NCBI RefSeq assembly: GCF_020510665.1
Contig: NZ_CP075187.1
Location: 496,001-560,000, forward strand
DNA from: Dechloromonas denitrificans
Lineage (GTDB): Bacteria; Pseudomonadota; Gammaproteobacteria; Burkholderiales; Rhodocyclaceae
Reading direction: 5' to 3'
Length of the DNA stretch: 64,000 nt
Made by a program: the position numbers and the translations under genes. Positions 1 to 64,000 of this stretch are shown here, piece after piece. The notes under the pieces are model-generated. The model had not been told where the DNA came from. It saw only the letters and a list, made by a program, of their open reading frames with translations, and ran no database searches. The stretch's first letter is position 1. Every line of letters begins with the position of its first letter.

Positions 1-2
1 GT

Positions 3-485
3 TTTTCCGACAGCATCTGGCGGGCTTCCTCCCGGCTGGTCGGCAAGCCGAAGGCTTACCGCCGTTTTGCCCCGCCAGCGGGCACAGAGTTCTCGCTCGA
101 TACGCTGCACGGGGCGACGGTTGTCGCCGTCGAGGGAAGTCGCCAGATGGCCTACCTCGAACGCATCGCCGCAGCCCAGAAACTGAAGGTCAAAGGCGTG
201 CTTTCGCAGGCCGATGGGGTGGCCATGTTGCGCAAAGGCGAGGCGGATTTCGGTCTGTTTGTCACACTCATCGTCTATGCTTACCTGACCGAGCAAGGCA
301 GTGAAAAACTGGCATTCGTCGGTCCGCCGATGCATGAGCAGGGTTTGGGGGGCAGTGTGCATATCGCTTTGCCCAAGGGAAATGAAGCATTGCGCCTGGC
401 GGTCAATCAAGCCATGGCAGCCATGCGTTCCGACGGGAGCTATCACCGCATCGTGCGGCGCTCGTTCCCCTTCAGTCTCGATTAG
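3..485 (+). CDS. Periplasmic solute-binding protein, family 3 (3' part)
   Basis: The reading frame is open from the left edge of the window, so this is only the C-terminal part (about 160 residues) of a longer protein. The visible part resembles the second lobe of family 3 periplasmic binding proteins, with the segments GATVVAVEGS, DGVAMLRKGEADFGLF and a C-terminal ALRLAVNQAMAAMRSDGSY helix. Such proteins bind amino acids or other small solutes for ABC importers or for sensor proteins. It ends 9 bases before a membrane diguanylate cyclase, so it may deliver a ligand signal to that enzyme; this is inference. The ligand cannot be told from the sequence. Confidence 0.75.
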   Translation, partial: FSDSIWRASSRLVGKPKAYRRFAPPAGTEFSLDTLHGATVVAVEGSRQMAYLERIAAAQKLKVKGVLSQADGVAMLRKGEADFGLFVTLIVYAYLTEQGSEKLAFVGPPMHEQGLGGSVHIALPKGNEALRLAVNQAMAAMRSDGSYHRIVRRSFPFSLD

Positions 486-494
486 GGTGGGTTC

Positions 495-1790
495 GTGATT
501 TTTGGTCCCGATCATCGTTTCAGAGGATTCCGCGCCGGGCGATTCTTCGCCTTGCTGGCCGTCTTTTTCGTCTTCAGTTTTGGCGGGATGGTGCTGCTCG
601 TCGGCATGGATCAGCAACGCGTGCTCGATGCCACGATGCGCTTGCAGGATCAGACGGTGTCCGAAATCATTCGCCACCAGCGTCTGGCGCGCAATCTTGA
701 ACAGCTGCGCCAGGAAGGCGAGCGCGTCTTTGCCGCCAGTACGCCGCAAGCCCGGCAGCGCGCGATGTTCGTCGTGGCGCTGGTCGCCAGCCATCCGAGC
801 GTGCTTGAGCACCCGAAATCGGCCGAACTGGCCCGCCAGACAGAAATGTTCCTGAGCAACGCCCTGTCGCAATCGACCGATAACGCGGCCATCCTCGGCG
901 CCTATTACGAAGAGTGGGGGCGTTACGCCGCCCGGCTCAGCGTACTGGTCGATGATGTCTCGATCCAGGGCGTCAATCTGGTCAACACCGACTTGAACGA
1001 AGTGGCCGCCACGATGCGTCTGGCGCGCTACAAACTGGCGGCGGCGCTCGGGCTGGTCGGCCTGTTCCTGCTGATCTTCCTGATCCTGCTGCGCCAGCAT
1101 CTGATTCATCCCCTGCAAGTCATCGACCGCACCTTGTCCACCCTGAATGTCGATTCGCCGCCACCGGTTTTCGTTCCCTCGGCCATGAGCGAAATCCAGG
1201 CTGTCGAAGAGGCTATCGGCGAGTTGCACGCCTCGCTGCTCGAAAACGAAACGGCCAGGGTGTCGCTTGAACTGCTGGCCAACCAGGACGGCCTGACCGG
1301 GCTCTACAACCGGCGTCATTTCATGTCGCTGGCCGAAGCCGAAGTGGTTCGGGCACAGCGCTACCAGCGCTCGGTGGTGGTCGGCATGGCCGATCTGGAT
1401 AACTTCAAGAAGCTCAACGACACCTACGGGCATGCTGCCGGTGACGCCGTGCTGCGGGCGCTGGCCGCCCTGATGCGCGACAGCGTCCGGCAGTCCGATC
1501 TGGTCTGCCGCTACGGCGGGGAGGAGTTCGCCTTCGTCTTCCCGGAAAGTTCGCTGGCCGAGGCGCATGTGTTATCCGAGCGTTTCCGCCGGCGCTGCGC
1601 TTCCTTCGATATTCTCCTGCCGGACGGTCGTGAAATCTGCGTCACGACCAGCATCGGTCTGGCCGATGCCAGCGAATCGTCGCTCGAAGACGCCTTGCGG
1701 CGGGCCGATGCAGCCCTCTATGAAGCCAAGCGCCTGGGCCGGAACCAGGTCGTACTGGCCCAGGCCATGCCCCCGGAATCCGGTGCCTGA
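495..1790 (+). CDS. Membrane-bound diguanylate cyclase (GGDEF)
   Basis: Predicted to make cyclic di-GMP from two GTP at the inner membrane. A transmembrane helix near residues 18-38, a periplasmic stretch of about 140 residues and a second helix near 178-198 precede a C-terminal GGDEF domain starting near residue 265 (DGLTGLYNRRHF). The active site GGEEF is at residues 341-345. The product-inhibition site RxxD is intact at 332-335, exactly five residues before it, so the enzyme should be active and feedback-inhibited. The start is GTG at 495, just after the binding-protein gene. The periplasmic region has no recognised domain and could read the neighbouring binding protein. No EAL domain is present. 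Confidence 0.9.
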   Translation: MIFGPDHRFRGFRAGRFFALLAVFFVFSFGGMVLLVGMDQQRVLDATMRLQDQTVSEIIRHQRLARNLEQLRQEGERVFAASTPQARQRAMFVVALVASHPSVLEHPKSAELARQTEMFLSNALSQSTDNAAILGAYYEEWGRYAARLSVLVDDVSIQGVNLVNTDLNEVAATMRLARYKLAAALGLVGLFLLIFLILLRQHLIHPLQVIDRTLSTLNVDSPPPVFVPSAMSEIQAVEEAIGELHASLLENETARVSLELLANQDGLTGLYNRRHFMSLAEAEVVRAQRYQRSVVVGMADLDNFKKLNDTYGHAAGDAVLRALAALMRDSVRQSDLVCRYGGEEFAFVFPESSLAEAHVLSERFRRRCASFDILLPDGREICVTTSIGLADASESSLEDALRRADAALYEAKRLGRNQVVLAQAMPPESGA

Positions 1791-1793
1791 CTG

Positions 1794-2462
1794 ATGCAAG
1801 TGCTGATTGTCGAAGACGATCGTCCGATCGCCGAGAACCTGTACGATTTTCTGGAAGCGCGCGGTCACCAGTGCGATTTCGCCGCCTCGCTGGCCGAGGC
1901 CCGGCGCATCATCGCCGAATCGACCATCGATGTTGTCCTGCTCGACCGCAACCTGCCGGATGGCGATGGTGCCGATCTGGTGCGCAGCCTGCGGGCTGCC
2001 GGCGAAATGCTGCCGGTTTTGCTGTTGACCGCGAGAGACACGCTGGACGACAAGCTCGATGGCTTCGATGCCGGGGCCGATGACTATCTGATCAAGCCGT
2101 TCGCCCTCAAGGAAGTCGAGGCCCGTTTGCTGGCCCTGCAACGTCGCCGTGCGCCACGTAACGAGAGTGAGCGCTTGCAGCAGGGGCGGCTGAGTTTCGA
2201 TCCGGCGGCGCAGGAAGTCAGCATCGATCAGGTGGCGCTCCGCCTGCCGCCCAAGGCGATCCGTCTGGTCACGATGCTGCTGCAACAGCCGAATCGGGTC
2301 TTTTCGCGGCGCGAACTGGAGATCGCCGTCTGGGGGCAAGCGCAGGAATCGAGCGACAACCTGCGCAGCATCCTGCACACGATCCGCAAGGCGCTGGGTA
2401 CGAGCGGTGCCGTTGAAATCATCAATATGCACGGATTAGGCTACAAGCTTGTTTGCCACTGA
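1794..2462 (+). CDS. OmpR-family response regulator
   Basis: 222-residue two-component regulator. The receiver domain (about residues 1-115) has the acidic pair ED at 7-8, the phosphoacceptor Asp51 (LLDRNLPDGDG), Thr at LLLTAR and the conserved Lys in DYLIKPF. A winged-helix DNA-binding domain follows (about 125-220; LPPKAIRLV, FSRRELEIAVWG, HGLGYKL). Length and layout fit the QseB/PmrA/TctD type. The next gene is its probable kinase partner, starting 13 bases later. The gap to the upstream cyclase gene is 3 bases, so the genes 495-3759 probably form one transcript. Target genes are unknown. Confidence 0.93.
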   Translation: MQVLIVEDDRPIAENLYDFLEARGHQCDFAASLAEARRIIAESTIDVVLLDRNLPDGDGADLVRSLRAAGEMLPVLLLTARDTLDDKLDGFDAGADDYLIKPFALKEVEARLLALQRRRAPRNESERLQQGRLSFDPAAQEVSIDQVALRLPPKAIRLVTMLLQQPNRVFSRRELEIAVWGQAQESSDNLRSILHTIRKALGTSGAVEIINMHGLGYKLVCH

Positions 2463-2475
2463 ATCGGTGCCGAGC

Positions 2476-3759
2476 ATGCGTTTCCGGGTCGCCGCGGCGG
2501 TGGCGGCACTGGCCTTGCTGGTCATCCTGGCCCAGTCGGTGGCGATGTTCAGCCTGTTCGAGGAAAAAGAAGAGGAATTCATCGAAAGCCTGGTCACCCA
2601 GCAAATCGCACACAGCATGGAAGTCTGGGCCAGCGCCCCGGAAGCGGCCTATCCGCAGACACCGGACATGCAGTTGTTCCGCATTGCCAAGGGCGATGCC
2701 CTGCCGGCCGGCTTGCCCGGTCCGATCAGGCAACTGGCGGTCGGCAATCATGAGCTCTACCTTGATGGACGCGAGTTTCACGTGGCGGTGCGCGACGACC
2801 CGCTGGCCAGATTCATTCTGGTCTACGACGTGGAAGATCACGAAAACCGCTTGCGCGGCCTGCGCCTGATCACCCTGACCGCCGCCGTCCTGCTCGCCTT
2901 GCTCGTTTTGCTGGTGACCTACGTGCTGGCCGGGCGCGTGGTTGTCCGCCTGGAACACCTTGCCCGGCGGGTGGCCAACGGCTCCCCGGGGTCGCTGGTC
3001 GAACCGGGCATGGAGCGCGAGTTGCTGGCCATTGCCCATGCCATCGACGGTTACCGGGCGCAGCAGGAAGCGCAGCTTGAGCGCGAAAGGGATTTCGCCG
3101 CACACCTGTCGCACGAACTGCGGACGCCGCTCACCGCGATTCGTACCGATGCCGAAATGCTGGCCAGCCAGCCGGACCTGCCGGCCGGGGTCGGCAAGCG
3201 CGCTTTACGCATGATGGGCAGCGTCGACCGCGTCACCGCGCTGGCCGGCAGTCTGTTGCTGCTGGCCCGCGAAGCGCAGCCGGCCCTGCCGGAAAAGGTG
3301 CTGCTGCACGAAGCCGTGCAGGGCGTTTGGGATGCCTTGCAGCGGGCCACGCCGAGCACGCTGGAATTGACCCTCGATGTGCCGGCGGAATGTGTCGTAC
3401 TGGCCGATCCATCGCTGCTCGATCTGGTCCTGCGCAATGTGCTCGACAACGCGCTGCGCCATAGCCGGGCGGCGGCAGGCGGGCGCATTGCCTGCCGGCT
3501 GGACGGCATGCGCTTGTCGATTGTCGATTGCGGCGACGGTTTTGCGCCCGGCGAGCTGGCGCATGTTTTCGAACGTTTCTACAAAGGTGTGCAGGGCGGG
3601 CACGGTCTCGGCCTGGCGCTGGTCGATCATGTCTGCCGGGCCACCGGCTGGCAGGTAACGGCACAAAACACAGCGGGAGGCGGGGGCGAAGTCACCATCG
3701 ATTTCGGGGCCGCCCTCGATCGAAGTGGGCCACCGGGGCGCTGGCCGCCAGCTCACTAA
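2476..3759 (+). CDS. Two-component sensor histidine kinase (QseC/TctE type)
   Basis: Cognate kinase of the preceding regulator. An N-terminal transmembrane helix (about residues 3-25), a short periplasmic domain, a second helix near 140-160, a HAMP-like linker, the phosphoacceptor His213 in SHELRTPLTAI, an N-box (LDLVLRNVLDNALRHS) and the glycine-rich ATP lid (DCGDG, GHGLGLALV) follow in order. The frame is open further upstream (TTG at 2449, GTG at 2467). I chose ATG 2476 because it opens directly into the hydrophobic helix and avoids overlap with the regulator. The stimulus is unknown; the periplasmic domain is small and acidic (EEKEEEF). Confidence 0.9.
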   Translation: MRFRVAAAVAALALLVILAQSVAMFSLFEEKEEEFIESLVTQQIAHSMEVWASAPEAAYPQTPDMQLFRIAKGDALPAGLPGPIRQLAVGNHELYLDGREFHVAVRDDPLARFILVYDVEDHENRLRGLRLITLTAAVLLALLVLLVTYVLAGRVVVRLEHLARRVANGSPGSLVEPGMERELLAIAHAIDGYRAQQEAQLERERDFAAHLSHELRTPLTAIRTDAEMLASQPDLPAGVGKRALRMMGSVDRVTALAGSLLLLAREAQPALPEKVLLHEAVQGVWDALQRATPSTLELTLDVPAECVVLADPSLLDLVLRNVLDNALRHSRAAAGGRIACRLDGMRLSIVDCGDGFAPGELAHVFERFYKGVQGGHGLGLALVDHVCRATGWQVTAQNTAGGGGEVTIDFGAALDRSGPPGRWPPAH

Positions 3760-3815
3760 AACATCACGCCCGTTTGGCTAGAGTGGCGGCATCTTTTTGC
3801 CGACGCCTACCAACC

Positions 3816-5717
3816 ATGATGTTTCGAGCCCTGAACGGATCTGCCATGCGACTTTGGGGTCTGACGACCCTGCTGGCCATGGCCGTATTCCTTGTCACCC
3901 GCTGCGTACTACTGGCCCAGTCCATGCTGGTCAGCGACCAGCCGCTGGGTGTCCTGCTCGGCGGCCTGGCGCTGGGCTCGTGGCGCGATATTCCGGCGGC
4001 GGCTGTCGTCGCTTCGCCGTGGCTGCTGTTCGAACTGCTGCTCAAGCCAAGCTGGCGCGACCGCCTGCGTCGCCCGCTGTTCGGGCTGTACATCTTCACG
4101 CTGCTTTTCGTCGGCGTATCCGAAGGCATCTTCTGGGACGAATTCAGCGTCCGCTTCAATTTCATCGCGCTCGACTATCTGGTCTTCACCACCGAAGTCA
4201 TCGGCAATATCCGCGAGTCCTACCCGGTCGGCAAGATCGTCGCCGCACTGCTCGCCCTCTCGGCGCTGATCTTCTGGGCGCTGCGTCGTCCGTTCAAATC
4301 CGCCGTGGCCGCCGAAGCGCCGCGCGGCAGCCAGTTTGCCTGGGGCTTCAGCCTGCTGGTGCTGGTCTGGGTCGTGGCCTACAAGATGGCGCCGCCCGAA
4401 TTTTCACCGAACAACTTTGCCAACGAACTGGCCGATAACGGCTGGCGCAGCTTCCTCTGGGCGGCACGCCAGAACAAGCTGGATTACCGCCAGTTCTACG
4501 CCACCCGGCCGGATGCCGAAGTGATGGCCGACCTGCAGCGCCTGTCCGGCCACAGCCAGGTCAGCGCGACACTCGATGCCGGGCAAAAGACCGCCTACAA
4601 ACCGCTGAAAGCCGGCGGCAAGCAGCCGAACGTCGTCGTCGTGATGATGGAAAGCATGTCCGCCGAGTACATGGCGACTTTCGGCAACACCGAAAACCTG
4701 ACCCCGAACCTCGACCGTCTGGCTGGCGAAGGGCTGTTGTTCACACATCTCTACGCCGCCGGCACCCGGACGGTTCGCGGCCTGGAAGCGCTGTCGGCCG
4801 CCTTGCCGCCGTTGCCCGGCAAATCGGTCGTGCGTTGGCCGGACATCACCCGCCTCAACACGCTGGGCAGCGTGCTCGCCGCGCGTGGCTGGGCACCGCA
4901 CTTTCTCTACGGCGGCTACGGCATGTTCGACAACATGAACGGTTTCTTCGGCGCGCAGGGCTACAAGGTGACCGACCGGACCAATTTTCAGGATGGCCTG
5001 GTCCAATTCGAGAACATCTGGGGCGTCGCCGATGAACATCTGTTCGACCAGGTGCTGATCGACATGGACAAGGATGCTGCCGCCGGCAAGCCGTTCTACG
5101 CCCACATCATGACCGCCTCCAACCACATTCCCTTCACCTACCCGGATGGCCGGATCGACATTCCCTCGCCGGGCAAGCGCAACGGTGGCGTCAAGTACGC
5201 CGACTTCGCGGTCGGTCGCTTCATGGAAATGGCGCGCAAGAAAGACTGGTTCGACAACACCCTCTTCCTGTTTGTCGCCGACCACTGCGCCAGTAGCGCC
5301 GGCAAGAGCAAGATACCCGTTCATCGCTACCATATTCCGGCCATCGTCTATGCGCCCAAGCTGGTTGCCGCCAAGAAGGTCGATACGCTGGCCAGCCAGA
5401 TCGATCTGGCCCCGACGCTGCTGGCCATGCTCGGCCTGCAAGGCGACGACCATTTCATCGGGCGCGACATCCTGAGCACGCCGCCGGCAGAAGGCCGTGC
5501 CCTGCTGTCGACCTATCAGAACCTGGGTTATCTCAAGGGTGACACGATGACCGTGCTGCAGCCCAAGCGCAAGATCGAGACTTTCCGGATCAGTGCCGAC
5601 GGCAAGGAAGCGCAATTGATCCCGACCGATGCGCAGCAGGCCAGCGAAGCCGTCGCCTACTTTCAGGGCGCCGCCCTGTTGATGGAAAAGCACGGCACCA
5701 ACGGCAGCGCCCGCTAG
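3816..5717 (+). CDS. LTA-synthase-like sulfatase-family phosphoglycerol transferase
   Basis: A 633-residue inner-membrane protein with about five N-terminal transmembrane helices (residues 1-190) and a periplasmic alkaline-phosphatase/sulfatase-fold domain (about 270-600). Visible motifs are NVVVVMMESMSAEYM, TRTVRG with the probable catalytic Thr, and FVADHCAS with metal ligands. Relatives (LtaS, OpgB/MdoB) move phosphoglycerol from phosphatidylglycerol to an acceptor and release diacylglycerol. In a Gram-negative cell the acceptor is probably periplasmic glucan or another glycan, by inference. ATG 3816/3819 or 3846 may be the start, with no strong ribosome site at any. Downstream come a PAP2 phosphatase and DgkA, which would handle the lipid product. 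Confidence 0.85.
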   Translation: MMFRALNGSAMRLWGLTTLLAMAVFLVTRCVLLAQSMLVSDQPLGVLLGGLALGSWRDIPAAAVVASPWLLFELLLKPSWRDRLRRPLFGLYIFTLLFVGVSEGIFWDEFSVRFNFIALDYLVFTTEVIGNIRESYPVGKIVAALLALSALIFWALRRPFKSAVAAEAPRGSQFAWGFSLLVLVWVVAYKMAPPEFSPNNFANELADNGWRSFLWAARQNKLDYRQFYATRPDAEVMADLQRLSGHSQVSATLDAGQKTAYKPLKAGGKQPNVVVVMMESMSAEYMATFGNTENLTPNLDRLAGEGLLFTHLYAAGTRTVRGLEALSAALPPLPGKSVVRWPDITRLNTLGSVLAARGWAPHFLYGGYGMFDNMNGFFGAQGYKVTDRTNFQDGLVQFENIWGVADEHLFDQVLIDMDKDAAAGKPFYAHIMTASNHIPFTYPDGRIDIPSPGKRNGGVKYADFAVGRFMEMARKKDWFDNTLFLFVADHCASSAGKSKIPVHRYHIPAIVYAPKLVAAKKVDTLASQIDLAPTLLAMLGLQGDDHFIGRDILSTPPAEGRALLSTYQNLGYLKGDTMTVLQPKRKIETFRISADGKEAQLIPTDAQQASEAVAYFQGAALLMEKHGTNGSAR

Positions 5718-5726
5718 GGTTGCGGC

Positions 5727-6461
5727 ATGTCGCGGCGCTGGTTTCTCGGTCATGCAGCATGGCTGGCGGGCAGCGCCCTGGTGCTGCTCGCCGTATTCGA
5801 GCAAACCGGGCTGGACCTGACCCTGGCGCGTCCGTTCTACGACGCCGCCCTGCATGATTTTCCGCTGCGCCAGCACTGGCTGTTCGCGCCGGTTTTTTAC
5901 TACGGTTTCAAGTTCGCCGTACTGTCGAGCGCCGTCTTTGCCGCTGTCGGGTGTCTGCTCTGCCTGAGCGGCAAGGCCGACTGGCTGCCGAAACGCGCGG
6001 CCGCGCTGGCCCTGCTCGGGCTGGTCCTGATTCCCTCGGCGGTGGCCTTGCTCAAACTCAACACCAACCGGCATTGCCCGTGGGATCTGGCCGAGTTCGG
6101 CGGGTTTGCCCCCTACCTCGGGCTGCTCGCCGACATGCCGGGCGATATCGTGCGCGGCGTCTGTTTTCCGGCCTCGCATGCGGCCACCGGCTTCATGTGG
6201 CTGGCCCCCGCGCTGGCCCTGCAGACCGTATCGCCGCTTTGGTCACGCCGTGCCATCTGGCTGGCCTTGTTGCTTGGCACGGTGATGGGCCTGACCCGTC
6301 AGGCCCAGGGCGGGCATTTCATTTCACATACCTTGTGGTCGGCCTGGCTGGCCTGGGCGATCACGCTGGTCCTGGCCGCCGGGCTTGGCCTCGGCCGTGC
6401 CTCAACTGCTCGGCCAGAGCACGCAGGCCCAGACCGCCGCGGCGTTGAACAGGCTCAGTAA
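5727..6461 (+). CDS. PAP2-family membrane phosphatase
   Basis: A 244-residue membrane protein with about six hydrophobic helices and the three PAP2 signature blocks in order: KLNTNRHCPWD (a variant of KxxxxxxRP), PASHAAT with the catalytic His, and RQAQGGHFISHTLWS with the second His. Family members remove phosphate from phosphatidic acid, phosphatidylglycerol phosphate, undecaprenyl diphosphate or lipid A. The CPWD variant is common in a subgroup near lipid A phosphatases, but the substrate cannot be fixed here. It lies 9 bases after the phosphoglycerol transferase gene. Its last 60 bases overlap the 3' end of dgkA on the opposite strand, so the hydrophilic C-terminal tail is written antisense to dgkA. 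Confidence 0.85.
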   Translation: MSRRWFLGHAAWLAGSALVLLAVFEQTGLDLTLARPFYDAALHDFPLRQHWLFAPVFYYGFKFAVLSSAVFAAVGCLLCLSGKADWLPKRAAALALLGLVLIPSAVALLKLNTNRHCPWDLAEFGGFAPYLGLLADMPGDIVRGVCFPASHAATGFMWLAPALALQTVSPLWSRRAIWLALLLGTVMGLTRQAQGGHFISHTLWSAWLAWAITLVLAAGLGLGRASTARPEHAGPDRRGVEQAQ

Positions 6462-6782
6462 CACCGCCGCACTGCCCATATCCTTGGCACGCTTGGCCAG
6501 CTCGTGCTTTTCCGGCGAGGCCTTGTCCACCACCGCCTCGACGGCCGAGTTCAGGATTTCGACAATCAGGATCAGGATGATGCTGCCGATCAAAAGGGCG
6601 CGGTCGACACCGGTTTTGGCCAGAAAAAGGGCCAGCGGCACGGCCACGATGGCGAGCAGCACTTCTTCCCGAAAAGCCGCCTCGTTCTTCCACGCCGCCC
6701 CGAGGCCGTCGCGCGAATAGCCGAGGGCGTTCCACAGCCGGACAAAGCCTTTTTTCCCCTTGAATTGACTGGCGTCGCTCAT
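6402..6782 (-). CDS. dgkA: Diacylglycerol kinase
   Basis: A 126-residue integral membrane kinase that phosphorylates diacylglycerol to phosphatidic acid with ATP, recycling the lipid left by phosphoglycerol transfer. The family blocks are intact: FREEVLLAI, three hydrophobic helices, [17 protein letters not shown] (catalytic Glu and Asn) and [11 protein letters not shown]. The length matches E. coli DgkA (about 122). The start at 6782 overlaps the uvrA stop as ATGA, so it is translationally coupled to uvrA. A longer frame to 6839 exists, but its extra residues lie inside uvrA and do not look like DgkA. The 3' end runs 60 bases into the convergent PAP2 gene. Confidence 0.95.
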
Positions 6783-9607
6783 GATTTTTTCTTGTCGAGT
6801 AATGGTTTGAGGAAGCGGCCGGTATGGCTGGCCTTGCACTTGGCAACCTGCTCTGGCGTGCCGGCAGCCAGAATCCGCCCGCCGCCGTCGCCGCCTTCCG
6901 GCCCGAGATCGACAATCCAGTCGGCCGTCTTGATCACGTCGAGATTGTGCTCGATGACGACGATGGTATTGCCGTTGGTCGCCAGCCGCTGCAGCACGCT
7001 GAGCAGCATCTCGATATCCTGGAAATGCAGGCCGGTGGTCGGCTCGTCAAGAATGTACAGCGTCCGTCCGGTGTCGCGCTTGGAGAGTTCGAGCGCCAGC
7101 TTGACGCGCTGCGCTTCGCCGCCCGAGAGCGTCGTTGCGCTCTGGCCGAGCGTGATGTAACTGAGGCCGACATCGACCAGCGTCTGCAACTTGCGGGCGA
7201 TGACCGGCACGGCATCGAAGAACTCACGCGCCTGCTCGACCGTCATGCCGAGAATGTCGTGGATGTTCTTGCCCTTGTAGTTGATTTCCAGCGTTTCGCG
7301 GTTGTAGCGCTTGCCGTGGCAAACGTCGCACGGCACGTAGATGTCGGGCAGGAAATGCATCTCAACCTTGATCATGCCGTCGCCCTGGCACGCCTCGCAG
7401 CGCCCGCCCTTGACGTTGAAACTGAAGCGGCCCGGCCCGTAGCCGCGGGCGCGCGATTCCGGCACCTGCGAAAAAAGATCGCGGATCGGCGTCAGCAAGC
7501 CGGTGTAGGTCGCCGGGTTGGAACGCGGCGTGCGTCCAATCGGCGCCTGATCGACGTTGATCACCTTGTCGAACAGCTCCAGCCCGGAAATTTCCTGGTG
7601 CGGCGCCGGTTCGCTGGTCGAGCCGTAAAGATGGCGGGCCGCCGCGGCGTACAGCGTGTCGTTGATCAGCGTCGACTTGCCCGAGCCGGAAACGCCGGTA
7701 ATGCAGGTCAGCAGGCCGCCGGGAATCTCCAGCGTGACATCTTTCAGGTTGTTGCCGTAGGCACCGACCACTTTCAGCTGCTTATCGGGATTTTGCGGTC
7801 GACGCGATTTCGGGAGCGAAATCGAGCGGCGTCCGGACAGGTAATCGCCGGTCATCGACAGCGGATTGGCCGCCACCTCGGCCGGTGTGCCTTCGGCGAC
7901 GATGGAACCGCCATGCACCCCGGCGCCGGGGCCGATGTCGATCACGTAATCGGCGGCGCGGATCGCGTCTTCGTCATGCTCGACGACGAGCACGGTATTG
8001 CCCATGTCGCGCAGGTTCTTCAGCGTTTCGAGCAGTCGGTCGTTGTCGCGCTGATGCAGGCCGATCGACGGTTCATCGAGCACATACATCACGCCGGTCA
8101 GCCCCGAGCCGATCTGCGAAGCCAGCCGAATGCGCTGCGCCTCGCCGCCCGACAGCGTTTCGGCCGAACGTTCGAGGCACAGGTAATCGAGGCCGACATT
8201 GATCAGGAAGGAGAGGCGGGCGGTGATTTCCTTGAGAATCTTGTCGGCGACCTGCGCCTTGGCGCCGGTCAGCGTCAGGCAATTGAAGTAATTGCGCGCC
8301 TCGCCGAGCGGCAGGCGACTGATTTCGTGCAGCGTCTTGGCGCCGACCCGGACGTGGCGTGCCTCAACCCGCAGGCGCGTGCCGCCACATTGCGGGCAGC
8401 CGGTGTTGCTGATGTATTTCGACAGTTCTTCGCGCACCGCCTGCGAATCGCTGCCGCGATAACGTCGCTCAAGATTGGGGATGATGCCTTCGAAAGTGTG
8501 GCTGCGGTCGAAGCGCGTGCCCTTGTCGTTGAGGTAGCGGAAATTGATTTCAGTCGCGCCGGAACCGTACAGGATCAACTGGCGCACCGCCTCGGGAAGT
8601 TGCTCGAAAGGCGTGTCGACCGAGAAATCGTAATGCGCGGCAATCGACTCGATGATCTGGAAATAAAACTGGTTCTTCTTGTCCCAGCCGCGAATGGCGC
8701 CGCCGGCCAGCGACAGCGCCGGATTGGTGACGACCCGCTTGGGATCGAAAAACTGGATTACGCCCAGTCCGTCGCACTTCGGGCAGGCGCCCATCGGATT
8801 GTTGAACGAGAAAAGACGCGGCTCCAGCTCCTGCAAGGCAAACGAGCAGACCGGGCAGGCAAACTTGGCGGAGAACATGTGTTCCGTGCCGCTGTCCATT
8901 TCCAGCGCCATGGCCCGGCCCTCGGCATGGCGCAAGGCGGTTTCGAACGACTCGGCCAGACGCTGGCGCATGTCGTCGCGCACCTTGAGGCGGTCGACCA
9001 CGACATCGACATTGTGTTTCTGCGACTTGGCCAGCTTCGGCACATCGTCGATCTCATAAACCGTGCCGTCGACCCGCACCCGCGCAAAACCCTGGGCGCG
9101 CAGTTCGGCAAACAGATCGACCTGCTCGCCCTTGCGATTGGCCACCACCGGCGCCAGGATCATCAGCTTGGTTTCAGCCGGCAGGGCCAGCACGGTATCG
9201 ACCATCTGCGACACCGTCTGCGCTTCGAGCGGCTGGTTGTGGTCCGGGCAATACGGCGTACCGGCGCGGGCGAACAGCAGGCGCAGGTAATCGTGGATTT
9301 CGGTCACCGTGCCGACGGTTGAACGCGGGTTGTGCGAGGTGGCCTTCTGCTCGATGGAAATGGCCGGCGACAAGCCTTCGATCAGATCGACATCCGGCTT
9401 TTCCATCAACTGCAGAAATTGCCGGGCGTAGGCCGAGAGCGATTCGACGTAGCGGCGCTGCCCCTCGGCATACAAGGTATCGAAGGCCAGCGACGATTTG
9501 CCTGAGCCGGAAAGCCCGGTGATCACGATCAGCTGATCGCGCGGCAGGTCGAGGTTGATGTTCTTCAGATTGTGGGTGCGCGCACCACGAATGCGGATGG
9601 TTTCCAT
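6779..9607 (-). CDS. uvrA: UvrABC excinuclease subunit A
   Basis: A 942-residue damage-recognition ATPase of nucleotide excision repair, close to the usual 940. It has two ABC cassettes: the first Walker A is GLSGSGKSS near residue 31 and the second GVSGSGKST near 640. The signature LSGGEAQR appears in both halves, and zinc-binding cysteine pairs CPVC, CPKC and CEAC are present. The first residues [16 protein letters not shown] are typical. A LexA box lies 69 bases upstream, so SOS induction is expected. dgkA is coupled downstream by a 4-base overlap. Confidence 0.99.
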
Positions 9608-9675
9608 CGCTGTTCTAACCGGCTGGGGTGAAAGCGGGAACTATACGCAAAACAGCCGGCGATTGCACCGTCAAA

Positions 9676-9691
9676 CTGTATGAACATACAG
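9676..9691. promoter_or_regulatory. LexA (SOS) box upstream of uvrA
   Basis: CTGTATGAACATACAG is a perfect match to the LexA consensus CTGT-N8-ACAG and is itself nearly palindromic. It sits in the gap between the upstream lipoprotein gene stop (9713) and the uvrA start (9607), where a uvrA promoter is expected. uvrA is a classical LexA target, so the site fits both by sequence and by context. Confidence 0.92.
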
Positions 9692-9712
9692 CTTGGCGGT
9701 GCCGCCGGACGA

Positions 9713-10330
9713 TCAACGCTGCGCGGCGCTGAAACTTTCCTGCTCGATCAGCCACTGGCCGTCGATCAGGCGGAACTGCAAGGTCTTGACCCCGCTGTCG
9801 GTCTTGCTGTTCGAGCGATATTGCTGCGTGAAGCTGGCGCTGACCCGCTGCGCATCGAGTTGGCGAATATCGGCCCGGCCAAGCGTCAGTTCGATTTCGC
9901 CAGCCTTGCCGATCACGCGCTGGCGCGTCGCCTGCCAGCGGGCCGGGCTGCTTTCGCCGGCCTTGAAACCCGGCGCGTAGAACGCCAGGTAAGCCGGCAC
10001 ATCGCGGCTGGCCCAGGCTTGCCGCCAGGCGGCCAACTGGCTGCGAACCGCCTCTTGCGGATCGGGCATGGCGGCTGGCGCGGCGCGGGTTTGCGGCATT
10101 GCTGCCGGCGCTTCGCTGGCGCGGGCCGGGGGCGGTGCGGTGAAGGTAGCTTTCGGTGGCGCCTCGCCCGGCATTTCGGGCGGCGGCTTGATCTGCGTGC
10201 GTGTCGAGGCCGGTGCTTCCGGCGCGTCGAACAAGTAGGAACGCGTGCTGCTACAGCCACTCATGCCGGCTACGACCAGCAGCAAAGCGGCGAGCAGTGC
10301 GCTGCGATTTTTCTGTGAAGACTGTCCCAT
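9713..10330 (-). CDS. Lipoprotein with C-terminal NTF2/SnoaL-like domain
   Basis: A 205-residue predicted lipoprotein. A short basic N-terminus and hydrophobic stretch end in a lipobox (VAGMSGC) at about residue 25. A long Pro/Ala-rich spacer follows (about 30-90), then a domain of about 110 residues (QLAAWRQAWASRDVPAYLAFY ... GQWLIEQE) that looks like the NTF2/SnoaL-like fold found at the end of several envelope proteins. No catalytic residues are evident. ATG 10330 is chosen because GGGGG lies 8 bases upstream; a longer frame starts at 10366. It precedes uvrA on the same strand and is divergent from the MFS gene. Confidence 0.75.
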   Translation of the reverse strand: MGQSSQKNRSALLAALLLVVAGMSGCSSTRSYLFDAPEAPASTRTQIKPPPEMPGEAPPKATFTAPPPARASEAPAAMPQTRAAPAAMPDPQEAVRSQLAAWRQAWASRDVPAYLAFYAPGFKAGESSPARWQATRQRVIGKAGEIELTLGRADIRQLDAQRVSASFTQQYRSNSKTDSGVKTLQFRLIDGQWLIEQESFSAAQR

Positions 10331-10487
10331 GGTGTCACCCCCCATTCCGTGTGAGGCTTGCAGCATATACGATCAGGATATTTTCGGCAGAACGCCGTGC
10401 CGCGCGCCGTGTCTTTATGCCGGAAGCGCGATTCAAACCTGCTAATATTGCCGCCTTCGCTGCAATGCAACAAAGGTTGTTCCGCTG

Positions 10488-11696
10488 ATGTCCATTCCCG
10501 CTGACCGCATGAGTCCCGAAGAGCGCCGCGCCGGTGCTTCGCTGGCTTCCATCTTCGCCCTGCGCATGCTTGGGTTGTTCCTGATCCTGCCGGTCTTCTC
10601 CGTTTATGCCAAGACCCTGCCGGGCGGCGACAACCTGGCACTGGTTGGTTTTGCGCTGGGCGCCTACGGCCTGACCCAGGCCATTTTCCAGATTCCCTAC
10701 GGCATTGCCTCCGACATCTTCGGGCGTAAGCAGGTCATCGTCGTCGGCCTGCTGATCTTTGCCTTCGGCAGCTTCGTCGCCGCCTGGGCGCCGGACATGA
10801 ACTGGATCATCGTCGGGCGCGTGTTGCAGGGCGCCGGGGCGATTTCTGCTGCCGTCACCGCGCTGGCCGCCGACCTGACGCGGGAAGAACACCGCACCAA
10901 GGTGATGGCCATGATCGGCTCGTCGATCGGCCTGGTTTTTGCCCTCTCGCTGGTCGGCGCGCCGATTCTTTACGGCTGGATCGGCATGGGCGGCCTGTTC
11001 TGCATGACCGGTGGGCTGGCGCTGGCCGCCATCATCCTGCTGCTCAAGGCCGTGCCGCCCGCGCCGCCGGTCAACGGCCATGAAAAACTGCCGCTGCGCC
11101 GGGTGATTTTCGACAAGGATCTGCTGCGCCTCAACCTCGGCATCTTCGTGCTGCACATGGTGCAAATGGCCATGTTCGTCGTTTTGCCGCATGCGCTGGT
11201 CGACCACGGCGGGCTGGAAGCCGCCTCGCACTGGAAGGTTTATCTGCCCGCCGTGCTGGTTTCGTTTGCCGTGATGATTCCGGCGATCATCGCCGCCGAG
11301 CGCAAAGACAAAATGCGCCCGATCTTCCGCGCTGCCATCGGCCTGCTGGCCATCGTTCAACTCGGCCTGCTGTTTTTCGGCCAGAGCTTGTGGACGCTCT
11401 CGCTCTGGCTGCTGCTCTTTTTTGTTGCCTTCAATGTGCTGGAAGCCACGCTGCCGTCGCTTGTTTCGCGCACTGCGCCGGCTGCGGCCAAAGGCGCTGC
11501 CCTGGGCGTTTACAACACGACGCAGGCCATCGGCCTGTTCATCGGCGGCGCAGCCGGCGGTTATGTGGCTCAAAATTTCGGTGATAATGCGGTTTTTGCA
11601 ACCGCCGCCGTCCTGGTTGTTATCTGGCTGGTCGTTGCAAACTCAATGAATTTTCCGCGGCCGCGCACAGCGCCGGCAGCGACCCAAACTGTTTAG
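10488..11696 (+). CDS. MFS transporter (YajR-like drug/solute carrier)
   Basis: A 402-residue protein with twelve predicted membrane helices and the MFS loop 2-3 motif in the form GIASDIFGRKQVIV, preceded by GAYGLTQAIFQIPYG. It resembles the YajR/Bcr-type drug-proton antiporters but has no extra C-terminal domain. The substrate is unknown. It is divergent from the lipoprotein gene, with 157 bases between the two starts that should hold both promoters. It is followed after 12 bases by ssb, so the two are probably co-transcribed. Confidence 0.85.
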   Translation: MSIPADRMSPEERRAGASLASIFALRMLGLFLILPVFSVYAKTLPGGDNLALVGFALGAYGLTQAIFQIPYGIASDIFGRKQVIVVGLLIFAFGSFVAAWAPDMNWIIVGRVLQGAGAISAAVTALAADLTREEHRTKVMAMIGSSIGLVFALSLVGAPILYGWIGMGGLFCMTGGLALAAIILLLKAVPPAPPVNGHEKLPLRRVIFDKDLLRLNLGIFVLHMVQMAMFVVLPHALVDHGGLEAASHWKVYLPAVLVSFAVMIPAIIAAERKDKMRPIFRAAIGLLAIVQLGLLFFGQSLWTLSLWLLLFFVAFNVLEATLPSLVSRTAPAAAKGAALGVYNTTQAIGLFIGGAAGGYVAQNFGDNAVFATAAVLVVIWLVVANSMNFPRPRTAPAATQTV

Positions 11697-11708
11697 GAGA
11701 AAAGGGTA

Positions 11709-12182
11709 ATGGCATCGGTAAACAAGGTGATTCTCGTCGGTAACCTGGGCAAGGACCCGGAAGTTCGCTACACCGCCAGCGGCGAAGCCATGTGCAACTT
11801 CACCCTGGCCACGACCGAATCCTGGCGCGACAAGGCGAGCGGCGAAAAGAAGGAACTGACCGAATGGCACCGCATTTCCTTCTTCGGCAAGCTGGCTGAA
11901 ATCGCCGGCCAATACCTCAAGAAAGGTTCGCAGGTTTATGTCGAAGGCAGCCTGCGCACCCGCAAATGGACCGACAAGGACGGCCAGGAGCGTTACACCA
12001 CCGAAATTCGCGGTGCTGAAATGACCATGCTCGGCTCGCGTCAAGGCATGGGCGCCCCGGCCTCTTCGGGCGGCGGCGGTGGCGGCGGTTACGACAACGA
12101 ACCGGATTACTCGCCGGCACCGGCCCGTGCCAACAAGCCGAAACCTTCGTTCGACGATCTCGGCGACGACATCCCGTTTTGA
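11709..12182 (+). CDS. ssb: Single-stranded DNA-binding protein
   Basis: A 157-residue SSB. The OB-fold occupies about residues 1-110 ([46 protein letters not shown]). A Gly-rich flexible linker with a run of seven glycines follows, then the acidic tip DDIPF that docks replication and repair partners. A strong ribosome site (AGGAG) precedes ATG 11709. It follows the MFS gene and ends at a strong hairpin terminator. No LexA box is visible directly upstream. Confidence 0.99.
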
Positions 12183-12208
12183 AATACACCTGGTTTTAAA
12201 AAGTAAAT

Positions 12209-12243
12209 AAAGCCCGGTAACCGTAGTGGTTACCGGGCTTTTT
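12209..12243. terminator. Intrinsic terminator, probably bidirectional
   Basis: Perfect 14-bp inverted repeat, AAAGCCCGGTAACC and its complement, around a GTAGT loop, with T-rich sequence on the right and A-rich on the left. It lies between the convergent ends of ssb and the AbiE toxin gene and can serve both. Confidence 0.93.
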
Positions 12244-12244
12244 G

Positions 12245-13231
12245 CTATGGAACCTTGCCATTGATGGCTTTTTCAAGGGTATCCAGTTGCTCCACAATGT
12301 CTGCAAAAAGTGGAATTTGGCCGAAGATCATGTTGGCCATTGCGCGGTAATCAGCTGATACCGTTGCCAATACAGCATCACCGGGCAACAAGCGCAAGCT
12401 GCCTAGTGTGGCGAGATCGTAGCGCGCCCAGGCGCGTGGATAGAACCGTTGCTTGAACTCGACAACGTTGGCCAATAAGGCTCGATTGGCGAGGGCTGTC
12501 ACCTGTACCGGTGAATCTGCCATCCGGGCCAGGTCGTAGTAATGGCGTGAATAGCGGGATGGCTGCGGCGTACCATCAGGGCGATGCGCTTCCTGATGCA
12601 GTATGGTTGCCTTCTCCCAGAAAGTTCGCTCTGCACTGATCACCCGCACCGCCACTTCGCGCCGGTCAAACAAACTGGGAAACGCTTCTGCTGCATAAGC
12701 CGTAATCGTACGATTTTCATGTGGCAGCCAAGCGGCCAGTGGGCCAATTTCCAGCCTTACTTCGGGGCGCAAGTAGGTATCGGCAAAAGCCGCCGGATAG
12801 CGAACCTCGATCACATGCGGATCATCGTCGCCGATCCGGCATTCGGCGATACCAGCCAATGCCGTCGATAGTTCAGTCAGCAAGGGGCCGGCAATGTAAG
12901 CCTTGGCCTGCTCATTGATTGCTTCGTTGAATGCCGTTTGGCGGCTTTTCGAACGTTCGGCCAGCGGATCGTCGTTGCCGAGCACCCGCCAGTCAAGAAT
13001 CAGGTCGATATCTTCTGAAAACCGCTCGATCAAGCCATAGACCTTGGACAGGCTGGTGCCGCCCTTGAACATCAGCAAGCGAGCCAAGTTCGGTGTGGAA
13101 AACAGGCGGTCGAGGACCCAGGTTACCCAGAAATCCTTTTCAACCACTGCTGGTGTCATGCGAAGCCGGGCCGCTGCTTCAGAAAAGAGCTCGCGGCGTT
13201 GCTTGGCCGAAAGTTGAGCAACTTTCTTCAT
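12245..13231 (-). CDS. abiEii: AbiEii/AbiGii-type nucleotidyltransferase toxin
   Basis: A 328-residue toxin of the type IV AbiE toxin-antitoxin family, a DNA polymerase-beta-like nucleotidyltransferase. Characteristic motifs are visible near residues 55-80: FKGGTSLSKVYGLIERFSEDIDL, cited here by position, with the GG-T/S and the metal-binding D-x-D; a KDFWVTWVLDRLF block precedes it. Family members arrest growth and give abortive phage resistance, in some cases by acting on tRNA. ATG 13231 overlaps the antitoxin stop as ATGA with AGGAGG upstream. An in-frame start at 13249 is less likely. It ends 2 bases from the ssb terminator. Confidence 0.9.
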   Translation of the reverse strand: MKKVAQLSAKQRRELFSEAAARLRMTPAVVEKDFWVTWVLDRLFSTPNLARLLMFKGGTSLSKVYGLIERFSEDIDLILDWRVLGNDDPLAERSKSRQTAFNEAINEQAKAYIAGPLLTELSTALAGIAECRIGDDDPHVIEVRYPAAFADTYLRPEVRLEIGPLAAWLPHENRTITAYAAEAFPSLFDRREVAVRVISAERTFWEKATILHQEAHRPDGTPQPSRYSRHYYDLARMADSPVQVTALANRALLANVVEFKQRFYPRAWARYDLATLGSLRLLPGDAVLATVSADYRAMANMIFGQIPLFADIVEQLDTLEKAINGKVP

Positions 13232-13848
13232 TCGCCGACCTCCTCGCAAACCTGCTTGATAATCTGCAAGATCCAGCCGCTAACAGTTCGCGTATCGTTG
13301 AGCACGGCATGGTGTAGCCTGGTTGGCAGCCAGCGGCGCAGTGTATCGATAACTGCTGCATCTACCCGTTCCTTGCCGAGCGCCTTCAGTGCCTGAACCA
13401 GAAGGCCGCTCTCGCGAAATTTGAAACCGACATCCTTGAGCGGCGCCTTGCGAAAAGCCAGTACCTGTAGGCTATCTTTGCCAACCGGATACTCTCGGCT
13501 TGGCCCGTCGGAAAGATAGACCCAGCGGCCTGGCACCTGTGTCGACAGGCCGAGCATGTTAAGAGCCGCCTCGCCTGAGGGCTGAATTCGCCAATTGAAC
13601 TTGCGCGACAGCGCCTCCGCAACTTGATCGATATCCGGGCTCAAGTTCTGGCCGAGTAGATCGCTGTAGCGCGGGTAATCATAAACCCCATGGCAGACGC
13701 GACGAATCCGCCCCGAGCGGGCCAGCGTGGATAGCGCCTGATGGATATTGGTTTCACCAAAACCAGCAATAAAATCTGTTTTTGTAAATGCCCAACCCCT
13801 ACCGCGCCCATATATCCTTGAAAGTATCTTTTGTTCAATGGCTTGCAT
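13228..13848 (-). CDS. abiEi: AbiEi-type antitoxin / transcriptional autorepressor (DUF6088)
   Basis: A 206-residue partner of the toxin just downstream. The N-terminal third (about residues 1-65; KTDFIAGFGETNIHQALSTLARSGRIRRVCHGVYDYP) is a winged-helix DNA-binding domain, and the remainder is the AbiEi antitoxin region. AbiEi antitoxins neutralise AbiEii without stable binding and repress their own promoter at inverted repeats. Exactly such a repeat lies 14 bases upstream of this start. The coupled ATGA junction keeps antitoxin translation ahead of toxin. The pair interrupts the space between the conserved ssb region and the polysaccharide island, a common place for acquired defence genes. 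Confidence 0.88.
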   Translation of the reverse strand: MQAIEQKILSRIYGRGRGWAFTKTDFIAGFGETNIHQALSTLARSGRIRRVCHGVYDYPRYSDLLGQNLSPDIDQVAEALSRKFNWRIQPSGEAALNMLGLSTQVPGRWVYLSDGPSREYPVGKDSLQVLAFRKAPLKDVGFKFRESGLLVQALKALGKERVDAAVIDTLRRWLPTRLHHAVLNDTRTVSGWILQIIKQVCEEVGE

Positions 13849-13862
13849 TCATCGAAGGATAG

Positions 13863-13902
13863 TTATTTTTCAGGAAAAAACCAGTGTTTTCCTGAAAAAT
13901 AA
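13863..13902. promoter_or_regulatory. Inverted-repeat operator of the abiE operon
   Basis: A perfect 16-bp inverted repeat, TTATTTTTCAGGAAAA and its complement, separated by 8 bases, starts 15 bases upstream of the antitoxin start. AbiEi antitoxins are known to bind inverted repeats in their own promoter. Size, position and AT-richness in a GC-rich setting support autoregulation here. It could also form a hairpin, but it lacks a terminator T-run. Confidence 0.8.
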
Positions 13903-14103
13903 AGCAATTCGAGTCGGCTTGTTTGGTGACCAGGCGTGGCGTGATACGACGGGCGATCTCCCGGTGCGATGTTTTTCTGCCAAGATATCTCGTTGAATAC
14001 CTATTTTTACAATAACGCGACCACTCACCCCGAAATCAGCCCTCGTTGCCCGGCAAGTTTCAACCGCTCGATTACCCGTTGTTCCCCTGAAAAGCATATG
14101 AAA

Positions 14104-14119
14104 TATCACCATGGTGATA
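14104..14119. promoter_or_regulatory. 16-bp palindrome, possible operator
   Basis: TATCACCATGGTGATA is a perfect palindrome 153 bases upstream of the fcl start. It is a plausible repressor or activator site for the polysaccharide genes; no regulator is assigned. Confidence 0.45.
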
Positions 14120-14186
14120 GGGGTTTATGCCCCAATGCTGCGCTGCACGATATTTCTTTATCATTGTGGCGGGAAATGGGAAAATC

Positions 14187-14202
14187 GCGCGGTCGACCGC
14201 GC
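14187..14202. promoter_or_regulatory. 16-bp GC-rich palindrome upstream of fcl
   Basis: GCGCGGTCGACCGCGC is a perfect palindrome 70 bases upstream of fcl. Its core GCGGTCGACCGC reappears just after the last gene of the island at 24623-24634, so related sequences bracket the island. It could be an operator or a copy of the recurrent 14-bp word described under findings. Confidence 0.4.
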
Positions 14203-14271
14203 TAATCAGCTGTTTTTAAGGGGAAGGTCGACGCTCACATCGAGCACACAACTCAAAAACTTGCTGAATTC

Positions 14272-15384
14272 ATGTCGTCATCCAACGCACAAACCAAAAT
14301 CTACGTAGCCGGTCATCGCGGCATGGTCGGCTCGGCCATTGTTCGCCAACTCAAGGCAGCCGGGCAGCAGAGCATTGTCACCCGCACCCACGCCGAGCTC
14401 GACCTGACCAGCCAGGCTGCGGTCGACGCCTTTTTTGCCGCAGAAAAGCCGACGCAGGTGTACCTTGCGGCGGCCAAGGTGGGCGGCATCTACGCCAACA
14501 ATACCTACCCGGCCCAGTTCATCTACGAAAACCTGATGATCCAGGCCAACATCATTCAGTCGGCCCACGCCCACGGCGTGCAAAAGCTGCTCTTTCTTGG
14601 CTCCAGCTGCATCTACCCCAAGGCCGTTGCCCAGCCGATGCGTGAAGACGCGCTGCTGACCGGCGTGCTTGAAGCCACCAACGAGCCTTACGCCATTGCC
14701 AAGATTGCCGGCATCAAGCTGTGCGAAAGCTACAACCGCCAATACGGCCGCGACTACCGCAGCGTGATGCCGACCAACCTCTACGGCCCCGGCGACAACT
14801 ACCACCTGGCCAACAGCCACGTGCTGCCGGCGATGATCCGCAAGTTTCACCTGGCCAAACTGGCGCGGGCCGGCGACCTTGCCGGCATTGAGGCCGACCA
14901 GCAGCGCAAGGGCGAAATCCCGGCTGATATTTGCCAAATGATCGGCTTTGACGCGGTCGACCGCAGCATCAGCCCCAAAACCAGCGTAACGCTCTGGGGC
15001 ACCGGCACGCCGTACCGCGAGTTTCTGCACGTGGACGACATGGCCGCCGCCAGCATCTTCGTGATGAACCTGGACAAAGCCGGTTACGACGCCAACACCC
15101 AGCCCATGCTCAGCCACATCAACGTGGGCTACGGCAGCGACCTGACGATCAGGGAAGCCGCCCAACTGGTCGCCGAAGTGGTGGGCTATACCGGCAATAT
15201 CGAATTCGACACCAGCAAGCCGGACGGCACCTTCCGCAAACTGATGGACAGCAGCCGTCTCGAAACACTGGGCTGGAAAGCCCGCATCGATCTCAAGCAA
15301 GGCTTGCAGCAAGCCTATGCGGATTACCTCGCCGAGAGAGGGGTCGAATTCGACGCCTTTTCGTTCCATGGGCAGCAAAGATGA
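14272..15384 (+). CDS. fcl: GDP-L-fucose synthase
   Basis: A 370-residue SDR-family epimerase/reductase that turns GDP-4-keto-6-deoxy-mannose into GDP-L-fucose with NADPH. It has the nucleotide-binding [10 protein letters not shown] at residues 13-22, GSSCIYPK, and the catalytic YxxxK as YAIAKIAG. It is about 50 residues longer than E. coli Fcl (321), mostly through a polar insertion near residues 200-245. No clear ribosome site precedes ATG 14272, but the start aligns well with the family. Gmd, the enzyme before it in the pathway, is two genes downstream; the KilA-N gene overlaps its stop by 4 bases. Confidence 0.95.
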
Positions 15385-16199
15385 CCAAGAACCAGGTGAT
15401 CGTTGTGCAGGATGTTCCTGTGACAGTCGTCGAACATCGGGAACTCGACTTCATCTCTCTGACTGACATGGTCAAAGGGTTGGATGGTGGCTCTGCCGTG
15501 ATTGAAAATTGGTTGCGCAATAAAAATACGCTGGAATTTCTGTCCATTTGGGAAGAAATGTACAACCCGGGTTTTAATTCCCTCGAATTCGAGGGAATTA
15601 AAAGTGAGGCTGGTTTCAACCGCTTTGCTATTTCGATCAAACAATGGGTTGCAAAAACCGGCGCGATTGGCCTGATTGCCAAGACCGGCCGATATGGCGG
15701 AACCTACGCCCACAAGGACATTGCCTTCGAGTTTGCGAGCTGGATCAGCCCGAAATTCAAACTCTTCCTGATCAAAGAATTCCAGAGACTCAAGGATGAG
15801 GAAATCACCTTACGGGCTCAAGAATGGAACCTGACTCGCAGTCTCGCAAAGATCAATTACCGGATTCATACCGACGCGATCGCCAAGGTACTTGTGCCCA
15901 ACAGCGTAACGCCTCAACAAGCAAACCTCCTGTACGCCACAGAAGCTGATGTGCTCAATGTTGCTTTGTTTGGCGTTACAGCCCGCCAGTGGCGGGAAAT
16001 GAACCCCAACAAAGAAGGGAACATGCGGGATCACTCAGCAGTTGAGCAACTACTGGTACTCGCCAACCTTGAGAGTCTAAACGCTGAGTACATACGCCAA
16101 GGCATGGCGCAAGCAGAGCGCCTCAAAGCATTAAACACGACGGCTATTCACCAGATGCAAACCTTAATCGTCTACGGTGCAACCAAGAAGCTCAAATAA
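15381..16199 (+). CDS. KilA-N domain DNA-binding protein
   Basis: A 272-residue protein. Residues about 20-135 match the KilA-N fold: [43 protein letters not shown] and a final KEFQRLK helix. KilA-N proteins are DNA-binding modules common in large phages and scattered in bacterial genomes. The C-terminal half is charged and helical, without a recognised domain. The start overlaps the fcl stop as ATGA, and gmd begins 21 bases later, so it is embedded in the GDP-fucose operon. Its base composition is visibly more AT-rich than fcl and gmd, which suggests insertion. Role unknown: local regulator or relic of mobile DNA. Confidence 0.85.
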
Positions 16200-16220
16200 T
16201 CCAGCAATTCGAAAGAAACC

Positions 16221-17372
16221 ATGACCAATCAAACAACCATGACCACACAACAACCCAAAGTCGCCCTCATTACTGGTGTTACCGGCCAGGACGGTTCCTA
16301 CCTTGCTGAATTCCTGCTCGAAAAGGGCTATGTGGTGCACGGCATCAAGCGCCGCGCCTCGCTGTTCAACACCCAGCGCGTTGACCACATCTACGAAGAT
16401 CCACACATCGAAAACAGCCGCTTCAAGCTGCACTACGGCGATCTTTCCGACACCTCCAACCTGACGCGCATCCTGCAGGAGGTGCAGCCGGACGAGGTTT
16501 ACAACCTGGGCGCCCAATCGCACGTGGCTGTCAGCTTTGAAGCACCGGAATACACTGCCGACGTAGACGCCATCGGCACGCTGCGCCTGCTTGAAGCCAT
16601 CCGCTTCCTGGGGCTGGAGAAGAAAACCCGGTTCTACCAGGCATCCACCTCCGAGCTTTACGGCCTGGTGCAGGAAACCCCGCAGAAGGAAACCACGCCG
16701 TTCTACCCGCGCAGCCCCTACGCTGTTGCCAAGATGTACGCCTACTGGATCACCGTTAACTACCGCGAAGCCTATGGCATGTATGCCTGTAACGGCATTC
16801 TGTTCAACCACGAATCACCGCGCCGTGGCGAAACCTTTGTGACCCGCAAGATCACCCGCGGCCTGGCCAACATTGCCCAGGGGCTGGAAAGCTGCCTGTA
16901 CATGGGCAACATCGATTCGCTGCGCGACTGGGGCCACGCCAAGGACTACGTGCGCATGCAGTGGATGATGCTGCAGCAAGACACCCCGGAAGACTTCGTG
17001 ATCGCCACCGGCGTGCAATACACCGTGCGCCAGTTCATCAGCTGGTCAGCCGAACACCTCGGCATCACGCTGCGCTTTGAAGGCACGGGTGTCGATGAAG
17101 TGGCCATCGTGGCCGCCATCAAGGGCGATAACGCACCCGCACTCAAGGTGGGCGACGTGATTGTGAAGATCGACCCGCGCTACTTCCGCCCGGCAGAAGT
17201 GGAAACCCTGCTCGGCGACCCAAGCAAGGCCAAGCAGAAACTCGGCTGGGTGCCGGAAATTACGGTGCAGGAAATGTGCGAAGAAATGGTTGCCAACGAT
17301 CTGGAGTCTGCCAAGCGCCATGCGCTGTTGAAGAAGCATGGGTTTGAGGTGGCGGTTAGTGCAGAGCACTAA
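16221..17372 (+). CDS. gmd: GDP-mannose 4,6-dehydratase
   Basis: A 383-residue SDR-family enzyme converting GDP-D-mannose to GDP-4-keto-6-deoxy-D-mannose, the first step to GDP-fucose and related sugars. It has the NADP-binding [26 protein letters not shown], the catalytic YxxxK in SPYAVAKMY, and [16 protein letters not shown]. The length is close to E. coli Gmd (373). GAAAG lies upstream of ATG 16221; an alternative ATG at 16239 would remove six residues. Together with fcl it supplies GDP-fucose for the polysaccharide built by the downstream genes. Confidence 0.97.
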
Positions 17373-17453
17373 TAATTAAATATTGTTAATGTTTAATTGT
17401 TGTTTGGCGGCAGTGCATTTAATGCTTTTTGTTGTTTGAGGTGGCCCGTTTAT

Positions 17454-17918
17454 ATGAAAATAATTTCCAAAGAAGATTATTTGGCTTTGCAAAAAGTAAG
17501 AAATATTAAGCTTGGTTTGATAAATAGATTTGTTCTTTGGTGTTGTAGGACAAAAATCCCATTTCTTAGAATTTTTGCAAAATGTGTATTTCACGTTGAG
17601 TTGCCATCAAAAAATGACGATATAAGGATGGGGCACCCATTTTCCGTGGTGGTTAACAGCCATGCAATTATTGGTAAAAATGTAACTCTGTACCATGGTG
17701 TAACAATAGGCGAGAAAATTTTTGGGACAAGTAAAGGTGTTCCAACGTTGGGCGATGATGTGATTGTGTACCCAAATGCAGTAATTGTTGGTGGTGTAGT
17801 GATTGGGCACCGTGCAGTTATTGGAGCAGGGGCGGTTGTCACAAAAAATGTTTCGGAAGGATCTGTTGTTGCAGGAAATCCTGCAAAAGAAATTATGCGG
17901 GAAGGGCCTGCGTACTAA
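17454..17918 (+). CDS. Serine-acetyltransferase-like hexapeptide acyltransferase
   Basis: A 154-residue left-handed beta-helix protein with hexapeptide repeats (VVVNSHAIIGKNVTLYHGVTIG, GDDVIVYPNAVIVGG, IGAGAVVTKNV) and the CysE-like end GNPAKEI. It lacks the long N-terminal helical domain of true CysE, so it more probably O-acetylates a sugar of the polysaccharide than makes O-acetylserine. ATG 17454 is chosen for the GAGGTGG upstream; the frame runs further up to 17397. This is the first gene of a sharply AT-rich block that continues to about 24.5 kb, a sign of transfer. Confidence 0.82.
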   Translation: MKIISKEDYLALQKVRNIKLGLINRFVLWCCRTKIPFLRIFAKCVFHVELPSKNDDIRMGHPFSVVVNSHAIIGKNVTLYHGVTIGEKIFGTSKGVPTLGDDVIVYPNAVIVGGVVIGHRAVIGAGAVVTKNVSEGSVVAGNPAKEIMREGPAY

Positions 17919-17961
17919 AGTCCGTTGTTTTAACTTGTTTGAATTTAAAAGACATTAAATA

Positions 17962-19161
17962 ATGTTGGCATTGCCGAGTGTTAGTTTAGTTTTGCTTATA
18001 TTTATATTCAATAGAGCGGCCTCTAAGATTTCTTTGGGGCCGATATATTTATTTGATATTTTGGTGTTGGCAAACTTTTTTGTTGTGGTTTCATATTTGT
18101 ATAAGTTTCGTGGTAAATATATCCAGTTTGTATTAATGATGGGGTTTTCTATATCGTGGTTGATATACGAACTTTTTTCAGGCGAGTTCTCTGAAAATAA
18201 TATTAGAAGATTTGCAATGTCCGTATATATGGTTATACCTATAATTGTGTTTGTTTACGGAGAGCGGTTGTATCGAATAATTTTCGATAATGCCATGATA
18301 ATAGCGGTGATGGTAAGTGTTTCTGCCGTGGTTATTAGTGGGGAGGATATACGGCCAACATTAAGTGCATTAGTGCTTAGCTTTTTGTTTGTTGCAGAAT
18401 ATTATCGTGAAAAAATAGATGTAATTAAATTGTCTGTGATTCTTGTTTTGTTTCTTGGTGTTGGGTTGGGGATTTTTACAGGGGAAAGCTCGTATAGAAC
18501 ACCAATTGTTGGTTTGTTTGGAGCAATGTTTGTATCAAGTGCGTTTCTTAGTTTTAAATCGACTGATGCCGCAGTAAGGAAAAAATCATCGTTTGTTCTT
18601 TATGGCGGAGGTTTGTTTTTTGTGGTGTGTATTTTGGTATTTAAAGACCATCCAGTCGTCAATCAGTTTATTTCAGGTGCTGCTGGCTTATTAGGTATCG
18701 AATATGACGTGGGCGGTGATGTTGCCACGAGAGAGCGTGGCGATAGCTCTGGTACTGCAGAAACAAGAACAATGTTCTGGACCGGAATTATTAATCATGC
18801 TTTTAGCGATGAAAGCGTGCTTTTGTTAGGCAATGGCCACTATCTATCATTTTTTGAAAGAATATTTCCATATTCAGATTTTGTTGATTTGGAGTTACTT
18901 GAACCACATAACTCGTTTTTGGGGTTTTTTTACAGGTATGGTTTGATTGGGATTGTTTTGCTTGTCGTTCACTTGTATCAAGTGACTGATTTTCGGAAAA
19001 AACTTCAAAGTAGAGATTACGGGTTTTATATAGCAAGCCTTGTTTTGGCTGTGAATTATGCATTTTTTGAAGTCGCACTTGAGTCGCCACATGGAGCATT
19101 GTGTTTTTGGATTGTGATTATAGGTGCCAAGTTTTATCGGCAAAATTTGAGAGATGAGTAG
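17962..19161 (+). CDS. wzy: O-antigen/exopolysaccharide polymerase (Wzy-like)
   Basis: A 399-residue protein with ten or more predicted membrane helices and a large polar loop near residues 240-315. The LLGNGHY and EPHNSFLGFFYRYGLIG segments are typical of Wzy/WaaL-type O-antigen ligase-polymerase proteins, which join lipid-linked repeat units in the periplasm. Sequence is otherwise poorly conserved, as usual for the family. It is very AT-rich. The next gene starts 8 bases before its stop, indicating co-translation. WaaL ligase is an alternative, but the setting beside a flippase favours Wzy. Confidence 0.75.
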   Translation: MLALPSVSLVLLIFIFNRAASKISLGPIYLFDILVLANFFVVVSYLYKFRGKYIQFVLMMGFSISWLIYELFSGEFSENNIRRFAMSVYMVIPIIVFVYGERLYRIIFDNAMIIAVMVSVSAVVISGEDIRPTLSALVLSFLFVAEYYREKIDVIKLSVILVLFLGVGLGIFTGESSYRTPIVGLFGAMFVSSAFLSFKSTDAAVRKKSSFVLYGGGLFFVVCILVFKDHPVVNQFISGAAGLLGIEYDVGGDVATRERGDSSGTAETRTMFWTGIINHAFSDESVLLLGNGHYLSFFERIFPYSDFVDLELLEPHNSFLGFFYRYGLIGIVLLVVHLYQVTDFRKKLQSRDYGFYIASLVLAVNYAFFEVALESPHGALCFWIVIIGAKFYRQNLRDE

Positions 19162-20377
19162 TAATAATCGTGCACAGGGGCGAGAGTTTCTGTATTCGCT
19201 GTTGTCGCAGTCCGCATATAGCATCGGCAGTTTTTTTCTGCTTTTTTTCTACTCAAGATTTTCTGCGTCAGCAGATTTTTCTTTGATTGCAATTTATTTT
19301 TTAATTATCAATTCATTTTCATCAATCTTACTTTCTTGGAAAACTCAATTATGGCGGGTCGGGAATTCTGATCAGTGTTCTGCTCTATGGATATTTTTAA
19401 TTACAGGTCTTTTGGCTTCAGTTGTCTGGTCTGGATATGTAATCAAAAAATCAGAGTTCGGCATGTCCCTAGTTGTTTCCGTGGTTGCGTGTTTTTTGTT
19501 CGTTGGTTACAACCTGTTGCGGCGCGGATTTTTGCTTGGTGGAAATGTGGCAAAGGCTTCGTTAGCGGATATGTTGCGTCTATTAGGCGTGTTTGCAGGG
19601 ATCGCTCTAGCCAGTAATTTCAAACTAGACATTCAGTCACTTTCAGTGACGGTAATTGTGTCAATAGTGTTTCCTGGAATTTATATTTTTGGCGTTTATA
19701 AAAAAAATATTAATGGTTTTAAAGCGTGGTGTGATTGCACTGCAAAATCAGTATTTGCAATTGGTGAGGCAGGAAGAAAATTGCTCTTTGTTTCAGGAGT
19801 AAATATATTTCTTAGCCAATTATTGTTGTTTGTTTCGCCGTTTTATTTGAGTGACTTTCAGTATTCGTCACTAAGAGCTTTGGATATATTGCTTTTCCCA
19901 ATTTTCTTTATAGTGCAGGCGATAGAACCTATTGTTTTGCGACGTTTGGTTGCTGCAAATGAAGCTAACGGAAAAGGGGGAAGCACTATTTTACTAGGTG
20001 TTTTTTTTGTAATTTTGATTCCGTTTTTAATTGTGTGCGCAAGTGTATATTTCGAAATATTTGGATTTGATAAAATTCTTATTTCGCCAGAGTATGTTTC
20101 AGATAAGCGATTGATCGTTTCATTTGCTGTTTTTGGAATTGCTTTGGCAATTGCAACCACGTTGAGATTTTGGGCAATATCAGTTGCTCGATCAAAATGG
20201 CTTCTTAGGTCTGTTTTGACGGCTTCTATTGTTTCAGTATTGCCACTTATGTTTTTCGATCATATTTTTGTGAGCGCAGTAAGTATCGTAGTGCTGAGAT
20301 GTGTGTATGAAATTGTTGTCATGCTTGGTAGTCTTGTAGATTTGTATTTTTGGAGAATCGGGCGAAATAATGCTTAA
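19154..20377 (+). CDS. wzx: Polysaccharide flippase-like membrane protein (Wzx-like)
   Basis: A 407-residue protein with about twelve hydrophobic helices evenly spread, in the pattern of the MOP/Wzx polysaccharide exporters (SQSAYSIGSFFLLFFYSRF at the start; YSSLRALDILLFPIFFIVQAIEPIVLRRLV in the middle). It would flip the lipid-linked repeat unit across the inner membrane for the preceding polymerase. No single diagnostic motif exists for this family, so the call rests on topology and context. It overlaps both neighbours by 8 bases. Confidence 0.65.
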   Translation: MSSNNRAQGREFLYSLLSQSAYSIGSFFLLFFYSRFSASADFSLIAIYFLIINSFSSILLSWKTQLWRVGNSDQCSALWIFLITGLLASVVWSGYVIKKSEFGMSLVVSVVACFLFVGYNLLRRGFLLGGNVAKASLADMLRLLGVFAGIALASNFKLDIQSLSVTVIVSIVFPGIYIFGVYKKNINGFKAWCDCTAKSVFAIGEAGRKLLFVSGVNIFLSQLLLFVSPFYLSDFQYSSLRALDILLFPIFFIVQAIEPIVLRRLVAANEANGKGGSTILLGVFFVILIPFLIVCASVYFEIFGFDKILISPEYVSDKRLIVSFAVFGIALAIATTLRFWAISVARSKWLLRSVLTASIVSVLPLMFFDHIFVSAVSIVVLRCVYEIVVMLGSLVDLYFWRIGRNNA

Positions 20378-21422
20378 GGTTTTTTTTGCTTTTACGCGCC
20401 CTCAGCTTTTTTATGTAAATGAATATGCAAAGAAGAGCAATGGAAGTGAGATGCATGTTTATTACTTTGGAGCTGAGAGGGATACAGATCGGTTGGTTAA
20501 ATCTCTATTTAAAGAGATTTGCTGTTTAAAAGGCAAGACAGGTAGGTTGTCACGGCTGAATATTGACTCATACAAGTTTTTCAAAAAACAGTTCGAGACT
20601 ATTCGGCATGATGTAACAATCGAACTGTGTTTTCCAGGGTTGGCATATCCAATATTTAATTGGATATACTCAAAATACTCTCTGAATAAAAATGTATTAG
20701 TAACAATATATGCGGAAGGCTTAAGTTCGTACCTTAATATAAAAACCCCGTTTTTTTGGAACTTAAAATTTTCAATTTTGAGACTGATTCCACCACTATT
20801 TGGGGGAGGGATTGGATGCAAAATCGTCGGTCATTCGTACGGTTTGAATATGCCGAATGTTTCTGCATTAATTTCACAATATCCAGAGCTATTGGCTGAA
20901 CACGGCAAGCCAATAGTGGATATAAGTTCAGAAATTGGTGAGCCAGTTCCTTTATCTCATCGAAAACTTGATGAGGTATGGGTTTTAGGTCAGGGTCATT
21001 TCGTAGATGTGGGTGATTGTCAATCTTATTTTGATAGGCTTTATCGGGTTTTATTCGATACCTATCGCTGCAAAATACTATATAAAACACATCATTTTGA
21101 ACCAAAGAGGTTCAGTGTTTTTGCAAGTCGTGCGGGTTTTGAAGTCTGTGATTCAAAAAGTACTCTTGAAGAATTACTCGTCGAAAGTGCGCCAAAGGTT
21201 GTATTAGGGTACCGCAGTACTGCATTGCTAAATGCTCGACGAATGTGTGCTTCTGATGTTTCTGTTGTTGCTTTCGCTCCATTTTTAGTTAATCCGCCAG
21301 ATGAGTCTGGCGATGTGGCAGATATTTATAAGGTTTTTAAATATTTTAATGTTTCGACACCACAGATAAATTCGGAATTGTGGGTTTTTGAGGAATTTCT
21401 GCGAAATAAATTTCATGCTTAA
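20370..21422 (+). CDS. Putative glycosyltransferase, polysialyltransferase-like
   Basis: A 350-residue soluble-looking protein that I do not recognise with certainty. The order of short motifs recalls the polysialyltransferase/capsule GT-B group: an acidic-glycine element (YAEGLSSY, residues 114-121), a basic-His element (KTHHFEP, 239-245) and a Ser/Thr element (GYRSTALL, 280-287). The second motif reads HH rather than the usual HP. It sits between the flippase and two ordinary glycosyltransferases and overlaps the flippase by 8 bases, which supports a role in building the repeat unit. Donor and linkage are unknown. Confidence 0.5.
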   Translation: MLKVFFAFTRPQLFYVNEYAKKSNGSEMHVYYFGAERDTDRLVKSLFKEICCLKGKTGRLSRLNIDSYKFFKKQFETIRHDVTIELCFPGLAYPIFNWIYSKYSLNKNVLVTIYAEGLSSYLNIKTPFFWNLKFSILRLIPPLFGGGIGCKIVGHSYGLNMPNVSALISQYPELLAEHGKPIVDISSEIGEPVPLSHRKLDEVWVLGQGHFVDVGDCQSYFDRLYRVLFDTYRCKILYKTHHFEPKRFSVFASRAGFEVCDSKSTLEELLVESAPKVVLGYRSTALLNARRMCASDVSVVAFAPFLVNPPDESGDVADIYKVFKYFNVSTPQINSELWVFEEFLRNKFHA

Positions 21423-21462
21423 TAATTACTTATTTTGCTATTGATTTTATGGTTGAGCTTAT

Positions 21463-22623
21463 ATGAAAAAAGACATAAATCCCCCCGTAATTATTGCGAC
21501 CATTATGAGGCCAGAAGGAGAGACAGGCGTTCAAACTCATTTTCGAGCGATTTATGAATGGTTTTCAAAAGCGGGAATGCAGATTGATTTGATTACGCCA
21601 TTCGGGGCATTTTTGTGGATTGTTTATCCGGTTTTCGGGTTGCGTAGGCTAATATTGCTATTTAGCAAGCCACTTAGTGTTTGGTGGTATAGATATTGGC
21701 ACGCAGTTTTTCTTTTTGTTAACTTGAAGAAAAAATTGGCCGATGGGCTTCCGTGCATTATATATGCGCAATGCCCTTTGTCAGTTAAGGCTGCACTGAG
21801 TGCAAGGGTTTCTGCTGCACAAAAAATAATAATGGTGGTGCATTTTAATATTTCACAAGCAGATGAGTGGTCAGATCGAGGCGAGATTGTCAAAGGCGAG
21901 TCTTTGTATCTGTCCATTAAGAAATTTGAGAACGATATCCTTCCAAAAGTTGATGCATTAATTTATGTTTCTGATTTTATGAAACGTATCTTGGAAGGTA
22001 GAATTCCAGAATTAACTAATGTGCAATCAAAAGTTATTCCAAATTTTATTTTTGATCCAGGTGTTTGTGAAGCAAGTTGCACTTCAGCTGATTTAATAAC
22101 TATTGGGACATTGGAATATAGGAAAAACCAAAAATTTGCATTGGAGATTATTTCTGCTGCCAAAAAATTAGATCGAATTTTAAAGTTGACTGTTGTAGGT
22201 GATGGGCCCGATAGAAAAATGCTCGAAGAATACGCAGTAAGTCTTGGTGTTGAGAACCAAATTGTTTTTCTTGGATTTAGGAAAAATGCAATTGATCTAT
22301 TAGATGGTCATCAAGCCTATTTACATGTGGCACATATCGAGAATTTGCCTTTGACACTCATTGAGGCTCTTGCGAAAGGATTACCTGTTTTTGCCCCTGC
22401 TACAGGTGGAATACCTGAGGTCTTCATTGATGAAGTTCAAGGTCGATTTATACCACTTGATGATCCAGGTGTGGCAGCAAAGCTGATTATTGAATCACTT
22501 GATAACAATGATTTCATGAGTGAAATCAAAGTGTCTTCCAGAGGCCGGTTTTTAAATAATTTTAGCTCAGATATTGTTGCTCAAAAAATAGCTTGTTATT
22601 TTAAAGCAGTGGTTCTGGGATGA
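21463..22623 (+). CDS. GT4-family glycosyltransferase
   Basis: A 386-residue GT-B fold retaining glycosyltransferase. The C-terminal nucleotide-sugar domain shows GTLEYRKNQ, VVGDGPDRKML, VFLGFRKN and the EX7E signature ENLPLTLIE near residues 290-300. The N-terminal acceptor domain begins with the typical PEGETGVQTHF loop. It would add one sugar to the lipid-linked unit in the cytoplasm. The sugar cannot be predicted, although GDP-fucose made upstream is a candidate donor. The next gene starts in an ATGA overlap. Confidence 0.85.
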   Translation: MKKDINPPVIIATIMRPEGETGVQTHFRAIYEWFSKAGMQIDLITPFGAFLWIVYPVFGLRRLILLFSKPLSVWWYRYWHAVFLFVNLKKKLADGLPCIIYAQCPLSVKAALSARVSAAQKIIMVVHFNISQADEWSDRGEIVKGESLYLSIKKFENDILPKVDALIYVSDFMKRILEGRIPELTNVQSKVIPNFIFDPGVCEASCTSADLITIGTLEYRKNQKFALEIISAAKKLDRILKLTVVGDGPDRKMLEEYAVSLGVENQIVFLGFRKNAIDLLDGHQAYLHVAHIENLPLTLIEALAKGLPVFAPATGGIPEVFIDEVQGRFIPLDDPGVAAKLIIESLDNNDFMSEIKVSSRGRFLNNFSSDIVAQKIACYFKAVVLG

Positions 22624-23783
22624 GTTATAAAATTCGTATTTTGATTGTTCATAATTCTTATCAAAGTCATGGTGGCGAAGACTCGGTTGTGGACTCTGAA
22701 ATAAAGCTTCTACAGTCGCATGGTCATGAGGTTGTCACTTATTTTCGAAGTAATAATGAGATCCTGAATGCTGATAAATTTAGTGTCGCGAGACAAACCT
22801 TGTGGTCCGTAAAAACTGTAGATGACATTTCAAAATTAATCATTTCAGTTCGGCCTGATGTTGTTCATGTGCATAACACCTTTCCTCTTATTTCGCCGTC
22901 TTTGTATTGGGCTATTGATTCTTTAAAAATTCCCGTGGTACAAACACTTCATAATTTTCGTCTGTCATGTTTAAGTGCTCTTTACTTAAGAGATAGTGCG
23001 GTATGTGAGGATTGTGTAGGTACTTTGCCTTGGCGCGGGGTGCTCAGAAAGTGTTACAGAAATTCAACTGCCGCTTCTGTCGTTTTAACGGGCATGCTTG
23101 CGTTACATCGTAAGATTGGAACGTTTCAGAATAAAGTAACAAAATATATTGCTCTTAATGATTTTTGTAGAAATAAATTTATTGAGGGTGGGTTGCCTGG
23201 AAATAAAATAACAGTTAAGCCCAATTTTATTGATGAACCTACATTGAGTAATTGTTCTAGGTCCGGATTTTTATTTGTTGGGCGCTTGTCACTTGAAAAG
23301 GGGATTTCTGTTTTAGCAAAAGCCTTAACCAGTTTTAGATTGCCTTTAATACGCATAGCTGGTGATGGTCCGTTGCGCAGTGAACTTGATGGTGTCTCGG
23401 GTGTGACTTTGTTGGGGTTGCTGGATAGTGGCCGTGTTCATGCGGAAATGAATGCAGCAATGGCCTTAATTGTTCCTAGTATTTGGTATGAAAACTTTCC
23501 TAGGACTATTGTGGAGGCCTATGCGTGCGGATTGCCTGTGATAGCGAGTCGTATTGGTGCATTGGAGGAATTGGTAATTGATGGGGTGACTGGGTTGTTA
23601 TTTGAGCCAAATAACCCAAGTGATCTTGCTGAAAAAATGCGTTGGGCCAGTGAGCATCCTGAAGAAATGGCACGTATGGGGCTAGAGGCGCGCCAAGTCT
23701 ATTTACGCGATTTAACAGCAGAAAAAAATTATTCAAAGCTTATTGATATATATAATTCGGCAATTGGAGATATGGGTGCCTAA
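22620..23783 (+). CDS. GT4-family glycosyltransferase
   Basis: A 387-residue GT-B glycosyltransferase. The start SYQSHGGEDSVVDSE is the usual N-terminal loop, VHVHNTFPLISPSLY follows, and the C-terminal domain has FVGRLSLEKG, IAGDGPLRSEL and the EX7E motif ENFPRTIVE. A cysteine-containing insert (LRDSAVCEDCVGTLPWRGVLRKCY) near residues 125-150 is common to a WbnK/WbaZ-like subgroup. It is translationally coupled to the previous gene by ATGA and overlapped by 8 bases by the next. It is the last clearly AT-rich glycosyltransferase in the island. Confidence 0.85.
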   Translation: MSYKIRILIVHNSYQSHGGEDSVVDSEIKLLQSHGHEVVTYFRSNNEILNADKFSVARQTLWSVKTVDDISKLIISVRPDVVHVHNTFPLISPSLYWAIDSLKIPVVQTLHNFRLSCLSALYLRDSAVCEDCVGTLPWRGVLRKCYRNSTAASVVLTGMLALHRKIGTFQNKVTKYIALNDFCRNKFIEGGLPGNKITVKPNFIDEPTLSNCSRSGFLFVGRLSLEKGISVLAKALTSFRLPLIRIAGDGPLRSELDGVSGVTLLGLLDSGRVHAEMNAAMALIVPSIWYENFPRTIVEAYACGLPVIASRIGALEELVIDGVTGLLFEPNNPSDLAEKMRWASEHPEEMARMGLEARQVYLRDLTAEKNYSKLIDIYNSAIGDMGA

Positions 23784-24543
23784 TTTAAAAGGTGGAGTGC
23801 GAATATTAGATGTCCCTCTTGGATTGATGGCTTGGGATGAAGTGATCGCACGTTTGATTGAGTGGGGATACCAAAGAAGAAGTTCTGTTGTGTGCATTTG
23901 TAATGTGCACATGACTGTGACCGCAGGGCAGGATTCAGATTTGGCTGGCGTTCTCGAGGATGCTGACATAGTTACTCCGGACGGTGCGCCTATTGCATGG
24001 GCAATTCGACGTGCTGGGTTTACTTCTCAAGAGCGAATTAATGGCCCTGATTTGATGTGGCGGTACTTGGCTGAAGCCGAACGTTTGGGACAGGTTGTGT
24101 TCTTCTATGGCGGTCAAGAAGAAACACTGAACCGACTGCGACAAGCAATGTTGGCTACTTATCCAAATTTGAAAATTGGTGGAATGATCTCACCGCCATT
24201 TCGTGATCTGACCCCCGAAGAGGATGCAGATTTCGTCAATCAAATTAACTCGGCAAATACGGCTGTGTTATTTGTTGGTTTAGGGTGCCCTAAGCAGGAA
24301 AAATGGATGGCTGCTCATAAAGGGGCTGTTCAGGCTGTTATGGTTGGTGTGGGTGCGGCATTTGATTACCACGCAGGAACGATCAAGCGTGCTCCACTAT
24401 GGATGCAGCGTTACGGACTGGAGTGGTTCCATCGCCTATGTTCCGAGCCACGGCGCTTGTGGAAGCGTTATCTGGTTACGAACACGCTCTTTATCATTGG
24501 TATGGCTAAAAGCGGGTTCAAGGCAAAGCGTATTGATCGTTAG
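23776..24543 (+). CDS. WecG/TagA/CpsF-family glycosyltransferase
   Basis: A 255-residue member of the WecG/TagA family, which transfers N-acetylmannosamine-type sugars to a lipid-linked sugar at the membrane surface. Motifs seen are TPDGAPIAWA, RINGPDLMW, FYGGQEETL, VGLGCPKQEKWM and a C-terminal amphipathic region rich in Arg/Trp. I chose GTG 23776 because GGAG lies 6 bases upstream; the frame is open to 23743. The base composition climbs back toward the chromosomal level along the gene. It is the last gene of the polysaccharide block; no initiating phosphoglycosyltransferase or export genes (wza/wzc) lie in the window. Confidence 0.88.
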   Translation: MPNLKGGVRILDVPLGLMAWDEVIARLIEWGYQRRSSVVCICNVHMTVTAGQDSDLAGVLEDADIVTPDGAPIAWAIRRAGFTSQERINGPDLMWRYLAEAERLGQVVFFYGGQEETLNRLRQAMLATYPNLKIGGMISPPFRDLTPEEDADFVNQINSANTAVLFVGLGCPKQEKWMAAHKGAVQAVMVGVGAAFDYHAGTIKRAPLWMQRYGLEWFHRLCSEPRRLWKRYLVTNTLFIIGMAKSGFKAKRIDR

Positions 24544-24874
24544 CCCGGTCTTCTAATTGGTTTGAATACAGAACCGTCCTGCGCCGCTTCGAGGCCGAGT
24601 TGATCAAATTGGCCCAAAAGTCGCGGTCGACCGCAGCAATCGGCTAAAAACCGCAAGCCGGCTCTGTTGGAATGAAATACTGCGGCATATCGTTGTGCCG
24701 CGCGTTGTGTGTGGCTTGGGCGGCGGGGTGTTCCGCCGCCGATTCTGTGGCCTGCCCGGAGAAATTTTCGGGCTAAAATGCGCCCTGATCCTGCGCCCGC
24801 GTTCTTTGCGGGTGGCTCAGGGTCAAGCTGCCGATGCAGCTTGCATCGCACCGATTGCCGTCAAGGATAAAGAC
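24544..24874. other. Non-coding region after the polysaccharide island
   Basis: About 330 bases without a supported gene. It holds a copy of the recurrent word GGTCGACCGCAGCA at 24625-24638, a likely -10 element (TAAAAT near 24773) for the HDOD gene, and small GC-rich hairpins (CCCGC/GCGGG near 24796-24812; CGATGC/GCATCG near 24831-24847) in what may be the HDOD leader. Confidence 0.55.
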
Positions 24875-25723
24875 ATGTCCAACGCTACTACTTTCAAGAT
24901 TCTCGAAGACATCGCCCGCGATTTGTCGGGGGATGAAATTACCTTCCCGACTTTTCTCGATATCACCTTCCAGGTGCGCACCGCGCTGAAGGATCAGAAT
25001 CTGAGTGTCGAGCAACTGGCCAAGCTGGTCGGGGCCGAGCCGCTGATGAGCGCCAAGATCATTCGCATGTCCAATTCGGTGGCGCTCAATCCTTCCGGGC
25101 GCGAGATCGCCGATGTGAAGAGCGCAATTGTCCGGGTGGGGATGGAGGCGGTGCGTACGGTGTCGTTTGCGGTGGCCATGGAGCAGTTACTCAAGTCCAA
25201 GCAGATGCATCCCTTTGAGGATATTTCGAAGAAGCTCTGGGAGCATTCTTCGCATGTTGCGGCGCTGTGCCGCGTGCTGGCGCGCAAGCTGGCCAAGATC
25301 AATGGTGACGAGGCAATGTTCGCCGGCCTGGTGCATGACCTCGGCGTCTTCTATTTGATGTCGCGGGCGGCCAATTTCCCCGAGATCGCCAACGATCGCC
25401 CCGAGCTGCACGCGCTGCTGGTCGATTGGCACGACAACATCGGCCACGCGCTGCTTTCGGCGCTGGGTCTGCCGGAATCGGTGGTGACGGCGGTGCAGGA
25501 ACACGAAACGGATCGGCCGATCACCGAGATCAAGACTTTGTCCGAGGTGCTGTATGTCGCCAACAAGATCGCCAATCGCTCGGCGTGCTGGCGCGATACT
25601 TCGCTGAGTGGCGCGGTCGACACCTCGATGCTGGATGAAATCTTCGATCCGGCCATGCTGGCCGAGATTATCGAAGAGTCGCAGGAAGAAGTTCAGTCGC
25701 TGAAGTCGGCGCTGGGTGGTTAA
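24875..25723 (+). CDS. HDOD-domain signalling protein
   Basis: A 282-residue cytoplasmic protein made of one HDOD domain (about residues 20-215), a catalytically dead relative of HD phosphohydrolases. The H..HD-like pattern is present in part: WEHSSHVAALC and FAGLVHDLGVFYL. HDOD proteins act as adaptors in c-di-GMP, motility and stress signalling. The start is ATG 24875 with AAGGA upstream; the longer open frame toward 24695 encodes unrelated sequence. It is transcribed alone, with about 90 bases before kup. Confidence 0.88.
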   Translation: MSNATTFKILEDIARDLSGDEITFPTFLDITFQVRTALKDQNLSVEQLAKLVGAEPLMSAKIIRMSNSVALNPSGREIADVKSAIVRVGMEAVRTVSFAVAMEQLLKSKQMHPFEDISKKLWEHSSHVAALCRVLARKLAKINGDEAMFAGLVHDLGVFYLMSRAANFPEIANDRPELHALLVDWHDNIGHALLSALGLPESVVTAVQEHETDRPITEIKTLSEVLYVANKIANRSACWRDTSLSGAVDTSMLDEIFDPAMLAEIIEESQEEVQSLKSALGG

Positions 25724-25810
25724 CGTTTTGGCGGCACTGTCGATCTTCGGCGGGCCGCAGTTTGCACCATGTTCAGAGCGACTTGAGTCGCCGGTGTTTC
25801 AAGGGGTTTT

Positions 25811-27706
25811 ATGAGCAGCAGTCACGATTCCGCCGTCGATGCGACCGGCAAGCGCCTTGCCGTACTGGCGCTGGCCGCCCTGGGTGTGGTTTATGGCGAC
25901 ATCGGCACCAGCCCGTTGTATGCCGTAAAAGAGGTTTTTGCCGGCAATCATCCGATTCCGGTCACCGAGGCCAACATCTTCGGCAGTCTGTCGCTCTTCT
26001 TCTGGGCGCTGATCATCATTGTTTCGATCAAGTACGTCATCTTCATCATGCGGGCCGACAACCGGGGTGAAGGCGGGGTGATGGCGATGATCGCGCTGGC
26101 CTTGCACGATGCGCAGGGCAAACCGTGGCAGATGAAGGCGATCATGATCGTTGGCATTCTCGGGGCGGCAATGTTCTACGGCGACGGCATGGTCACGCCG
26201 GCCATGTCGGTGCTTTCGGCGGTCGAGGGGCTGGAGGTGATTACCCCGGCGCTCAAGTCTTTTGTGATTCCGATCACCATGCTGGTGCTATTCGGCCTGT
26301 TTTTTGTCCAGCGCAGCGGTACGGCGGTGGTCGGCGCGTTTTTCGGGCCGATCATGGTGCTGTGGTTCTCAACGCTGGCTTTGCTCGGCCTCAACAGCAT
26401 CGTTGATCATCCGGCCATTCTCTCGGCAATGAATCCGGCTTACGGGCTGGAGTTCCTGTTCGCCAACAAGGCGATGGCGCTGGTGGCGATGGGTAATGTG
26501 GTGCTGGCGGTGACCGGCGCCGAGGCTTTGTATGCCGACATGGGGCATTTTGGCCGCAAGCCTATCCAGCGTGCCTGGTTTGCCTTTGTGCTGCCGGCGC
26601 TGGTGATCAATTATTTTGGTCAGGGCGCGCTGATCCTGGCCGAGCCGGAAGCCGCCGCCAACCCGTTCTTCCACCTCGCGCCGGATTGGGCGCTGGTGCC
26701 TTTGGTCGGCCTGGCCACGGTGGCCACGGTGATTGCTTCGCAGGCGGTGATTTCCGGCGCCTTCTCGGTGACGCGCCAGGCCATGCAGCTGGGCTTCGTG
26801 CCGCGCATGGAGGTTCAGCATACGTCCGACAAGGAAGCCGGCCAGATCTACCTGCCGGCGGTGAACTGGGGCTTGATGGCGGCGGTGATGATCCTCGTGC
26901 TCGGCTTCAAGTCGTCGAACAATCTGGCCGCAGCCTACGGCATTGCGGTGACCGGCGACATGGTGATCACCTCGCTGCTCGCCACGGTGGTCGTCGCCCG
27001 CTCGTGGAAGTGGGGCTGGACGCGCGCCGTGCTGCTGTTCTCGTGCTTTCTGGCGGTTGAGCTGGTGTTCCTGGCGGCCAATATCCTCAAGATTCCCGAT
27101 GGCGGCTGGTTCCCGCTGGTTGCCGGGATGGGCGTGTTCATCCTGATGACCACCTGGAAGCGCGGCCGTCAGTTGCTGGCCGACCGCCTCAAGGGCGAGC
27201 GGCTGGAGCTGTCGATGTTCATCGAGTCGCTGGCATCGTCAATGCCAACGCGTGTCGCTGGCACATCGGTCTTTCTCAATGCCGACCCCAAGGGCGTGCC
27301 GCATGCCTTGCTCCACAACCTGATGCACAACAAGGTGCTGCATGAGCGCGTGGTGCTCGTTTCGGTGCAGTTCTTCGATGTGCCTTACGTGCCGGATATC
27401 GACCGGATCGAAGTGCGCCAGTTGAAGGAGAATTTCTGGAGCGTGGTGATCCAGTACGGCTTCAAGGATGAGCCGGATATTCCCGAGGCGCTGCTGCTCT
27501 GTGCCGATTCCGGGCTGGAGTTCAATTCGCTCGAAACCTCGTATTTCATCGGCCGCGAAACGCTGATCCCGCGCCTGGGCTCCGAAATGGCCTTCTGGCG
27601 CGAAAAGATCTTCATCGCCATGTTCCGCAACGCCGGCTCGGCAACCGCCTTCTTCAAGATACCGAGCAACCGGGTGGTCGAACTGGGAACGCAGGTGGTT
27701 TTGTAG
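25811..27706 (+). CDS. kup: Low-affinity potassium transporter Kup
   Basis: A 631-residue K+/H+ symporter of the KUP/HAK family. Twelve membrane helices fill residues 15-450, with the family signature [14 protein letters not shown] at residues 27-40 and [19 protein letters not shown]. The C-terminal cytoplasmic region ends [11 protein letters not shown]. The length is standard (E. coli 622). AAGGGG precedes ATG 25811 and a strong terminator follows. A second, clearly homologous kup lies at 45584-47449 on the other strand. Confidence 0.97.
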   Translation: MSSSHDSAVDATGKRLAVLALAALGVVYGDIGTSPLYAVKEVFAGNHPIPVTEANIFGSLSLFFWALIIIVSIKYVIFIMRADNRGEGGVMAMIALALHDAQGKPWQMKAIMIVGILGAAMFYGDGMVTPAMSVLSAVEGLEVITPALKSFVIPITMLVLFGLFFVQRSGTAVVGAFFGPIMVLWFSTLALLGLNSIVDHPAILSAMNPAYGLEFLFANKAMALVAMGNVVLAVTGAEALYADMGHFGRKPIQRAWFAFVLPALVINYFGQGALILAEPEAAANPFFHLAPDWALVPLVGLATVATVIASQAVISGAFSVTRQAMQLGFVPRMEVQHTSDKEAGQIYLPAVNWGLMAAVMILVLGFKSSNNLAAAYGIAVTGDMVITSLLATVVVARSWKWGWTRAVLLFSCFLAVELVFLAANILKIPDGGWFPLVAGMGVFILMTTWKRGRQLLADRLKGERLELSMFIESLASSMPTRVAGTSVFLNADPKGVPHALLHNLMHNKVLHERVVLVSVQFFDVPYVPDIDRIEVRQLKENFWSVVIQYGFKDEPDIPEALLLCADSGLEFNSLETSYFIGRETLIPRLGSEMAFWREKIFIAMFRNAGSATAFFKIPSNRVVELGTQVVL

Positions 27707-27756
27707 TTCTGTCTTTCGCGGAGCTGCTTCAGGACGATGACCGTTCGCAGCACAAC

Positions 27757-27782
27757 AAAAAGGCGCCTTGCGGCGCCTTTTT
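27757..27782 (+). terminator. Intrinsic terminator after kup
   Basis: Perfect hairpin AAAAAGGCGCC-TTGC-GGCGCCTTTTT with a T-run, 50 bases past the kup stop. It lies before the convergent uspA stop, so it may stop both strands. Confidence 0.93.
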
Positions 27783-27806
27783 GATTTTTAGCATCTGGCT
27801 ACAGGA

Positions 27807-28256
27807 TTACAGCCGCACCATCAGTAGCGAGGTGTGGGCAATCCGTACCAGGTTTTCAGCCACCGAGCCGACCAGCAGGCGGGCAAAGCCGCGCCGGCCG
27901 TGGGTGCCGACAACGATCAGGTCGGCACCGAAGGCTTCGGCGCCATGCGCGATTTGTTCGGCTACGCGCAGGTCGGTTGCTTCCAGCAGGCGGGTTTCGC
28001 TGTTGACGCCGGCGGCGGCAGCTTGTTTGCCGGCGTTGTCGAGCAGGGCTTGCGAGCTGTCGCGAATGGCTTGCTTGGTGCGGTCGACGTCGATATAGCT
28101 GCCTAATCCCATGCCGTGCTGGGCGAGCAGGCTTTCATCGGCCGCGTGGGCAATGCACAGCGCGGCGTTGCTGGTCTTGGCCAACTGGATGGCTTCGTCC
28201 AGCGCCTTTTGCGAGGTCGGGCTGTCGTCGATGGCGACGAAGATTTTCTGATACAT
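27807..28256 (-). CDS. Universal stress protein UspA family
   Basis: A 149-residue single-domain Usp. It has the N-terminal MYQKIFVAIDDS strand and the ATP-binding loop pattern GTHGRRGFARLLVGSVAENL near residues 118-137 (G-x2-G-x9-G-S/T), so it is probably of the ATP-binding type. It lies 14 bases downstream of the lactate permease gene and is probably in its operon. Its function is stress adaptation of unknown detail. Confidence 0.93.
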   Translation of the reverse strand: MYQKIFVAIDDSPTSQKALDEAIQLAKTSNAALCIAHAADESLLAQHGMGLGSYIDVDRTKQAIRDSSQALLDNAGKQAAAAGVNSETRLLEATDLRVAEQIAHGAEAFGADLIVVGTHGRRGFARLLVGSVAENLVRIAHTSLLMVRL

Positions 28257-28270
28257 GTTGCGTCTCCGGA

Positions 28271-30007
28271 TCAGTGGGGAATCATGGCCGTGAAGGGCCA
28301 GACGTAGGCTTGCAGGGTGATGAAGATGCCCATCAGGCCTGCCAGTGCAATGGAGTGGAAGAAGACGTAGCGCAGGATCTCGCCTTCATGGCCGTACCAG
28401 TGGGTGGCGGTGGAGGCGACGACGATGGATTGTGCGTCGACCATCTTGCCCATCACGCCGCCGGAGGTGTTGGCAGCTGCCATCAGGACCGGCGAGATGC
28501 CGAGTTGTTCGGCGGTGGTCCGTTGCAGGCCGCCGAAGAGCACGTTGGAGGCGGTGTCAGAACCGGTCAGCGCTACACCCAGCCAGCCCAGGAAGGTGCC
28601 GAAGAAGGGGTAGAACACGCCGGTGAAGGCGAAGGCCAGGCCGAGCGAGGCGTCGATGCCGGCGAAGCGGGTCAGGTAGCCGAGCGAGAGCATGGCGACG
28701 ATGGTGGTCAGCGAGTAGCGCACCATCCAGATTGTCTTGCCGTATTGCTTGGCCAGTTGCAGCGGCCCGTAGCCCATCAGCAGGCCAGCCAGGATGGCGG
28801 AGAGGAAAATGCCGGAGCCGGTGGTGGTGAACCAGTTCAGTTTGTAGGCGGCTTCTTCCTTCTTCACTTTCGGGACGACCGGCGGCACTTTTTCAATCTT
28901 CTCGTGAATGTCCTCGAACTTGAAGATCGGGGCCAGGAAGTTGTTGTTGGCTACCTTGGGCAAGCCCTTGGCGTCGAGCACTTGCTGGCCGTTTTCAAGC
29001 ACCGGCACGGTGTCGACCGCTTTCTTGAATTCCGGCAGGCCCCAGATGAAGACGAACACGGTGAGCACGATCCACGGCATCCAGGCGCGGCGAACAGCGG
29101 CGGCGGCATGCGTTTGCGGGATGTCGCCGGCTTCCGGGTGGGCTTCGCCGCCGTCATCTTCGTGACCGACCAGCTTGGCGGAGGTCCAGACCTTCTTCGG
29201 CTTCCATACCTTGAGGAAGCTGACCAGGGCGCCCATCGAAACCAGCGAGGCGATCACGTCGACCAGCATCGGGCCGTGGTAGTTGGAAACCAGGAACTGG
29301 GTGATGGCGAAGGAGCCGCCAGCCACGAAAATCGCCGGCCAGATCTGCATCATGCCCTTGCGACCGGCAAAGGCCCAGATCAGCCAGAACGGAACGAGCA
29401 GCGAGAAGAAGGGCAACTGACGGCCAACCATCGAGGAGAGCAGCATTTCATCGAGGCCGGTCACCTTGGCCAGCGTGATGATCGGCGTGCCGAGCGCGCC
29501 GTAGGCCACCGGTGCGGTATTGGCGATCAGGGCCAGGCCGGAGGCGGCGAGCGGCGAAAAGCCGAGGCCGATCAGCACGGCGCCGGTCACGGCAACCGGG
29601 GTGCCGAAGCCGGCCGCACCTTCGAAGAAGGCGCCGAAGCAGAAGGCGATCAGCAGCAGTTGCAGGCGACGGTCGTCGGTGATGCCGGCGATCGAATCCT
29701 GCAGCACCTTGAAGGAGCCGTTTTCCGTGGTCAGACGGTGCAGGAAGATGATGTTGAGGACGATCCAGCCAATCGGCACGAGGCCGTTAACAGCGCCGAA
29801 CAGCGCGGCATCGCCCGCCATGTTGGCCGGCATGTGGAAGCCGAAAACGGCGATGAGCAGCGCAGAAACCAGCGCAAGGATGGCGGCGACGTGCGCCTTG
29901 ACGTGGAAGAAAGCCAGTGCGGCGAGCATGACGACGACCGGAACGGACGCCAGAAGCGCGGACAGCCCGATGCTGCCCAATGGATCGTAAATTTGTTGCC
30001 AAACCAT
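28271..30007 (-). CDS. lldP: L-lactate permease
   Basis: A 578-residue proton-coupled lactate (and probably glycolate) importer of the LctP family with about 13-14 membrane helices. Recognisable segments are FFEGAAGFGTPVAVTGAVLIGLGF, ALGTPIITLAKVTGL and, near the end, SDTASNVLFGGLQ and AAANTSGGVMGKMVDAQSIVVA. A polar loop near residues 275-365 is longer than in E. coli LldP (551). AGGGG precedes ATG 30007. Two LldR/PdhR-type operators flank the promoter region. No lactate dehydrogenase or lldR gene is in the window, so the regulator would act from elsewhere. Confidence 0.95.
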   Translation of the reverse strand: MVWQQIYDPLGSIGLSALLASVPVVVMLAALAFFHVKAHVAAILALVSALLIAVFGFHMPANMAGDAALFGAVNGLVPIGWIVLNIIFLHRLTTENGSFKVLQDSIAGITDDRRLQLLLIAFCFGAFFEGAAGFGTPVAVTGAVLIGLGFSPLAASGLALIANTAPVAYGALGTPIITLAKVTGLDEMLLSSMVGRQLPFFSLLVPFWLIWAFAGRKGMMQIWPAIFVAGGSFAITQFLVSNYHGPMLVDVIASLVSMGALVSFLKVWKPKKVWTSAKLVGHEDDGGEAHPEAGDIPQTHAAAAVRRAWMPWIVLTVFVFIWGLPEFKKAVDTVPVLENGQQVLDAKGLPKVANNNFLAPIFKFEDIHEKIEKVPPVVPKVKKEEAAYKLNWFTTTGSGIFLSAILAGLLMGYGPLQLAKQYGKTIWMVRYSLTTIVAMLSLGYLTRFAGIDASLGLAFAFTGVFYPFFGTFLGWLGVALTGSDTASNVLFGGLQRTTAEQLGISPVLMAAANTSGGVMGKMVDAQSIVVASTATHWYGHEGEILRYVFFHSIALAGLMGIFITLQAYVWPFTAMIPH

Positions 30008-30018
30008 TCTTTAACCCC

Positions 30019-30031
30019 TTTGGTCATACCA
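30019..30031. promoter_or_regulatory. LldR/PdhR-type operator, proximal
   Basis: TTGGTCATACCAA is a 13-base palindrome matching the GntR/FadR-subfamily pattern TNGTNNNACNA and the PdhR/LldR box (ATTGGTnnnACCAAT). It lies 11 bases upstream of the lldP start codon, next to the ribosome site. Confidence 0.82.
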
Positions 30032-30166
30032 ATCGGCTGTTGTGAAAGCCATCCTGGTATGTGTGCATTAAATAAAATCACCCGTTTTTATTGGCTGCTG
30101 CGGGTGTTTCAAAAATTTGCTACGAAAGAATCTTTATCTGCTACCTGCGAATTCGGAAAACGGTAA

Positions 30167-30181
30167 ATTGGTCATACCAAT
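30167..30181. promoter_or_regulatory. LldR/PdhR-type operator, distal
   Basis: ATTGGTCATACCAAT is a 15-base palindrome with the same core as the proximal site. The two centres are 149 bases apart. E. coli lldPRD has two LldR operators flanking its promoter at a similar distance, so DNA looping is plausible. Confidence 0.85.
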
Positions 30182-30437
30182 AATCCGGGCGACCAGAAGC
30201 TTACCGAAGGTTGGCCAGGCTTTGAATTAGGGATTGCCCGATGTTTTGATCGTCGGCGGAACCCGCAGGGGAGGCATGGGGCGGCGATGCTGGCGGGCGA
30301 CCGATCCGGCCCGAATGGTTGCGACGCAGGAGGGGAAACCCTTGCGGGAAAACCCCACGTGGAGTGCGTCAGCAATTGGTCTAAAGTGCGCGAATGCTTG
30401 CTGCTTGAGCGTTACCGGGCTTTAGGTTCAATTCATC

Positions 30438-30572
30438 ATGAATATTGTTTTAATTACGCTGGCCGGCGTTGTCGTCGTGGTTGCCATTGTCTGGCTATCG
30501 TTGCGCGACAAAAAACTGCGCGCGCCGCTGGATACGCCAAGGCCCGCGCCGCACTCCGCTCGCAAGCCCTGA
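30438..30572 (+). CDS. Small single-span membrane protein
   Basis: A 44-residue frame. Residues 3-20 form one very hydrophobic helix (VLITLAGVVVVVAIVWL), followed by a basic stretch (RDKKLRAP) and a Pro-rich tail. The shape is that of a small inner-membrane protein with a cytoplasmic tail. The ribosome site is weak, so translation is uncertain. It stands alone between the divergent lldP promoter region and the convergent adenylyltransferase gene. No function can be given. Confidence 0.45.
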   Translation: MNIVLITLAGVVVVVAIVWLSLRDKKLRAPLDTPRPAPHSARKP

Positions 30573-30677
30573 GCCAGCAGCATGGCCGCACCCCGGCCAT
30601 GCCCTACCGGGCCATCTAGCCGCCGCCCGGCAGGTCGGTGGGTCAGTCACCCACCATCGCCCAATCGCCCTCCAGGC

Positions 30678-31166
30678 TTACAGCCGGCGAATCTTTTCGA
30701 GCAGGGCGGTGGTCGATTTCTGGTGAATGAAGGGAATCGAGTGGACGCTGCCGCCCCAGCCGCGAACTTCGTTGCAGCCGACGATTTTGTCGACCGGCCA
30801 GTCGCCGCCCTTGACCAGGATTTCCGGGCGGCATTCGAGGATGCGCTGGAGCGGGGTGTCTTCGTCGAACCAGGTGACCAGTGCGACACAGCCGAGCGAG
30901 GCCATTACCGCGAGGCGGTCTTCCAGCGCGTTGACCGGGCGGTCGTCGCCTTTGCCGAGGCGCTTGACCGAGGCGTCGCTGTTCAGTGCGACGATCATGC
31001 TGGTGCCGAGGGCTGCGGCTTGCGCCAGATAGGTGACATGGCCGCGGTGCAGGATGTCGAAGCAGCCGTTGGTGAAGACGAGCGGGCGGGCGATTTGGGC
31101 GGCTCGCGCGGTCAACTCGCCGGGCGGGCAGATTTTCGATTCGAAATTCGGGGCGGCGTAGGTCAT
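30678..31166 (-). CDS. rfaE2: D-glycero-beta-D-manno-heptose 1-phosphate adenylyltransferase
   Basis: A 162-residue nucleotidyltransferase that makes ADP-heptose precursors for the lipopolysaccharide core. It has the cytidylyltransferase-like FTNGCFDILHRGHVTYLAQA block (HxGH at HRGH), ALNSDASVKRLGKGDDRP and a VKGGDW motif. It corresponds to the C-terminal half of E. coli HldE and stands alone here, as in many betaproteobacteria; the kinase half (rfaE1) is not in the window. The sedoheptulose isomerase step may be served by the GmhA/DiaA homologue at 52181, though that gene sits in a DiaA-type context. Confidence 0.95.
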   Translation of the reverse strand: MTYAAPNFESKICPPGELTARAAQIARPLVFTNGCFDILHRGHVTYLAQAAALGTSMIVALNSDASVKRLGKGDDRPVNALEDRLAVMASLGCVALVTWFDEDTPLQRILECRPEILVKGGDWPVDKIVGCNEVRGWGGSVHSIPFIHQKSTTALLEKIRRL

Positions 31167-31289
31167 GGCGAGTCCGGCAGTGTGAACAGGCCGCCATTTT
31201 AGAGGCTTCGACCCCGCTGCGGCGCAGAGTCACGTTAGAATCGCGCATCATTTTTAACGGCAGTTCCTTGTTTTGAAGGAGGTTCATCT

Positions 31290-31865
31290 ATGTCCGGTCA
31301 TGGTTTTCATGTTCACGGCCCGCACGATCACGAAGTCGAACACGTTGCCCAGCATGGCGGCGACAGCTTTACTTCCCGGCTGGCGGTGTTGACCGCGCTG
31401 CTGTCTACGGTGGGTGCCATTTTTGGCTATATGGGCGGGCATTCGCAGAATTCGGCGCTGCTCTACAAGAATGAGGCGGCGATCCAGAAAACCTCGGCCT
31501 CGAACCAGTGGAACTATTACCAGGCCAAGAGCAACAAGCAGAATCTGGCCGAGCTTTCGATCACGTTGACGACCGGCGAGAATCAGGAGAAGTTCAAGGC
31601 GGCGGTCGAGCGTTACAAGAAGGAAAAGGAAGAGATCAAGGCCGAGGCCGACAAGCTGGAAGATGCCGCCAAGGAAGCCGACAAGAAGAGCGAGGCCGAA
31701 ATGCACGTGCATGAGCGCTGGGCGCTGGCCACGACGCTGCTCCAGATCGCCATCGCGCTGTCGGCCATTACCCTGCTGACGCGCAAGCGCTGGCTGCTGG
31801 TCGGCGTTTATGGCTCGACCGCGCTCGGGCTGGTGGTCGGGGTGATGGGTTATCTCCACCTTTGA
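31290..31865 (+). CDS. DUF4337 membrane protein
   Basis: A 191-residue protein of the DUF4337 family, function unknown. A His-rich N-terminus (HGFHVHGPHDHEVEH) is followed by one membrane helix (about 30-50), a long charged coiled coil (about 85-140, KKEKEEIKAEADKLEDAAKEADKK) and two C-terminal helices (about 148-190). The His cluster could bind metal, by inference only. AAGGAGG gives a strong ribosome site. The next gene starts 4 bases after its stop, so they are probably one operon. Confidence 0.82.
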   Translation: MSGHGFHVHGPHDHEVEHVAQHGGDSFTSRLAVLTALLSTVGAIFGYMGGHSQNSALLYKNEAAIQKTSASNQWNYYQAKSNKQNLAELSITLTTGENQEKFKAAVERYKKEKEEIKAEADKLEDAAKEADKKSEAEMHVHERWALATTLLQIAIALSAITLLTRKRWLLVGVYGSTALGLVVGVMGYLHL

Positions 31866-31869
31866 CGGC

Positions 31870-33339
31870 GTGATGCCGATGCGCCGGACGTTGTTGTCCC
31901 TGGGGGCCGTTGCGCTGCTTGCGCTCGGCGGCTGTGCCAGTTTGCCGGGCGAGGGGGCGGGCGGCTTGCCGCGTGTCTGGACGCAGTTGGGGCCGGAGGG
32001 CGAGGTTTCGTTGCGGGCGATTGTCGCGGCGAATGAAAATTGCCCTTCAGCCGAGGTCGACCGCAGCATCCGCACTATGCACTGGCGGGCGCGTCCCGGC
32101 GGTGGGCAGGGCGATGCGGCGAATCCGGCGTTCGATCCGCCGTTTGCCGTTGCGGCCTGCGAGCTGGTCTTGCCGCCGGGGGCGCGCCAGGTGCGGGTCG
32201 CCGGGCAGGCGGTTGCCTTGCCCGTTGCTTCGCCGCAGCGCATTGTCGTGCTCGGCGATACCGGTTGCCGGATCAAGGTACCGGCCAACGGCAAGGGTGA
32301 TCCGATCCAGGATTGCACCGATCCGCAGGCCTGGCCGTGGGCCGATATTGCTGCCGCAGCGGCTGCCACCCGGCCGGATCTGGTGATTCACGTCGGCGAT
32401 TACCATTACCGCGAAGTCTGCGATGACCCGGAACGTTGCCAGCCCCTGCGCGACAAGGGTGTGGTCGTGACCTACGGCTGGGCCGGCTGGAATGCCGATT
32501 TCTTCAAGCCGGCGGCGCCTTTGCTGGCGGCGGCGCCGTGGGTCTTTGTGCGTGGCAACCACGAAAATTGCGATCGGGCCGGTGAGGGCTGGATGCGTTT
32601 TCTTTCGCCGTTGCCTTATGTCGCCTGCGCCAACCAGCGTTTCCGCTCGGCCTCGCGCTCGGTGCTGGGCAATAATTTCACGGCCGAGGCTTACCGGATT
32701 CCGCTGTCGCCCGAGCTGGCGCTGGTCGTGGCCGACAATTCGGGCCATGAGGATTACCGCCCGGCCAGTGCCACGCCGGAAGATGTGGCAACTTTCGAGC
32801 AGACGCTCAAGGTGCTGCGGGCTGCCCCGGTCGACCAGAAAATCTGGCTGCTTTCGCACAAGCCGGTGTGGTACGACCTGCTCGGCCCGGCGGTGCAGCC
32901 GAATGCTTTCCAGACGGTGCTCAAGAACAGCTTGCCGGCCAATCTGCAGGTTTCTTTTGCCGGCCACCAGCATGCTTTTGCGACCTACAACTTTGCGCCG
33001 GCCAGCGATCCGCAATATCCAGCCGGGCGACCGGCACAGGTGATTGTCGGGGGCGGCGGCACGCAACTCGAAGCGCTCGATCCGCAGTCCCCGTTTTTCG
33101 AGGGGCGCAGCGGGGCTGGCAGCCGGGAACGGATGCGGCCGGATGGCCGTACCTACGACGGGGTGCCGGCGCAAAGCGGCATCCTGCTCAACCGTTACAG
33201 CTTTCTGGTGCTCGAACGCGATGCCGAGGGCTGGGCCGGGCGCGTGCTGGATACGCAGGGCGGCCTGATCAGCCGTTGCCGCTTGAGCGGCGGGGGCAAG
33301 GAAGTGGCTTGCAATTTCCCCGGTCAACCGGCGAATTAA
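31870..33339 (+). CDS. Metallophosphoesterase lipoprotein
   Basis: A 489-residue exported phosphoesterase. A lipobox (LALGGC) at about residue 23 marks it as a lipoprotein. The calcineurin-type metal motifs follow in order: VVLGDTGCRI (D-x-G variant), VIHVGDYHYRE (GD), RGNHENC (GNHE) and SFAGHQHAFATY (GHxH). It probably hydrolyses phosphate esters in the periplasm or at the outer membrane; the substrate is unknown. Possible starts are GTG 31870, ATG 31873 and ATG 31879. It overlaps the convergent photoreceptor gene by 4 bases. Confidence 0.87.
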   Translation: MMPMRRTLLSLGAVALLALGGCASLPGEGAGGLPRVWTQLGPEGEVSLRAIVAANENCPSAEVDRSIRTMHWRARPGGGQGDAANPAFDPPFAVAACELVLPPGARQVRVAGQAVALPVASPQRIVVLGDTGCRIKVPANGKGDPIQDCTDPQAWPWADIAAAAAATRPDLVIHVGDYHYREVCDDPERCQPLRDKGVVVTYGWAGWNADFFKPAAPLLAAAPWVFVRGNHENCDRAGEGWMRFLSPLPYVACANQRFRSASRSVLGNNFTAEAYRIPLSPELALVVADNSGHEDYRPASATPEDVATFEQTLKVLRAAPVDQKIWLLSHKPVWYDLLGPAVQPNAFQTVLKNSLPANLQVSFAGHQHAFATYNFAPASDPQYPAGRPAQVIVGGGGTQLEALDPQSPFFEGRSGAGSRERMRPDGRTYDGVPAQSGILLNRYSFLVLERDAEGWAGRVLDTQGGLISRCRLSGGGKEVACNFPGQPAN

Positions 33340-34280
33340 GCCGAATTCGGCGCCAGATTCGCCGCTGAATTCGCCGCTGAATTCGCCGCCCGCCATGCCT
33401 GGAGCGCAAGCACGGCAGCTTCCAGGCTGGCCAGCAGTTCGATCCCCGCCTGGCTCGGTAATCGGGCAACGCCCGCACCACCGGCCCAGAGCGCCGTCGT
33501 GCCGGGCAGCAGATGGCGCAGTTGCTGCAGCAGGGCGGGCGTCTGGCGGGCCGGATAGGCAATCGAAAACGACAGCGCCACGATATCGGCCCGATGGGCC
33601 GCCGCCGCACGGCTGATTTCGGAAAGCGGCATTTCGGTGCCGAGCGGAATGCATTCGGCCCCTTCCAGCGCGAGCAGGGCTTCAACCATGAGCAGGCCGA
33701 GCACATGCTGCTCCTCGGGCACGCTGGTCAGCAGCACGCGCGGTGCCAGCCGGCTGCTCGGCAGGCCGGCGATGGCCTGGCGCAACAGGCGCTTGGTCAG
33801 TTCGGTGAACAGGTGTTCCTCGAAGACCTCGAAGCTGCCGTCTTCCCAGGCTTCGCCGACGCGACAGGTGAGCGGTGCCACCGTGTCCTGGACAAAACGC
33901 TGTAAACCTTGCCGCCCGAGGCGCTGCTGCATCGCCTGCTGATAGGCGATACCGTCGTGCTGTTTGATCAGGGCGAGCAGTTCGGCCAGCTCCGCGCTGT
34001 CGGCCTGCGTCGTCCGGTGCTGTTCCTTGGCCCGGCGCGGGCTTAGCGTGGCCAGCTCTTCGCTGCTCGCCGGAATCAGCTTGCCGGGGCGATGCCCTTG
34101 ATCCATCAGGCGTTTTATCAGGCGCAGGCGTTCGACCTGTTCGCCCGGATAGCAGCGTTCGCCGTTTCCGTCACGGCTCGGCGTCGGGAAGCCATAGCGT
34201 CTTTCCCACATCCGCAGAACATCTTTGGAGAGGCCGGTTTCGCGCTCGACGGCGGCGATATTGAAATCCAGGGGATTCAT
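33336..34280 (-). CDS. CarH/LitR-type B12-dependent photoreceptor repressor (MerR family)
   Basis: A 314-residue regulator with an N-terminal MerR helix-turn-helix (about 8-75; GLSKDVLRMWERRYGFP), a helical cap (about 95-175) and a cobalamin-binding Rossmann domain (about 180-295). The light-sensing motif Wx9EH of CarH is intact (W145, E155, H156), and the lower-ligand motif is ExHxxG (E190, H192, G195). CarH binds adenosylcobalamin, represses as a tetramer in the dark and falls apart in light. ATG 34280 follows AGGA. The C-terminus is a short Ala/Asn repeat. It is divergent from the ten-gene run at 34385-42567 and probably controls it and itself. Confidence 0.92.
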   Translation of the reverse strand: MNPLDFNIAAVERETGLSKDVLRMWERRYGFPTPSRDGNGERCYPGEQVERLRLIKRLMDQGHRPGKLIPASSEELATLSPRRAKEQHRTTQADSAELAELLALIKQHDGIAYQQAMQQRLGRQGLQRFVQDTVAPLTCRVGEAWEDGSFEVFEEHLFTELTKRLLRQAIAGLPSSRLAPRVLLTSVPEEQHVLGLLMVEALLALEGAECIPLGTEMPLSEISRAAAAHRADIVALSFSIAYPARQTPALLQQLRHLLPGTTALWAGGAGVARLPSQAGIELLASLEAAVLALQAWRAANSAANSAANLAPNSA

Positions 34281-34370
34281 ATTTGTCCTGAACAAATGTT
34301 AGACAAAGCATTGACAAATCAAATTTTCGGCCCTATCTTACGAACAAATCTTAATTTTGTCTAGGACAAA
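34281..34370. promoter_or_regulatory. Divergent promoter region with CarH-type 11-bp direct repeats
   Basis: Read on the + strand, ACAAA recurs at 34292, 34303 and 34314, exactly 11 bases apart, as (A/G)ACAAA half-sites. Two more lie at 34344 and 34366, 22 bases apart, and the last is part of a palindrome TTTGTCTAGGACAAA (34356-34370). Thermus CarH contacts tandem 11-bp direct repeats overlapping its promoter, so this layout fits binding by the adjacent regulator. The third repeat contains the -35 hexamer of the rightward promoter. Confidence 0.8.
34311..34339 (+). promoter_or_regulatory. Sigma-70 promoter of the light-operon candidate
   Basis: TTGACA (34311-34316) and TATCTT (34334-34339) are separated by 17 bases, ahead of the glutathione peroxidase start at 34385. 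The -35 box lies inside the third 11-bp repeat, so a bound repressor would block polymerase. Confidence 0.75.
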
Positions 34371-34384
34371 GCAAGGAGTTGTCG

Positions 34385-34942
34385 ATGATCTCAGTTCTCA
34401 AGCGCTGGATGGGTATTGCCGGCTTGTTGTCGGTTGGTGTGGTGCCCGCGGCGGGTGCCGGCCAGTGCCCTGATTTGCTCAACCACAGTTTCGCCGGCCT
34501 GCAGGATGGCAAGCCGCAGTCGCTTTGCCAGTATCAGGGCAAGGTCATCCTGGTGGTCAATACCGCCAGTTACTGCGGTTTCACCAGCCAGTACGACGGC
34601 CTGGAAAAACTCTATGCCCGGCTGAAGGACAAGGGGCTGGTCGTGCTGGGCTTTCCGTCGAACGATTTTGGCGAGCAGGAGCCGGGCGGCAGCAAGGAGA
34701 TTGCCGATTTTTGCCGCCTGACTTATGGCGTCGATTTCCCGATGCTGGCCAAGTCGTCGGTCAAGGGCAAGGCGGCCAATCCCTTTTATTTGAAGCTGGC
34801 TGAAATCACCGGCAGCCGGCCGCGCTGGAATTTCCATAAATACCTGATCAACCGCGATGCGACGCAGGTGCTTTCCTTCGGCAGCATGACCACGCCGGAT
34901 GACAAGGAACTGCTGGCCAGAATCGACGCATTTCTCAAATAA
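34385..34942 (+). CDS. Exported glutathione peroxidase-like thiol peroxidase
   Basis: A 185-residue thiol peroxidase with an N-terminal signal peptide ending near AAGAGQC (about residue 25), so it acts in the periplasm. The peroxidatic Cys is in NTASYCGFTSQY, with the catalytic Gln in FPSNDFGEQEPG and Trp in RPRWNFHKYL. It should reduce lipid or hydrogen peroxides. AGGAG precedes ATG 34385. It is the first gene of the run facing the B12 photoreceptor; removal of peroxides formed by light fits that setting. Confidence 0.92.
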   Translation: MISVLKRWMGIAGLLSVGVVPAAGAGQCPDLLNHSFAGLQDGKPQSLCQYQGKVILVVNTASYCGFTSQYDGLEKLYARLKDKGLVVLGFPSNDFGEQEPGGSKEIADFCRLTYGVDFPMLAKSSVKGKAANPFYLKLAEITGSRPRWNFHKYLINRDATQVLSFGSMTTPDDKELLARIDAFLK

Positions 34943-34972
34943 GCATCCCCATCCTTTCCCGGAGCCCCGACC

Positions 34973-35773
34973 ATGAATGCCCCCGATAACTTTTTCCTGC
35001 CCGACGTGCAGTCGACCGCAGACACGCGCCGTTTGGCCATTCAGAGCGTCGGCGTCAAGGGTTTGCGCTATCCGCTGCAACTGGAAACGGCCAGCGGCGA
35101 AACGCAGAGCACCGTCGCCAACCTGACGATGACGGTCGGCTTGCCGCCCGAGGTCAAGGGCACGCACATGTCGCGCTTCGTCGAACTGCTTGAAAGCCGC
35201 AGTAGCGCGCTGACCCAGGCCGGCTTGTTCGGCATGCTCGACGAAATGCTGCTCCGGCTCGATGCCGCGAGCGGTCGCATCGAACTGGCTTTCCCGTATT
35301 TCATCAAGAAGAAAGCGCCGGTTTCCGGCGTTGAAAGCCTGCTTGATTACGATGCGACGCTGATTGCCGAGCAACTGGCCGGGCAGCCGCCAAGCCTGAC
35401 GCTGCGGGTCGTTGCGGCGGTGACCAGCCTGTGTCCGTGTTCGCGCAAGATTTCGGATTACGGCGCGCATAACCAGCGTTCGCACATCACGCTGGAGACG
35501 CGTTTGCGGACGCCGATGGCGATCGAGGAACTGGTTCGCCTGGCCGAAGAGGAGGCTTCCTGCGAGGTTTTCGGCTTGCTCAAGCGGCCGGATGAAAAGT
35601 GGGTGACTGAACGGGCCTACGACAATCCGAAGTTTGTCGAAGATCTGGTGCGCGACATCGCGCTGCGCTTGATGCGCGAGCCGCGCATCGGGCAGTGGAA
35701 GGTGATTTCCGAGAACTTCGAATCGATCCACAACCATTCGGCCTATGCCGAGTTGTCCGGCACGAACGACTGA
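34973..35773 (+). CDS. folE2: GTP cyclohydrolase FolE2 (type IB)
   Basis: A 266-residue GTP cyclohydrolase of the metal-flexible FolE2 type, which opens tetrahydrofolate synthesis by making 7,8-dihydroneopterin triphosphate. The signature SLCPCSRKISDYGAHNQRSH near residues 144-163 holds the metal-binding Cys and His, and Glu-rich ends match the family. FolE2 genes recur in light-regulated LitR/CarH clusters, where folate serves as photolyase cofactor and methyl carrier. No photolyase gene is present here. It follows the peroxidase by 30 bases with a GGAG ribosome site. Confidence 0.95.
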   Translation: MNAPDNFFLPDVQSTADTRRLAIQSVGVKGLRYPLQLETASGETQSTVANLTMTVGLPPEVKGTHMSRFVELLESRSSALTQAGLFGMLDEMLLRLDAASGRIELAFPYFIKKKAPVSGVESLLDYDATLIAEQLAGQPPSLTLRVVAAVTSLCPCSRKISDYGAHNQRSHITLETRLRTPMAIEELVRLAEEEASCEVFGLLKRPDEKWVTERAYDNPKFVEDLVRDIALRLMREPRIGQWKVISENFESIHNHSAYAELSGTND

Positions 35774-35783
35774 GAGGCGCGCC

Positions 35784-37094
35784 ATGACCCGCAAGCATCG
35801 TATCGCCGTGGTCGGCGCCGGCATTTCCGGCCTGGCCAGCGCCTGGCTGCTCAGCCAGAAGCATGAAGTGACCCTGTTCGAGGCCGCGGACTACCTCGGC
35901 GGTCACACCAACACGGTCGACGTGACGCTGGAGGGTAAAACGCATCCGGTCGATACCGGTTTCCTGGTCTTCAACGACAAGACCTATCCCAACCTGATCG
36001 CCATGTTCGAGTTGCTGGGGGTGGAGAGCGTCGAAACTGAAATGTCGTTTGCGGTCAGTCTGGAAACGCCGGATCTGGAATGGGCCGGGAGCAATCTGGC
36101 GACCGTTTTCGGGCAGAAGCGCAATCTGCTCCGACGCTCTTTCTGGACCATGCTGGCCGATATTCTGCGCTTCAACCGCGAGAGCCAGGCCTGGCTTGTC
36201 TCGTTCCAGGGCGAACAACGCAGCCTGCGCGATTTTTTGACCGAAGGCCGTTATTCGTCGGCTTTTTCGGATTGGTATCTGCTGCCGATGGCCGCGGCGA
36301 TCTGGTCGTGTCCGACCGGTCAGATGCTCGACATGCCGTTGTCCACCTTCATCCGTTTTTGTCGCAACCACGGCTTGCTGCAGGTCTTCGACCGCCCGGC
36401 GTGGCGCACGGTGCAGGGTGGCGGGCGGGCTTACGTCAGGAAAGTGGCCGAACAACTCGACGATGTGCGCCTGGCCTGCCCGGTCAGCGCCGTCAGTCGC
36501 GAGGCCGGCCAGTTGCGCGTTGTGCATGCCGGCGGCAGCGAGTTGTTCGACCGGGTGGTGATGGCCTGTCACAGCGACCAGGCGCTGGCCATTCTCGGCA
36601 TGGCGGCGAGCGACATGCAGCGCGAAATATTGTCGGCGATTCGTTACCAGCCGAACCGCGCCGTGTTGCATACCGACCGCGCCTTGCTGCCGCGCGATGA
36701 AAAGCTGTGGTCGGCGTGGAATTATTTTTCCGGCAGCGGTGCGCCGGGCGAGCAGCCGGTGGGCGTTTCCTACCTGATCAACAAGCTGCAGCCCCTGCCG
36801 TTCAAGACGCCGGTTGTCGTGACGCTCAATCCGGCGCGCGAGCCCGATCCGGCCAAAATCATTGCCGAGTTCGATTATGCCCACCCGATTTTCGATGGGC
36901 CGGCGATTGCCGCCCAGCAGCGCCTGACGCATGTCCAGGGTGAAAACGGAATCTGGCTGGCCGGTGCCTGGGGCAGCTACGGCTTCCATGAAGACGGTTT
37001 GAGATCGGCCTTGCGGGTCGCCAACAGCATGGGCATTGCCGCGCCGTGGCAGATGGCGCCGCAAACGGTCGAGCGCGAACTCGATACGGTTTGA
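35784..37094 (+). CDS. FAD-dependent amine-oxidase-like oxidoreductase
   Basis: A 436-residue flavoprotein. The FAD dinucleotide-binding motif is VVGAGISGLASAWLL (residues 9-23), followed by FEAADYLGGHTNTV. The C-terminal FAD contact is IWLAGAWGSYGFHEDGLRSAL. Relatives are annotated as NAD/FAD-binding or amine-oxidase proteins and are consistently paired with DUF1365 and a cyclopropane-synthase-like enzyme. In Rhodobacter sphaeroides related genes are part of the singlet-oxygen response and of methylated/furan fatty acid synthesis, so a role as fatty-acyl desaturase or oxidase is a fair inference. ATG 35784 is the family start. Confidence 0.88.
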   Translation: MTRKHRIAVVGAGISGLASAWLLSQKHEVTLFEAADYLGGHTNTVDVTLEGKTHPVDTGFLVFNDKTYPNLIAMFELLGVESVETEMSFAVSLETPDLEWAGSNLATVFGQKRNLLRRSFWTMLADILRFNRESQAWLVSFQGEQRSLRDFLTEGRYSSAFSDWYLLPMAAAIWSCPTGQMLDMPLSTFIRFCRNHGLLQVFDRPAWRTVQGGGRAYVRKVAEQLDDVRLACPVSAVSREAGQLRVVHAGGSELFDRVVMACHSDQALAILGMAASDMQREILSAIRYQPNRAVLHTDRALLPRDEKLWSAWNYFSGSGAPGEQPVGVSYLINKLQPLPFKTPVVVTLNPAREPDPAKIIAEFDYAHPIFDGPAIAAQQRLTHVQGENGIWLAGAWGSYGFHEDGLRSALRVANSMGIAAPWQMAPQTVERELDTV

Positions 37095-37104
37095 GCTGAC
37101 GACC

Positions 37105-37872
37105 ATGGCACCGCTTCCGCAATTGTTCATCGGCCACGTGATGCACCGGCGCTTGCGTCCGGCAGTCAATGCCTTCGTCTATCCGGTGTTCTACGTGCAG
37201 TTGCCGGTGCGCGACCTGGCGGCGGCAAATAGCCGGTTTTTCGCGGTCGACCGCAGCAATCTGCTCAGTTTCCGGCGCCAGGACCATGGCCCGCGCGATG
37301 GCAGCGAGCTGCTGCCGTGGATTCAGCAATTGCTGCGTCAGCGCGGTTTGCCGGATGACGGCGAGATCACGCTGCAATGTTTCCCGCGCCTGATGGGCTA
37401 TGTCTTCAATCCGGTCAGTTTCTGGTTTTGCCGCGACCGCAGTGGGGCGCTGGTTGCCGTTCTGGCCGAGGTGCGCAATACCTTCGGCGGGCGCCATGAA
37501 TACCTGCTGCACAACGCGGATGGCTCGCCCTTGCTCGATGGCCAGGAAATCACGGCGAGCAAGGCGTTTCATGTGTCGCCTTTCTGCGATATCGAAGGCG
37601 CTTATCGCTTCCGTTTTCATCTCGACCGTCCGGTGCCGCTGATACGCATCGATTACGACGATGCCGAGGGTGAATTGCTGCTCACCTCGATTTCCGGCAA
37701 GTCGCGTGGCTGGTCTGCCCCGGCTTTGCTCGGGGCCTGTCTGCGCATGCCTTTTCTGACGCTGGGCGTGATGCTGCGCATCCACTGGCAAGCCTTGAAA
37801 CTCTGGTTGAAAGGGGTGCCTTTCCTTGGCGCCCATCCTGTCCAACCTCCCTTGCAGGAGCCGCTGAAATGA
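37105..37872 (+). CDS. DUF1365 protein
   Basis: A 255-residue DUF1365 protein. Typical blocks are FIGHVMHRRLRPAVNAF, FPRLMGYVFNPVSFWFC and EVRNTFGGRHEYLL. Biochemistry is not settled; family members are almost always between an FAD oxidoreductase and a cyclopropane-fatty-acid-synthase-like enzyme, as here, and are thought to take part in modifying membrane acyl chains. It starts at ATG 37105, 10 bases after the oxidoreductase, and its stop overlaps the next start as ATGA. A copy of the recurrent word GGTCGACCGCAGCA lies inside it at 37245. Confidence 0.9.
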   Translation: MAPLPQLFIGHVMHRRLRPAVNAFVYPVFYVQLPVRDLAAANSRFFAVDRSNLLSFRRQDHGPRDGSELLPWIQQLLRQRGLPDDGEITLQCFPRLMGYVFNPVSFWFCRDRSGALVAVLAEVRNTFGGRHEYLLHNADGSPLLDGQEITASKAFHVSPFCDIEGAYRFRFHLDRPVPLIRIDYDDAEGELLLTSISGKSRGWSAPALLGACLRMPFLTLGVMLRIHWQALKLWLKGVPFLGAHPVQPPLQEPLK

Positions 37873-39062
37873 ACCAAACCCTGACGCTGGGCCGCAGCAG
37901 CAGCCTGAACCGCGATACCCGACTGGTTTTCGAATTGCTCGAAAAGATCAGCGGCGGCTTGCTTGAAATCCGTTTGCCGGACGGCTCCTGCGCCCTGTTC
38001 GGCGAGGGCGAGCCGGGTGTGACGATGCAGGTGCACGATGAAGCGATGTTCGGTCAGATTCTGGCAAGGGGCGATATCGGGCTGGCCGAAGCCTATCTCG
38101 ACGGCGCCTGGGATTCGCCCGACATCACCGGCCTGCTCGGCCTGCTGGCGCGCAACCGCGATGTGCTCAAGAAGGCGGTTTACGGCTCGTGGCGCGGTCT
38201 GGCGGCGGCGCGTATCCGGCATTGGCTGAACCGTAACAGCAAGGCGGGCAGCAAGCGCAACATCATGGCGCATTACGATCTCGGCAACGATTTCTACAAG
38301 CTCTGGCTCGACCCGAGCATGAGCTATTCGAGCGCATTGTTCCGGGCCGGTGAGGTCGACCGCATCGATGATCTCGAAGCGGCGCAGGAGGCCAAGTACC
38401 GCCGCATCCTGCAGCACCTGCATGCCGAACCCGGCCAGCGGGTGCTCGAAATCGGCTGCGGTTGGGGCGGTTTTGCCGAGATGGCCGTGGCTGACGGCTT
38501 GGCCGTGACCGGCCTGACGCTGTCGCCGGCCCAGTTGGCGTGGGCGCAAAAGCGCGTGCCGCAGGCCGATCTCCGGCTGCAGGATTACCGCGATACGAAT
38601 GAGTGTTTCGATCATGTCGTGTCGATCGAAATGTTCGAGGCCGTCGGCGAGCGTTTCTGGCCGGGCTATTTCAAAACCGTGGCCGCTGCGCTCAAGCCGG
38701 GTGGCCGGGCGGTGATCCAGAGCATCACGATTCGCGACGACTTGTTTGCCAGCTACCGCAAGGGGACCGATTTCATCCAGCAGTACGTTTTCCCCGGCGG
38801 CATGCTGCCCTCGCGCAGCGCTTTTCGTCGCGCGGCGGCGCGTGCCGGGCTGGTCGTGCGCGGTGAATACGCGTTCGGCGAGGATTACGCCCGAACCCTG
38901 GCCGAGTGGCGTCATGCCTTCGAAGCCCACTGGCCGCAGATTGCCGCACTCGGTTTCGACGAGCCTTTCCGTCGTTTGTGGCGGATGTATCTCTGCTATT
39001 GCGAGGCCGGTTTCCTGGCCGGGAATGTCGATGTCGTCCAGTTTGAACTGGCCCATCGCTGA
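37869..39062 (+). CDS. Cyclopropane-fatty-acyl-phospholipid synthase-like methyltransferase
   Basis: A 397-residue SAM-dependent methyltransferase acting on unsaturated acyl chains of membrane lipids. The SAM site is VLEIGCGWGGFAEMA near residues 194-208; HYDLGNDFYKLWLD, SIEMFEAVGE and YVFPGGMLPS are family hallmarks. The position of the E. coli Cys139 (YSCAYW), a bicarbonate/active-site residue, reads YSSAL here, a Cys-to-Ser change also seen in relatives that methylate rather than cyclopropanate. It may therefore make methylated or furan-precursor lipids. It is coupled to DUF1365 by ATGA. Confidence 0.92.
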   Translation: MNQTLTLGRSSSLNRDTRLVFELLEKISGGLLEIRLPDGSCALFGEGEPGVTMQVHDEAMFGQILARGDIGLAEAYLDGAWDSPDITGLLGLLARNRDVLKKAVYGSWRGLAAARIRHWLNRNSKAGSKRNIMAHYDLGNDFYKLWLDPSMSYSSALFRAGEVDRIDDLEAAQEAKYRRILQHLHAEPGQRVLEIGCGWGGFAEMAVADGLAVTGLTLSPAQLAWAQKRVPQADLRLQDYRDTNECFDHVVSIEMFEAVGERFWPGYFKTVAAALKPGGRAVIQSITIRDDLFASYRKGTDFIQQYVFPGGMLPSRSAFRRAAARAGLVVRGEYAFGEDYARTLAEWRHAFEAHWPQIAALGFDEPFRRLWRMYLCYCEAGFLAGNVDVVQFELAHR

Positions 39063-39075
39063 GCCGCCGCCGGTC

Positions 39076-39636
39076 ATGGCTGACATGTCCTGTCGCGGTC
39101 AACTGCTGGTTAGCCGGCAAAACCGCAGCTTCTCGGCCGTGCGGCGCAGCCTGCTGCTCGCGCTGGCCGCCGCGCCGCTGGCCGGTTTTGCCGCGAGCGA
39201 TCCGACGGCCGGGCTGAAGCGCTGGGGAAGCGGGGAGTTCCGCCGCTTCGGTTTCCTGGTCTACGAGGCTACCTTGTGGGCCGCCGCCGATCCGCTCCAG
39301 CCGCCGCTCGCCTTGCGCCTGACCTACAAGCGCAATATCGCCGGGTTGGCGATTGCCGAAGCGAGCATCAAGGAAATCCGCAATCTCGGCATCGGCGATG
39401 TGCCGACCCTGAAACGCTGGGGCGAGCAACTGGCCGCGCTGTTCCCCGATGTCAAACCGGGCGACCGGATTGTCGGCCATTACCAGCCGGATGCGGCCCG
39501 CTTCTATTTCAACGAACGCCTGATCGGGAAAATCGATGAGCCGCTCTTCGCGCGTGCCTTTTTCGGTATCTGGCTGGATGCCGGAACCAGCGCGCCGGAA
39601 CTGCGCACGGCGTTGCTCAAGCCGCCGGCTGACTGA
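39076..39636 (+). CDS. Chalcone-isomerase-like exported protein
   Basis: A 186-residue protein with a signal peptide (about 22-45, LLLALAAAPLAGFAA) and a chalcone-isomerase-like fold (FRRFGFLVYEATLWA, LTYKRNIAGLAIAEASIKEIRN, GDRIVGHY, GIWLDAGTSAPELRTALL). Bacterial members probably bind fatty acids or lipids rather than flavonoids. It begins 13 bases after the methyltransferase and ends 1 base before the MFS gene. It likely handles lipid products in the periplasm; this is inference. An alternative start lies at 39085. Confidence 0.85.
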   Translation: MADMSCRGQLLVSRQNRSFSAVRRSLLLALAAAPLAGFAASDPTAGLKRWGSGEFRRFGFLVYEATLWAAADPLQPPLALRLTYKRNIAGLAIAEASIKEIRNLGIGDVPTLKRWGEQLAALFPDVKPGDRIVGHYQPDAARFYFNERLIGKIDEPLFARAFFGIWLDAGTSAPELRTALLKPPAD

Positions 39637-39637
39637 G

Positions 39638-40861
39638 ATGCATGGCGGCCGCGTCCTGTCGTACGGTCTGCTCGGCCTGCCGCTGGCCTTTGCCGCCTTG
39701 CCGGTTTATGTCCATGTGCCGCATTTCTATGCCGAGACAACCGGGCTGTCGCTCGCCATGCTCGGCGCCATCCTGCTGGCCGCCCGCTTGCTCGATGCCG
39801 GCATCGATCCCTGGCTCGGCTGGCTGGCCGACCGTGTTTCGCGGCCGCGCATGGTGGCTATCGCGCTGCTGCCTTTCGCCCTCGGCTTCGTCGCCTTGCT
39901 CAATCCGCCGGGCATCGCCCCGGCCTTATGGCTGCTCGCATCGCTGGCCCTGACCTACCTGGGTTTTTCGGCGGCCAGCGTGGCCTACCAGGCGTGGGGG
40001 ACGGATGTCGGGACCGATTCTGCGCTGCGTACCCGGTTGACCGCAGCACGCGAGGGATTCGGCCTGCTCGGCGTTGTCCTGGCGGCGGCGCTGCCGGCAC
40101 TGCTGGCCAGTGATTCGAGCCAGGGCGTTGCCCGGCTGGTCTGGGTTTTTCTGCCGCTGTTACTGGTCGCCGCCGCGATCACCTTTGCCACGCATGCGGC
40201 GGCCCGTCCGCAACCCGCTGCCGCGCAGCCCTTGCTGCCCAGCCTGCGCCGTGTCTTTGCCGATCAGCCTTTCCGTCGCTTGCTGCTGGTCTTTGTCGCC
40301 AATGGCATTGCCGCCGCCTTGCCGGCCACGCTGTTCCTGTTTTTCGTCGCCGATATCCTGCAGCAGCCCCAGGCGGGCGGCCCTTTGCTGGCCGTTTATT
40401 TCGTTGCCGGGGCGCTTTCCTTGCCCCTGTGGGTCCGGCTGGCCGCCCATTTCGGACGGGTTGCCGCCTGGCTGGGGGCGATGCTGTTGTCGATCCTGGC
40501 TTTTGCCGGGGCCAGCCTGATCGGGCCGGGCGACCTGGCCGGCTTTGCCGTGATCTGCGTTGCCTCCGGGCTGGCGCTGGGTGCCGACCTGGCTTTGCCG
40601 GCGGCGATGGCGGCCGATCTCGGCGAACGCCAGGGGCAGGCGGGCGCTTGCTTCGGCGTCTGGAATTTTGTTGCCAAGCTGAATCTCGCACTGGCCGCCG
40701 GCCTTTCCCTGCCCCTGCTGGCAATGCTGGGTTATCAACCGGGCCGCGGCACCGGGCTTGCCGCCCTGAGCCTTGCCTATGCGCTGCTGCCGCTGGCTTT
40801 CAAATCACTGGCCGGGCTGCTGTTGTGGCGCTGGCGTCATTCACTGGAGATCGCATCATGA
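39638..40861 (+). CDS. MFS transporter (GPH/MelB-like)
   Basis: A 407-residue membrane protein with twelve predicted helices. The first helices (LGLPLAFAALPVYVHVPHFYAE) and the loop DPWLGWLADR match the glycoside-pentoside-hexuronide cation symporters. In lipid-modification clusters such carriers recur beside DUF3833 and SDR genes, so it may move a lipid or lyso-lipid rather than a sugar. ATG 39638 follows the previous stop by 1 base. The stop overlaps the DUF3833 start as ATGA. Confidence 0.85.
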   Translation: MHGGRVLSYGLLGLPLAFAALPVYVHVPHFYAETTGLSLAMLGAILLAARLLDAGIDPWLGWLADRVSRPRMVAIALLPFALGFVALLNPPGIAPALWLLASLALTYLGFSAASVAYQAWGTDVGTDSALRTRLTAAREGFGLLGVVLAAALPALLASDSSQGVARLVWVFLPLLLVAAAITFATHAAARPQPAAAQPLLPSLRRVFADQPFRRLLLVFVANGIAAALPATLFLFFVADILQQPQAGGPLLAVYFVAGALSLPLWVRLAAHFGRVAAWLGAMLLSILAFAGASLIGPGDLAGFAVICVASGLALGADLALPAAMAADLGERQGQAGACFGVWNFVAKLNLALAAGLSLPLLAMLGYQPGRGTGLAALSLAYALLPLAFKSLAGLLLWRWRHSLEIAS

Positions 40862-41391
40862 AACTACTGGCCGCCCTTTTTCTTTCCCTCGGCCTGAGCG
40901 GCTGCGCCTCGACCGGTGTCGAGCAATACCGCAGCGAACAGCCGGTGCTCGACCTGAAAACCTACCTCAACGGCACGCTCGATGCCTGGGGTGTCTTTCA
41001 GGGGCGCTCCGGCGAGGTCAAGAAACGCTTCCATGTGGTGATCGACGCCCAGTGGCGCGGCGATACCGGTGTGCTCGATGAAAATTTCACGTGGTCGGAC
41101 GGCACCGTCTCGCGCCGGGTGTGGACCTTGAAGCGGCAGCCGGATGGCAGTTATCGCGGCACGGCTGACGATGTCGTTGGCGAGGCAATCGGCGAGCTGG
41201 CCGGCAACGCCTTGCGCTGGCGCTATGTGCTGGCCTTGCCGGTCGATGGCAAGGTGATCCACGTCGATTTTGACGACTGGATGTTCCTGATCGACGACAC
41301 GGTGATGCTCAACCGTTCCTACATGACGAAATGGGGCTTCAACCTCGGTGAGGTGACGCTCAGTTTCGTCAAGCGGCAGGCCCGGCAATGA
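40858..41391 (+). CDS. DUF3833 lipoprotein
   Basis: A 177-residue lipoprotein of the DUF3833 family. The signal peptide ends in the lipobox LGLSGC at residue 17. The remaining domain (LKTYLNGTLDAWGVFQGRSG, FTWSDGTVSRRVW, DFDDWMFLIDDTVMLNRS) looks like a lipocalin-type beta barrel that could carry an acyl chain. ATGA overlaps at both ends couple it to the MFS carrier and the SDR gene, so the three are made together. Confidence 0.88.
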   Translation: MKLLAALFLSLGLSGCASTGVEQYRSEQPVLDLKTYLNGTLDAWGVFQGRSGEVKKRFHVVIDAQWRGDTGVLDENFTWSDGTVSRRVWTLKRQPDGSYRGTADDVVGEAIGELAGNALRWRYVLALPVDGKVIHVDFDDWMFLIDDTVMLNRSYMTKWGFNLGEVTLSFVKRQARQ

Positions 41392-42143
41392 ACCCGAAAA
41401 TCAGCCAGTGGCAGGGCAAGCGCGTCTGGCTGGTCGGCGCGTCGAGCGGTATCGGGGCGGCCATGGCGCATGAGCTGGCGCGGCGGGGGGCGCAGCTTGC
41501 CGTCTCGTCCCGCAGCCTCGATAAACTGACGGCGCTCGGCGTGGCCGGTGCGCTGCTGCTGCCGTGCGATGCGACCGACCGGGAGGCGCTGGCCCAGGCC
41601 CGGCAAACACTGATCGAGCGCTGGGGCGGCGTCGATCTGGTGGTTTATCTGGCCGGTGATTATGTGCCGATGCGGGTCGATAATTTCGATCTGGCGGTTG
41701 CCGAGCGGGTGCTGGCGGTCAATTTCAACGCCGCGCTGCGCCTCGCGGCGACGGTCTTGCCGGATCTCCGCGCTGGCGGCGGGATCGCCTTCGTCGCCAG
41801 TGTGGCCGGTTATCGCGGCTTGCCCAAGGCTTTGTGCTACGGGCCGGGCAAGGCCGCCTTGATCCATTTTGCCGAGGTGCTGCATCTCGACCTGCTGGCG
41901 CGGGGTATCGGCGTCTGGCTGATCAATCCGGGCTTTGTCGCCACCCCATTGACGGCCCAAAACGATTTCGCCATGCCCGCCTTGCTGACGCCGGAACAAG
42001 CCGCGATTGCCGCGGTCGACGGGTTTCGTAGCGGACATTTCGAAATCCATTTCCCGAAACGCTTCACCCTGATCATGAAGTTTTTGGCCCATTTGCCTTA
42101 CTGCTGGTATTTCCCGCTGATTCGCCGCTTGACCGGAGGTTGA
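41388..42143 (+). CDS. Short-chain dehydrogenase/reductase
   Basis: A 251-residue classical SDR. It has the nucleotide-binding motif GASSGIGAAMA near residues 17-27, the DVVYLAG-type loop (LVVYLAGDY), the catalytic Ser (FVASVAGYRG) and the YxxxK motif (CYGPGKAAL; Tyr and Lys present). It reduces or oxidises an unknown alcohol/ketone, perhaps on a modified acyl chain given the neighbours. It overlaps the DUF3833 gene by 4 bases and is followed after 1 base by the NTF2-like gene. Confidence 0.9.
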   Translation: MNPKISQWQGKRVWLVGASSGIGAAMAHELARRGAQLAVSSRSLDKLTALGVAGALLLPCDATDREALAQARQTLIERWGGVDLVVYLAGDYVPMRVDNFDLAVAERVLAVNFNAALRLAATVLPDLRAGGGIAFVASVAGYRGLPKALCYGPGKAALIHFAEVLHLDLLARGIGVWLINPGFVATPLTAQNDFAMPALLTPEQAAIAAVDGFRSGHFEIHFPKRFTLIMKFLAHLPYCWYFPLIRRLTGG

Positions 42144-42144
42144 A

Positions 42145-42567
42145 ATGAAACACGAGGCCTTGATTGCCTTTTTCCAGACGCTGTCGCCGGAAAGCGTGGC
42201 CGATTTTCCGGCGTTCTACACCGAGAACGCCTTTTTCAAGGACCCGTTCAACGAAGTGCGCGGTCTACCGGCCATCCAGCACATTTTCAGCCACATGTTC
42301 ACGCAGGTTGATGAGCCTCGTTTCGTGGTCACCGAGCAGGTGGTTGATGAAGGTGGCGCGATGTTGGTCTGGGAATTCTGCTTTCGGGTGCGTCTCTGGG
42401 GCAAGGGTGAAACGCAGATGATGCGCGGTGTTTCACATCTGCGTTTCGATCCGGATGGGCGGGTCAATTACCACCGCGACTACTGGGATACGGCCGAAGA
42501 GCTGTATGTCAAATTGCCGGCCATCGGCCTGCTGATGCGCGGTTTGCGGCGGGCGCTGGCGGCCTGA
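42145..42567 (+). CDS. NTF2/SnoaL-like protein
   Basis: A 140-residue cone-shaped NTF2-like fold protein (LSPESVADFPAFYTENAFFKDPFNEVRG, VSHLRFDPDGRVNYHRDYWD). Members bind or isomerise small hydrophobic molecules; no catalytic residues are certain. GGAGG precedes ATG 42145. It is the last gene of the run that starts at the glutathione peroxidase. The next gene begins about 90 bases further on and looks separately expressed. Confidence 0.87.
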   Translation: MKHEALIAFFQTLSPESVADFPAFYTENAFFKDPFNEVRGLPAIQHIFSHMFTQVDEPRFVVTEQVVDEGGAMLVWEFCFRVRLWGKGETQMMRGVSHLRFDPDGRVNYHRDYWDTAEELYVKLPAIGLLMRGLRRALAA

Positions 42568-42656
42568 GCGGTGAGCGGCCATGAAATGCTGTCAGGATGA
42601 AACGACGACAATGTTGTAAAATCTACAAATCATCCATTTTCATGGAAAGTTCCAAC

Positions 42657-43493
42657 ATGTTCGGTCGCTCCCTGCTTGTGGCGCTTATCGGTCTGCTTCC
42701 GGCATTGGCCTTGGCGCAAAATGCGGTTTATCGATTTTCTCCGGTCAATCAGTGGGATATCAACAAGACGGCAGCATATTGGAATCCGATCATCAAGTAT
42801 GTCAGCGAGCAAAGCGGGGTCAGGCTTGAGCTGAAAATCGGCCGGACATCGGCTGATACGACGGCTTATGTGCTGGCCAAGGAAGTTGAATTCGTCTTTT
42901 CCAACCACTTGTTCAGCCCAGAACGCGAGAAATTGGGCTGGAAGGTTTTCGGCCGGCGCTGGACGCCGCCGCTGCAAGGGCAGATTGCGGTGCCGGCCGA
43001 TTCGCCGATCACCCGGGTGGAAGAACTAAAAGGCCAGGAGGTTGCGTTTGCCGGGCCGGAGGCGTTCATCGGCTACAAGGTGACGCAGGGTTATCTGCAG
43101 GCCCGGAATATCGAGGTCAAGGCGCTTTTTGCCGGTAACCAGAATGCGGCGTTCGCCCAGATGTTTGCCGGCAAGGCCAAGGCGGTCGGGAGCAATTCAG
43201 CCTTGATCGATGGCTATGCCGCCAAGGAAGGCAAGAAATTCCGCGTTTTGTGGACCTCCGACAGCTATCACGACCTGGCTCTGATGGCTTCGAGCAAGGT
43301 GCCGGAGAAAGATCTCAAGGCGGTTGCCTCGGCCTTCATCGGCATGCACCGCGACCCGGTCGGCAAGGCGATTTTGCTCAAGTCTTCGCAGGAGGTCGGG
43401 CTTGATCCGCAAGCCTATTTCCTGCCTGCCACGGGCGCCGACTATGCCTCCTACCGCCGGTTCTATCAGACGGTGCCAGCCACCCCGCGCTGA
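42657..43493 (+). CDS. PhnD-like periplasmic phosphate/phosphonate-binding protein
   Basis: A 278-residue exported binding protein with a signal peptide cleaved near ALALAQ (about residue 21). It has the PhnD fold pattern: YRFSPVNQW, VEFVFSNHLF, AGPEAFIGYKVTQGYL, KAKAVGSNSALIDGYA. No ABC permease or ATPase follows. Instead a hybrid histidine kinase begins 9 bases after the stop, so it probably senses a ligand for that kinase. ATG 42657 has GGAAAG upstream; the frame opens earlier at 42642 and 42597. A short inverted repeat (TTGTA/TACAA near 42614-42628) sits in the promoter area. Confidence 0.85.
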   Translation: MFGRSLLVALIGLLPALALAQNAVYRFSPVNQWDINKTAAYWNPIIKYVSEQSGVRLELKIGRTSADTTAYVLAKEVEFVFSNHLFSPEREKLGWKVFGRRWTPPLQGQIAVPADSPITRVEELKGQEVAFAGPEAFIGYKVTQGYLQARNIEVKALFAGNQNAAFAQMFAGKAKAVGSNSALIDGYAAKEGKKFRVLWTSDSYHDLALMASSKVPEKDLKAVASAFIGMHRDPVGKAILLKSSQEVGLDPQAYFLPATGADYASYRRFYQTVPATPR

Positions 43494-43502
43494 GTTCGGA
43501 TC

Positions 43503-45565
<2,063 letters not shown>

Positions 45566-45569
<4 letters not shown>

Positions 45570-45587
45570 GCGCCGGGCGGCGCTCAG
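45566..45587. terminator. Hairpin shared by two convergent gene ends
   Basis: CTGAGCGCC-GGGC-GGCGCTCAG is a perfect 9-bp stem that contains the stop codons of both the hybrid kinase and the convergent kup gene. It has no T-run, so it is a weak terminator or RNA-stabilising hairpin. Confidence 0.5.
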
Positions 45588-47449
45588 ATCACCAGCTGCG
45601 TACCGAGTTCGACGACACGATTGGTCGGGATCTTGAAAAAGTCGCTGGCGCTGGTCGCATTCTTCGACATCACGGCAAACAGGCGCGCCCGTGGCTGGGA
45701 GAATTTCCGGGTCAGTGCCGGGACGATGGTTTCACGCGACAGGTAGAAGGTCGTTTCCATCAGGTCGAAGCGCTCTCCAAAGCGTTTGCACTGCTCCAGC
45801 GCGCCCGGTACATCCGGGCTTTCCATGAAGCCGTAGCGCACGATCAGGCGCTTGAAGCCCTTGCTCATGTCGTGGATGAAGATGCGGTCCAGGTCGTTGA
45901 CGTAAGGCGTGTCGGTGGTCTGGATGGTCAGCAGGATGACGCGGTCGTGCAGTACCTGGTTGTGCTTCAGGTTGTGCAGCAGGGCAGCCGGCACGCCTTC
46001 CTTGGAGCTGGTCATGAAGACGGCGGTGCCGTTGATCCGGTGCACATCGTCGATGGCATTGATGAAATCGTCCATCGGGATGCTTTGCTTGGCCATTTCC
46101 AGCGAAACCAGGCGTCGACCGCGACGCCAGGTGGTCAGCACGGTAAAGGAGATGATGCCCATGGCAATCGGGAACCAGCCGCCTTCGGGAATCTTGATGG
46201 CGTTGGCGGCGAAGAAGGCGATATCGACGGCCAGCATCAGGCCGGCGACCAGGCCGACGACCAGCATGTTCCAGCGCCACATCAGGACCATCACGAAAGC
46301 GACGAGAATGGTGTCGATCAGCATGGTGCCGGTGACGGCAATGCCGTACGCCGCAGCCAGGTTGGACGAGTTCTTGAAGCCGATGACCAGGGCGACGACG
46401 GCGAGATAGAGCGTCCAGTTGGTGAACGGAACGTAGATCTGGCCTTCTTCCTGGCCTGAGGTGTGCACGATCTGCATGCGTGGCAGCAGCCCCATCTGGA
46501 TCGATTGGCGGGCGACCGAGAAGGCGCCTGAAATGACGGCCTGCGAGGCAATGACGGTGGCTGCCGTGGCCAGAATGACCATCGGGATCAAGGCCCAGTC
46601 GGGTGCCAGGTGGAAGAAGGGGCTGGCGATCGCTTCCGGTTCGGCAAGCAGCAGTGCGCCCTGGCCGAAGTAGTTGAGGACCAGGGCCGGCATGACGAAA
46701 CCAAACCAGGCCAGGCGAATCGGGAAGCGCCCGAAATGCCCCATGTCGGTATACAGCGCTTCGCCGCCGGTGACGGCCAGCACGACTGAACCGAGGGCGA
46801 GGAAGGCCAGGGCCGGGTGGGTCTGGATGAAGTGGAAAGCGTAGGTTGGCAGCAGGGCCAGCAGCACGCTTGGGTTGTGCAGGATTTCCAGCGCGCCGAG
46901 CACGCCGAGAATGCCGAACCAGGCGACCATGATCGGGCCGAAGAACATGCCGACAGTGCCGGTGCCGCGTTTCTGGATGAAGAACAGGACGGTGATGATG
47001 GTCAGCGTGATCGGGATGACATAAGGGGTCAGTTTCGGCGTGATCAGTTCCATTCCTTCGACCGCAGAAAGTACTGAAATGGCCGGGGTGATCATGCTGT
47101 CGCCGTAAAACAGTGCGGCGGCAAAAATGCCGAGCAGGGTAATCACCCAGGAGACGCGGGGATTTTTCGCCCGTTCGGTAATCAGCGCCAGCAAGGCGAG
47201 TGAGCCGCCTTCGCCCCGGTTGTCGGCCCGCATGATGATCGCGACGTATTTGACCGAGACCAGCGCAACGATTGACCAGAAGACCATCGACAGGATGCCG
47301 AGGATGTTTTCCGGGGTGACTGGAATCGGGTGGTGGCCGTTGAAGATTTCTTTCAGGGCATAGAGCGGACTGGTGCCGATGTCGCCGAAGACCACGCCGA
47401 TGGCGGCAACGGTGATTGCCGGAAGTGCTGCTTTTGAATGTGCTGTCAT
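45584..47449 (-). CDS. kup: Potassium transporter Kup, second copy
   Basis: A 621-residue KUP-family K+ uptake protein. It has the same signature as the copy at 25811 ([33 protein letters not shown], end [11 protein letters not shown]) but is clearly diverged along its length, so the duplication is old. Twelve helices and a cytoplasmic C-terminal domain are as usual. It lies alone, convergent with the hybrid kinase and divergent from the TRAP operon. Whether the two copies differ in affinity or conditions is unknown. Confidence 0.97.
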
Positions 47450-47669
47450 GATTTCCCCGATGCGCCTTGGGCGCTATTTTTGCTGCCCGTCCGCCCGCTT
47501 CTGCCGGCTTTCAGGTCAGTCAAAGAATCTAGCACTTTGCCGGAATGTTTGATATCGCCGGGCGGCTATGACGGGGCATTAAAGTGAGCGGATTTGCGTA
47601 AAACGCAGCTTTCACGGCGTTGTAACATCGGCCGGCTAGTGTGCCTGCCCATTGGCATGTTACGGCGGG

Positions 47670-48578
47670 ATGAAAGTGCGCTTACAGACACCTTGGTTCA
47701 GGCGGGGAGTGCTTGCGGTGCTGGTCGGGATCGGGCTTTCTGCCTGCTCGCCGCGCCAGCTGGTCGTTGGCAGCCTGGCGGATGAACTGGCCAGCCCGGC
47801 GCTGGGCAATGAAACCGACCTGATCCTGCTGCGCGATGCGGCGCCGTTTCATCTCAAGTTGTCGGAAACGGTTTTACGCCAGCAACCCGGGCATCGCGCC
47901 CTGGCCGAAGCCGTGGCGGCCGGATTCACGCAATACGCCTATGCATTCCTGGCGTTTGACGCCGACCGGATCGAGGCGACCGATGCCGCTGCCGCCGAGC
48001 GACTGCGCCGTCGGGCCGCCGGGCTTTATGCTCGAGCCCATCGCCATGCGATGACGGCGCTTGAAACCAGCCAGCCCGGTTTGGCTGCGGCATTGGCTGG
48101 CAGTACGCCGGGCAGCCCCTTGCGCATCGAGCCGGCCCAGGTCGGCCTGGCCTATTGGGCGGCGGCTTCCTGGGGCGGCTGGATTTCCTTGAGCAAGGAT
48201 GAGCCTGATGTCGTAGCTGATTTGCCGCTCGCCATTCGTCTGGCCGAGGCCGCCTGGCGTGTCGATCCCGCCTGGGGGCAGGGGGCGCTGAGCGGTCTGA
48301 TGGGCAGCTTCGAGGCGGCCCGTCCGGGTGGGAGCCCGGCGCTGGCCTTGCGCTATTTCGATCAGGCCATTCGCGATTCCGGCGGCGCCGGTGCGGCGGC
48401 GCTGGTCGCCAAAGCCGAGGGCTATGCCTTGCCGGGCGGCGATCGTCCGATGTTCGAAACCTTGCTCCGGCAGGCGCTGGCCATCCGGGAGGCTGCGGGC
48501 AGCCCGCTGGCCGTGCAAAACGAAGTGATGCGGCAGCGGGCAGCCTGGTTGTTGAGCAAGGCTGACGATCTGTTCTGA
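47670..48578 (+). CDS. TatT-type TRAP transporter accessory lipoprotein
   Basis: A 302-residue lipoprotein (lipobox GIGLSAC, about residue 27) of the TatT family, an alpha-helical TPR-like protein. TatT proteins form a trimer that docks the TRAP binding protein and may pass a hydrophobic ligand to it, as described for Treponema Tp0956/Tp0957. Segments LRQQPGHRALAEAVAAGFTQYAYAFL and YWAAASWGGWISLSKD are typical. DctP and a fused DctQM follow at once, so it belongs to a TRAP-T operon. ATG 47670 is chosen; TTG 47652 is an alternative. Confidence 0.85.
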   Translation: MKVRLQTPWFRRGVLAVLVGIGLSACSPRQLVVGSLADELASPALGNETDLILLRDAAPFHLKLSETVLRQQPGHRALAEAVAAGFTQYAYAFLAFDADRIEATDAAAAERLRRRAAGLYARAHRHAMTALETSQPGLAAALAGSTPGSPLRIEPAQVGLAYWAAASWGGWISLSKDEPDVVADLPLAIRLAEAAWRVDPAWGQGALSGLMGSFEAARPGGSPALALRYFDQAIRDSGGAGAAALVAKAEGYALPGGDRPMFETLLRQALAIREAAGSPLAVQNEVMRQRAAWLLSKADDLF

Positions 48579-48602
48579 ATGACGAAAACAAGCGGAGAGA
48601 AA

Positions 48603-49607
48603 ATGAACAACAAATGGATTGCGCTGCTTCTGGGCGGATTGCTGGCATGCCATGCATGGGCGGCCGACAAACAGTTGAAAATCGGCACTTTGGCGCCGAA
48701 GAATTCGCTCTATCACCGCCAGTTGATGACTTTGGGCGAAACCTGGCGGGCGGCCCAGGGCGGCGGGGCGAAGTATCTGGTTTATCCCGATGGCAGTCAG
48801 GGTGGGGAAACCGACATGGTGCGCCGGATGCGCATCGGCCAGTTGCAGGGCGGGCTGCTGTCGGTGGTGGGGTTGCGCGAGATCGAGCCGTCGATTGCTG
48901 CGCTGCAGGCCATGCCGCTGATGTTCAACAGTTGGGATGAGGTCGATTATGTGCGCGAAAAAATGCGCCCGTCGATGGAGAAAAAGTTTTTCGACAAAGG
49001 ATTTGTCGTCCTGGCCTGGGGCGATGCCGGCTGGGTCAGGTTTTTCTCGAAGGCGCCGGGGTTGCGTCCGGATGACTACAAGAAGATGAAGTTCTTTGCC
49101 TGGGGCAGCGAACTGGAGCAGCAGGAGATCATGAAAAATCTCGGCTATACGCCGGTGCCGCTGGAAACCGGCGATATCTTGCCGGCCATCCAGACGGGCA
49201 TGATCAACGCGGTGCCATCGACGCCTTATTTCGCGCTGGCGACCCAGATCTATAACAGCGCGCCGAACATGCTCGACCTCAACTGGGCGCCGATTGTCGG
49301 GGCCTTGGTGGTGACTCGCAAATCCTGGGATGAAATGTCGCCCGAGGTGCAGGCCCAGGTGCGTGAGGCCGGTGAAAAGGCCGGTGCGCAAATCCGGGCC
49401 CGGGCGCGTCAGGAGGTTGATGAGGCGGTCGAGGCGATGAAAAAGCGGGGTCTTGCGGTCAACACCCCGAATCCGGAACAAATGAAGGAATGGCAGGCGC
49501 TGGCGGCCCAGTTGTATCCCAAGGTGCGGGGCAAGATGGTGCCGGCCGAGACTTTCGATGAGGTCGTTGGCCACCTTAAAACCTATCGCAACAGTAAGGG
49601 CAAGTAA
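48603..49607 (+). CDS. TRAP transporter substrate-binding protein DctP
   Basis: A 334-residue periplasmic binding protein with a signal peptide cleaved after HAWA (about residue 19). It has the DctP pattern KIGTLAPKNSLYHRQL, a GGETDMVRRMRIGQLQ region and MINAVPSTPYF. Ligands of the family are mostly carboxylates, but the Tat-type subgroup with a TatT partner may prefer hydrophobic molecules. GGAGAG lies 5 bases before ATG 48603. It precedes the membrane component by 3 bases. Confidence 0.93.
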   Translation: MNNKWIALLLGGLLACHAWAADKQLKIGTLAPKNSLYHRQLMTLGETWRAAQGGGAKYLVYPDGSQGGETDMVRRMRIGQLQGGLLSVVGLREIEPSIAALQAMPLMFNSWDEVDYVREKMRPSMEKKFFDKGFVVLAWGDAGWVRFFSKAPGLRPDDYKKMKFFAWGSELEQQEIMKNLGYTPVPLETGDILPAIQTGMINAVPSTPYFALATQIYNSAPNMLDLNWAPIVGALVVTRKSWDEMSPEVQAQVREAGEKAGAQIRARARQEVDEAVEAMKKRGLAVNTPNPEQMKEWQALAAQLYPKVRGKMVPAETFDEVVGHLKTYRNSKGK

Positions 49608-49610
49608 GCG

Positions 49611-51428
49611 ATGCCCGGCATCTTGCCTCGCCTGGGGCGTTTTGACGAATGGCTGGCCTCGGCTGCGCTCGGCTTGATGTTGCTGATTCCCCTGCTCGAA
49701 ATGGGGCTGCGCCCGGTTTTCGGCCAGGGGATCGAGAATGCGCCTTCGCTGGTCCAGCATCTGGGCCTGGTGCTGGCCATGTTCGGCGCCTTGCTGGCCG
49801 AACGCGGTGGACATCTCAGTACGCTCGGCAGCGGACTGGCGGCTTCGGGCAACCGCCGCGTGCAGGCCTCCGCACAGGCTTTTGCCCGGGTCAGTTCTGC
49901 GCTCCTTTGCGGGATGCTGAGCGAAGCGTGCTGGCGTTTCGTGGCAAGCGAAATGGAGGCGCCCCGCGACCTGGCATACGGCATTCCCGGCTGGCTGGTT
50001 CAGCTGGCGATGCCGTTCGGCTTTGCCTGGCTCGGTTTGAGAATGGCCGCGCGCCTGTCGTCAAAAACCGTTCCGCGCGCCCTGGGGGCGGTGCTTCTGC
50101 CACTCGCCGGCTTCTGCTTCGCCCGCTATTTTGACGGCACGACCCTGCCGGTCTGGCCGTTTGTCTGCTGGCTGCTGGCGATTCTCTGGTGCGGAGCTCC
50201 CGTCTTTGCCGTGCTGGGTGGGCTGGCGCTGGCACTTTTCTGGATGGATGGCCAGCCGCTGGCCTCGGTCCCGCTGAGTCATTATCAGATTACCGTCAAT
50301 CCGTCGTTGCCGGCGCTGCCCCTGTTTACGCTGGCCGGCTTGCTCTTCGCCCGGACCGGTGCGGCCGGGCGGCTCGGTCATCTGTTCCGCTCGCTGTTCG
50401 GTAGCGGGGTCAGTGGTACGGCCATTGCGGCGGCGGTCCTCTGCTCGTTTTTCACCGCCTTTACCGGCGGTAGCGGGGTGACCATCCTGGCGCTAGGCGG
50501 CTTGCTCTTGCCCTTGCTCAACCAGGCTGGATTCCCCGAGCGCCGGGGCATCAGCCTGGTGACCAGCGCCAGTGCGCTGGGTGTCCTGCTGGCGCCATCG
50601 GTGCCGTTGATCATGTACGCCATTATCGCCCGTGTACCGATCAACACCCTGTTTCTCGCCGGTCTGTTGCCGGCGGTCGTGATGGTCGGCTGCCTGTTGT
50701 TGATTGGCGGTTATCTGAAAACCGGGACTGTCGCGGTCAACGCCGTTCCGCGTGCCGGTTTCGCAGAAATTCGAGCCGCGGCCTGGGCCGCCAAATGGGA
50801 AATCCTGGCTCCCTTCGTGGCGATCGGTTCGCTCGTCGGTGGGGTGGCTACACCGACCGAAAGTGCTGCCCTGACAGCGCTTTACGCCTTGTTGACCCAA
50901 TCGCTGGCGCATCGCGAGCTTGATTGGCCGCTCTTGCGCCAGGCGCTGGCCCATTGTGCCGAAGTGATCGGCGGCATCATGCTGATTCTGGGCATGGCCC
51001 TGGGGCTGACCAATTTCCTGGTTGATGCCGGCGTTCCCGATGCGGCGATCGACTGGGTTCAATCGATGCTGCCGAACAAGCTGGCCTTTCTGGTGGCGCT
51101 GAACCTGTTCCTGTTGCTGGCCGGGGCGTTGATGGAAATCTATGCCGCGATTATCGTGCTGGTCCCGCTGCTCTTGCCGGTTGCGCTGGCTTACGGGATT
51201 GACCCGGTGCACTTCGGGGTGATTTTCCTGGCCAATATCGAGATGGGTTTTCTCTGTCCGCCGGCCGGGATGAATCTTTATTTTGCTTCGGCCATGTTCG
51301 ACAAGCCGATTCGCTACGTGGCGGCTTCCGTCCTGCCGGCTGTTGCTGCCATGTTTGCCGGGGCGCTGCTGATTTCGCTGGTGCCAGGGCTGGCAACCTG
51401 GCTGCCGGGGCTGGCCGGCATGCGTTAG
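49611..51428 (+). CDS. Fused TRAP transporter membrane protein DctQM
   Basis: A 605-residue membrane protein. The first 170 residues form the four-helix small subunit DctQ (FDEWLASAALGLMLLIPLLEMGLR) and the rest the large DctM subunit (AIAAAVLCSFFTAFTGGSGVTILALGG, MEIYAAIIVLVPLLLPVALAYGIDP, IEMGFLCPPAGMNLYFA). It imports the DctP ligand with sodium or protons. Fusion of Q and M is known in TRAP systems. The gene is followed by a palindromic element and then convergent dolP. Confidence 0.92.
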   Translation: MPGILPRLGRFDEWLASAALGLMLLIPLLEMGLRPVFGQGIENAPSLVQHLGLVLAMFGALLAERGGHLSTLGSGLAASGNRRVQASAQAFARVSSALLCGMLSEACWRFVASEMEAPRDLAYGIPGWLVQLAMPFGFAWLGLRMAARLSSKTVPRALGAVLLPLAGFCFARYFDGTTLPVWPFVCWLLAILWCGAPVFAVLGGLALALFWMDGQPLASVPLSHYQITVNPSLPALPLFTLAGLLFARTGAAGRLGHLFRSLFGSGVSGTAIAAAVLCSFFTAFTGGSGVTILALGGLLLPLLNQAGFPERRGISLVTSASALGVLLAPSVPLIMYAIIARVPINTLFLAGLLPAVVMVGCLLLIGGYLKTGTVAVNAVPRAGFAEIRAAAWAAKWEILAPFVAIGSLVGGVATPTESAALTALYALLTQSLAHRELDWPLLRQALAHCAEVIGGIMLILGMALGLTNFLVDAGVPDAAIDWVQSMLPNKLAFLVALNLFLLLAGALMEIYAAIIVLVPLLLPVALAYGIDPVHFGVIFLANIEMGFLCPPAGMNLYFASAMFDKPIRYVAASVLPAVAAMFAGALLISLVPGLATWLPGLAGMR

Positions 51429-51445
51429 CGCAAGGCCGGGGTCTT

Positions 51446-51500
51446 CATTGCGAACTGCGCGGCAAGGGGCTTGCCCGATTGCCGCGCGCGGCTCGCAATG
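51446..51500. repeat. REP-like palindromic element
   Basis: CATTGCGA at 51446-51453 pairs with TCGCAATG at 51493-51500, and TGCGCGGCAA pairs with TTGCCGCGCG inside it (9 of 10). The result is an imperfect stem-loop of 55 bases between convergent genes. Elements of the form CATTGCGA...GGCAA are widespread extragenic palindromes. It may stop or stabilise the TRAP transcript. Confidence 0.65.
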
Positions 51501-51515
51501 AGTTTCTACGGTTGA

Positions 51516-52184
51516 TTAACGCGTTTCAACCGGCGCCGTCTGGGCCGGTGCCGTGCGGGCGCCGCCGGGGGCGCTGCTGTCGATCCTGCGTACGTCGGCA
51601 TCGCTGACGACTTCCATCACATTGACCACCTTGCGTACGCCGTCGGTCGTGCGGGCGATGGCGACGGCAACCTTGGCTTCACGTTCGGTGACGATGCCCA
51701 TCAGGTAGGCGACGCCGGCTTCGGTGACAACCTTGATGTGGTTGGCCGAGAGCTGGTTCGAGTCGACCAGGCGAGCTTTCAGCTTGGAGGTGATGTAGGC
51801 GTCGTTGCTGCGATTGCCGAGGGCCGAGGCCGGTGCGATGGCCAGTTCGTTGAAGACTTCGCGCACACCTTCGAGCTTGCCGGTCTGTTCTCCGACGATG
51901 GCCTTGGCTTCTTCGCTTGAAACTTCACCGGTAATCAGCACACGGCGGTTGTAGGCCGTGTAGTTGATGTGGGCCAGGGCCTTGTACTTTTCGGGAACGG
52001 CTTGGGCGGCCTTCCATTCGGTCGTTTCGTCGTCTGTCTGGGTGCCGGTCGAGCGGCGGTCGTGGGCGCTCATCACGCTGGCTGCAGCACCGGTGGCGAT
52101 GACCGCCGGAATGCAGCCCTGGAGCATCGGCAGGGCCAGAATCAGGGCGGCGGCGCCGAGGCCGAGTTTGAATTTATGCATCAT
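51516..52184 (-). CDS. dolP: Outer-membrane BON-domain lipoprotein DolP
   Basis: A 222-residue lipoprotein (lipobox LPMLQGC near residue 24) with two BON domains, about 70-125 ([19 protein letters not shown]) and 135-200 ([20 protein letters not shown]). It matches DolP/YraP, which binds anionic phospholipid and supports outer-membrane integrity and BAM. A Ser/Ala/Pro-rich tail follows. It starts in an ATGA overlap with the isomerase gene upstream, the usual diaA-dolP order. Confidence 0.9.
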
Positions 52185-52771
52185 TCACCTCCGAGGAGCA
52201 GGGCGTCGATCCCATCGCACAGGCAATGGATGACCAGCAGGTGGGTTTCCTGGATGCGTGCCGTCCGGTCGGCCGGAACGCACAGATGGATGTCGTCGTC
52301 GCGCAGCATTTCGCCGATCAGGCCGCCGCCTTTGCCGGTCAGTGCGACGACGATCATGTCGGCATCGTGTGCCGCCTTGATCGCTTCGATCACGTTGGCC
52401 GAATTGCCGGAGGTGGAAATGGCGAGCAGCACGTCGCCGGCATGGCCGAGACCGCGTACTTGCTTGGAGAAAATCTGGTTGAACGAATAATCGTTGCCGA
52501 CGGCCGTCAGGATCGAGCTGTCGGTGGTCAGTGCGATGGCTGCCAGCTCCTGGCGCTCCGCTTCAAAACGTCCGATCAGTTCGGCTGCGAAATGCTGGGA
52601 GTCTCCCGCCGAGCCGCCGTTGCCGCAGGCGAGAATCTTGCCGCCGTTGATCAGGCTGTTGAACAGGGTTTCGATGCCGGCAGCAATCGGGGCGGCCATC
52701 ATCTCGATGGCGTCGAGCTTGGTGTGGGCACTGTCTTCGAAATGCTTGGCAACGCGGGCGATGAGATCCAT
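52181..52771 (-). CDS. diaA: SIS-domain phosphoheptose isomerase family protein (DiaA/GmhA)
   Basis: A 196-residue SIS-domain protein ([38 protein letters not shown]). GmhA isomerases convert sedoheptulose 7-phosphate for lipopolysaccharide heptose; DiaA is a paralogue that helps DnaA at the origin. The neighbours yraN and dolP match the diaA locus, but in betaproteobacteria this gene is often the only GmhA-like one and may do either job. The typical GmhA catalytic Glu/His pair appears to be present ([16 protein letters not shown]), so isomerase activity is possible. Confidence 0.85.
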
Positions 52772-52811
52772 ATTTTTAGCTGGTTGGGGCTGGTAACCGG
52801 CTCATTCTACA

Positions 52812-53174
52812 TCACAGCTCGACGAAGACCTCGAACTCGACCCGGCGCCATGGATCGGCTTCGTCGCGCAGGCGCGAAATGCGGGCAGTCAGCGAATCAC
52901 CCTGGTCCATCGCCGCAGCGACCGGACGGTTTTCGGCTCGCGGGACGTAGCCCAGCTTGTGGCCGCGCCATTCAACCCGAATGGCGTTGGGGTCGTGCCG
53001 GTTGCCCGGTTCGCGGATCAGGGACAGTCGGTCGCCGATCTTCATCTCGCGCCAGCGTTCGTCGACCGCGTAATACTGGCTGCCGGCCAGCGGCGAGCTC
53101 TGGATCAGCATGTGCAGTGGGTCGGCATGCGCCATGCCAAGCCAGAGGAGGTTAAGCGTCAGCAGAAAACGCAT
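52812..53174 (-). CDS. HIRAN-domain exported protein
   Basis: A 120-residue protein with a signal peptide (LLTLNLLWLGMAHA) and a HIRAN domain (about 30-118; SSPLAGSQYYAVDERWREM, REPGNRHDPNAIRVEW, LGYVPRAENRPVAAAMD). HIRAN domains in helicases bind DNA 3' ends, but a secreted stand-alone form cannot do that in the cytoplasm, and its ligand is unknown. ATG 53174 lies 23 bases inside the yraN coding end, so it is coupled to yraN. It separates yraN from diaA. Confidence 0.82.
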   Translation of the reverse strand: MRFLLTLNLLWLGMAHADPLHMLIQSSPLAGSQYYAVDERWREMKIGDRLSLIREPGNRHDPNAIRVEWRGHKLGYVPRAENRPVAAAMDQGDSLTARISRLRDEADPWRRVEFEVFVEL

Positions 53175-53523
53175 GGCGGATCCATTCAAGATGGCTCTCG
53201 TCGAGCCGGTCGAGCAGGATGCAGTCGAAGCGGCAGTCGCACTCGGGCTTGCCGGCGAGGTAATGCCGGGCCGCCAGAATGATGCGCCGCTGCTTGCTGG
53301 GGGTGATGCTGGCACCGGCGCCGCCGAAATCGCTGCGGCTGCGCAGGCGGACTTCGACAAAGACCAGTGTCGAACCGTCGCGGCAGATCAGGTCGATTTC
53401 GCCGCCGCGAATCCGGAAATTGCGTTCGAGAACGCGTAGACCGCGGCGTTCCAGCACGCGCGCCGCCAGTGTTTCGGCTTCGCGCCCTCGCTGGGTGGTG
53501 GTATCGTCTGTTTTTGCCCGCAT
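53152..53523 (-). CDS. yraN: UPF0102 endonuclease-fold protein YraN
   Basis: A 123-residue protein of the UPF0102/YraN family with the nuclease-like core RGREAETLAARVLERRG, GGEIDLICRDGSTLVFVEVR (E..D...EVK-like pattern) and SKQRRIILAARHYL. A role in DNA processing is suspected from the fold but unproven. ATG 53523 lies 9 bases from the divergent rsmI start, so the two promoters must overlap each other's coding regions. The start is well supported by the family; upstream frame extensions are antisense to rsmI. Confidence 0.92.
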   Translation of the reverse strand: MRAKTDDTTTQRGREAETLAARVLERRGLRVLERNFRIRGGEIDLICRDGSTLVFVEVRLRSRSDFGGAGASITPSKQRRIILAARHYLAGKPECDCRFDCILLDRLDESHLEWIRHAFSADA

Positions 53524-53532
53524 GCCGGAAAA

Positions 53533-54384
53533 ATGACAAAAGAATATGCCGCATTGTATGTCGTCCCGACCCCGCTTGGGAACCTTGCCGATCTGACGCG
53601 TCGAGCCGAAGAGATTTTGCGCACGGTGCCCTGGGTTGCCGCCGAAGATACCCGGCACAGCGGCCCCCTGCTCAAGCAACTGGGCTCGCAGGCCCGGACG
53701 TTGCCAGCGCACCAGCACAATGAACATGAGGCTGCCGCCCGGATTGTCGAACGCTTGCAGGCCGGCGAAGCCGTGGCGCTGATTTCCGACGCCGGCACGC
53801 CAGGTATTTCCGATCCGGGGGCTCGCGTCGTTGCGGCAGTGCGGGCAGCGGGGTGCAAGGTCGTGCCTTTGCCGGGGCCGTGCGCGGCGACGACCGCGCT
53901 GTCGGCATCCGGCCTGCTTGATGAGCATTTTTTGTTTTACGGATTTCTGCCCAGCAAGGGCGGTCAGCGCCGCCAGGCCATCGAGGCGCTGCGCGAATAT
54001 CCTTGTGCGCTGGTCTTTTACGAGGCACCGCATCGCATCCTCGAAACGGTGGCCGACCTCGCGGCCGTGCTCGGCGAGCGGACGCTGGTGATTGGCCGTG
54101 AGCTGACCAAGATGTTCGAATCGATCCATTCCGGCCCGTTGACCGCAGCACTCGACTGGCTGAAGGAAGATAGCAATCGGCAGCGCGGTGAATTCGTCTT
54201 GATGGTCTCCGGGGCGCCGGCCGATGCCGATGACGGCGAAGGTGAGCGGGTTCTCGGCCTGCTGCTGGCCGAAGGGCTGCCGGTCAAGCAGGCCAGCAAA
54301 CTGGCTGCGGCGATCACCGGCGCCGCCAAGAACGCGCTCTATGAACGTGCGCTGGCGCTCAAGCAAGCGGCGGCTGATACCTGA
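53533..54384 (+). CDS. rsmI: 16S rRNA 2'-O-methyltransferase RsmI (C1402)
   Basis: A 283-residue tetrapyrrole-methylase-fold enzyme that methylates the ribose of C1402 of 16S rRNA with SAM. Motifs are LYVVPTPLGNLADLTRRA, VAAEDTRHSG, ALISDAGTPGISDPG, PLPGPCAATTALSASGL and the FYGFLPSKGGQRR block; the lengths fit (E. coli 286). It is divergent from yraN at a distance of 9 bases, the usual arrangement for this pair in proteobacteria. Confidence 0.97.
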   Translation: MTKEYAALYVVPTPLGNLADLTRRAEEILRTVPWVAAEDTRHSGPLLKQLGSQARTLPAHQHNEHEAAARIVERLQAGEAVALISDAGTPGISDPGARVVAAVRAAGCKVVPLPGPCAATTALSASGLLDEHFLFYGFLPSKGGQRRQAIEALREYPCALVFYEAPHRILETVADLAAVLGERTLVIGRELTKMFESIHSGPLTAALDWLKEDSNRQRGEFVLMVSGAPADADDGEGERVLGLLLAEGLPVKQASKLAAAITGAAKNALYERALALKQAAADT

Positions 54385-54490
54385 TTTCCTGACCTCGGCT
54401 TTGCACTGAGCGACTGAGTCCGGAGACGGAAATTCATTCGGTATAATTCGGTTTTGTTTGCCTGGAGCCCTTTTGCAAGGGATGCCGCCC

Positions 54491-54988
54491 GTGAAATCGT
54501 TTTTTATCGCTTGTTTTGCCGCCATCCTGCTGCAGGGGTGTGCCAGTATTTTCAACGGGTCGACACAGACGTTCGCGATCAATACAACGCCAAGCGACGC
54601 CAGGATCACGATTACCAATCGAGCCGGCAAGCAGGTGTATGCCGGCAGGAGTCCCGGTAGCGTAACCCTGGCAAGAGGCCGGGGCTATTTCAAGTCCGAG
54701 GTCTACAAGGTCAGGATTGAAAAAGAATATTGCGAGACGACCGAGATTTATCTGACGCCGCGCGTCAGTGGCTGGTTCTTCGCCAATTTTGCGATGTTTG
54801 GCGGTTTCTGGGGGATGTTGATCATCGATCCTCTGACCGGTGCGATGTATACCTTGTTGCCTGAGCAGATCGACGAAAAACTGCCGCCTTGGGGAGGCGA
54901 TCAAAGTGCCGCCGAGGGGCGCCTGAATATCGTCTTGCTTGAGGATGTGCCTCCCGCCTTGATGCAGTCGGCCAAACGCCTCAATTAA
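54491..54988 (+). CDS. PEGA-like lipoprotein
   Basis: A 165-residue lipoprotein: signal helix FFIACFAAILLQGC with the lipobox Cys near residue 16, then SIFNGSTQTFAINTTPSDARI, a pattern seen in small envelope lipoproteins with a PEGA-type beta domain, and a hydrophobic Gly/Phe-rich stretch (FFANFAMFGGFWGML) near residues 94-108. I prefer GTG 54491 because AAGGGA lies 8 bases upstream; ATG 54482 is the alternative. A good -10 box (TATAAT) is at 54442-54447. Function unknown. Confidence 0.7.
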   Translation: MKSFFIACFAAILLQGCASIFNGSTQTFAINTTPSDARITITNRAGKQVYAGRSPGSVTLARGRGYFKSEVYKVRIEKEYCETTEIYLTPRVSGWFFANFAMFGGFWGMLIIDPLTGAMYTLLPEQIDEKLPPWGGDQSAAEGRLNIVLLEDVPPALMQSAKRLN

Positions 54989-55087
54989 GCGCAATCCCGG
55001 GGGCGATGGGCCGCGGCAAAGCCAGAATGTCGCGGTGGCTTTTTCTTCTCCCTGTTAAAATCCTGTAAATAGCCATCGAGAAAAAGC

Positions 55088-56119
55088 ATGCAAATTACCC
55101 TCACCCGACCCGACGACTGGCACCTTCATCTGCGCGATGGCGAGGCGCTTGCCGCCGTGCTGCCGCATACCGCCCGCCAGTTCGGCCGCGCCATCGTCAT
55201 GCCCAATTTGAAACCGCCGGTTACGACGGTCGAGCAGGCGGCGGCCTATCGCCAGCGCATTCTGGCTGCTGTGCCGGCCGGCATGAACTTCGAGCCGCTG
55301 ATGACGCTTTATCTGACGGATAACACGCCCGCCGCTGAAGTCGCCAAAGCCGCGGCTTCCGGCTTCGTCAAGGCGGTTAAGCTGTACCCGGCCGGGGCCA
55401 CGACCAATTCCGATGCCGGCCTGACCGATATTGCCAAGGCTTACGACACGCTGGCCGAAATGGAGCGCGTCGGTTTGCCGTTGCTCGTGCATGGCGAAGT
55501 GACCGATCCTGCGGTCGACCTGTTCGATCGCGAGAAAATGTTCATCGACACAGTGCTTCTGCCGCTGACCCAGCGTTTTCCGAAATTGAAGGTCGTGATG
55601 GAGCACATCACCACCCAGGATGCCGCCGAATTTGTCGCGGCAGCACCGTCGACCGTGGCCGCCACGATCACGGCGCATCATCTGCTCTACAACCGCAATG
55701 CCATTTTCCAGGGCGGCGTGCGGCCGCACTGGTATTGCCTGCCGGTGCTCAAGCGCGAAACGCATCGCGAGGCGCTGCTTGCCGCCGCGATTTCGGGCAG
55801 TCCGAAATTCTTCCTCGGCACCGATTCGGCGCCACATGCCAAGGGCGCCAAGGAAGCGGCCTGCGGCTGTGCCGGTTGCTACACCGCTTATGCCGCGATC
55901 GAACTCTATGCCGAAGCCTTCGAGCAGGCCGGGGCGCTCGACCAACTGGAGGCATTCGCCAGCTTCAACGGCCCGGACTGGTACGGTCTGCCGCGCAACA
56001 GCGAGAAAATTACGCTGGCCAGGCAGGACTGGCTGGTGCCGGACAGCTATCCGTACATCAGCAGCGACAGCATCGTGCCCCTGCGGGCCGGTGAAACGCT
56101 GCCCTGGAAAATGCTCTGA
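55088..56119 (+). CDS. pyrC: Dihydroorotase
   Basis: A 343-residue class II dihydroorotase of pyrimidine synthesis, a binuclear zinc enzyme. Zinc ligands are visible in [10 protein letters not shown] (HxH), the carboxylated Lys region [28 protein letters not shown] and GTDSAPH. Length and sequence match the E. coli type. It is followed after 11 bases by a small lipoprotein gene, so it probably shares a transcript with the two genes downstream. Confidence 0.97.
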
Positions 56120-56130
56120 GGAAAATCATC

Positions 56131-56571
56131 ATGCGTCTGCGCCATCTTCTCCTGCCGCTGTTGGCCGTTCCCTTGCTGAGCGCCTGCGTCAATGATGGCG
56201 CGACCTATGAGATCGACAATACCCGCGAGCATGTCCTGTCGCTGATTCGCGAGCAGCCCTATTTCTGGGAAAACAAGGTCAATTTCTATCTGGTCGTCTC
56301 GCGCATGCCGACCTGCATGCGGCGCCACCCGATGGGCAGCGGTTCGCCGAACGGCAAGGTCGAAATTTATCAGGTGCCGTCCGGCGCGTTCATCGTCAAG
56401 GTCGGCAAGCGCCTCTATGTGACCGAAACGCAAACCTGCGAAAACTTCATCAAGATGGATGCCGAACCGCCAGAAGGCATGGGCAAGTTCATCGGGACTT
56501 TCCGTCCGAAAAATGGCCAGCTGGTCTTCGTCAAGGAAGAGGCCGAGGCGGAAGACAAGCCGGCCGAGTGA
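56131..56571 (+). CDS. Conserved small lipoprotein, function unknown
   Basis: A 146-residue predicted lipoprotein (lipobox VPLLSAC, Cys at about residue 19). The mature part has two cysteines (TCMRRHP and TQTCENF) that could form a disulfide, and an acidic tail (EEAEAEDKPAE). I recognise no domain. It lies between pyrC and the DUF3025 gene and overlaps the latter by 4 bases. Confidence 0.7.
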   Translation: MRLRHLLLPLLAVPLLSACVNDGATYEIDNTREHVLSLIREQPYFWENKVNFYLVVSRMPTCMRRHPMGSGSPNGKVEIYQVPSGAFIVKVGKRLYVTETQTCENFIKMDAEPPEGMGKFIGTFRPKNGQLVFVKEEAEAEDKPAE

Positions 56572-57365
56572 GCGAGCGCCACCCTTGTGCCTCGCCGCTC
56601 TTTTTTCCCGTGCGGCGCTGGCTCGATCTCCTGCCTTCCGCCCCGGATACCGCCGCGGTTGCTGAGTTGGCAGAACGTTTTCCGGTGTTGGTCGACGGTT
56701 GTTCGCATCCGGTGCGCTTCGTCCCGCCGCCGATGGATGGCGCGGTCTACGAATGCCGCATCTGGGAAACCGGACAGGTCGCGACGCGCGTCAATCACTG
56801 GCATGACTTCTTCAACGCCCTGGTCTGGCTGACTTTCCCGAAAACCAAGAATGCGGTCAGTGCTTCGCACGTCCAGGCGATGACGCCGGTTGGCGAGTTG
56901 CGCGGCACGATGCGCGATGCACTGACGCACTTCGACGAGTGCGGCATTGTCGTGCTGTCGACTCGGCCGGCCTTGCTCGAAATGCTCCGCCAGTTTTCCT
57001 GGAAGGCATTGTTTGTCGAGCATCGTGCCGACGTTGAAAAGTACATGCGCTTCGTTATTTTCGGCCATGCGACTTACGAGCAATTGCTCCAGCCATTTCG
57101 TGGCCTGACCGCCAAGGCCGTGCTTTACGAGGTGAGTGAGGACTGGCTTCAATATCACTCGGAAGACTTGATTGCTGCGGTCGACACGCGTCTGGCGGCC
57201 GATTTGGCCAGCAGCCGCTACACCCGCCCGCGCGACTTCCAGCCCCTTCCGCTGCTCGGCATTCCCGGAGTAACCGCCGAGAGTGAAGATCCGGCTTACT
57301 ACGACGATACCTGGCAATTCCGGCCGGGGCGACTGCGCTCAGGTATGACCGAATCCTCTATATAA
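56568..57365 (+). CDS. DUF3025 protein
   Basis: A 265-residue cytoplasmic protein of the DUF3025 family. Typical blocks are YECRIWETGQVATRVNHWHDFFNALVWLTFPKTK, cited by position (about residues 61-95), and DALTHFDECGIVVLS. The N-H-W-H-D-F-N-A motif looks like a metal or active site, but no activity is known. The GTG start overlaps the previous stop (GTGA), so it is coupled. Its end contains the -10 box (TATAAT at 57361) of the next gene. Confidence 0.85.
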   Translation: MSERHPCASPLFFPVRRWLDLLPSAPDTAAVAELAERFPVLVDGCSHPVRFVPPPMDGAVYECRIWETGQVATRVNHWHDFFNALVWLTFPKTKNAVSASHVQAMTPVGELRGTMRDALTHFDECGIVVLSTRPALLEMLRQFSWKALFVEHRADVEKYMRFVIFGHATYEQLLQPFRGLTAKAVLYEVSEDWLQYHSEDLIAAVDTRLAADLASSRYTRPRDFQPLPLLGIPGVTAESEDPAYYDDTWQFRPGRLRSGMTESSI

Positions 57366-57393
57366 TGCCAACTTCATTTTTTTGAGGTGCGCA

Positions 57394-58020
57394 ATGAGAA
57401 TCGAAGGCAGGCTTACGCGTTGGAATGATGATCGCGGTTTCGGTTTTATTTCGCCTCATGATGGTGGTGCTGAGATATTTGTCCATATCAAGGCTTTTGA
57501 AGGTGCAGTGCGTCGTCCTGAATTAAATGAACGGCTCACATTTTCAATACAGCTTGCTTCGGATGGCCGAAAGCGGGCGGTCAATGTTCGCCGGCAGGCA
57601 GCGGCACGGCTTGGGCGTGGTGTTCGGGCGCCAGAAGCTGCTCAGTGGGGGGGATTTTCCCTGTTAGCCATTGTCGCCCTGATCTTGCTTTTCGCCGGGT
57701 TAACCTTCTTCTTGCGCTTGTCGGGGAAGGTTGCAGGTTTCTATCTTGTCGCCAGTTTGGTTTGCTTTGTGGCTTACGCCGCCGACAAACAGGCAGCCGG
57801 ACGCGGCGGGCGACGCACGCCCGAGGATACGCTGCACATCCTGGCTTTGATCGGCGGCTGGCCGGGGGCCTTGCTCGCCCAGCAACTGCTGCGCCATAAA
57901 TCGGTGAAAGCCGAGTTTCGCTCGGCATTCTGGGCAACAGTACTGTTCAACGTGGCAGGTTTGGTCTGGCTGGCCTCGCCGTTCGGGCGGGCCTTTCTGT
58001 CACGTCTGACCGGCGCTTAG
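57394..58020 (+). CDS. Cold-shock domain protein fused to DUF1294 membrane domain
   Basis: A 208-residue protein. The N-terminal cold-shock domain (about 1-65) has the RNA-binding motifs DRGFGFI and EIFVHI. A linker rich in Arg and three to four membrane helices (about 85-205) of the DUF1294 type ([33 protein letters not shown]) follow. This fusion is widespread and its role is unknown; it could place RNA binding at the membrane. GAGGTG precedes ATG 57394. It overlaps the convergent infA end by 4 bases. Confidence 0.9.
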
Positions 58021-58274
58021 TAGCGGCGGCGCTGCGGAGCCGGTGCGCCGCGGTTTTCGATGTGACGGAAGGTGATGCGGCCTTTGGACAGATCGTAAGG
58101 CGAGAGTTCGAGCGTGACCTTGTCACCGACCAGGATGCGGATGTGGTTCTTCTTCATCTTGCCGGAGGTGTAGGCGATCAGTTCGTGACCGTTTTCCAGC
58201 GTGACGCGGAAGCGGGTGTCGGGTAGCACGTCATTGACGACGCCTTGCATTTCAAGCAGTTCTTCTTTTGCCAA
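58017..58274 (-). CDS. infA: Translation initiation factor IF-1
   Basis: An 85-residue S1/OB-fold initiation factor ([58 protein letters not shown]). It is longer than E. coli IF-1 (72) by a basic, Pro-rich tail (APAPQRRRY), as in many betaproteobacteria where this copy lies outside the ribosomal protein operon. Another infA copy may exist elsewhere. It stands alone, convergent with the cold-shock gene. Confidence 0.97.
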
Positions 58275-58305
58275 GGGTAGTTCTCCTGTAAATGTGATTC
58301 GGGTT

Positions 58306-59184
58306 TCAGCCGGCGTCGACCGCGCTATCGGTCGACAAGGCTTCCGGACGGTGGCGGGGTAGTTCCCATGCCTGGCCGGGTTCGGTAATGGCGCTCACCG
58401 CGATGAGCGGCGGCAGTGAGGTGACGCCGCCAAAAATGGTGGCGAAGGAAACGTCGGCTGCATCGCGTCCGGTACCGAGACGGATGAAGCCCATCGGCAT
58501 GGCCGTGCCGGAGGGGTCGAACAGATACCAGCGGTCGCCGAGGAAGACCTCGACGTAGGCATGGAAATCGGTCGGGCCGAGTGCCGGATCGGCACCGTAG
58601 TCGATGCCGGTCGTAAAGCGTGCCGGAATGCTCAGGGCTCGGCAGATGGCGATCATCAGGTGGGCAAAGTCGCGGCAGACGCCGACGCGGTCGGTCAGGG
58701 TGTCGAGCGCCGACGTGGCCGAGTTGCTGGTGTTGCCACGGAAAGTGACCTGCTGGTTAACCCAGTTGCGGATCGCTTCGACGCGGCGGTAGCCCTTGTC
58801 GAGCAGGCCGAATTCGCGCATCGCGAGATTGGCCAGGCGATCGGACTGGCAATAGCGGCTGGGGTAGATGTAGGCCAGTGCTGAAAGCGGCAGTTGCGCG
58901 ATGGGGATTTCCGGAATATTTGCCGGATCGCCGACATGCTGGTCGATATCGACGGTGGCCTGGTAGCTGATGTGCAACGGGCCGGGGGCTGCGTTCAGGC
59001 GAAGGTAGCGGGCGCGGGTGACCGGGTCGGTCTGGATGTCGCTGGCAACCGGCTGGCTGATTTGCAGCTGCTCGCTGACGATGGACTGGGATTTCGTCTG
59101 GGCGGCGTGGATATTGAAGACAAAATCGGCGCCGGGATAGCTCAGTTCATATTGAAGATCGATTGCGAACTGGATGCGAACCAT
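58306..59184 (-). CDS. Transglutaminase-like domain protein
   Basis: A 292-residue cytoplasmic protein with an N-terminal beta-sandwich and a transglutaminase/protease-like core. The catalytic triad is visible as Cys in [14 protein letters not shown], His in [22 protein letters not shown] and the Asp of FDPSG. Members act as amidases, peptidases or ligases in small two-gene systems, but the usual partners (alpha-E, circularly permuted ATP-grasp) are absent here. Substrate unknown. Confidence 0.88.
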
Positions 59185-59364
59185 GAATTCCCTGTGGTGT
59201 GGCCAGCATACAGCCTCGGCGAGGCCGGTCTGCTGACCGTTTAAGGCGCTTTGCGACGGGGAAATGAGCAGTTCGGGATGCCGGCAGTTCGTCAGTCGAA
59301 GGCACGGCAGGGAGACAGCATTTACGCGGGCAGAACGATTAGGCTGAAACCTTGCGGTTCAACG

Positions 59365-59387
59365 CTGCCCGCATCTTACGCGGGCAG
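59365..59387. repeat. Hairpin with direct repeat, downstream of leuA
   Basis: CTGCCCGC (59365-59372) pairs with GCGGGCAG (59380-59387). The second arm is part of a 12-base direct repeat TTACGCGGGCAG that also occurs at 59322-59333. It may form part of the leuA 3' untranslated region. Confidence 0.5.
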
Positions 59388-59417
59388 TTTCGGTGTGGCA
59401 AGGAAAATGTCCGGATA

Positions 59418-59465
59418 TTCAACCCCTTGCCTGCTTTTTTGTGGTATTGGCCGCAAGGGGTTGAA
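59418..59465. terminator. Stem-loop after leuA
   Basis: Perfect 13-bp inverted repeat TTCAACCCCTTGC / GCAAGGGGTTGAA with a 22-base loop, starting 15 bases beyond the leuA stop on the minus strand. There is no downstream T-run, so it may be a Rho-dependent or RNA-stabilising structure rather than a classical terminator. Confidence 0.55.
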
Positions 59466-59479
59466 GCGGGTTTTCCGGC

Positions 59480-61174
59480 TCAGGCAGCCTGCTCGCCCGG
59501 CGCGTCGGCCTGTGCGGCACCGATGCGGTTGGCGCCGCTGATCAAGGCTTTGATCGAGGCGGTGACGATGTTGCTGTCGACCCCGACACCGTAGCATTCA
59601 CCGCGCCCGGTACTGGCAATTTCCATGAAGGCGCAGGCCCGGGCATTGCCGTCTTCGCCCATCGGCACCATCGAGCGTTCTTCATAGCTGCGGACCTGGA
59701 TATTGATTCCGGCACTCTGGAAGGCGTGGACCGCAGCATTGATCGGGCCGTTGCCTTCGCCGCTGAGGATGTGCGACGTACCGCCGATGTCGAGACTGAT
59801 GCGGATGCCCTGGGCGCCGCCGTGCTCGAAGAGATGGTGTTCGCGGTAAAGAATCGGGCTGCCGGCTTCGAGGTAGGTCTTCGAGAACAAGCCCCAGATG
59901 TCGTCGGCACTCATTTCGCCGCCGTGGGTGTCGGTGTGTCGCTGGACAACGCCCGAGAATTCCACCTGGAGTCGGCGCGGCATGACGATACCGTGCTCGG
60001 TTTCCATAAGGTAGGCAATGCCGCCCTTGCCCGACTGGCTGTTTACCCGAATGACCGAATCGTAGCTGCGGCCAACGTCGGCCGGGTCGATCGGAAGGTA
60101 AGGCACCGCCCACTGCTCATCCGCCTTTTGAGCGGCAAACCCCTTCTTGATGGCGTCCTGGTGGGAGCCGGAGAAGGCCGTGAAAACGAGATCCCCAACG
60201 TACGGGTGGCGTGGATGGATCGGGAGCTGGGTACAGTGTTCGTAGGTGCGGGCAACAGCGTTGATGTCCGAGAAATCGAGCTGCGGATCGACGCCTTGCG
60301 TGTGCATGTTGAGGGCGAGGGTGACGAGGTCGACGTTGCCGGTCCGTTCGCCATTGCCGAAGAGGCAGCCCTCGACGCGGTCGGCGCCGGCCATGAGACC
60401 GAGTTCGGCGGCGGCGACCGCGGTGCCGCGGTCGTTGTGCGGGTGGAGACTGATGAGGACGCTGTCGCGGCGGGCAAGATTCTTGTGCATCCACTCGATC
60501 TGGTCGGCGTAGATGTTGGGCGTGGCGATTTCGACGGTGGTCGGGAGATTGAGGATGACCTTGCGCTCCGGCGTCGCACCCCAGGCGGCGGTGACGGCAT
60601 CGCAAACTTCCTTGGCGAAATCGAGCTCGGTCGCGGTGAAAAGCTCCGGGCTGTATTCGAGCGTGATCTTCGTTTCCGGCATTTCGTCGGCAAGCGTGCG
60701 GATGAGGCGCACAGCGTCGGTTGCCATGGCGACGACTTCGGCCTTGCTCATGCCGAAAACGTTTTCGCGGAAGGTTTTGCACGTCGCGTTGTAGACATGG
60801 ACGATGGCCGTCTTGGCGCCCTTGATCGACTCCATGGTGCGGCGGATGAGGTGCTCGCGAGCCTGAGTGAGAACCTCGATGGTGACGTCATCGGGAATGT
60901 GGCCGCCTTCGATCAAGCCGCGAACGAAGCCGAATTCGGTTTCGGAGGCTGACGGAAAGGCGATTTCGATTTCCTTGAAGCCGATGGTGCAGAGCGTCTT
61001 GAACATGCGCATCTTCTTTTCGCCATTCATCGGCTCGAAAAGCGCCTGATTGCCGTCGCGCAGGTCGGTACTCATCCAGATCGGCGCCTGCGTGATGGTG
61101 CGGCCCGGCCATTGGCGGTCGGTGATTTGCACGGGCGGGAAGGGCGTGTACTTGGCGGTGGATGCTTGCGACAT
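59480..61174 (-). CDS. leuA: 2-isopropylmalate synthase
   Basis: A 564-residue first enzyme of leucine synthesis, condensing acetyl-CoA with 2-ketoisovalerate. The catalytic domain has [28 protein letters not shown] (metal-binding HxH) and [13 protein letters not shown]; a C-terminal regulatory domain (about 430-555) should bind leucine. It belongs to the longer leuA type related to the yeast/actinobacterial enzyme. CAGGAG precedes ATG 61174; the frame extends to 61279 without a better start. It is divergent from an Lrp-family gene that may control it. Confidence 0.96.
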
Positions 61175-61345
61175 GATGCGGACTCCTGGGCAGACGGCGT
61201 TGATTCGATGGACGAATATTACGCAAAGATGGCCGGCAGGTGCTTGCGTATTTGTCTTTGAAATGCGTTGATTTAGCAATTTTATGCCGTCTTTTGTTCG
61301 GTTTGTGGCGTAAAATTTCCGGGTATTAATTTTTCGAGAAATTTA

Positions 61346-61813
61346 ATGGAAATCGACCGTTATGACCGCCTGATTCTGGGGGTGCTGCAGCAGGATGGCC
61401 GGATCAGCAACCAGGACCTGGCCGACCGTATCGGCTTGTCCGCCTCGCCTTGTCTGCGCCGGGTGCGTGTGCTGGAGGAGTCGGGCTTGATTACCGGCTA
61501 CCGGGCCATGCTCGATGCCAAAAAGCTGGGCTTGTCGCTGATGGCGCTGATTGGTATTTCAATGGATCAGCACACGCCGGAGCGTTTTGCCAATCTCGAA
61601 GCGGCCATTGGGGAAATACCGGAAATCCTCGAATGCCTGCTGATTACCGGCCAGCAATCCGACTACCAGTTGAAAGTGGTGGTGCGCGACATGGACGCCT
61701 ATCAGGATTTGCTGCTCAATAAAATTACCCGAATCCAGGGCGTGACCGGGGTGCACACCAGTTTTGTGCTGCGCAAGGTGGTCGACCGCAGCAGCCTTCC
61801 CGTCGCGCCCTGA
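61346..61813 (+). CDS. Lrp/AsnC-family transcriptional regulator
   Basis: A 155-residue Lrp-type regulator: N-terminal helix-turn-helix (about 5-60; LGVLQQDGRISNQDLADRIGLSASPCLRRV) and a C-terminal RAM amino-acid-sensing domain (about 70-145; GISMDQHTPERFANLEAAI, ECLLITGQQSDYQLKVVV). It is divergent from leuA across 171 bases, the standard geometry for a regulator acting on its neighbour; leucine or another amino acid is the likely effector. It ends 24 bases before rnpB. Confidence 0.94.
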   Translation: MEIDRYDRLILGVLQQDGRISNQDLADRIGLSASPCLRRVRVLEESGLITGYRAMLDAKKLGLSLMALIGISMDQHTPERFANLEAAIGEIPEILECLLITGQQSDYQLKVVVRDMDAYQDLLLNKITRIQGVTGVHTSFVLRKVVDRSSLPVAP

Positions 61814-61823
61814 AAACGCAGCG

Positions 61824-61829
61824 TATAAT
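61824..61829 (+). promoter_or_regulatory. -10 element of rnpB
   Basis: TATAAT ends 8 bases before the first base of the RNase P RNA, matching the expected start distance. No clear -35 box was found; the spacing points into the end of the Lrp gene. Confidence 0.65.
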
Positions 61830-61837
61830 CCGCCCCG

Positions 61838-62233
61838 GAAAGTCGGCCAGGCAATCGCTGGATACGCAAGTATCGGGAGGAAAGTCCGGGCTCCATTGGG
61901 CAGGATGCCAGCTAACGGCTGGGTGCTATACGGTCGCGAGACGAAAGTCGAGCGACTCAAGGCAACGGAAAGTGCAACAGAAAATAAACCGCCGATGGCC
62001 CCGCAAGGGGATCAGGTAAGGGCGAAACGGCGAGGTAAGAGCTCACCGCGCTGGCGGTAACGTTCAGCGGCATGGCAAACCCCATCCGGAGCAAGACCAA
62101 ATAGGGAAGCTGAGGCGTGGCCCGCGCTGCTTCCGGGTAGGTTGCTTGAGCCTGTCGGTAACGGCAGGCCTAGAGGAATGATTGCCGAACCCCGCAAGGG
62201 GGGAACAGAACCCGGCTTATCGGCCGGCTTTCC
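61838..62233 (+). ncRNA. rnpB: RNase P RNA, bacterial type A
   Basis: About 396 bases. The start GAAAGTCGGCCAGGCAATCGC and the end GGCCGGCTTTCC pair to form stem P1. The conserved core elements GAGGAAAGTCCGGGCTCC (61876-61893) and the AGGGAAGCTGAGGCGTG / AGAGGAATGATTGCCG region near the 3' end are visible, as is ACAGAACCCGGCTTATCGG, which holds the tRNA CCA-binding GGCTTA. It is the catalytic RNA that trims tRNA 5' ends. It is transcribed with or after the Lrp gene and convergent with the chemoreceptor. Confidence 0.97.
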
Positions 62234-62256
62234 ACTCACACCCCTGTTTTATCTGC

Positions 62257-63999
62257 TCAGAACTCGGCCCATTCATCTTCCTGGAGGGCGGCGGGCAGGG
62301 CGCGAACGGTCGGACGGCGAGGTGCCGCTACCGGCGCCCGTTGTACATGAGCCAGTTTGGGACTCGGCTTGCCGTCGGCGGCAGAAAGCTTGAAGCGACC
62401 GAGCGTGCCGGCCAGGACACCGGCTTGCTCTTCAAGCGCCTCGGCCGCCGCTGCCGCTTGCTCAACGAGCGCCGCATTCTGCTGGGTGGCTTCGTCCATC
62501 TGGCTCACGGCGTTGGTTACCTGATCGATCCCGGTGCTTTGCTCCTTGCTGGCCTCGGCGATGTTGGTCACCAGGTCTGCAACCTGCTGGAACGAGGTGA
62601 CCATGCTGTTCATCGTTTCGCCGGTTTCCCGTACCAGGCTGACGCCGCCATCGACCTTGGCGACCGATTCCGAAATGAGGCCGCGAATTTCCTTGGCGGC
62701 TTGTCCGCTGCGTTGGGCCAGGTTGCGCACTTCGGTGGCCACGACGGCAAAGCCGCGCCCTTGTTCGCCGGCGCGAGCTGCCTCGACCGCTGCGTTGAGC
62801 GCCAGAATGTTGGTTTGAAAGGCGATGCTGTCGATGACGCCGATGATGTCGGCAATCTTGTGCGAACTTTTCTGGATGTCGCTCATGGTGGCAACCACTC
62901 GACCGACCATCTCACCGCTCTGCGACGCAATCTGGTTGGCGTTGCTGGCCAGTCGGTGGGCCTGGTTGGCACTGTCGGCATTTTGCCGGACGGTGGTGTT
63001 GAGTTCCTCCATCGAGCTGGCGGTTTCTTCCAGGCTGCTGGCTTGCTCTTCGGTACGGCGCGAAAGATCGTTGTTGCCGCTGGCGATTTCCTGCGAGGCC
63101 AGATTGATCGCGTCGCCAGCCTCCTTGATTTGCCCGACGATCTCTTTCAGTCGGCTGACAGTCGTGTTGGTGTCGGTTTTCAGTTCGCCAAAAACGCCGT
63201 GGTAGTCCGACGCGATCTGGCGGGTCAGATCGCCCGCGGCAATCGATGAGAGCACCGAGGAAAGTTCGTTCAAGGCACTTTCGCCATTGCTCAGCAGCTT
63301 GTTGATCAGGGCTTCGACCTGGGTGAAGAAGGCTTCCTTGCTGGCCAGGTCGAGGCGCACCGAGAAATTGCCGTCGGCTGCCTGCTGGATGACTTCGGTC
63401 AGTTTGGTCTCGGCATTCAACTGATCCGTAATGTCCAGCCATTCGCCGACCGAGCCAAGACGATCGCCGGCATCGCTGATGACCGGGGTCGTGGTTACCC
63501 GATAGGTCCGGCTGCCCAGTACCATTTGTGCCTGGGTGCTGCTTGACAGGTTGCGCAGCCGTTGCCGGGCAGCCTGCGGGTCGGCATAAAGACGGCAGAC
63601 GTCGTAGCCGATCAGTTTTTCCGGGTCAAAGGTCGGGTCCATCTTCCTGAAGGCAGCCGCATCGGCGCTGAAGGTCTTGTGCAGCGCATGGTTGATATAA
63701 AGGACGGTGCCTTCGTTATCGGCAATGCGGACATTGGTCGCGACGTTGTCCAGGCCGATCTTGATGCGTGTCATTTCATCGGCCTGGCGACGCGCCTCGG
63801 AGACTTCGAAGCCCATCCGGTTTTGCATGCTTTCCAGGCCCTGCATGACCTTGCCCAGTTCGTCATTGGTCGAAATGTCGATGACCGAGTCGTAGCGGCC
63901 GGTGGACAGGGCGTGCAGGCAATCGAGCGAGGCGTTGAGGCGGCGGACAATGACCTGGCGCGAAATCCAGAGCATGATCAGGGTCAGTGCCGTGACGAC
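62257..63999 (-). CDS. Methyl-accepting chemotaxis protein with PAS domain (5' end beyond window)
   Basis: The frame is open to the right edge, so the N-terminus is missing; 580 residues are visible. In order: the end of a membrane helix (LTLIMLWIS), a HAMP-like region ([17 protein letters not shown]), a PAS domain ([17 protein letters not shown]), a second linker ([13 protein letters not shown]) and the signalling hairpin with the conserved tip ([24 protein letters not shown]). The final EWAEF matches the CheR/CheB tether xWxxF. It sits in the inner membrane and feeds CheA. The PAS domain may bind a cofactor, so redox or energy sensing is possible. Confidence 0.93.
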
Positions 64000-64000
64000 C

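Follow-up and report, generated by a model that had tools for sequence, protein, structure and literature searches.

Methylated furan fatty acids are made by the products of ufaD, ufaO, and ufaM, a pathway described for R. sphaeroides and R. palustris in PMC7380195. According to that paper, UfaO contains a DUF1365 domain, the R. palustris genes RPA2571, 2570, and 2569 made the furan acid in R. sphaeroides without its own three genes, and three other genes of the R. sphaeroides operon were dispensable for furan synthesis. The next proteins of this operon are 402, 186, and 245 aa long; the paper also places the genes under RpoE-ChrR control, with ufaM elsewhere. A light-induced counterpart is the pmlR1/pplR cluster of Pseudomonas mendocina and Pseudomonas putida, in which an SDR, an FAD oxidoreductase, UfaM, and undescribed proteins are encoded beside a LitR-family regulator. 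The regulator is of class II, i.e. it has no C-terminal B12-binding domain, is released by a short LOV protein, and uses boxes of the form T(G/A)TACA; folate genes and a cryptochrome are light-responsive too (PMC9758184). Members of the CarH/class I LitR group (Thermus, Myxococcus, Bacillus) act mainly on carotenoid genes, as also stated in PMC9758184, and CarH needs coenzyme B12 to assemble into the tetramers that bind DNA (PMC4557120). Finally, blue light raises the CFA-annotated VC1122 in Vibrio cholerae, a species with a blue-light response via MerR and ChrR (PMC5241685).

Here we describe a locus in the window (the whole stretch of 64,000 nucleotides analyzed, from Dechloromonas denitrificans) which is probably a light-induced furan fatty acid operon controlled directly by an adenosylcobalamin photoreceptor. 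It has three protein families in common with the R. sphaeroides/R. palustris pathway, and its D-O-M gene order is the one implied by the numbering of RPA2571, 2570, and 2569 in PMC7380195. It differs from the R. sphaeroides arrangement in its adjoining B12 regulator and in additional genes for a glutathione peroxidase (GPx), FolE2, a chalcone-isomerase-like protein, and an NTF2-like protein, the comparison being one of genes alone on our side.

Operon layout and gene content

Ten open frames on one strand form the operon (34385..42567). The analysis established by computation the gene families, the cobalamin residues, how far the boxes are conserved, and which genes lie next to them; the features of the locus are as follows.

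33336..34280, minus strand: CarH/LitR-like MerR regulator, predicted AdoB12-dependent dark repressor, divergent from the operon (Pfam MerR_1, B12-binding_2, B12-binding)
34282..34296, no strand: operator-like box TTTGTCCTGAACAAA, one base off the regulator start codon
34311..34339, plus strand: predicted operon promoter, sigma70-type, TTGACA-N17-TATCTT
34363-34335, minus strand: weaker promoter-like site for the regulator, TAGACA-N17-TAAGAT, overlapping the operon promoter
34356..34370, no strand: operator-like box TTTGTCTAGGACAAA, one of two exact genome copies
34385..34942, plus strand: Cys-type glutathione peroxidase, N-terminus signal-peptide-like (PF00255)
34973..35773, plus strand: FolE2, second GTP cyclohydrolase copy in the genome (PF02649; NCBIfam FolE2 above cut-off)
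35784..37094, plus strand: UfaD-like FAD acyl desaturase (Amino_oxidase, NAD_binding_8)
37105..37872, plus strand: UfaO-like DUF1365 protein, predicted furan-forming oxygenase (PF07103, 257 bits)
37869..39062, plus strand: UfaM-like S-adenosylmethionine fatty acyl methyltransferase, CMAS family (PF02353)
39076..39636, plus strand: chalcone-isomerase-like protein, probably exported (Chalcone_3)
39638..40861, plus strand: GPH-type MFS_2 carrier (PF13347)
40858..41391, plus strand: DUF3833 lipoprotein (PF12915)
41388..42143, plus strand: SDR oxidoreductase (adh_short)
42145..42567, plus strand: SnoaL/NTF2-like protein, last gene of the operon (SnoaL_2)

Successive operon genes are spaced by 30, 10, 10, -4, 13, 1, -4, -4, and 1 bases, in line with the earlier note's description of ten same-strand genes with gaps of about 30 bases or less. 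The four ATGA overlaps it had counted are three (at 37869, 40858, and 41388); the SnoaL gene starts with ATGA too, without overlap of the SDR stop. The families it had named were recovered by Pfam for all ten genes (in gene order GSHPx, GCHY-1/FolE2, Amino_oxidase, DUF1365, CMAS, Chalcone_3, MFS_2, DUF3833, adh_short, and SnoaL_2). Its statement that several members lack an assigned biochemical step still applies to the second half of the operon; the DUF1365, FAD, and CFA-like proteins are no longer covered by it.

Eighty relative loci were found through UfaO; 20 with short flanks were set aside and 60 were counted. Since ufaD, ufaO, and ufaM occur together in all 60 and the complete 11-gene order of the window recurs in eight, the gene arrangement is not due to chance, the counts coming from related genomes and thus not being independent. 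The chalcone-isomerase-like gene is present in 47 of the 60 loci, the carrier in 42, DUF3833 in 50, the SDR in 52, and the SnoaL/NTF2-like gene in 51, and the regulator is absent within 7 kb in 26. Extension of the operon into the next gene downstream, which is PhnD-like, was unsupported: none of the 80 loci gave a match, though some of them stop short of this position. Neither a terminator-like nor a promoter-like site was visible at 42400-42760, and the operon probably ends after the SnoaL/NTF2-like gene. A kinase gene follows the PhnD-like gene.

Judged by its sequence, the operon core is ufaD-ufaO-ufaM, encoding an FAD desaturase, a DUF1365 protein, and a CMAS-family methylase together. 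GxGxxG is found in 78/78 rows of the UfaD-like alignment, and the window protein is 44% identical to the D gene product of a Rhizobium tropici D-O-M set located near sigma-ChrR genes. The UfaO-like protein is the sole DUF1365 match in the genome, and comparison of the DUF1365 profile with solved structures gave nothing at E 1.

Upstream of the core, the GPx keeps Cys, Gln, Trp, and Asn in 34/34 rows. As for FolE2, had it been the only GTP cyclohydrolase of the genome, this would argue against light-only expression; that case was excluded by another FolE2 at C1:1057882. FolE1 was not found in the genome.

The divergent regulator and its boxes

Among solved structures, the regulator matches T. 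thermophilus CarH best, along almost its entire length (residues 6-292, E about 1e-27). It combines the MerR domain with both B12-binding domains (PF02310 at 39 bits, above cut-off), as in CarH/class I LitR, and equivalents of the CarH residues W131, E141, H142, and H177, whose roles are given in PMC11796333, are kept. In an alignment of 47 regulator sequences including that of the window (one 88-aa fragment was dropped), W-x9-E-H and E-x-H-x-x-G are kept throughout. Against the NCBIfam CarH equivalog, the regulator reaches 118 bits, far below the cut-off of 400; we thus classify it as CarH-like and not as the named CarH equivalog. A class II LitR it would not be, given its PF02310 domain, its four cobalamin residues, and a box reading TTGTCYWGGACAA. 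A cobalamin adenosyltransferase is encoded in the genome. These features agree with the B12 photoreceptor proposed for the locus beforehand, now as a putative CarH-type regulator divergent from the operon.

The palindrome TTTGTCYWGGACAAA flanks the promoter shared by operon and regulator. Two boxes flanking a promoter were detected in 26 of 48 upstream regions and in none of 200 base-shuffled sets; the other 22 regions had no flanked promoter at the criteria applied. In the host's family the exact box occurs in 42/121 genomes, and the pattern read backwards in 1/121. UfaO is present in 40 of the 42 box genomes, and the box in 40 of the 51 genomes with UfaO, leaving 11 without an exact copy. 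Boxes with up to two mismatches were not used (86 genome matches vs 54 for the backwards pattern). A one-mismatch box lies within the regulator gene (33883-33895).

Within the 3.46-Mb genome, the exact box occurs twice, at the operon and before genes for a lipocalin and a photolyase-related protein (DPRP); the CPD-type photolyase gene has no exact box. Across 41 related genomes, 55 places with the exact box were found, 36 of them by regulator or ufa genes, as expected because the box was derived there. The remainder comprise seven by photolyase or cryptochrome genes, two by lone GPx genes (loci L161 and L163), and ten elsewhere, with no light-related neighbor identified. With the ufa stretches as internal background, a photolyase-family gene is found in 1/36 of these (L180) vs 8/19 of the others (the seven plus L163). 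Furan-lipid and DNA-repair genes are the neighbors of this regulator or its box, unlike the carotenoid genes on which known CarH/class I LitR proteins mainly act.

Alternative explanations

Production of cyclopropane or other methyl-branched lipids, with no furan, is unlikely. In its favor are the methyltransferase's membership of the CMAS family, its best matches among solved structures, which are CFA synthases, and the label CFA synthase that it bears in several database records. Compared at the bicarbonate ligands of CFA synthase (Glu239, His266, and Tyr317), it keeps Glu and Tyr, but His266 is replaced by Gln in 77/78 rows, so that one of the three ligands is changed. The R. tropici methyltransferase encoded beside D and O has the same Gln, which is missing from another CMAS protein of that species; the likeness to a pathway-linked methylase was judged on this R. 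tropici gene. A DUF1365 gene, for the furan-forming enzyme in print, lies alongside in 60/60 loci, as expected for loci found through UfaO. For the changed ligand and the DUF1365 partner, the cyclopropane-synthase identity was set aside, and the likely product would be methylated furan acyl chains. No match of the methyltransferase DNA to E. coli genomes was found, and no residue-level statement on UfaM was found in PMC12089945.

Two further explanations concern the signal. The regulator might answer to cobalamin supply instead of light, so that loss of AdoB12 derepresses the operon as a B12-shortage response. The dependence of CarH tetramers on coenzyme B12 implies that B12 loss would derepress too; however, the other identified box genes are mostly for photolyases, cryptochromes, lipocalin, and peroxidases, with no B12 genes seen among them, and we regard this account as quite improbable. 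Least probable of all is that singlet oxygen or lipid peroxide provides the primary signal through an ECF sigma factor, the B12 regulator playing a secondary part. It draws on the RpoE-ChrR regulon, to which the homologous R. sphaeroides genes belong, and on the sigma and ChrR genes near the R. tropici set. Against it, the operon promoter is sigma70-like, and a search of the genome with PF12973, the cupin profile of ChrR (the Rhodobacter singlet-oxygen anti-sigma factor), gave no match. ChrR control of the operon is thus unsupported, the genome differs in this respect also from V. cholerae, and because no ChrR was found, direct sensing of light is most likely. The earlier suggestion of lipid remodelling under light and singlet-oxygen control is consequently retained in its light and lipid part, which has good computational support from the CarH-type regulator with its cobalamin residues, the conserved boxes around the promoter, the photolyase neighbors, and the complete ufaDOM set; control by singlet oxygen of the Rhodobacter type is not.

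Proposed mechanism and the second half of the operon

Blue and UV light act on CarH. Green light does so as well, according to published work. Under direct photoreceptor control, the CarH-like repressor with AdoB12 would in the dark occupy the two boxes that flank the divergent promoter, silencing the operon and probably also the repressor gene. On illumination the cobalt-carbon bond would break, the repressor would be released, and the operon transcribed. UfaM would then methylate a cis-unsaturated acyl chain of a membrane phospholipid, UfaD would form a methylated diene, and UfaO would add oxygen and close the methyl-furan ring, which would consume singlet oxygen. GPx may clear lipid hydroperoxides, and the extra FolE2 may boost the supply of pterin or folate, which photolyase antennae might use. 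The lipocalin and photolyase-related gene elsewhere in the genome should likewise be governed by this repressor, so that light would turn on furan-lipid synthesis together with DNA repair and the removal of peroxides.

The five remaining genes are more difficult to place. By length, the carrier, DUF3833 protein, and SDR would fit the next three proteins of the R. sphaeroides operon, but a restriction of RSP1089-1087 to Rhodobacteraceae (PMC3818230) speaks against this match. On a Paracoccus plasmid, genes for UfaD, DUF1365, MFS, and SDR proteins are consecutive. The carrier matches MelB (E 1e-7) and, weakly, a lysophosphatidylcholine symporter (E 0.0016). In the DUF3833 protein, Cys16 is invariant (49/49) and a lipobox is found in 54/57; the SDR has Ser, Tyr, and Lys in 58/58 rows. 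Compared with solved structures, the chalcone-isomerase-like protein and the DUF3833 profile gave nothing at E 1 and the SnoaL-like protein weak matches only. We tentatively suggest that these five proteins constitute an undescribed lipid pathway that would finish furan acyl chains and their singlet-oxygen breakdown products, move them to the outer membrane, or recycle them, turned on directly by the B12 light sensor before damage. The export-like arm proposed earlier stays putative: the three other R. sphaeroides genes were dispensable for furan synthesis, and a hydrophobic N-terminal run is found in just 38/60 chalcone-isomerase-like relatives.

The chemistry is known and so is the photoreceptor; what would be new is the wiring between them. 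No paper tying a B12-type LitR/CarH to furan lipids was found in a search mostly outside subscription literature, so novelty is unproven. If the proposed control is true, betaproteobacteria that do not photosynthesize use a B12 light switch to make, ahead of damage, furan lipids that quench singlet oxygen. The locus would then be a clear example of how the regulation of a single lipid pathway can be rewired, with a B12 switch here, a damage-sensing sigma factor in Rhodobacter, and a LOV-controlled repressor in Pseudomonas. The second half of the operon would become directly testable, the targets of CarH-type regulators would widen beyond carotenoids, and the box would allow prediction of light regulons in the host's family.

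Operon layout, promoter and regulator

The window occupies positions 496001-560000 of the window genome, a single 3.46-Mb contig of a Dechloromonas-like betaproteobacterium. The earlier note had described ten same-strand genes separated by about 30 bases or less; the gene coordinates bore this out, and Pfam confirmed the gene families named. Four ATGA overlaps had been claimed, of which three were counted. The features are:

33336-34280, divergent from the operon: MerR-family gene with two B12-binding domains (Pfam)
34282-34296: box (operator-like palindrome), from the upstream-region comparison
34311-34316: TTGACA promoter element
34334-34339: TATCTT promoter element
34356-34370: box, from the upstream-region comparison
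34385-42567, +: ten-gene operon, gaps of at most 30 bases, three ATGA overlaps

Relatives were collected by a scan for UfaO, the DUF1365 protein, with one genome per species. Since the best 80 of 573 confirmed matches were taken, these loci represent the nearest relatives, mostly betaproteobacteria. Many regulators share the upstream layout box, TTGACA, 17 bases, TATCTT, box. With one mismatch allowed, the box-flanked promoter was detected in 26 and at least two boxes in 33 of 48 upstream regions (the window and 47 loci from the best 80 of 573), and neither occurred in any of 200 base-shuffled sets. The exact pattern TTTGTCYWGGACAAA was present in 42 of 121 family genomes, its backwards-read form in one, and UfaO in 51. 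Box and UfaO coincided in 40 genomes, with box only in 2, UfaO only in 11 and neither in 68 (Fisher p = 2 × 10−19, kinship ignored).

Among solved structures, Thermus thermophilus CarH was the best match to the regulator (residues 6-292). Equivalents of W131, E141, H142 and H177, the CarH residues named in excerpts of PMC11796333, were kept in 47/47 regulators, including the window's and excluding one 88-aa fragment, as W-x9-E-H and the His of E-x-H-x-x-G. The score of 118 bits lies below the NCBI CarH equivalog cut-off of 400. A second hit in the window genome was 27% identical and covered part of the B12 domain only; judged by sequence, the regulator is the only one of its kind found in this genome, which also encodes a cobalamin adenosyltransferase (CobA/CobO/BtuR family).

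Elsewhere in the window, GC content falls to ~37-40% in 18-24 kb, compared with ~60-65% across most of the window. This low-GC island (17962-24543) holds polymerase-, flippase- and glycosyltransferase-like genes (by eye) and follows nucleotide-sugar genes (14272-17372); it reads as a surface polysaccharide locus, perhaps acquired. Also noted by eye were two neighbouring minus-strand genes resembling an AbiEii/AbiEi-type pair (12245-13848) and a pair of Kup-type potassium transporter genes, one on each strand and ~18 kb apart (25811-27706 and 45584-47449). RNase P RNA class A lies at 61839-62235 (Rfam RF00010, 310 bits).

Predicted furan fatty acid core and second half

Three window proteins, the FAD oxidoreductase, the DUF1365 protein and the CMAS-family methyltransferase, correspond by family to UfaD, UfaO and UfaM. 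According to excerpts of PMC7380195, UfaM methylates cis-vaccenate, UfaD forms 11Me-10t,12t-18:2, and the DUF1365-domain protein UfaO forms the methyl-furan by adding oxygen from O2. The same source reports that an R. sphaeroides strain without its own three genes makes the product when it carries RPA2571 (D), RPA2570 (O) and RPA2569 (M) of R. palustris together; these gene numbers imply the D-O-M order seen in the window.

The bicarbonate ligands of CFA synthase are Glu239, His266 and Tyr317 (excerpts of PMC11387697). Compared with solved CFA synthases, the window methyltransferase keeps the Glu239 and Tyr317 equivalents and carries Gln for His266. Across 78 rows (the window and 77 loci from the best 80 of 573), the latter position was Gln in 77 and Glu in one, and the Cys139 equivalent was Ser in 58, Ala in 17, Cys in 1 and other residues in 2. 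The D-O-M methyltransferase of a Rhizobium tropici plasmid also shows Ser and Gln, and a separate CMAS protein of that plasmid Cys and His; on a Cupriavidus plasmid, two CMAS proteins carry one signature each. No second full-length CMAS protein was found in the window genome, another match covering the profile in part and reaching 43 bits. The nearest named methyltransferase, from Dechloromonas sp. TW-R-39-2, is 98% identical.

LkcE is the nearest solved relative over the length of UfaD, whose GxGxxG was kept in 78/78 rows; for UfaO and the DUF3833 protein, solved structures contained no relative at E 1. The GPx catalytic tetrad (34/34 rows) and the SDR Ser-Tyr-Lys (58/58) were likewise kept.

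The second half may, with low confidence, handle or turn over furan acyl chains. Its carrier is of GPH/MelB type, with weak matches to lysophosphatidylcholine symporters. The DUF3833 protein is a predicted lipoprotein, with Cys16 invariant in 49 and a lipobox in 54/57. As a hydrophobic N-terminal run occurred in only 38/60 chalcone-isomerase-like relatives, export of this protein is less sure. RSP1087, RSP1088 and RSP1089 of R. sphaeroides could reportedly each be deleted without altering the fatty acid profile (excerpts of PMC7380195). Their lengths of 245, 186 and 402 aa would fit SDR, DUF3833 and carrier, respectively, in line with MFS and SDR genes after UfaO on a Paracoccus plasmid; against this match, excerpts of PMC3818230 call RSP1089-1087 restricted to Rhodobacteraceae.

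Conservation and alternative regulators

Using locus-derived profiles, gene content was compared across those of the best 80 of 573 loci whose flanks reached 4.5 kb or more upstream and 6 kb or more downstream, 60 in all. UfaD, UfaO and UfaM were each present in 60/60, followed by SDR (52), SnoaL (51), DUF3833 (50), chalcone-isomerase-like (47), carrier (42), MerR-B12 (34), GPx (23) and FolE2 (20). The 11-gene order of the window recurred in 8 of these loci. DUF3833, SDR and SnoaL were all absent from 7, so the second half is separable. FolE2 was restricted to loci with the B12 regulator (20/34 vs 0/26; Fisher p = 5 × 10−7, kinship ignored). The large Azoarcus sp. KH32C plasmid pAZKH carries the cassette and B12 regulator without GPx and FolE2, under a similar promoter layout; the cassette may thus move between lineages.

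Among 33 loci without a B12-regulator match (from the best 80 of 573), ~6 of them too short there to show the divergent gene, a TetR-like gene was divergent from ufaD in 10 by eye (Undibacterium, Jeongeupia, Leeia, Chitinibacter). The Cupriavidus plasmid has an annotated TetR gene at this place, together with lipocalin and cryptochrome/photolyase genes. We infer TetR control of the ufa genes from position only. In two alphaproteobacteria (L065, L080), a photolyase directly precedes ufaD (by eye). Near the R. tropici set are genes for a sigma factor (~1.5 kb away) and for ChrR (2.2 kb away). In Pseudomonas, a light-induced cluster with UfaM, SDR and FAD oxidoreductase is reported to be under class II LitR; this regulator has no C-terminal B12-binding domain, and a LOV protein releases it (PMC9758184). 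Counting the B12 regulator, one lipid gene set thus has no fewer than four kinds of regulator as neighbours.

Predicted light regulon

Outside the window genome, 55 box places (boxes close together counted as one) were searched by tblastn for matches to the operon proteins, lipocalin, DPRP (photolyase-related) protein and CPD photolyase. Regulator or ufa genes adjoin 36, as expected from the loci used to define the box; its real test is the other 19. Seven of them hold photolyase/cryptochrome gene clusters (L159, L164, L177, L183, L195, L199, L201), with photolyase/cryptochrome as second gene in L159, L199 and probably L201. A lone GPx gene was found at two (L161, and L163 with a photolyase two kilobases further on), and ten had neither (L151, L152, L153, L155, L156, L165, L166, L181, L182, L194). 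Photolyase-family matches occurred in 8/19 non-ufa stretches vs 1/36 ufa stretches (L180).

Part of the ten were scanned further, and one lies near a PAS-LytTR regulator. Two genomes belonging to one genus have fasciclin-domain genes next to an exact box (L152 near 6068, L156 near 6049); these genes are possible extra light-regulon members. ABC1-kinase-like genes lie near exact boxes in two genomes (L159:6087-9023, L165:7089-8444). The L159 group also contains a DUF3429 gene and, by eye, an SDR gene, and is divergent from lipocalin-DPRP.

The sole other exact box of the window genome (C1:961566) is followed after 43 bases by a lipocalin gene on the minus strand and then by a DPRP gene (L115:6289-8581; C1:959288-961580). 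These two genes are predicted to form a second light operon.

The literature searched yielded no report combining a furan-lipid pathway with a B12 photoreceptor. On sequence grounds, the operon appears to be a new combination of a known lipid pathway with a known kind of photoreceptor, for which light induction and product are predicted.
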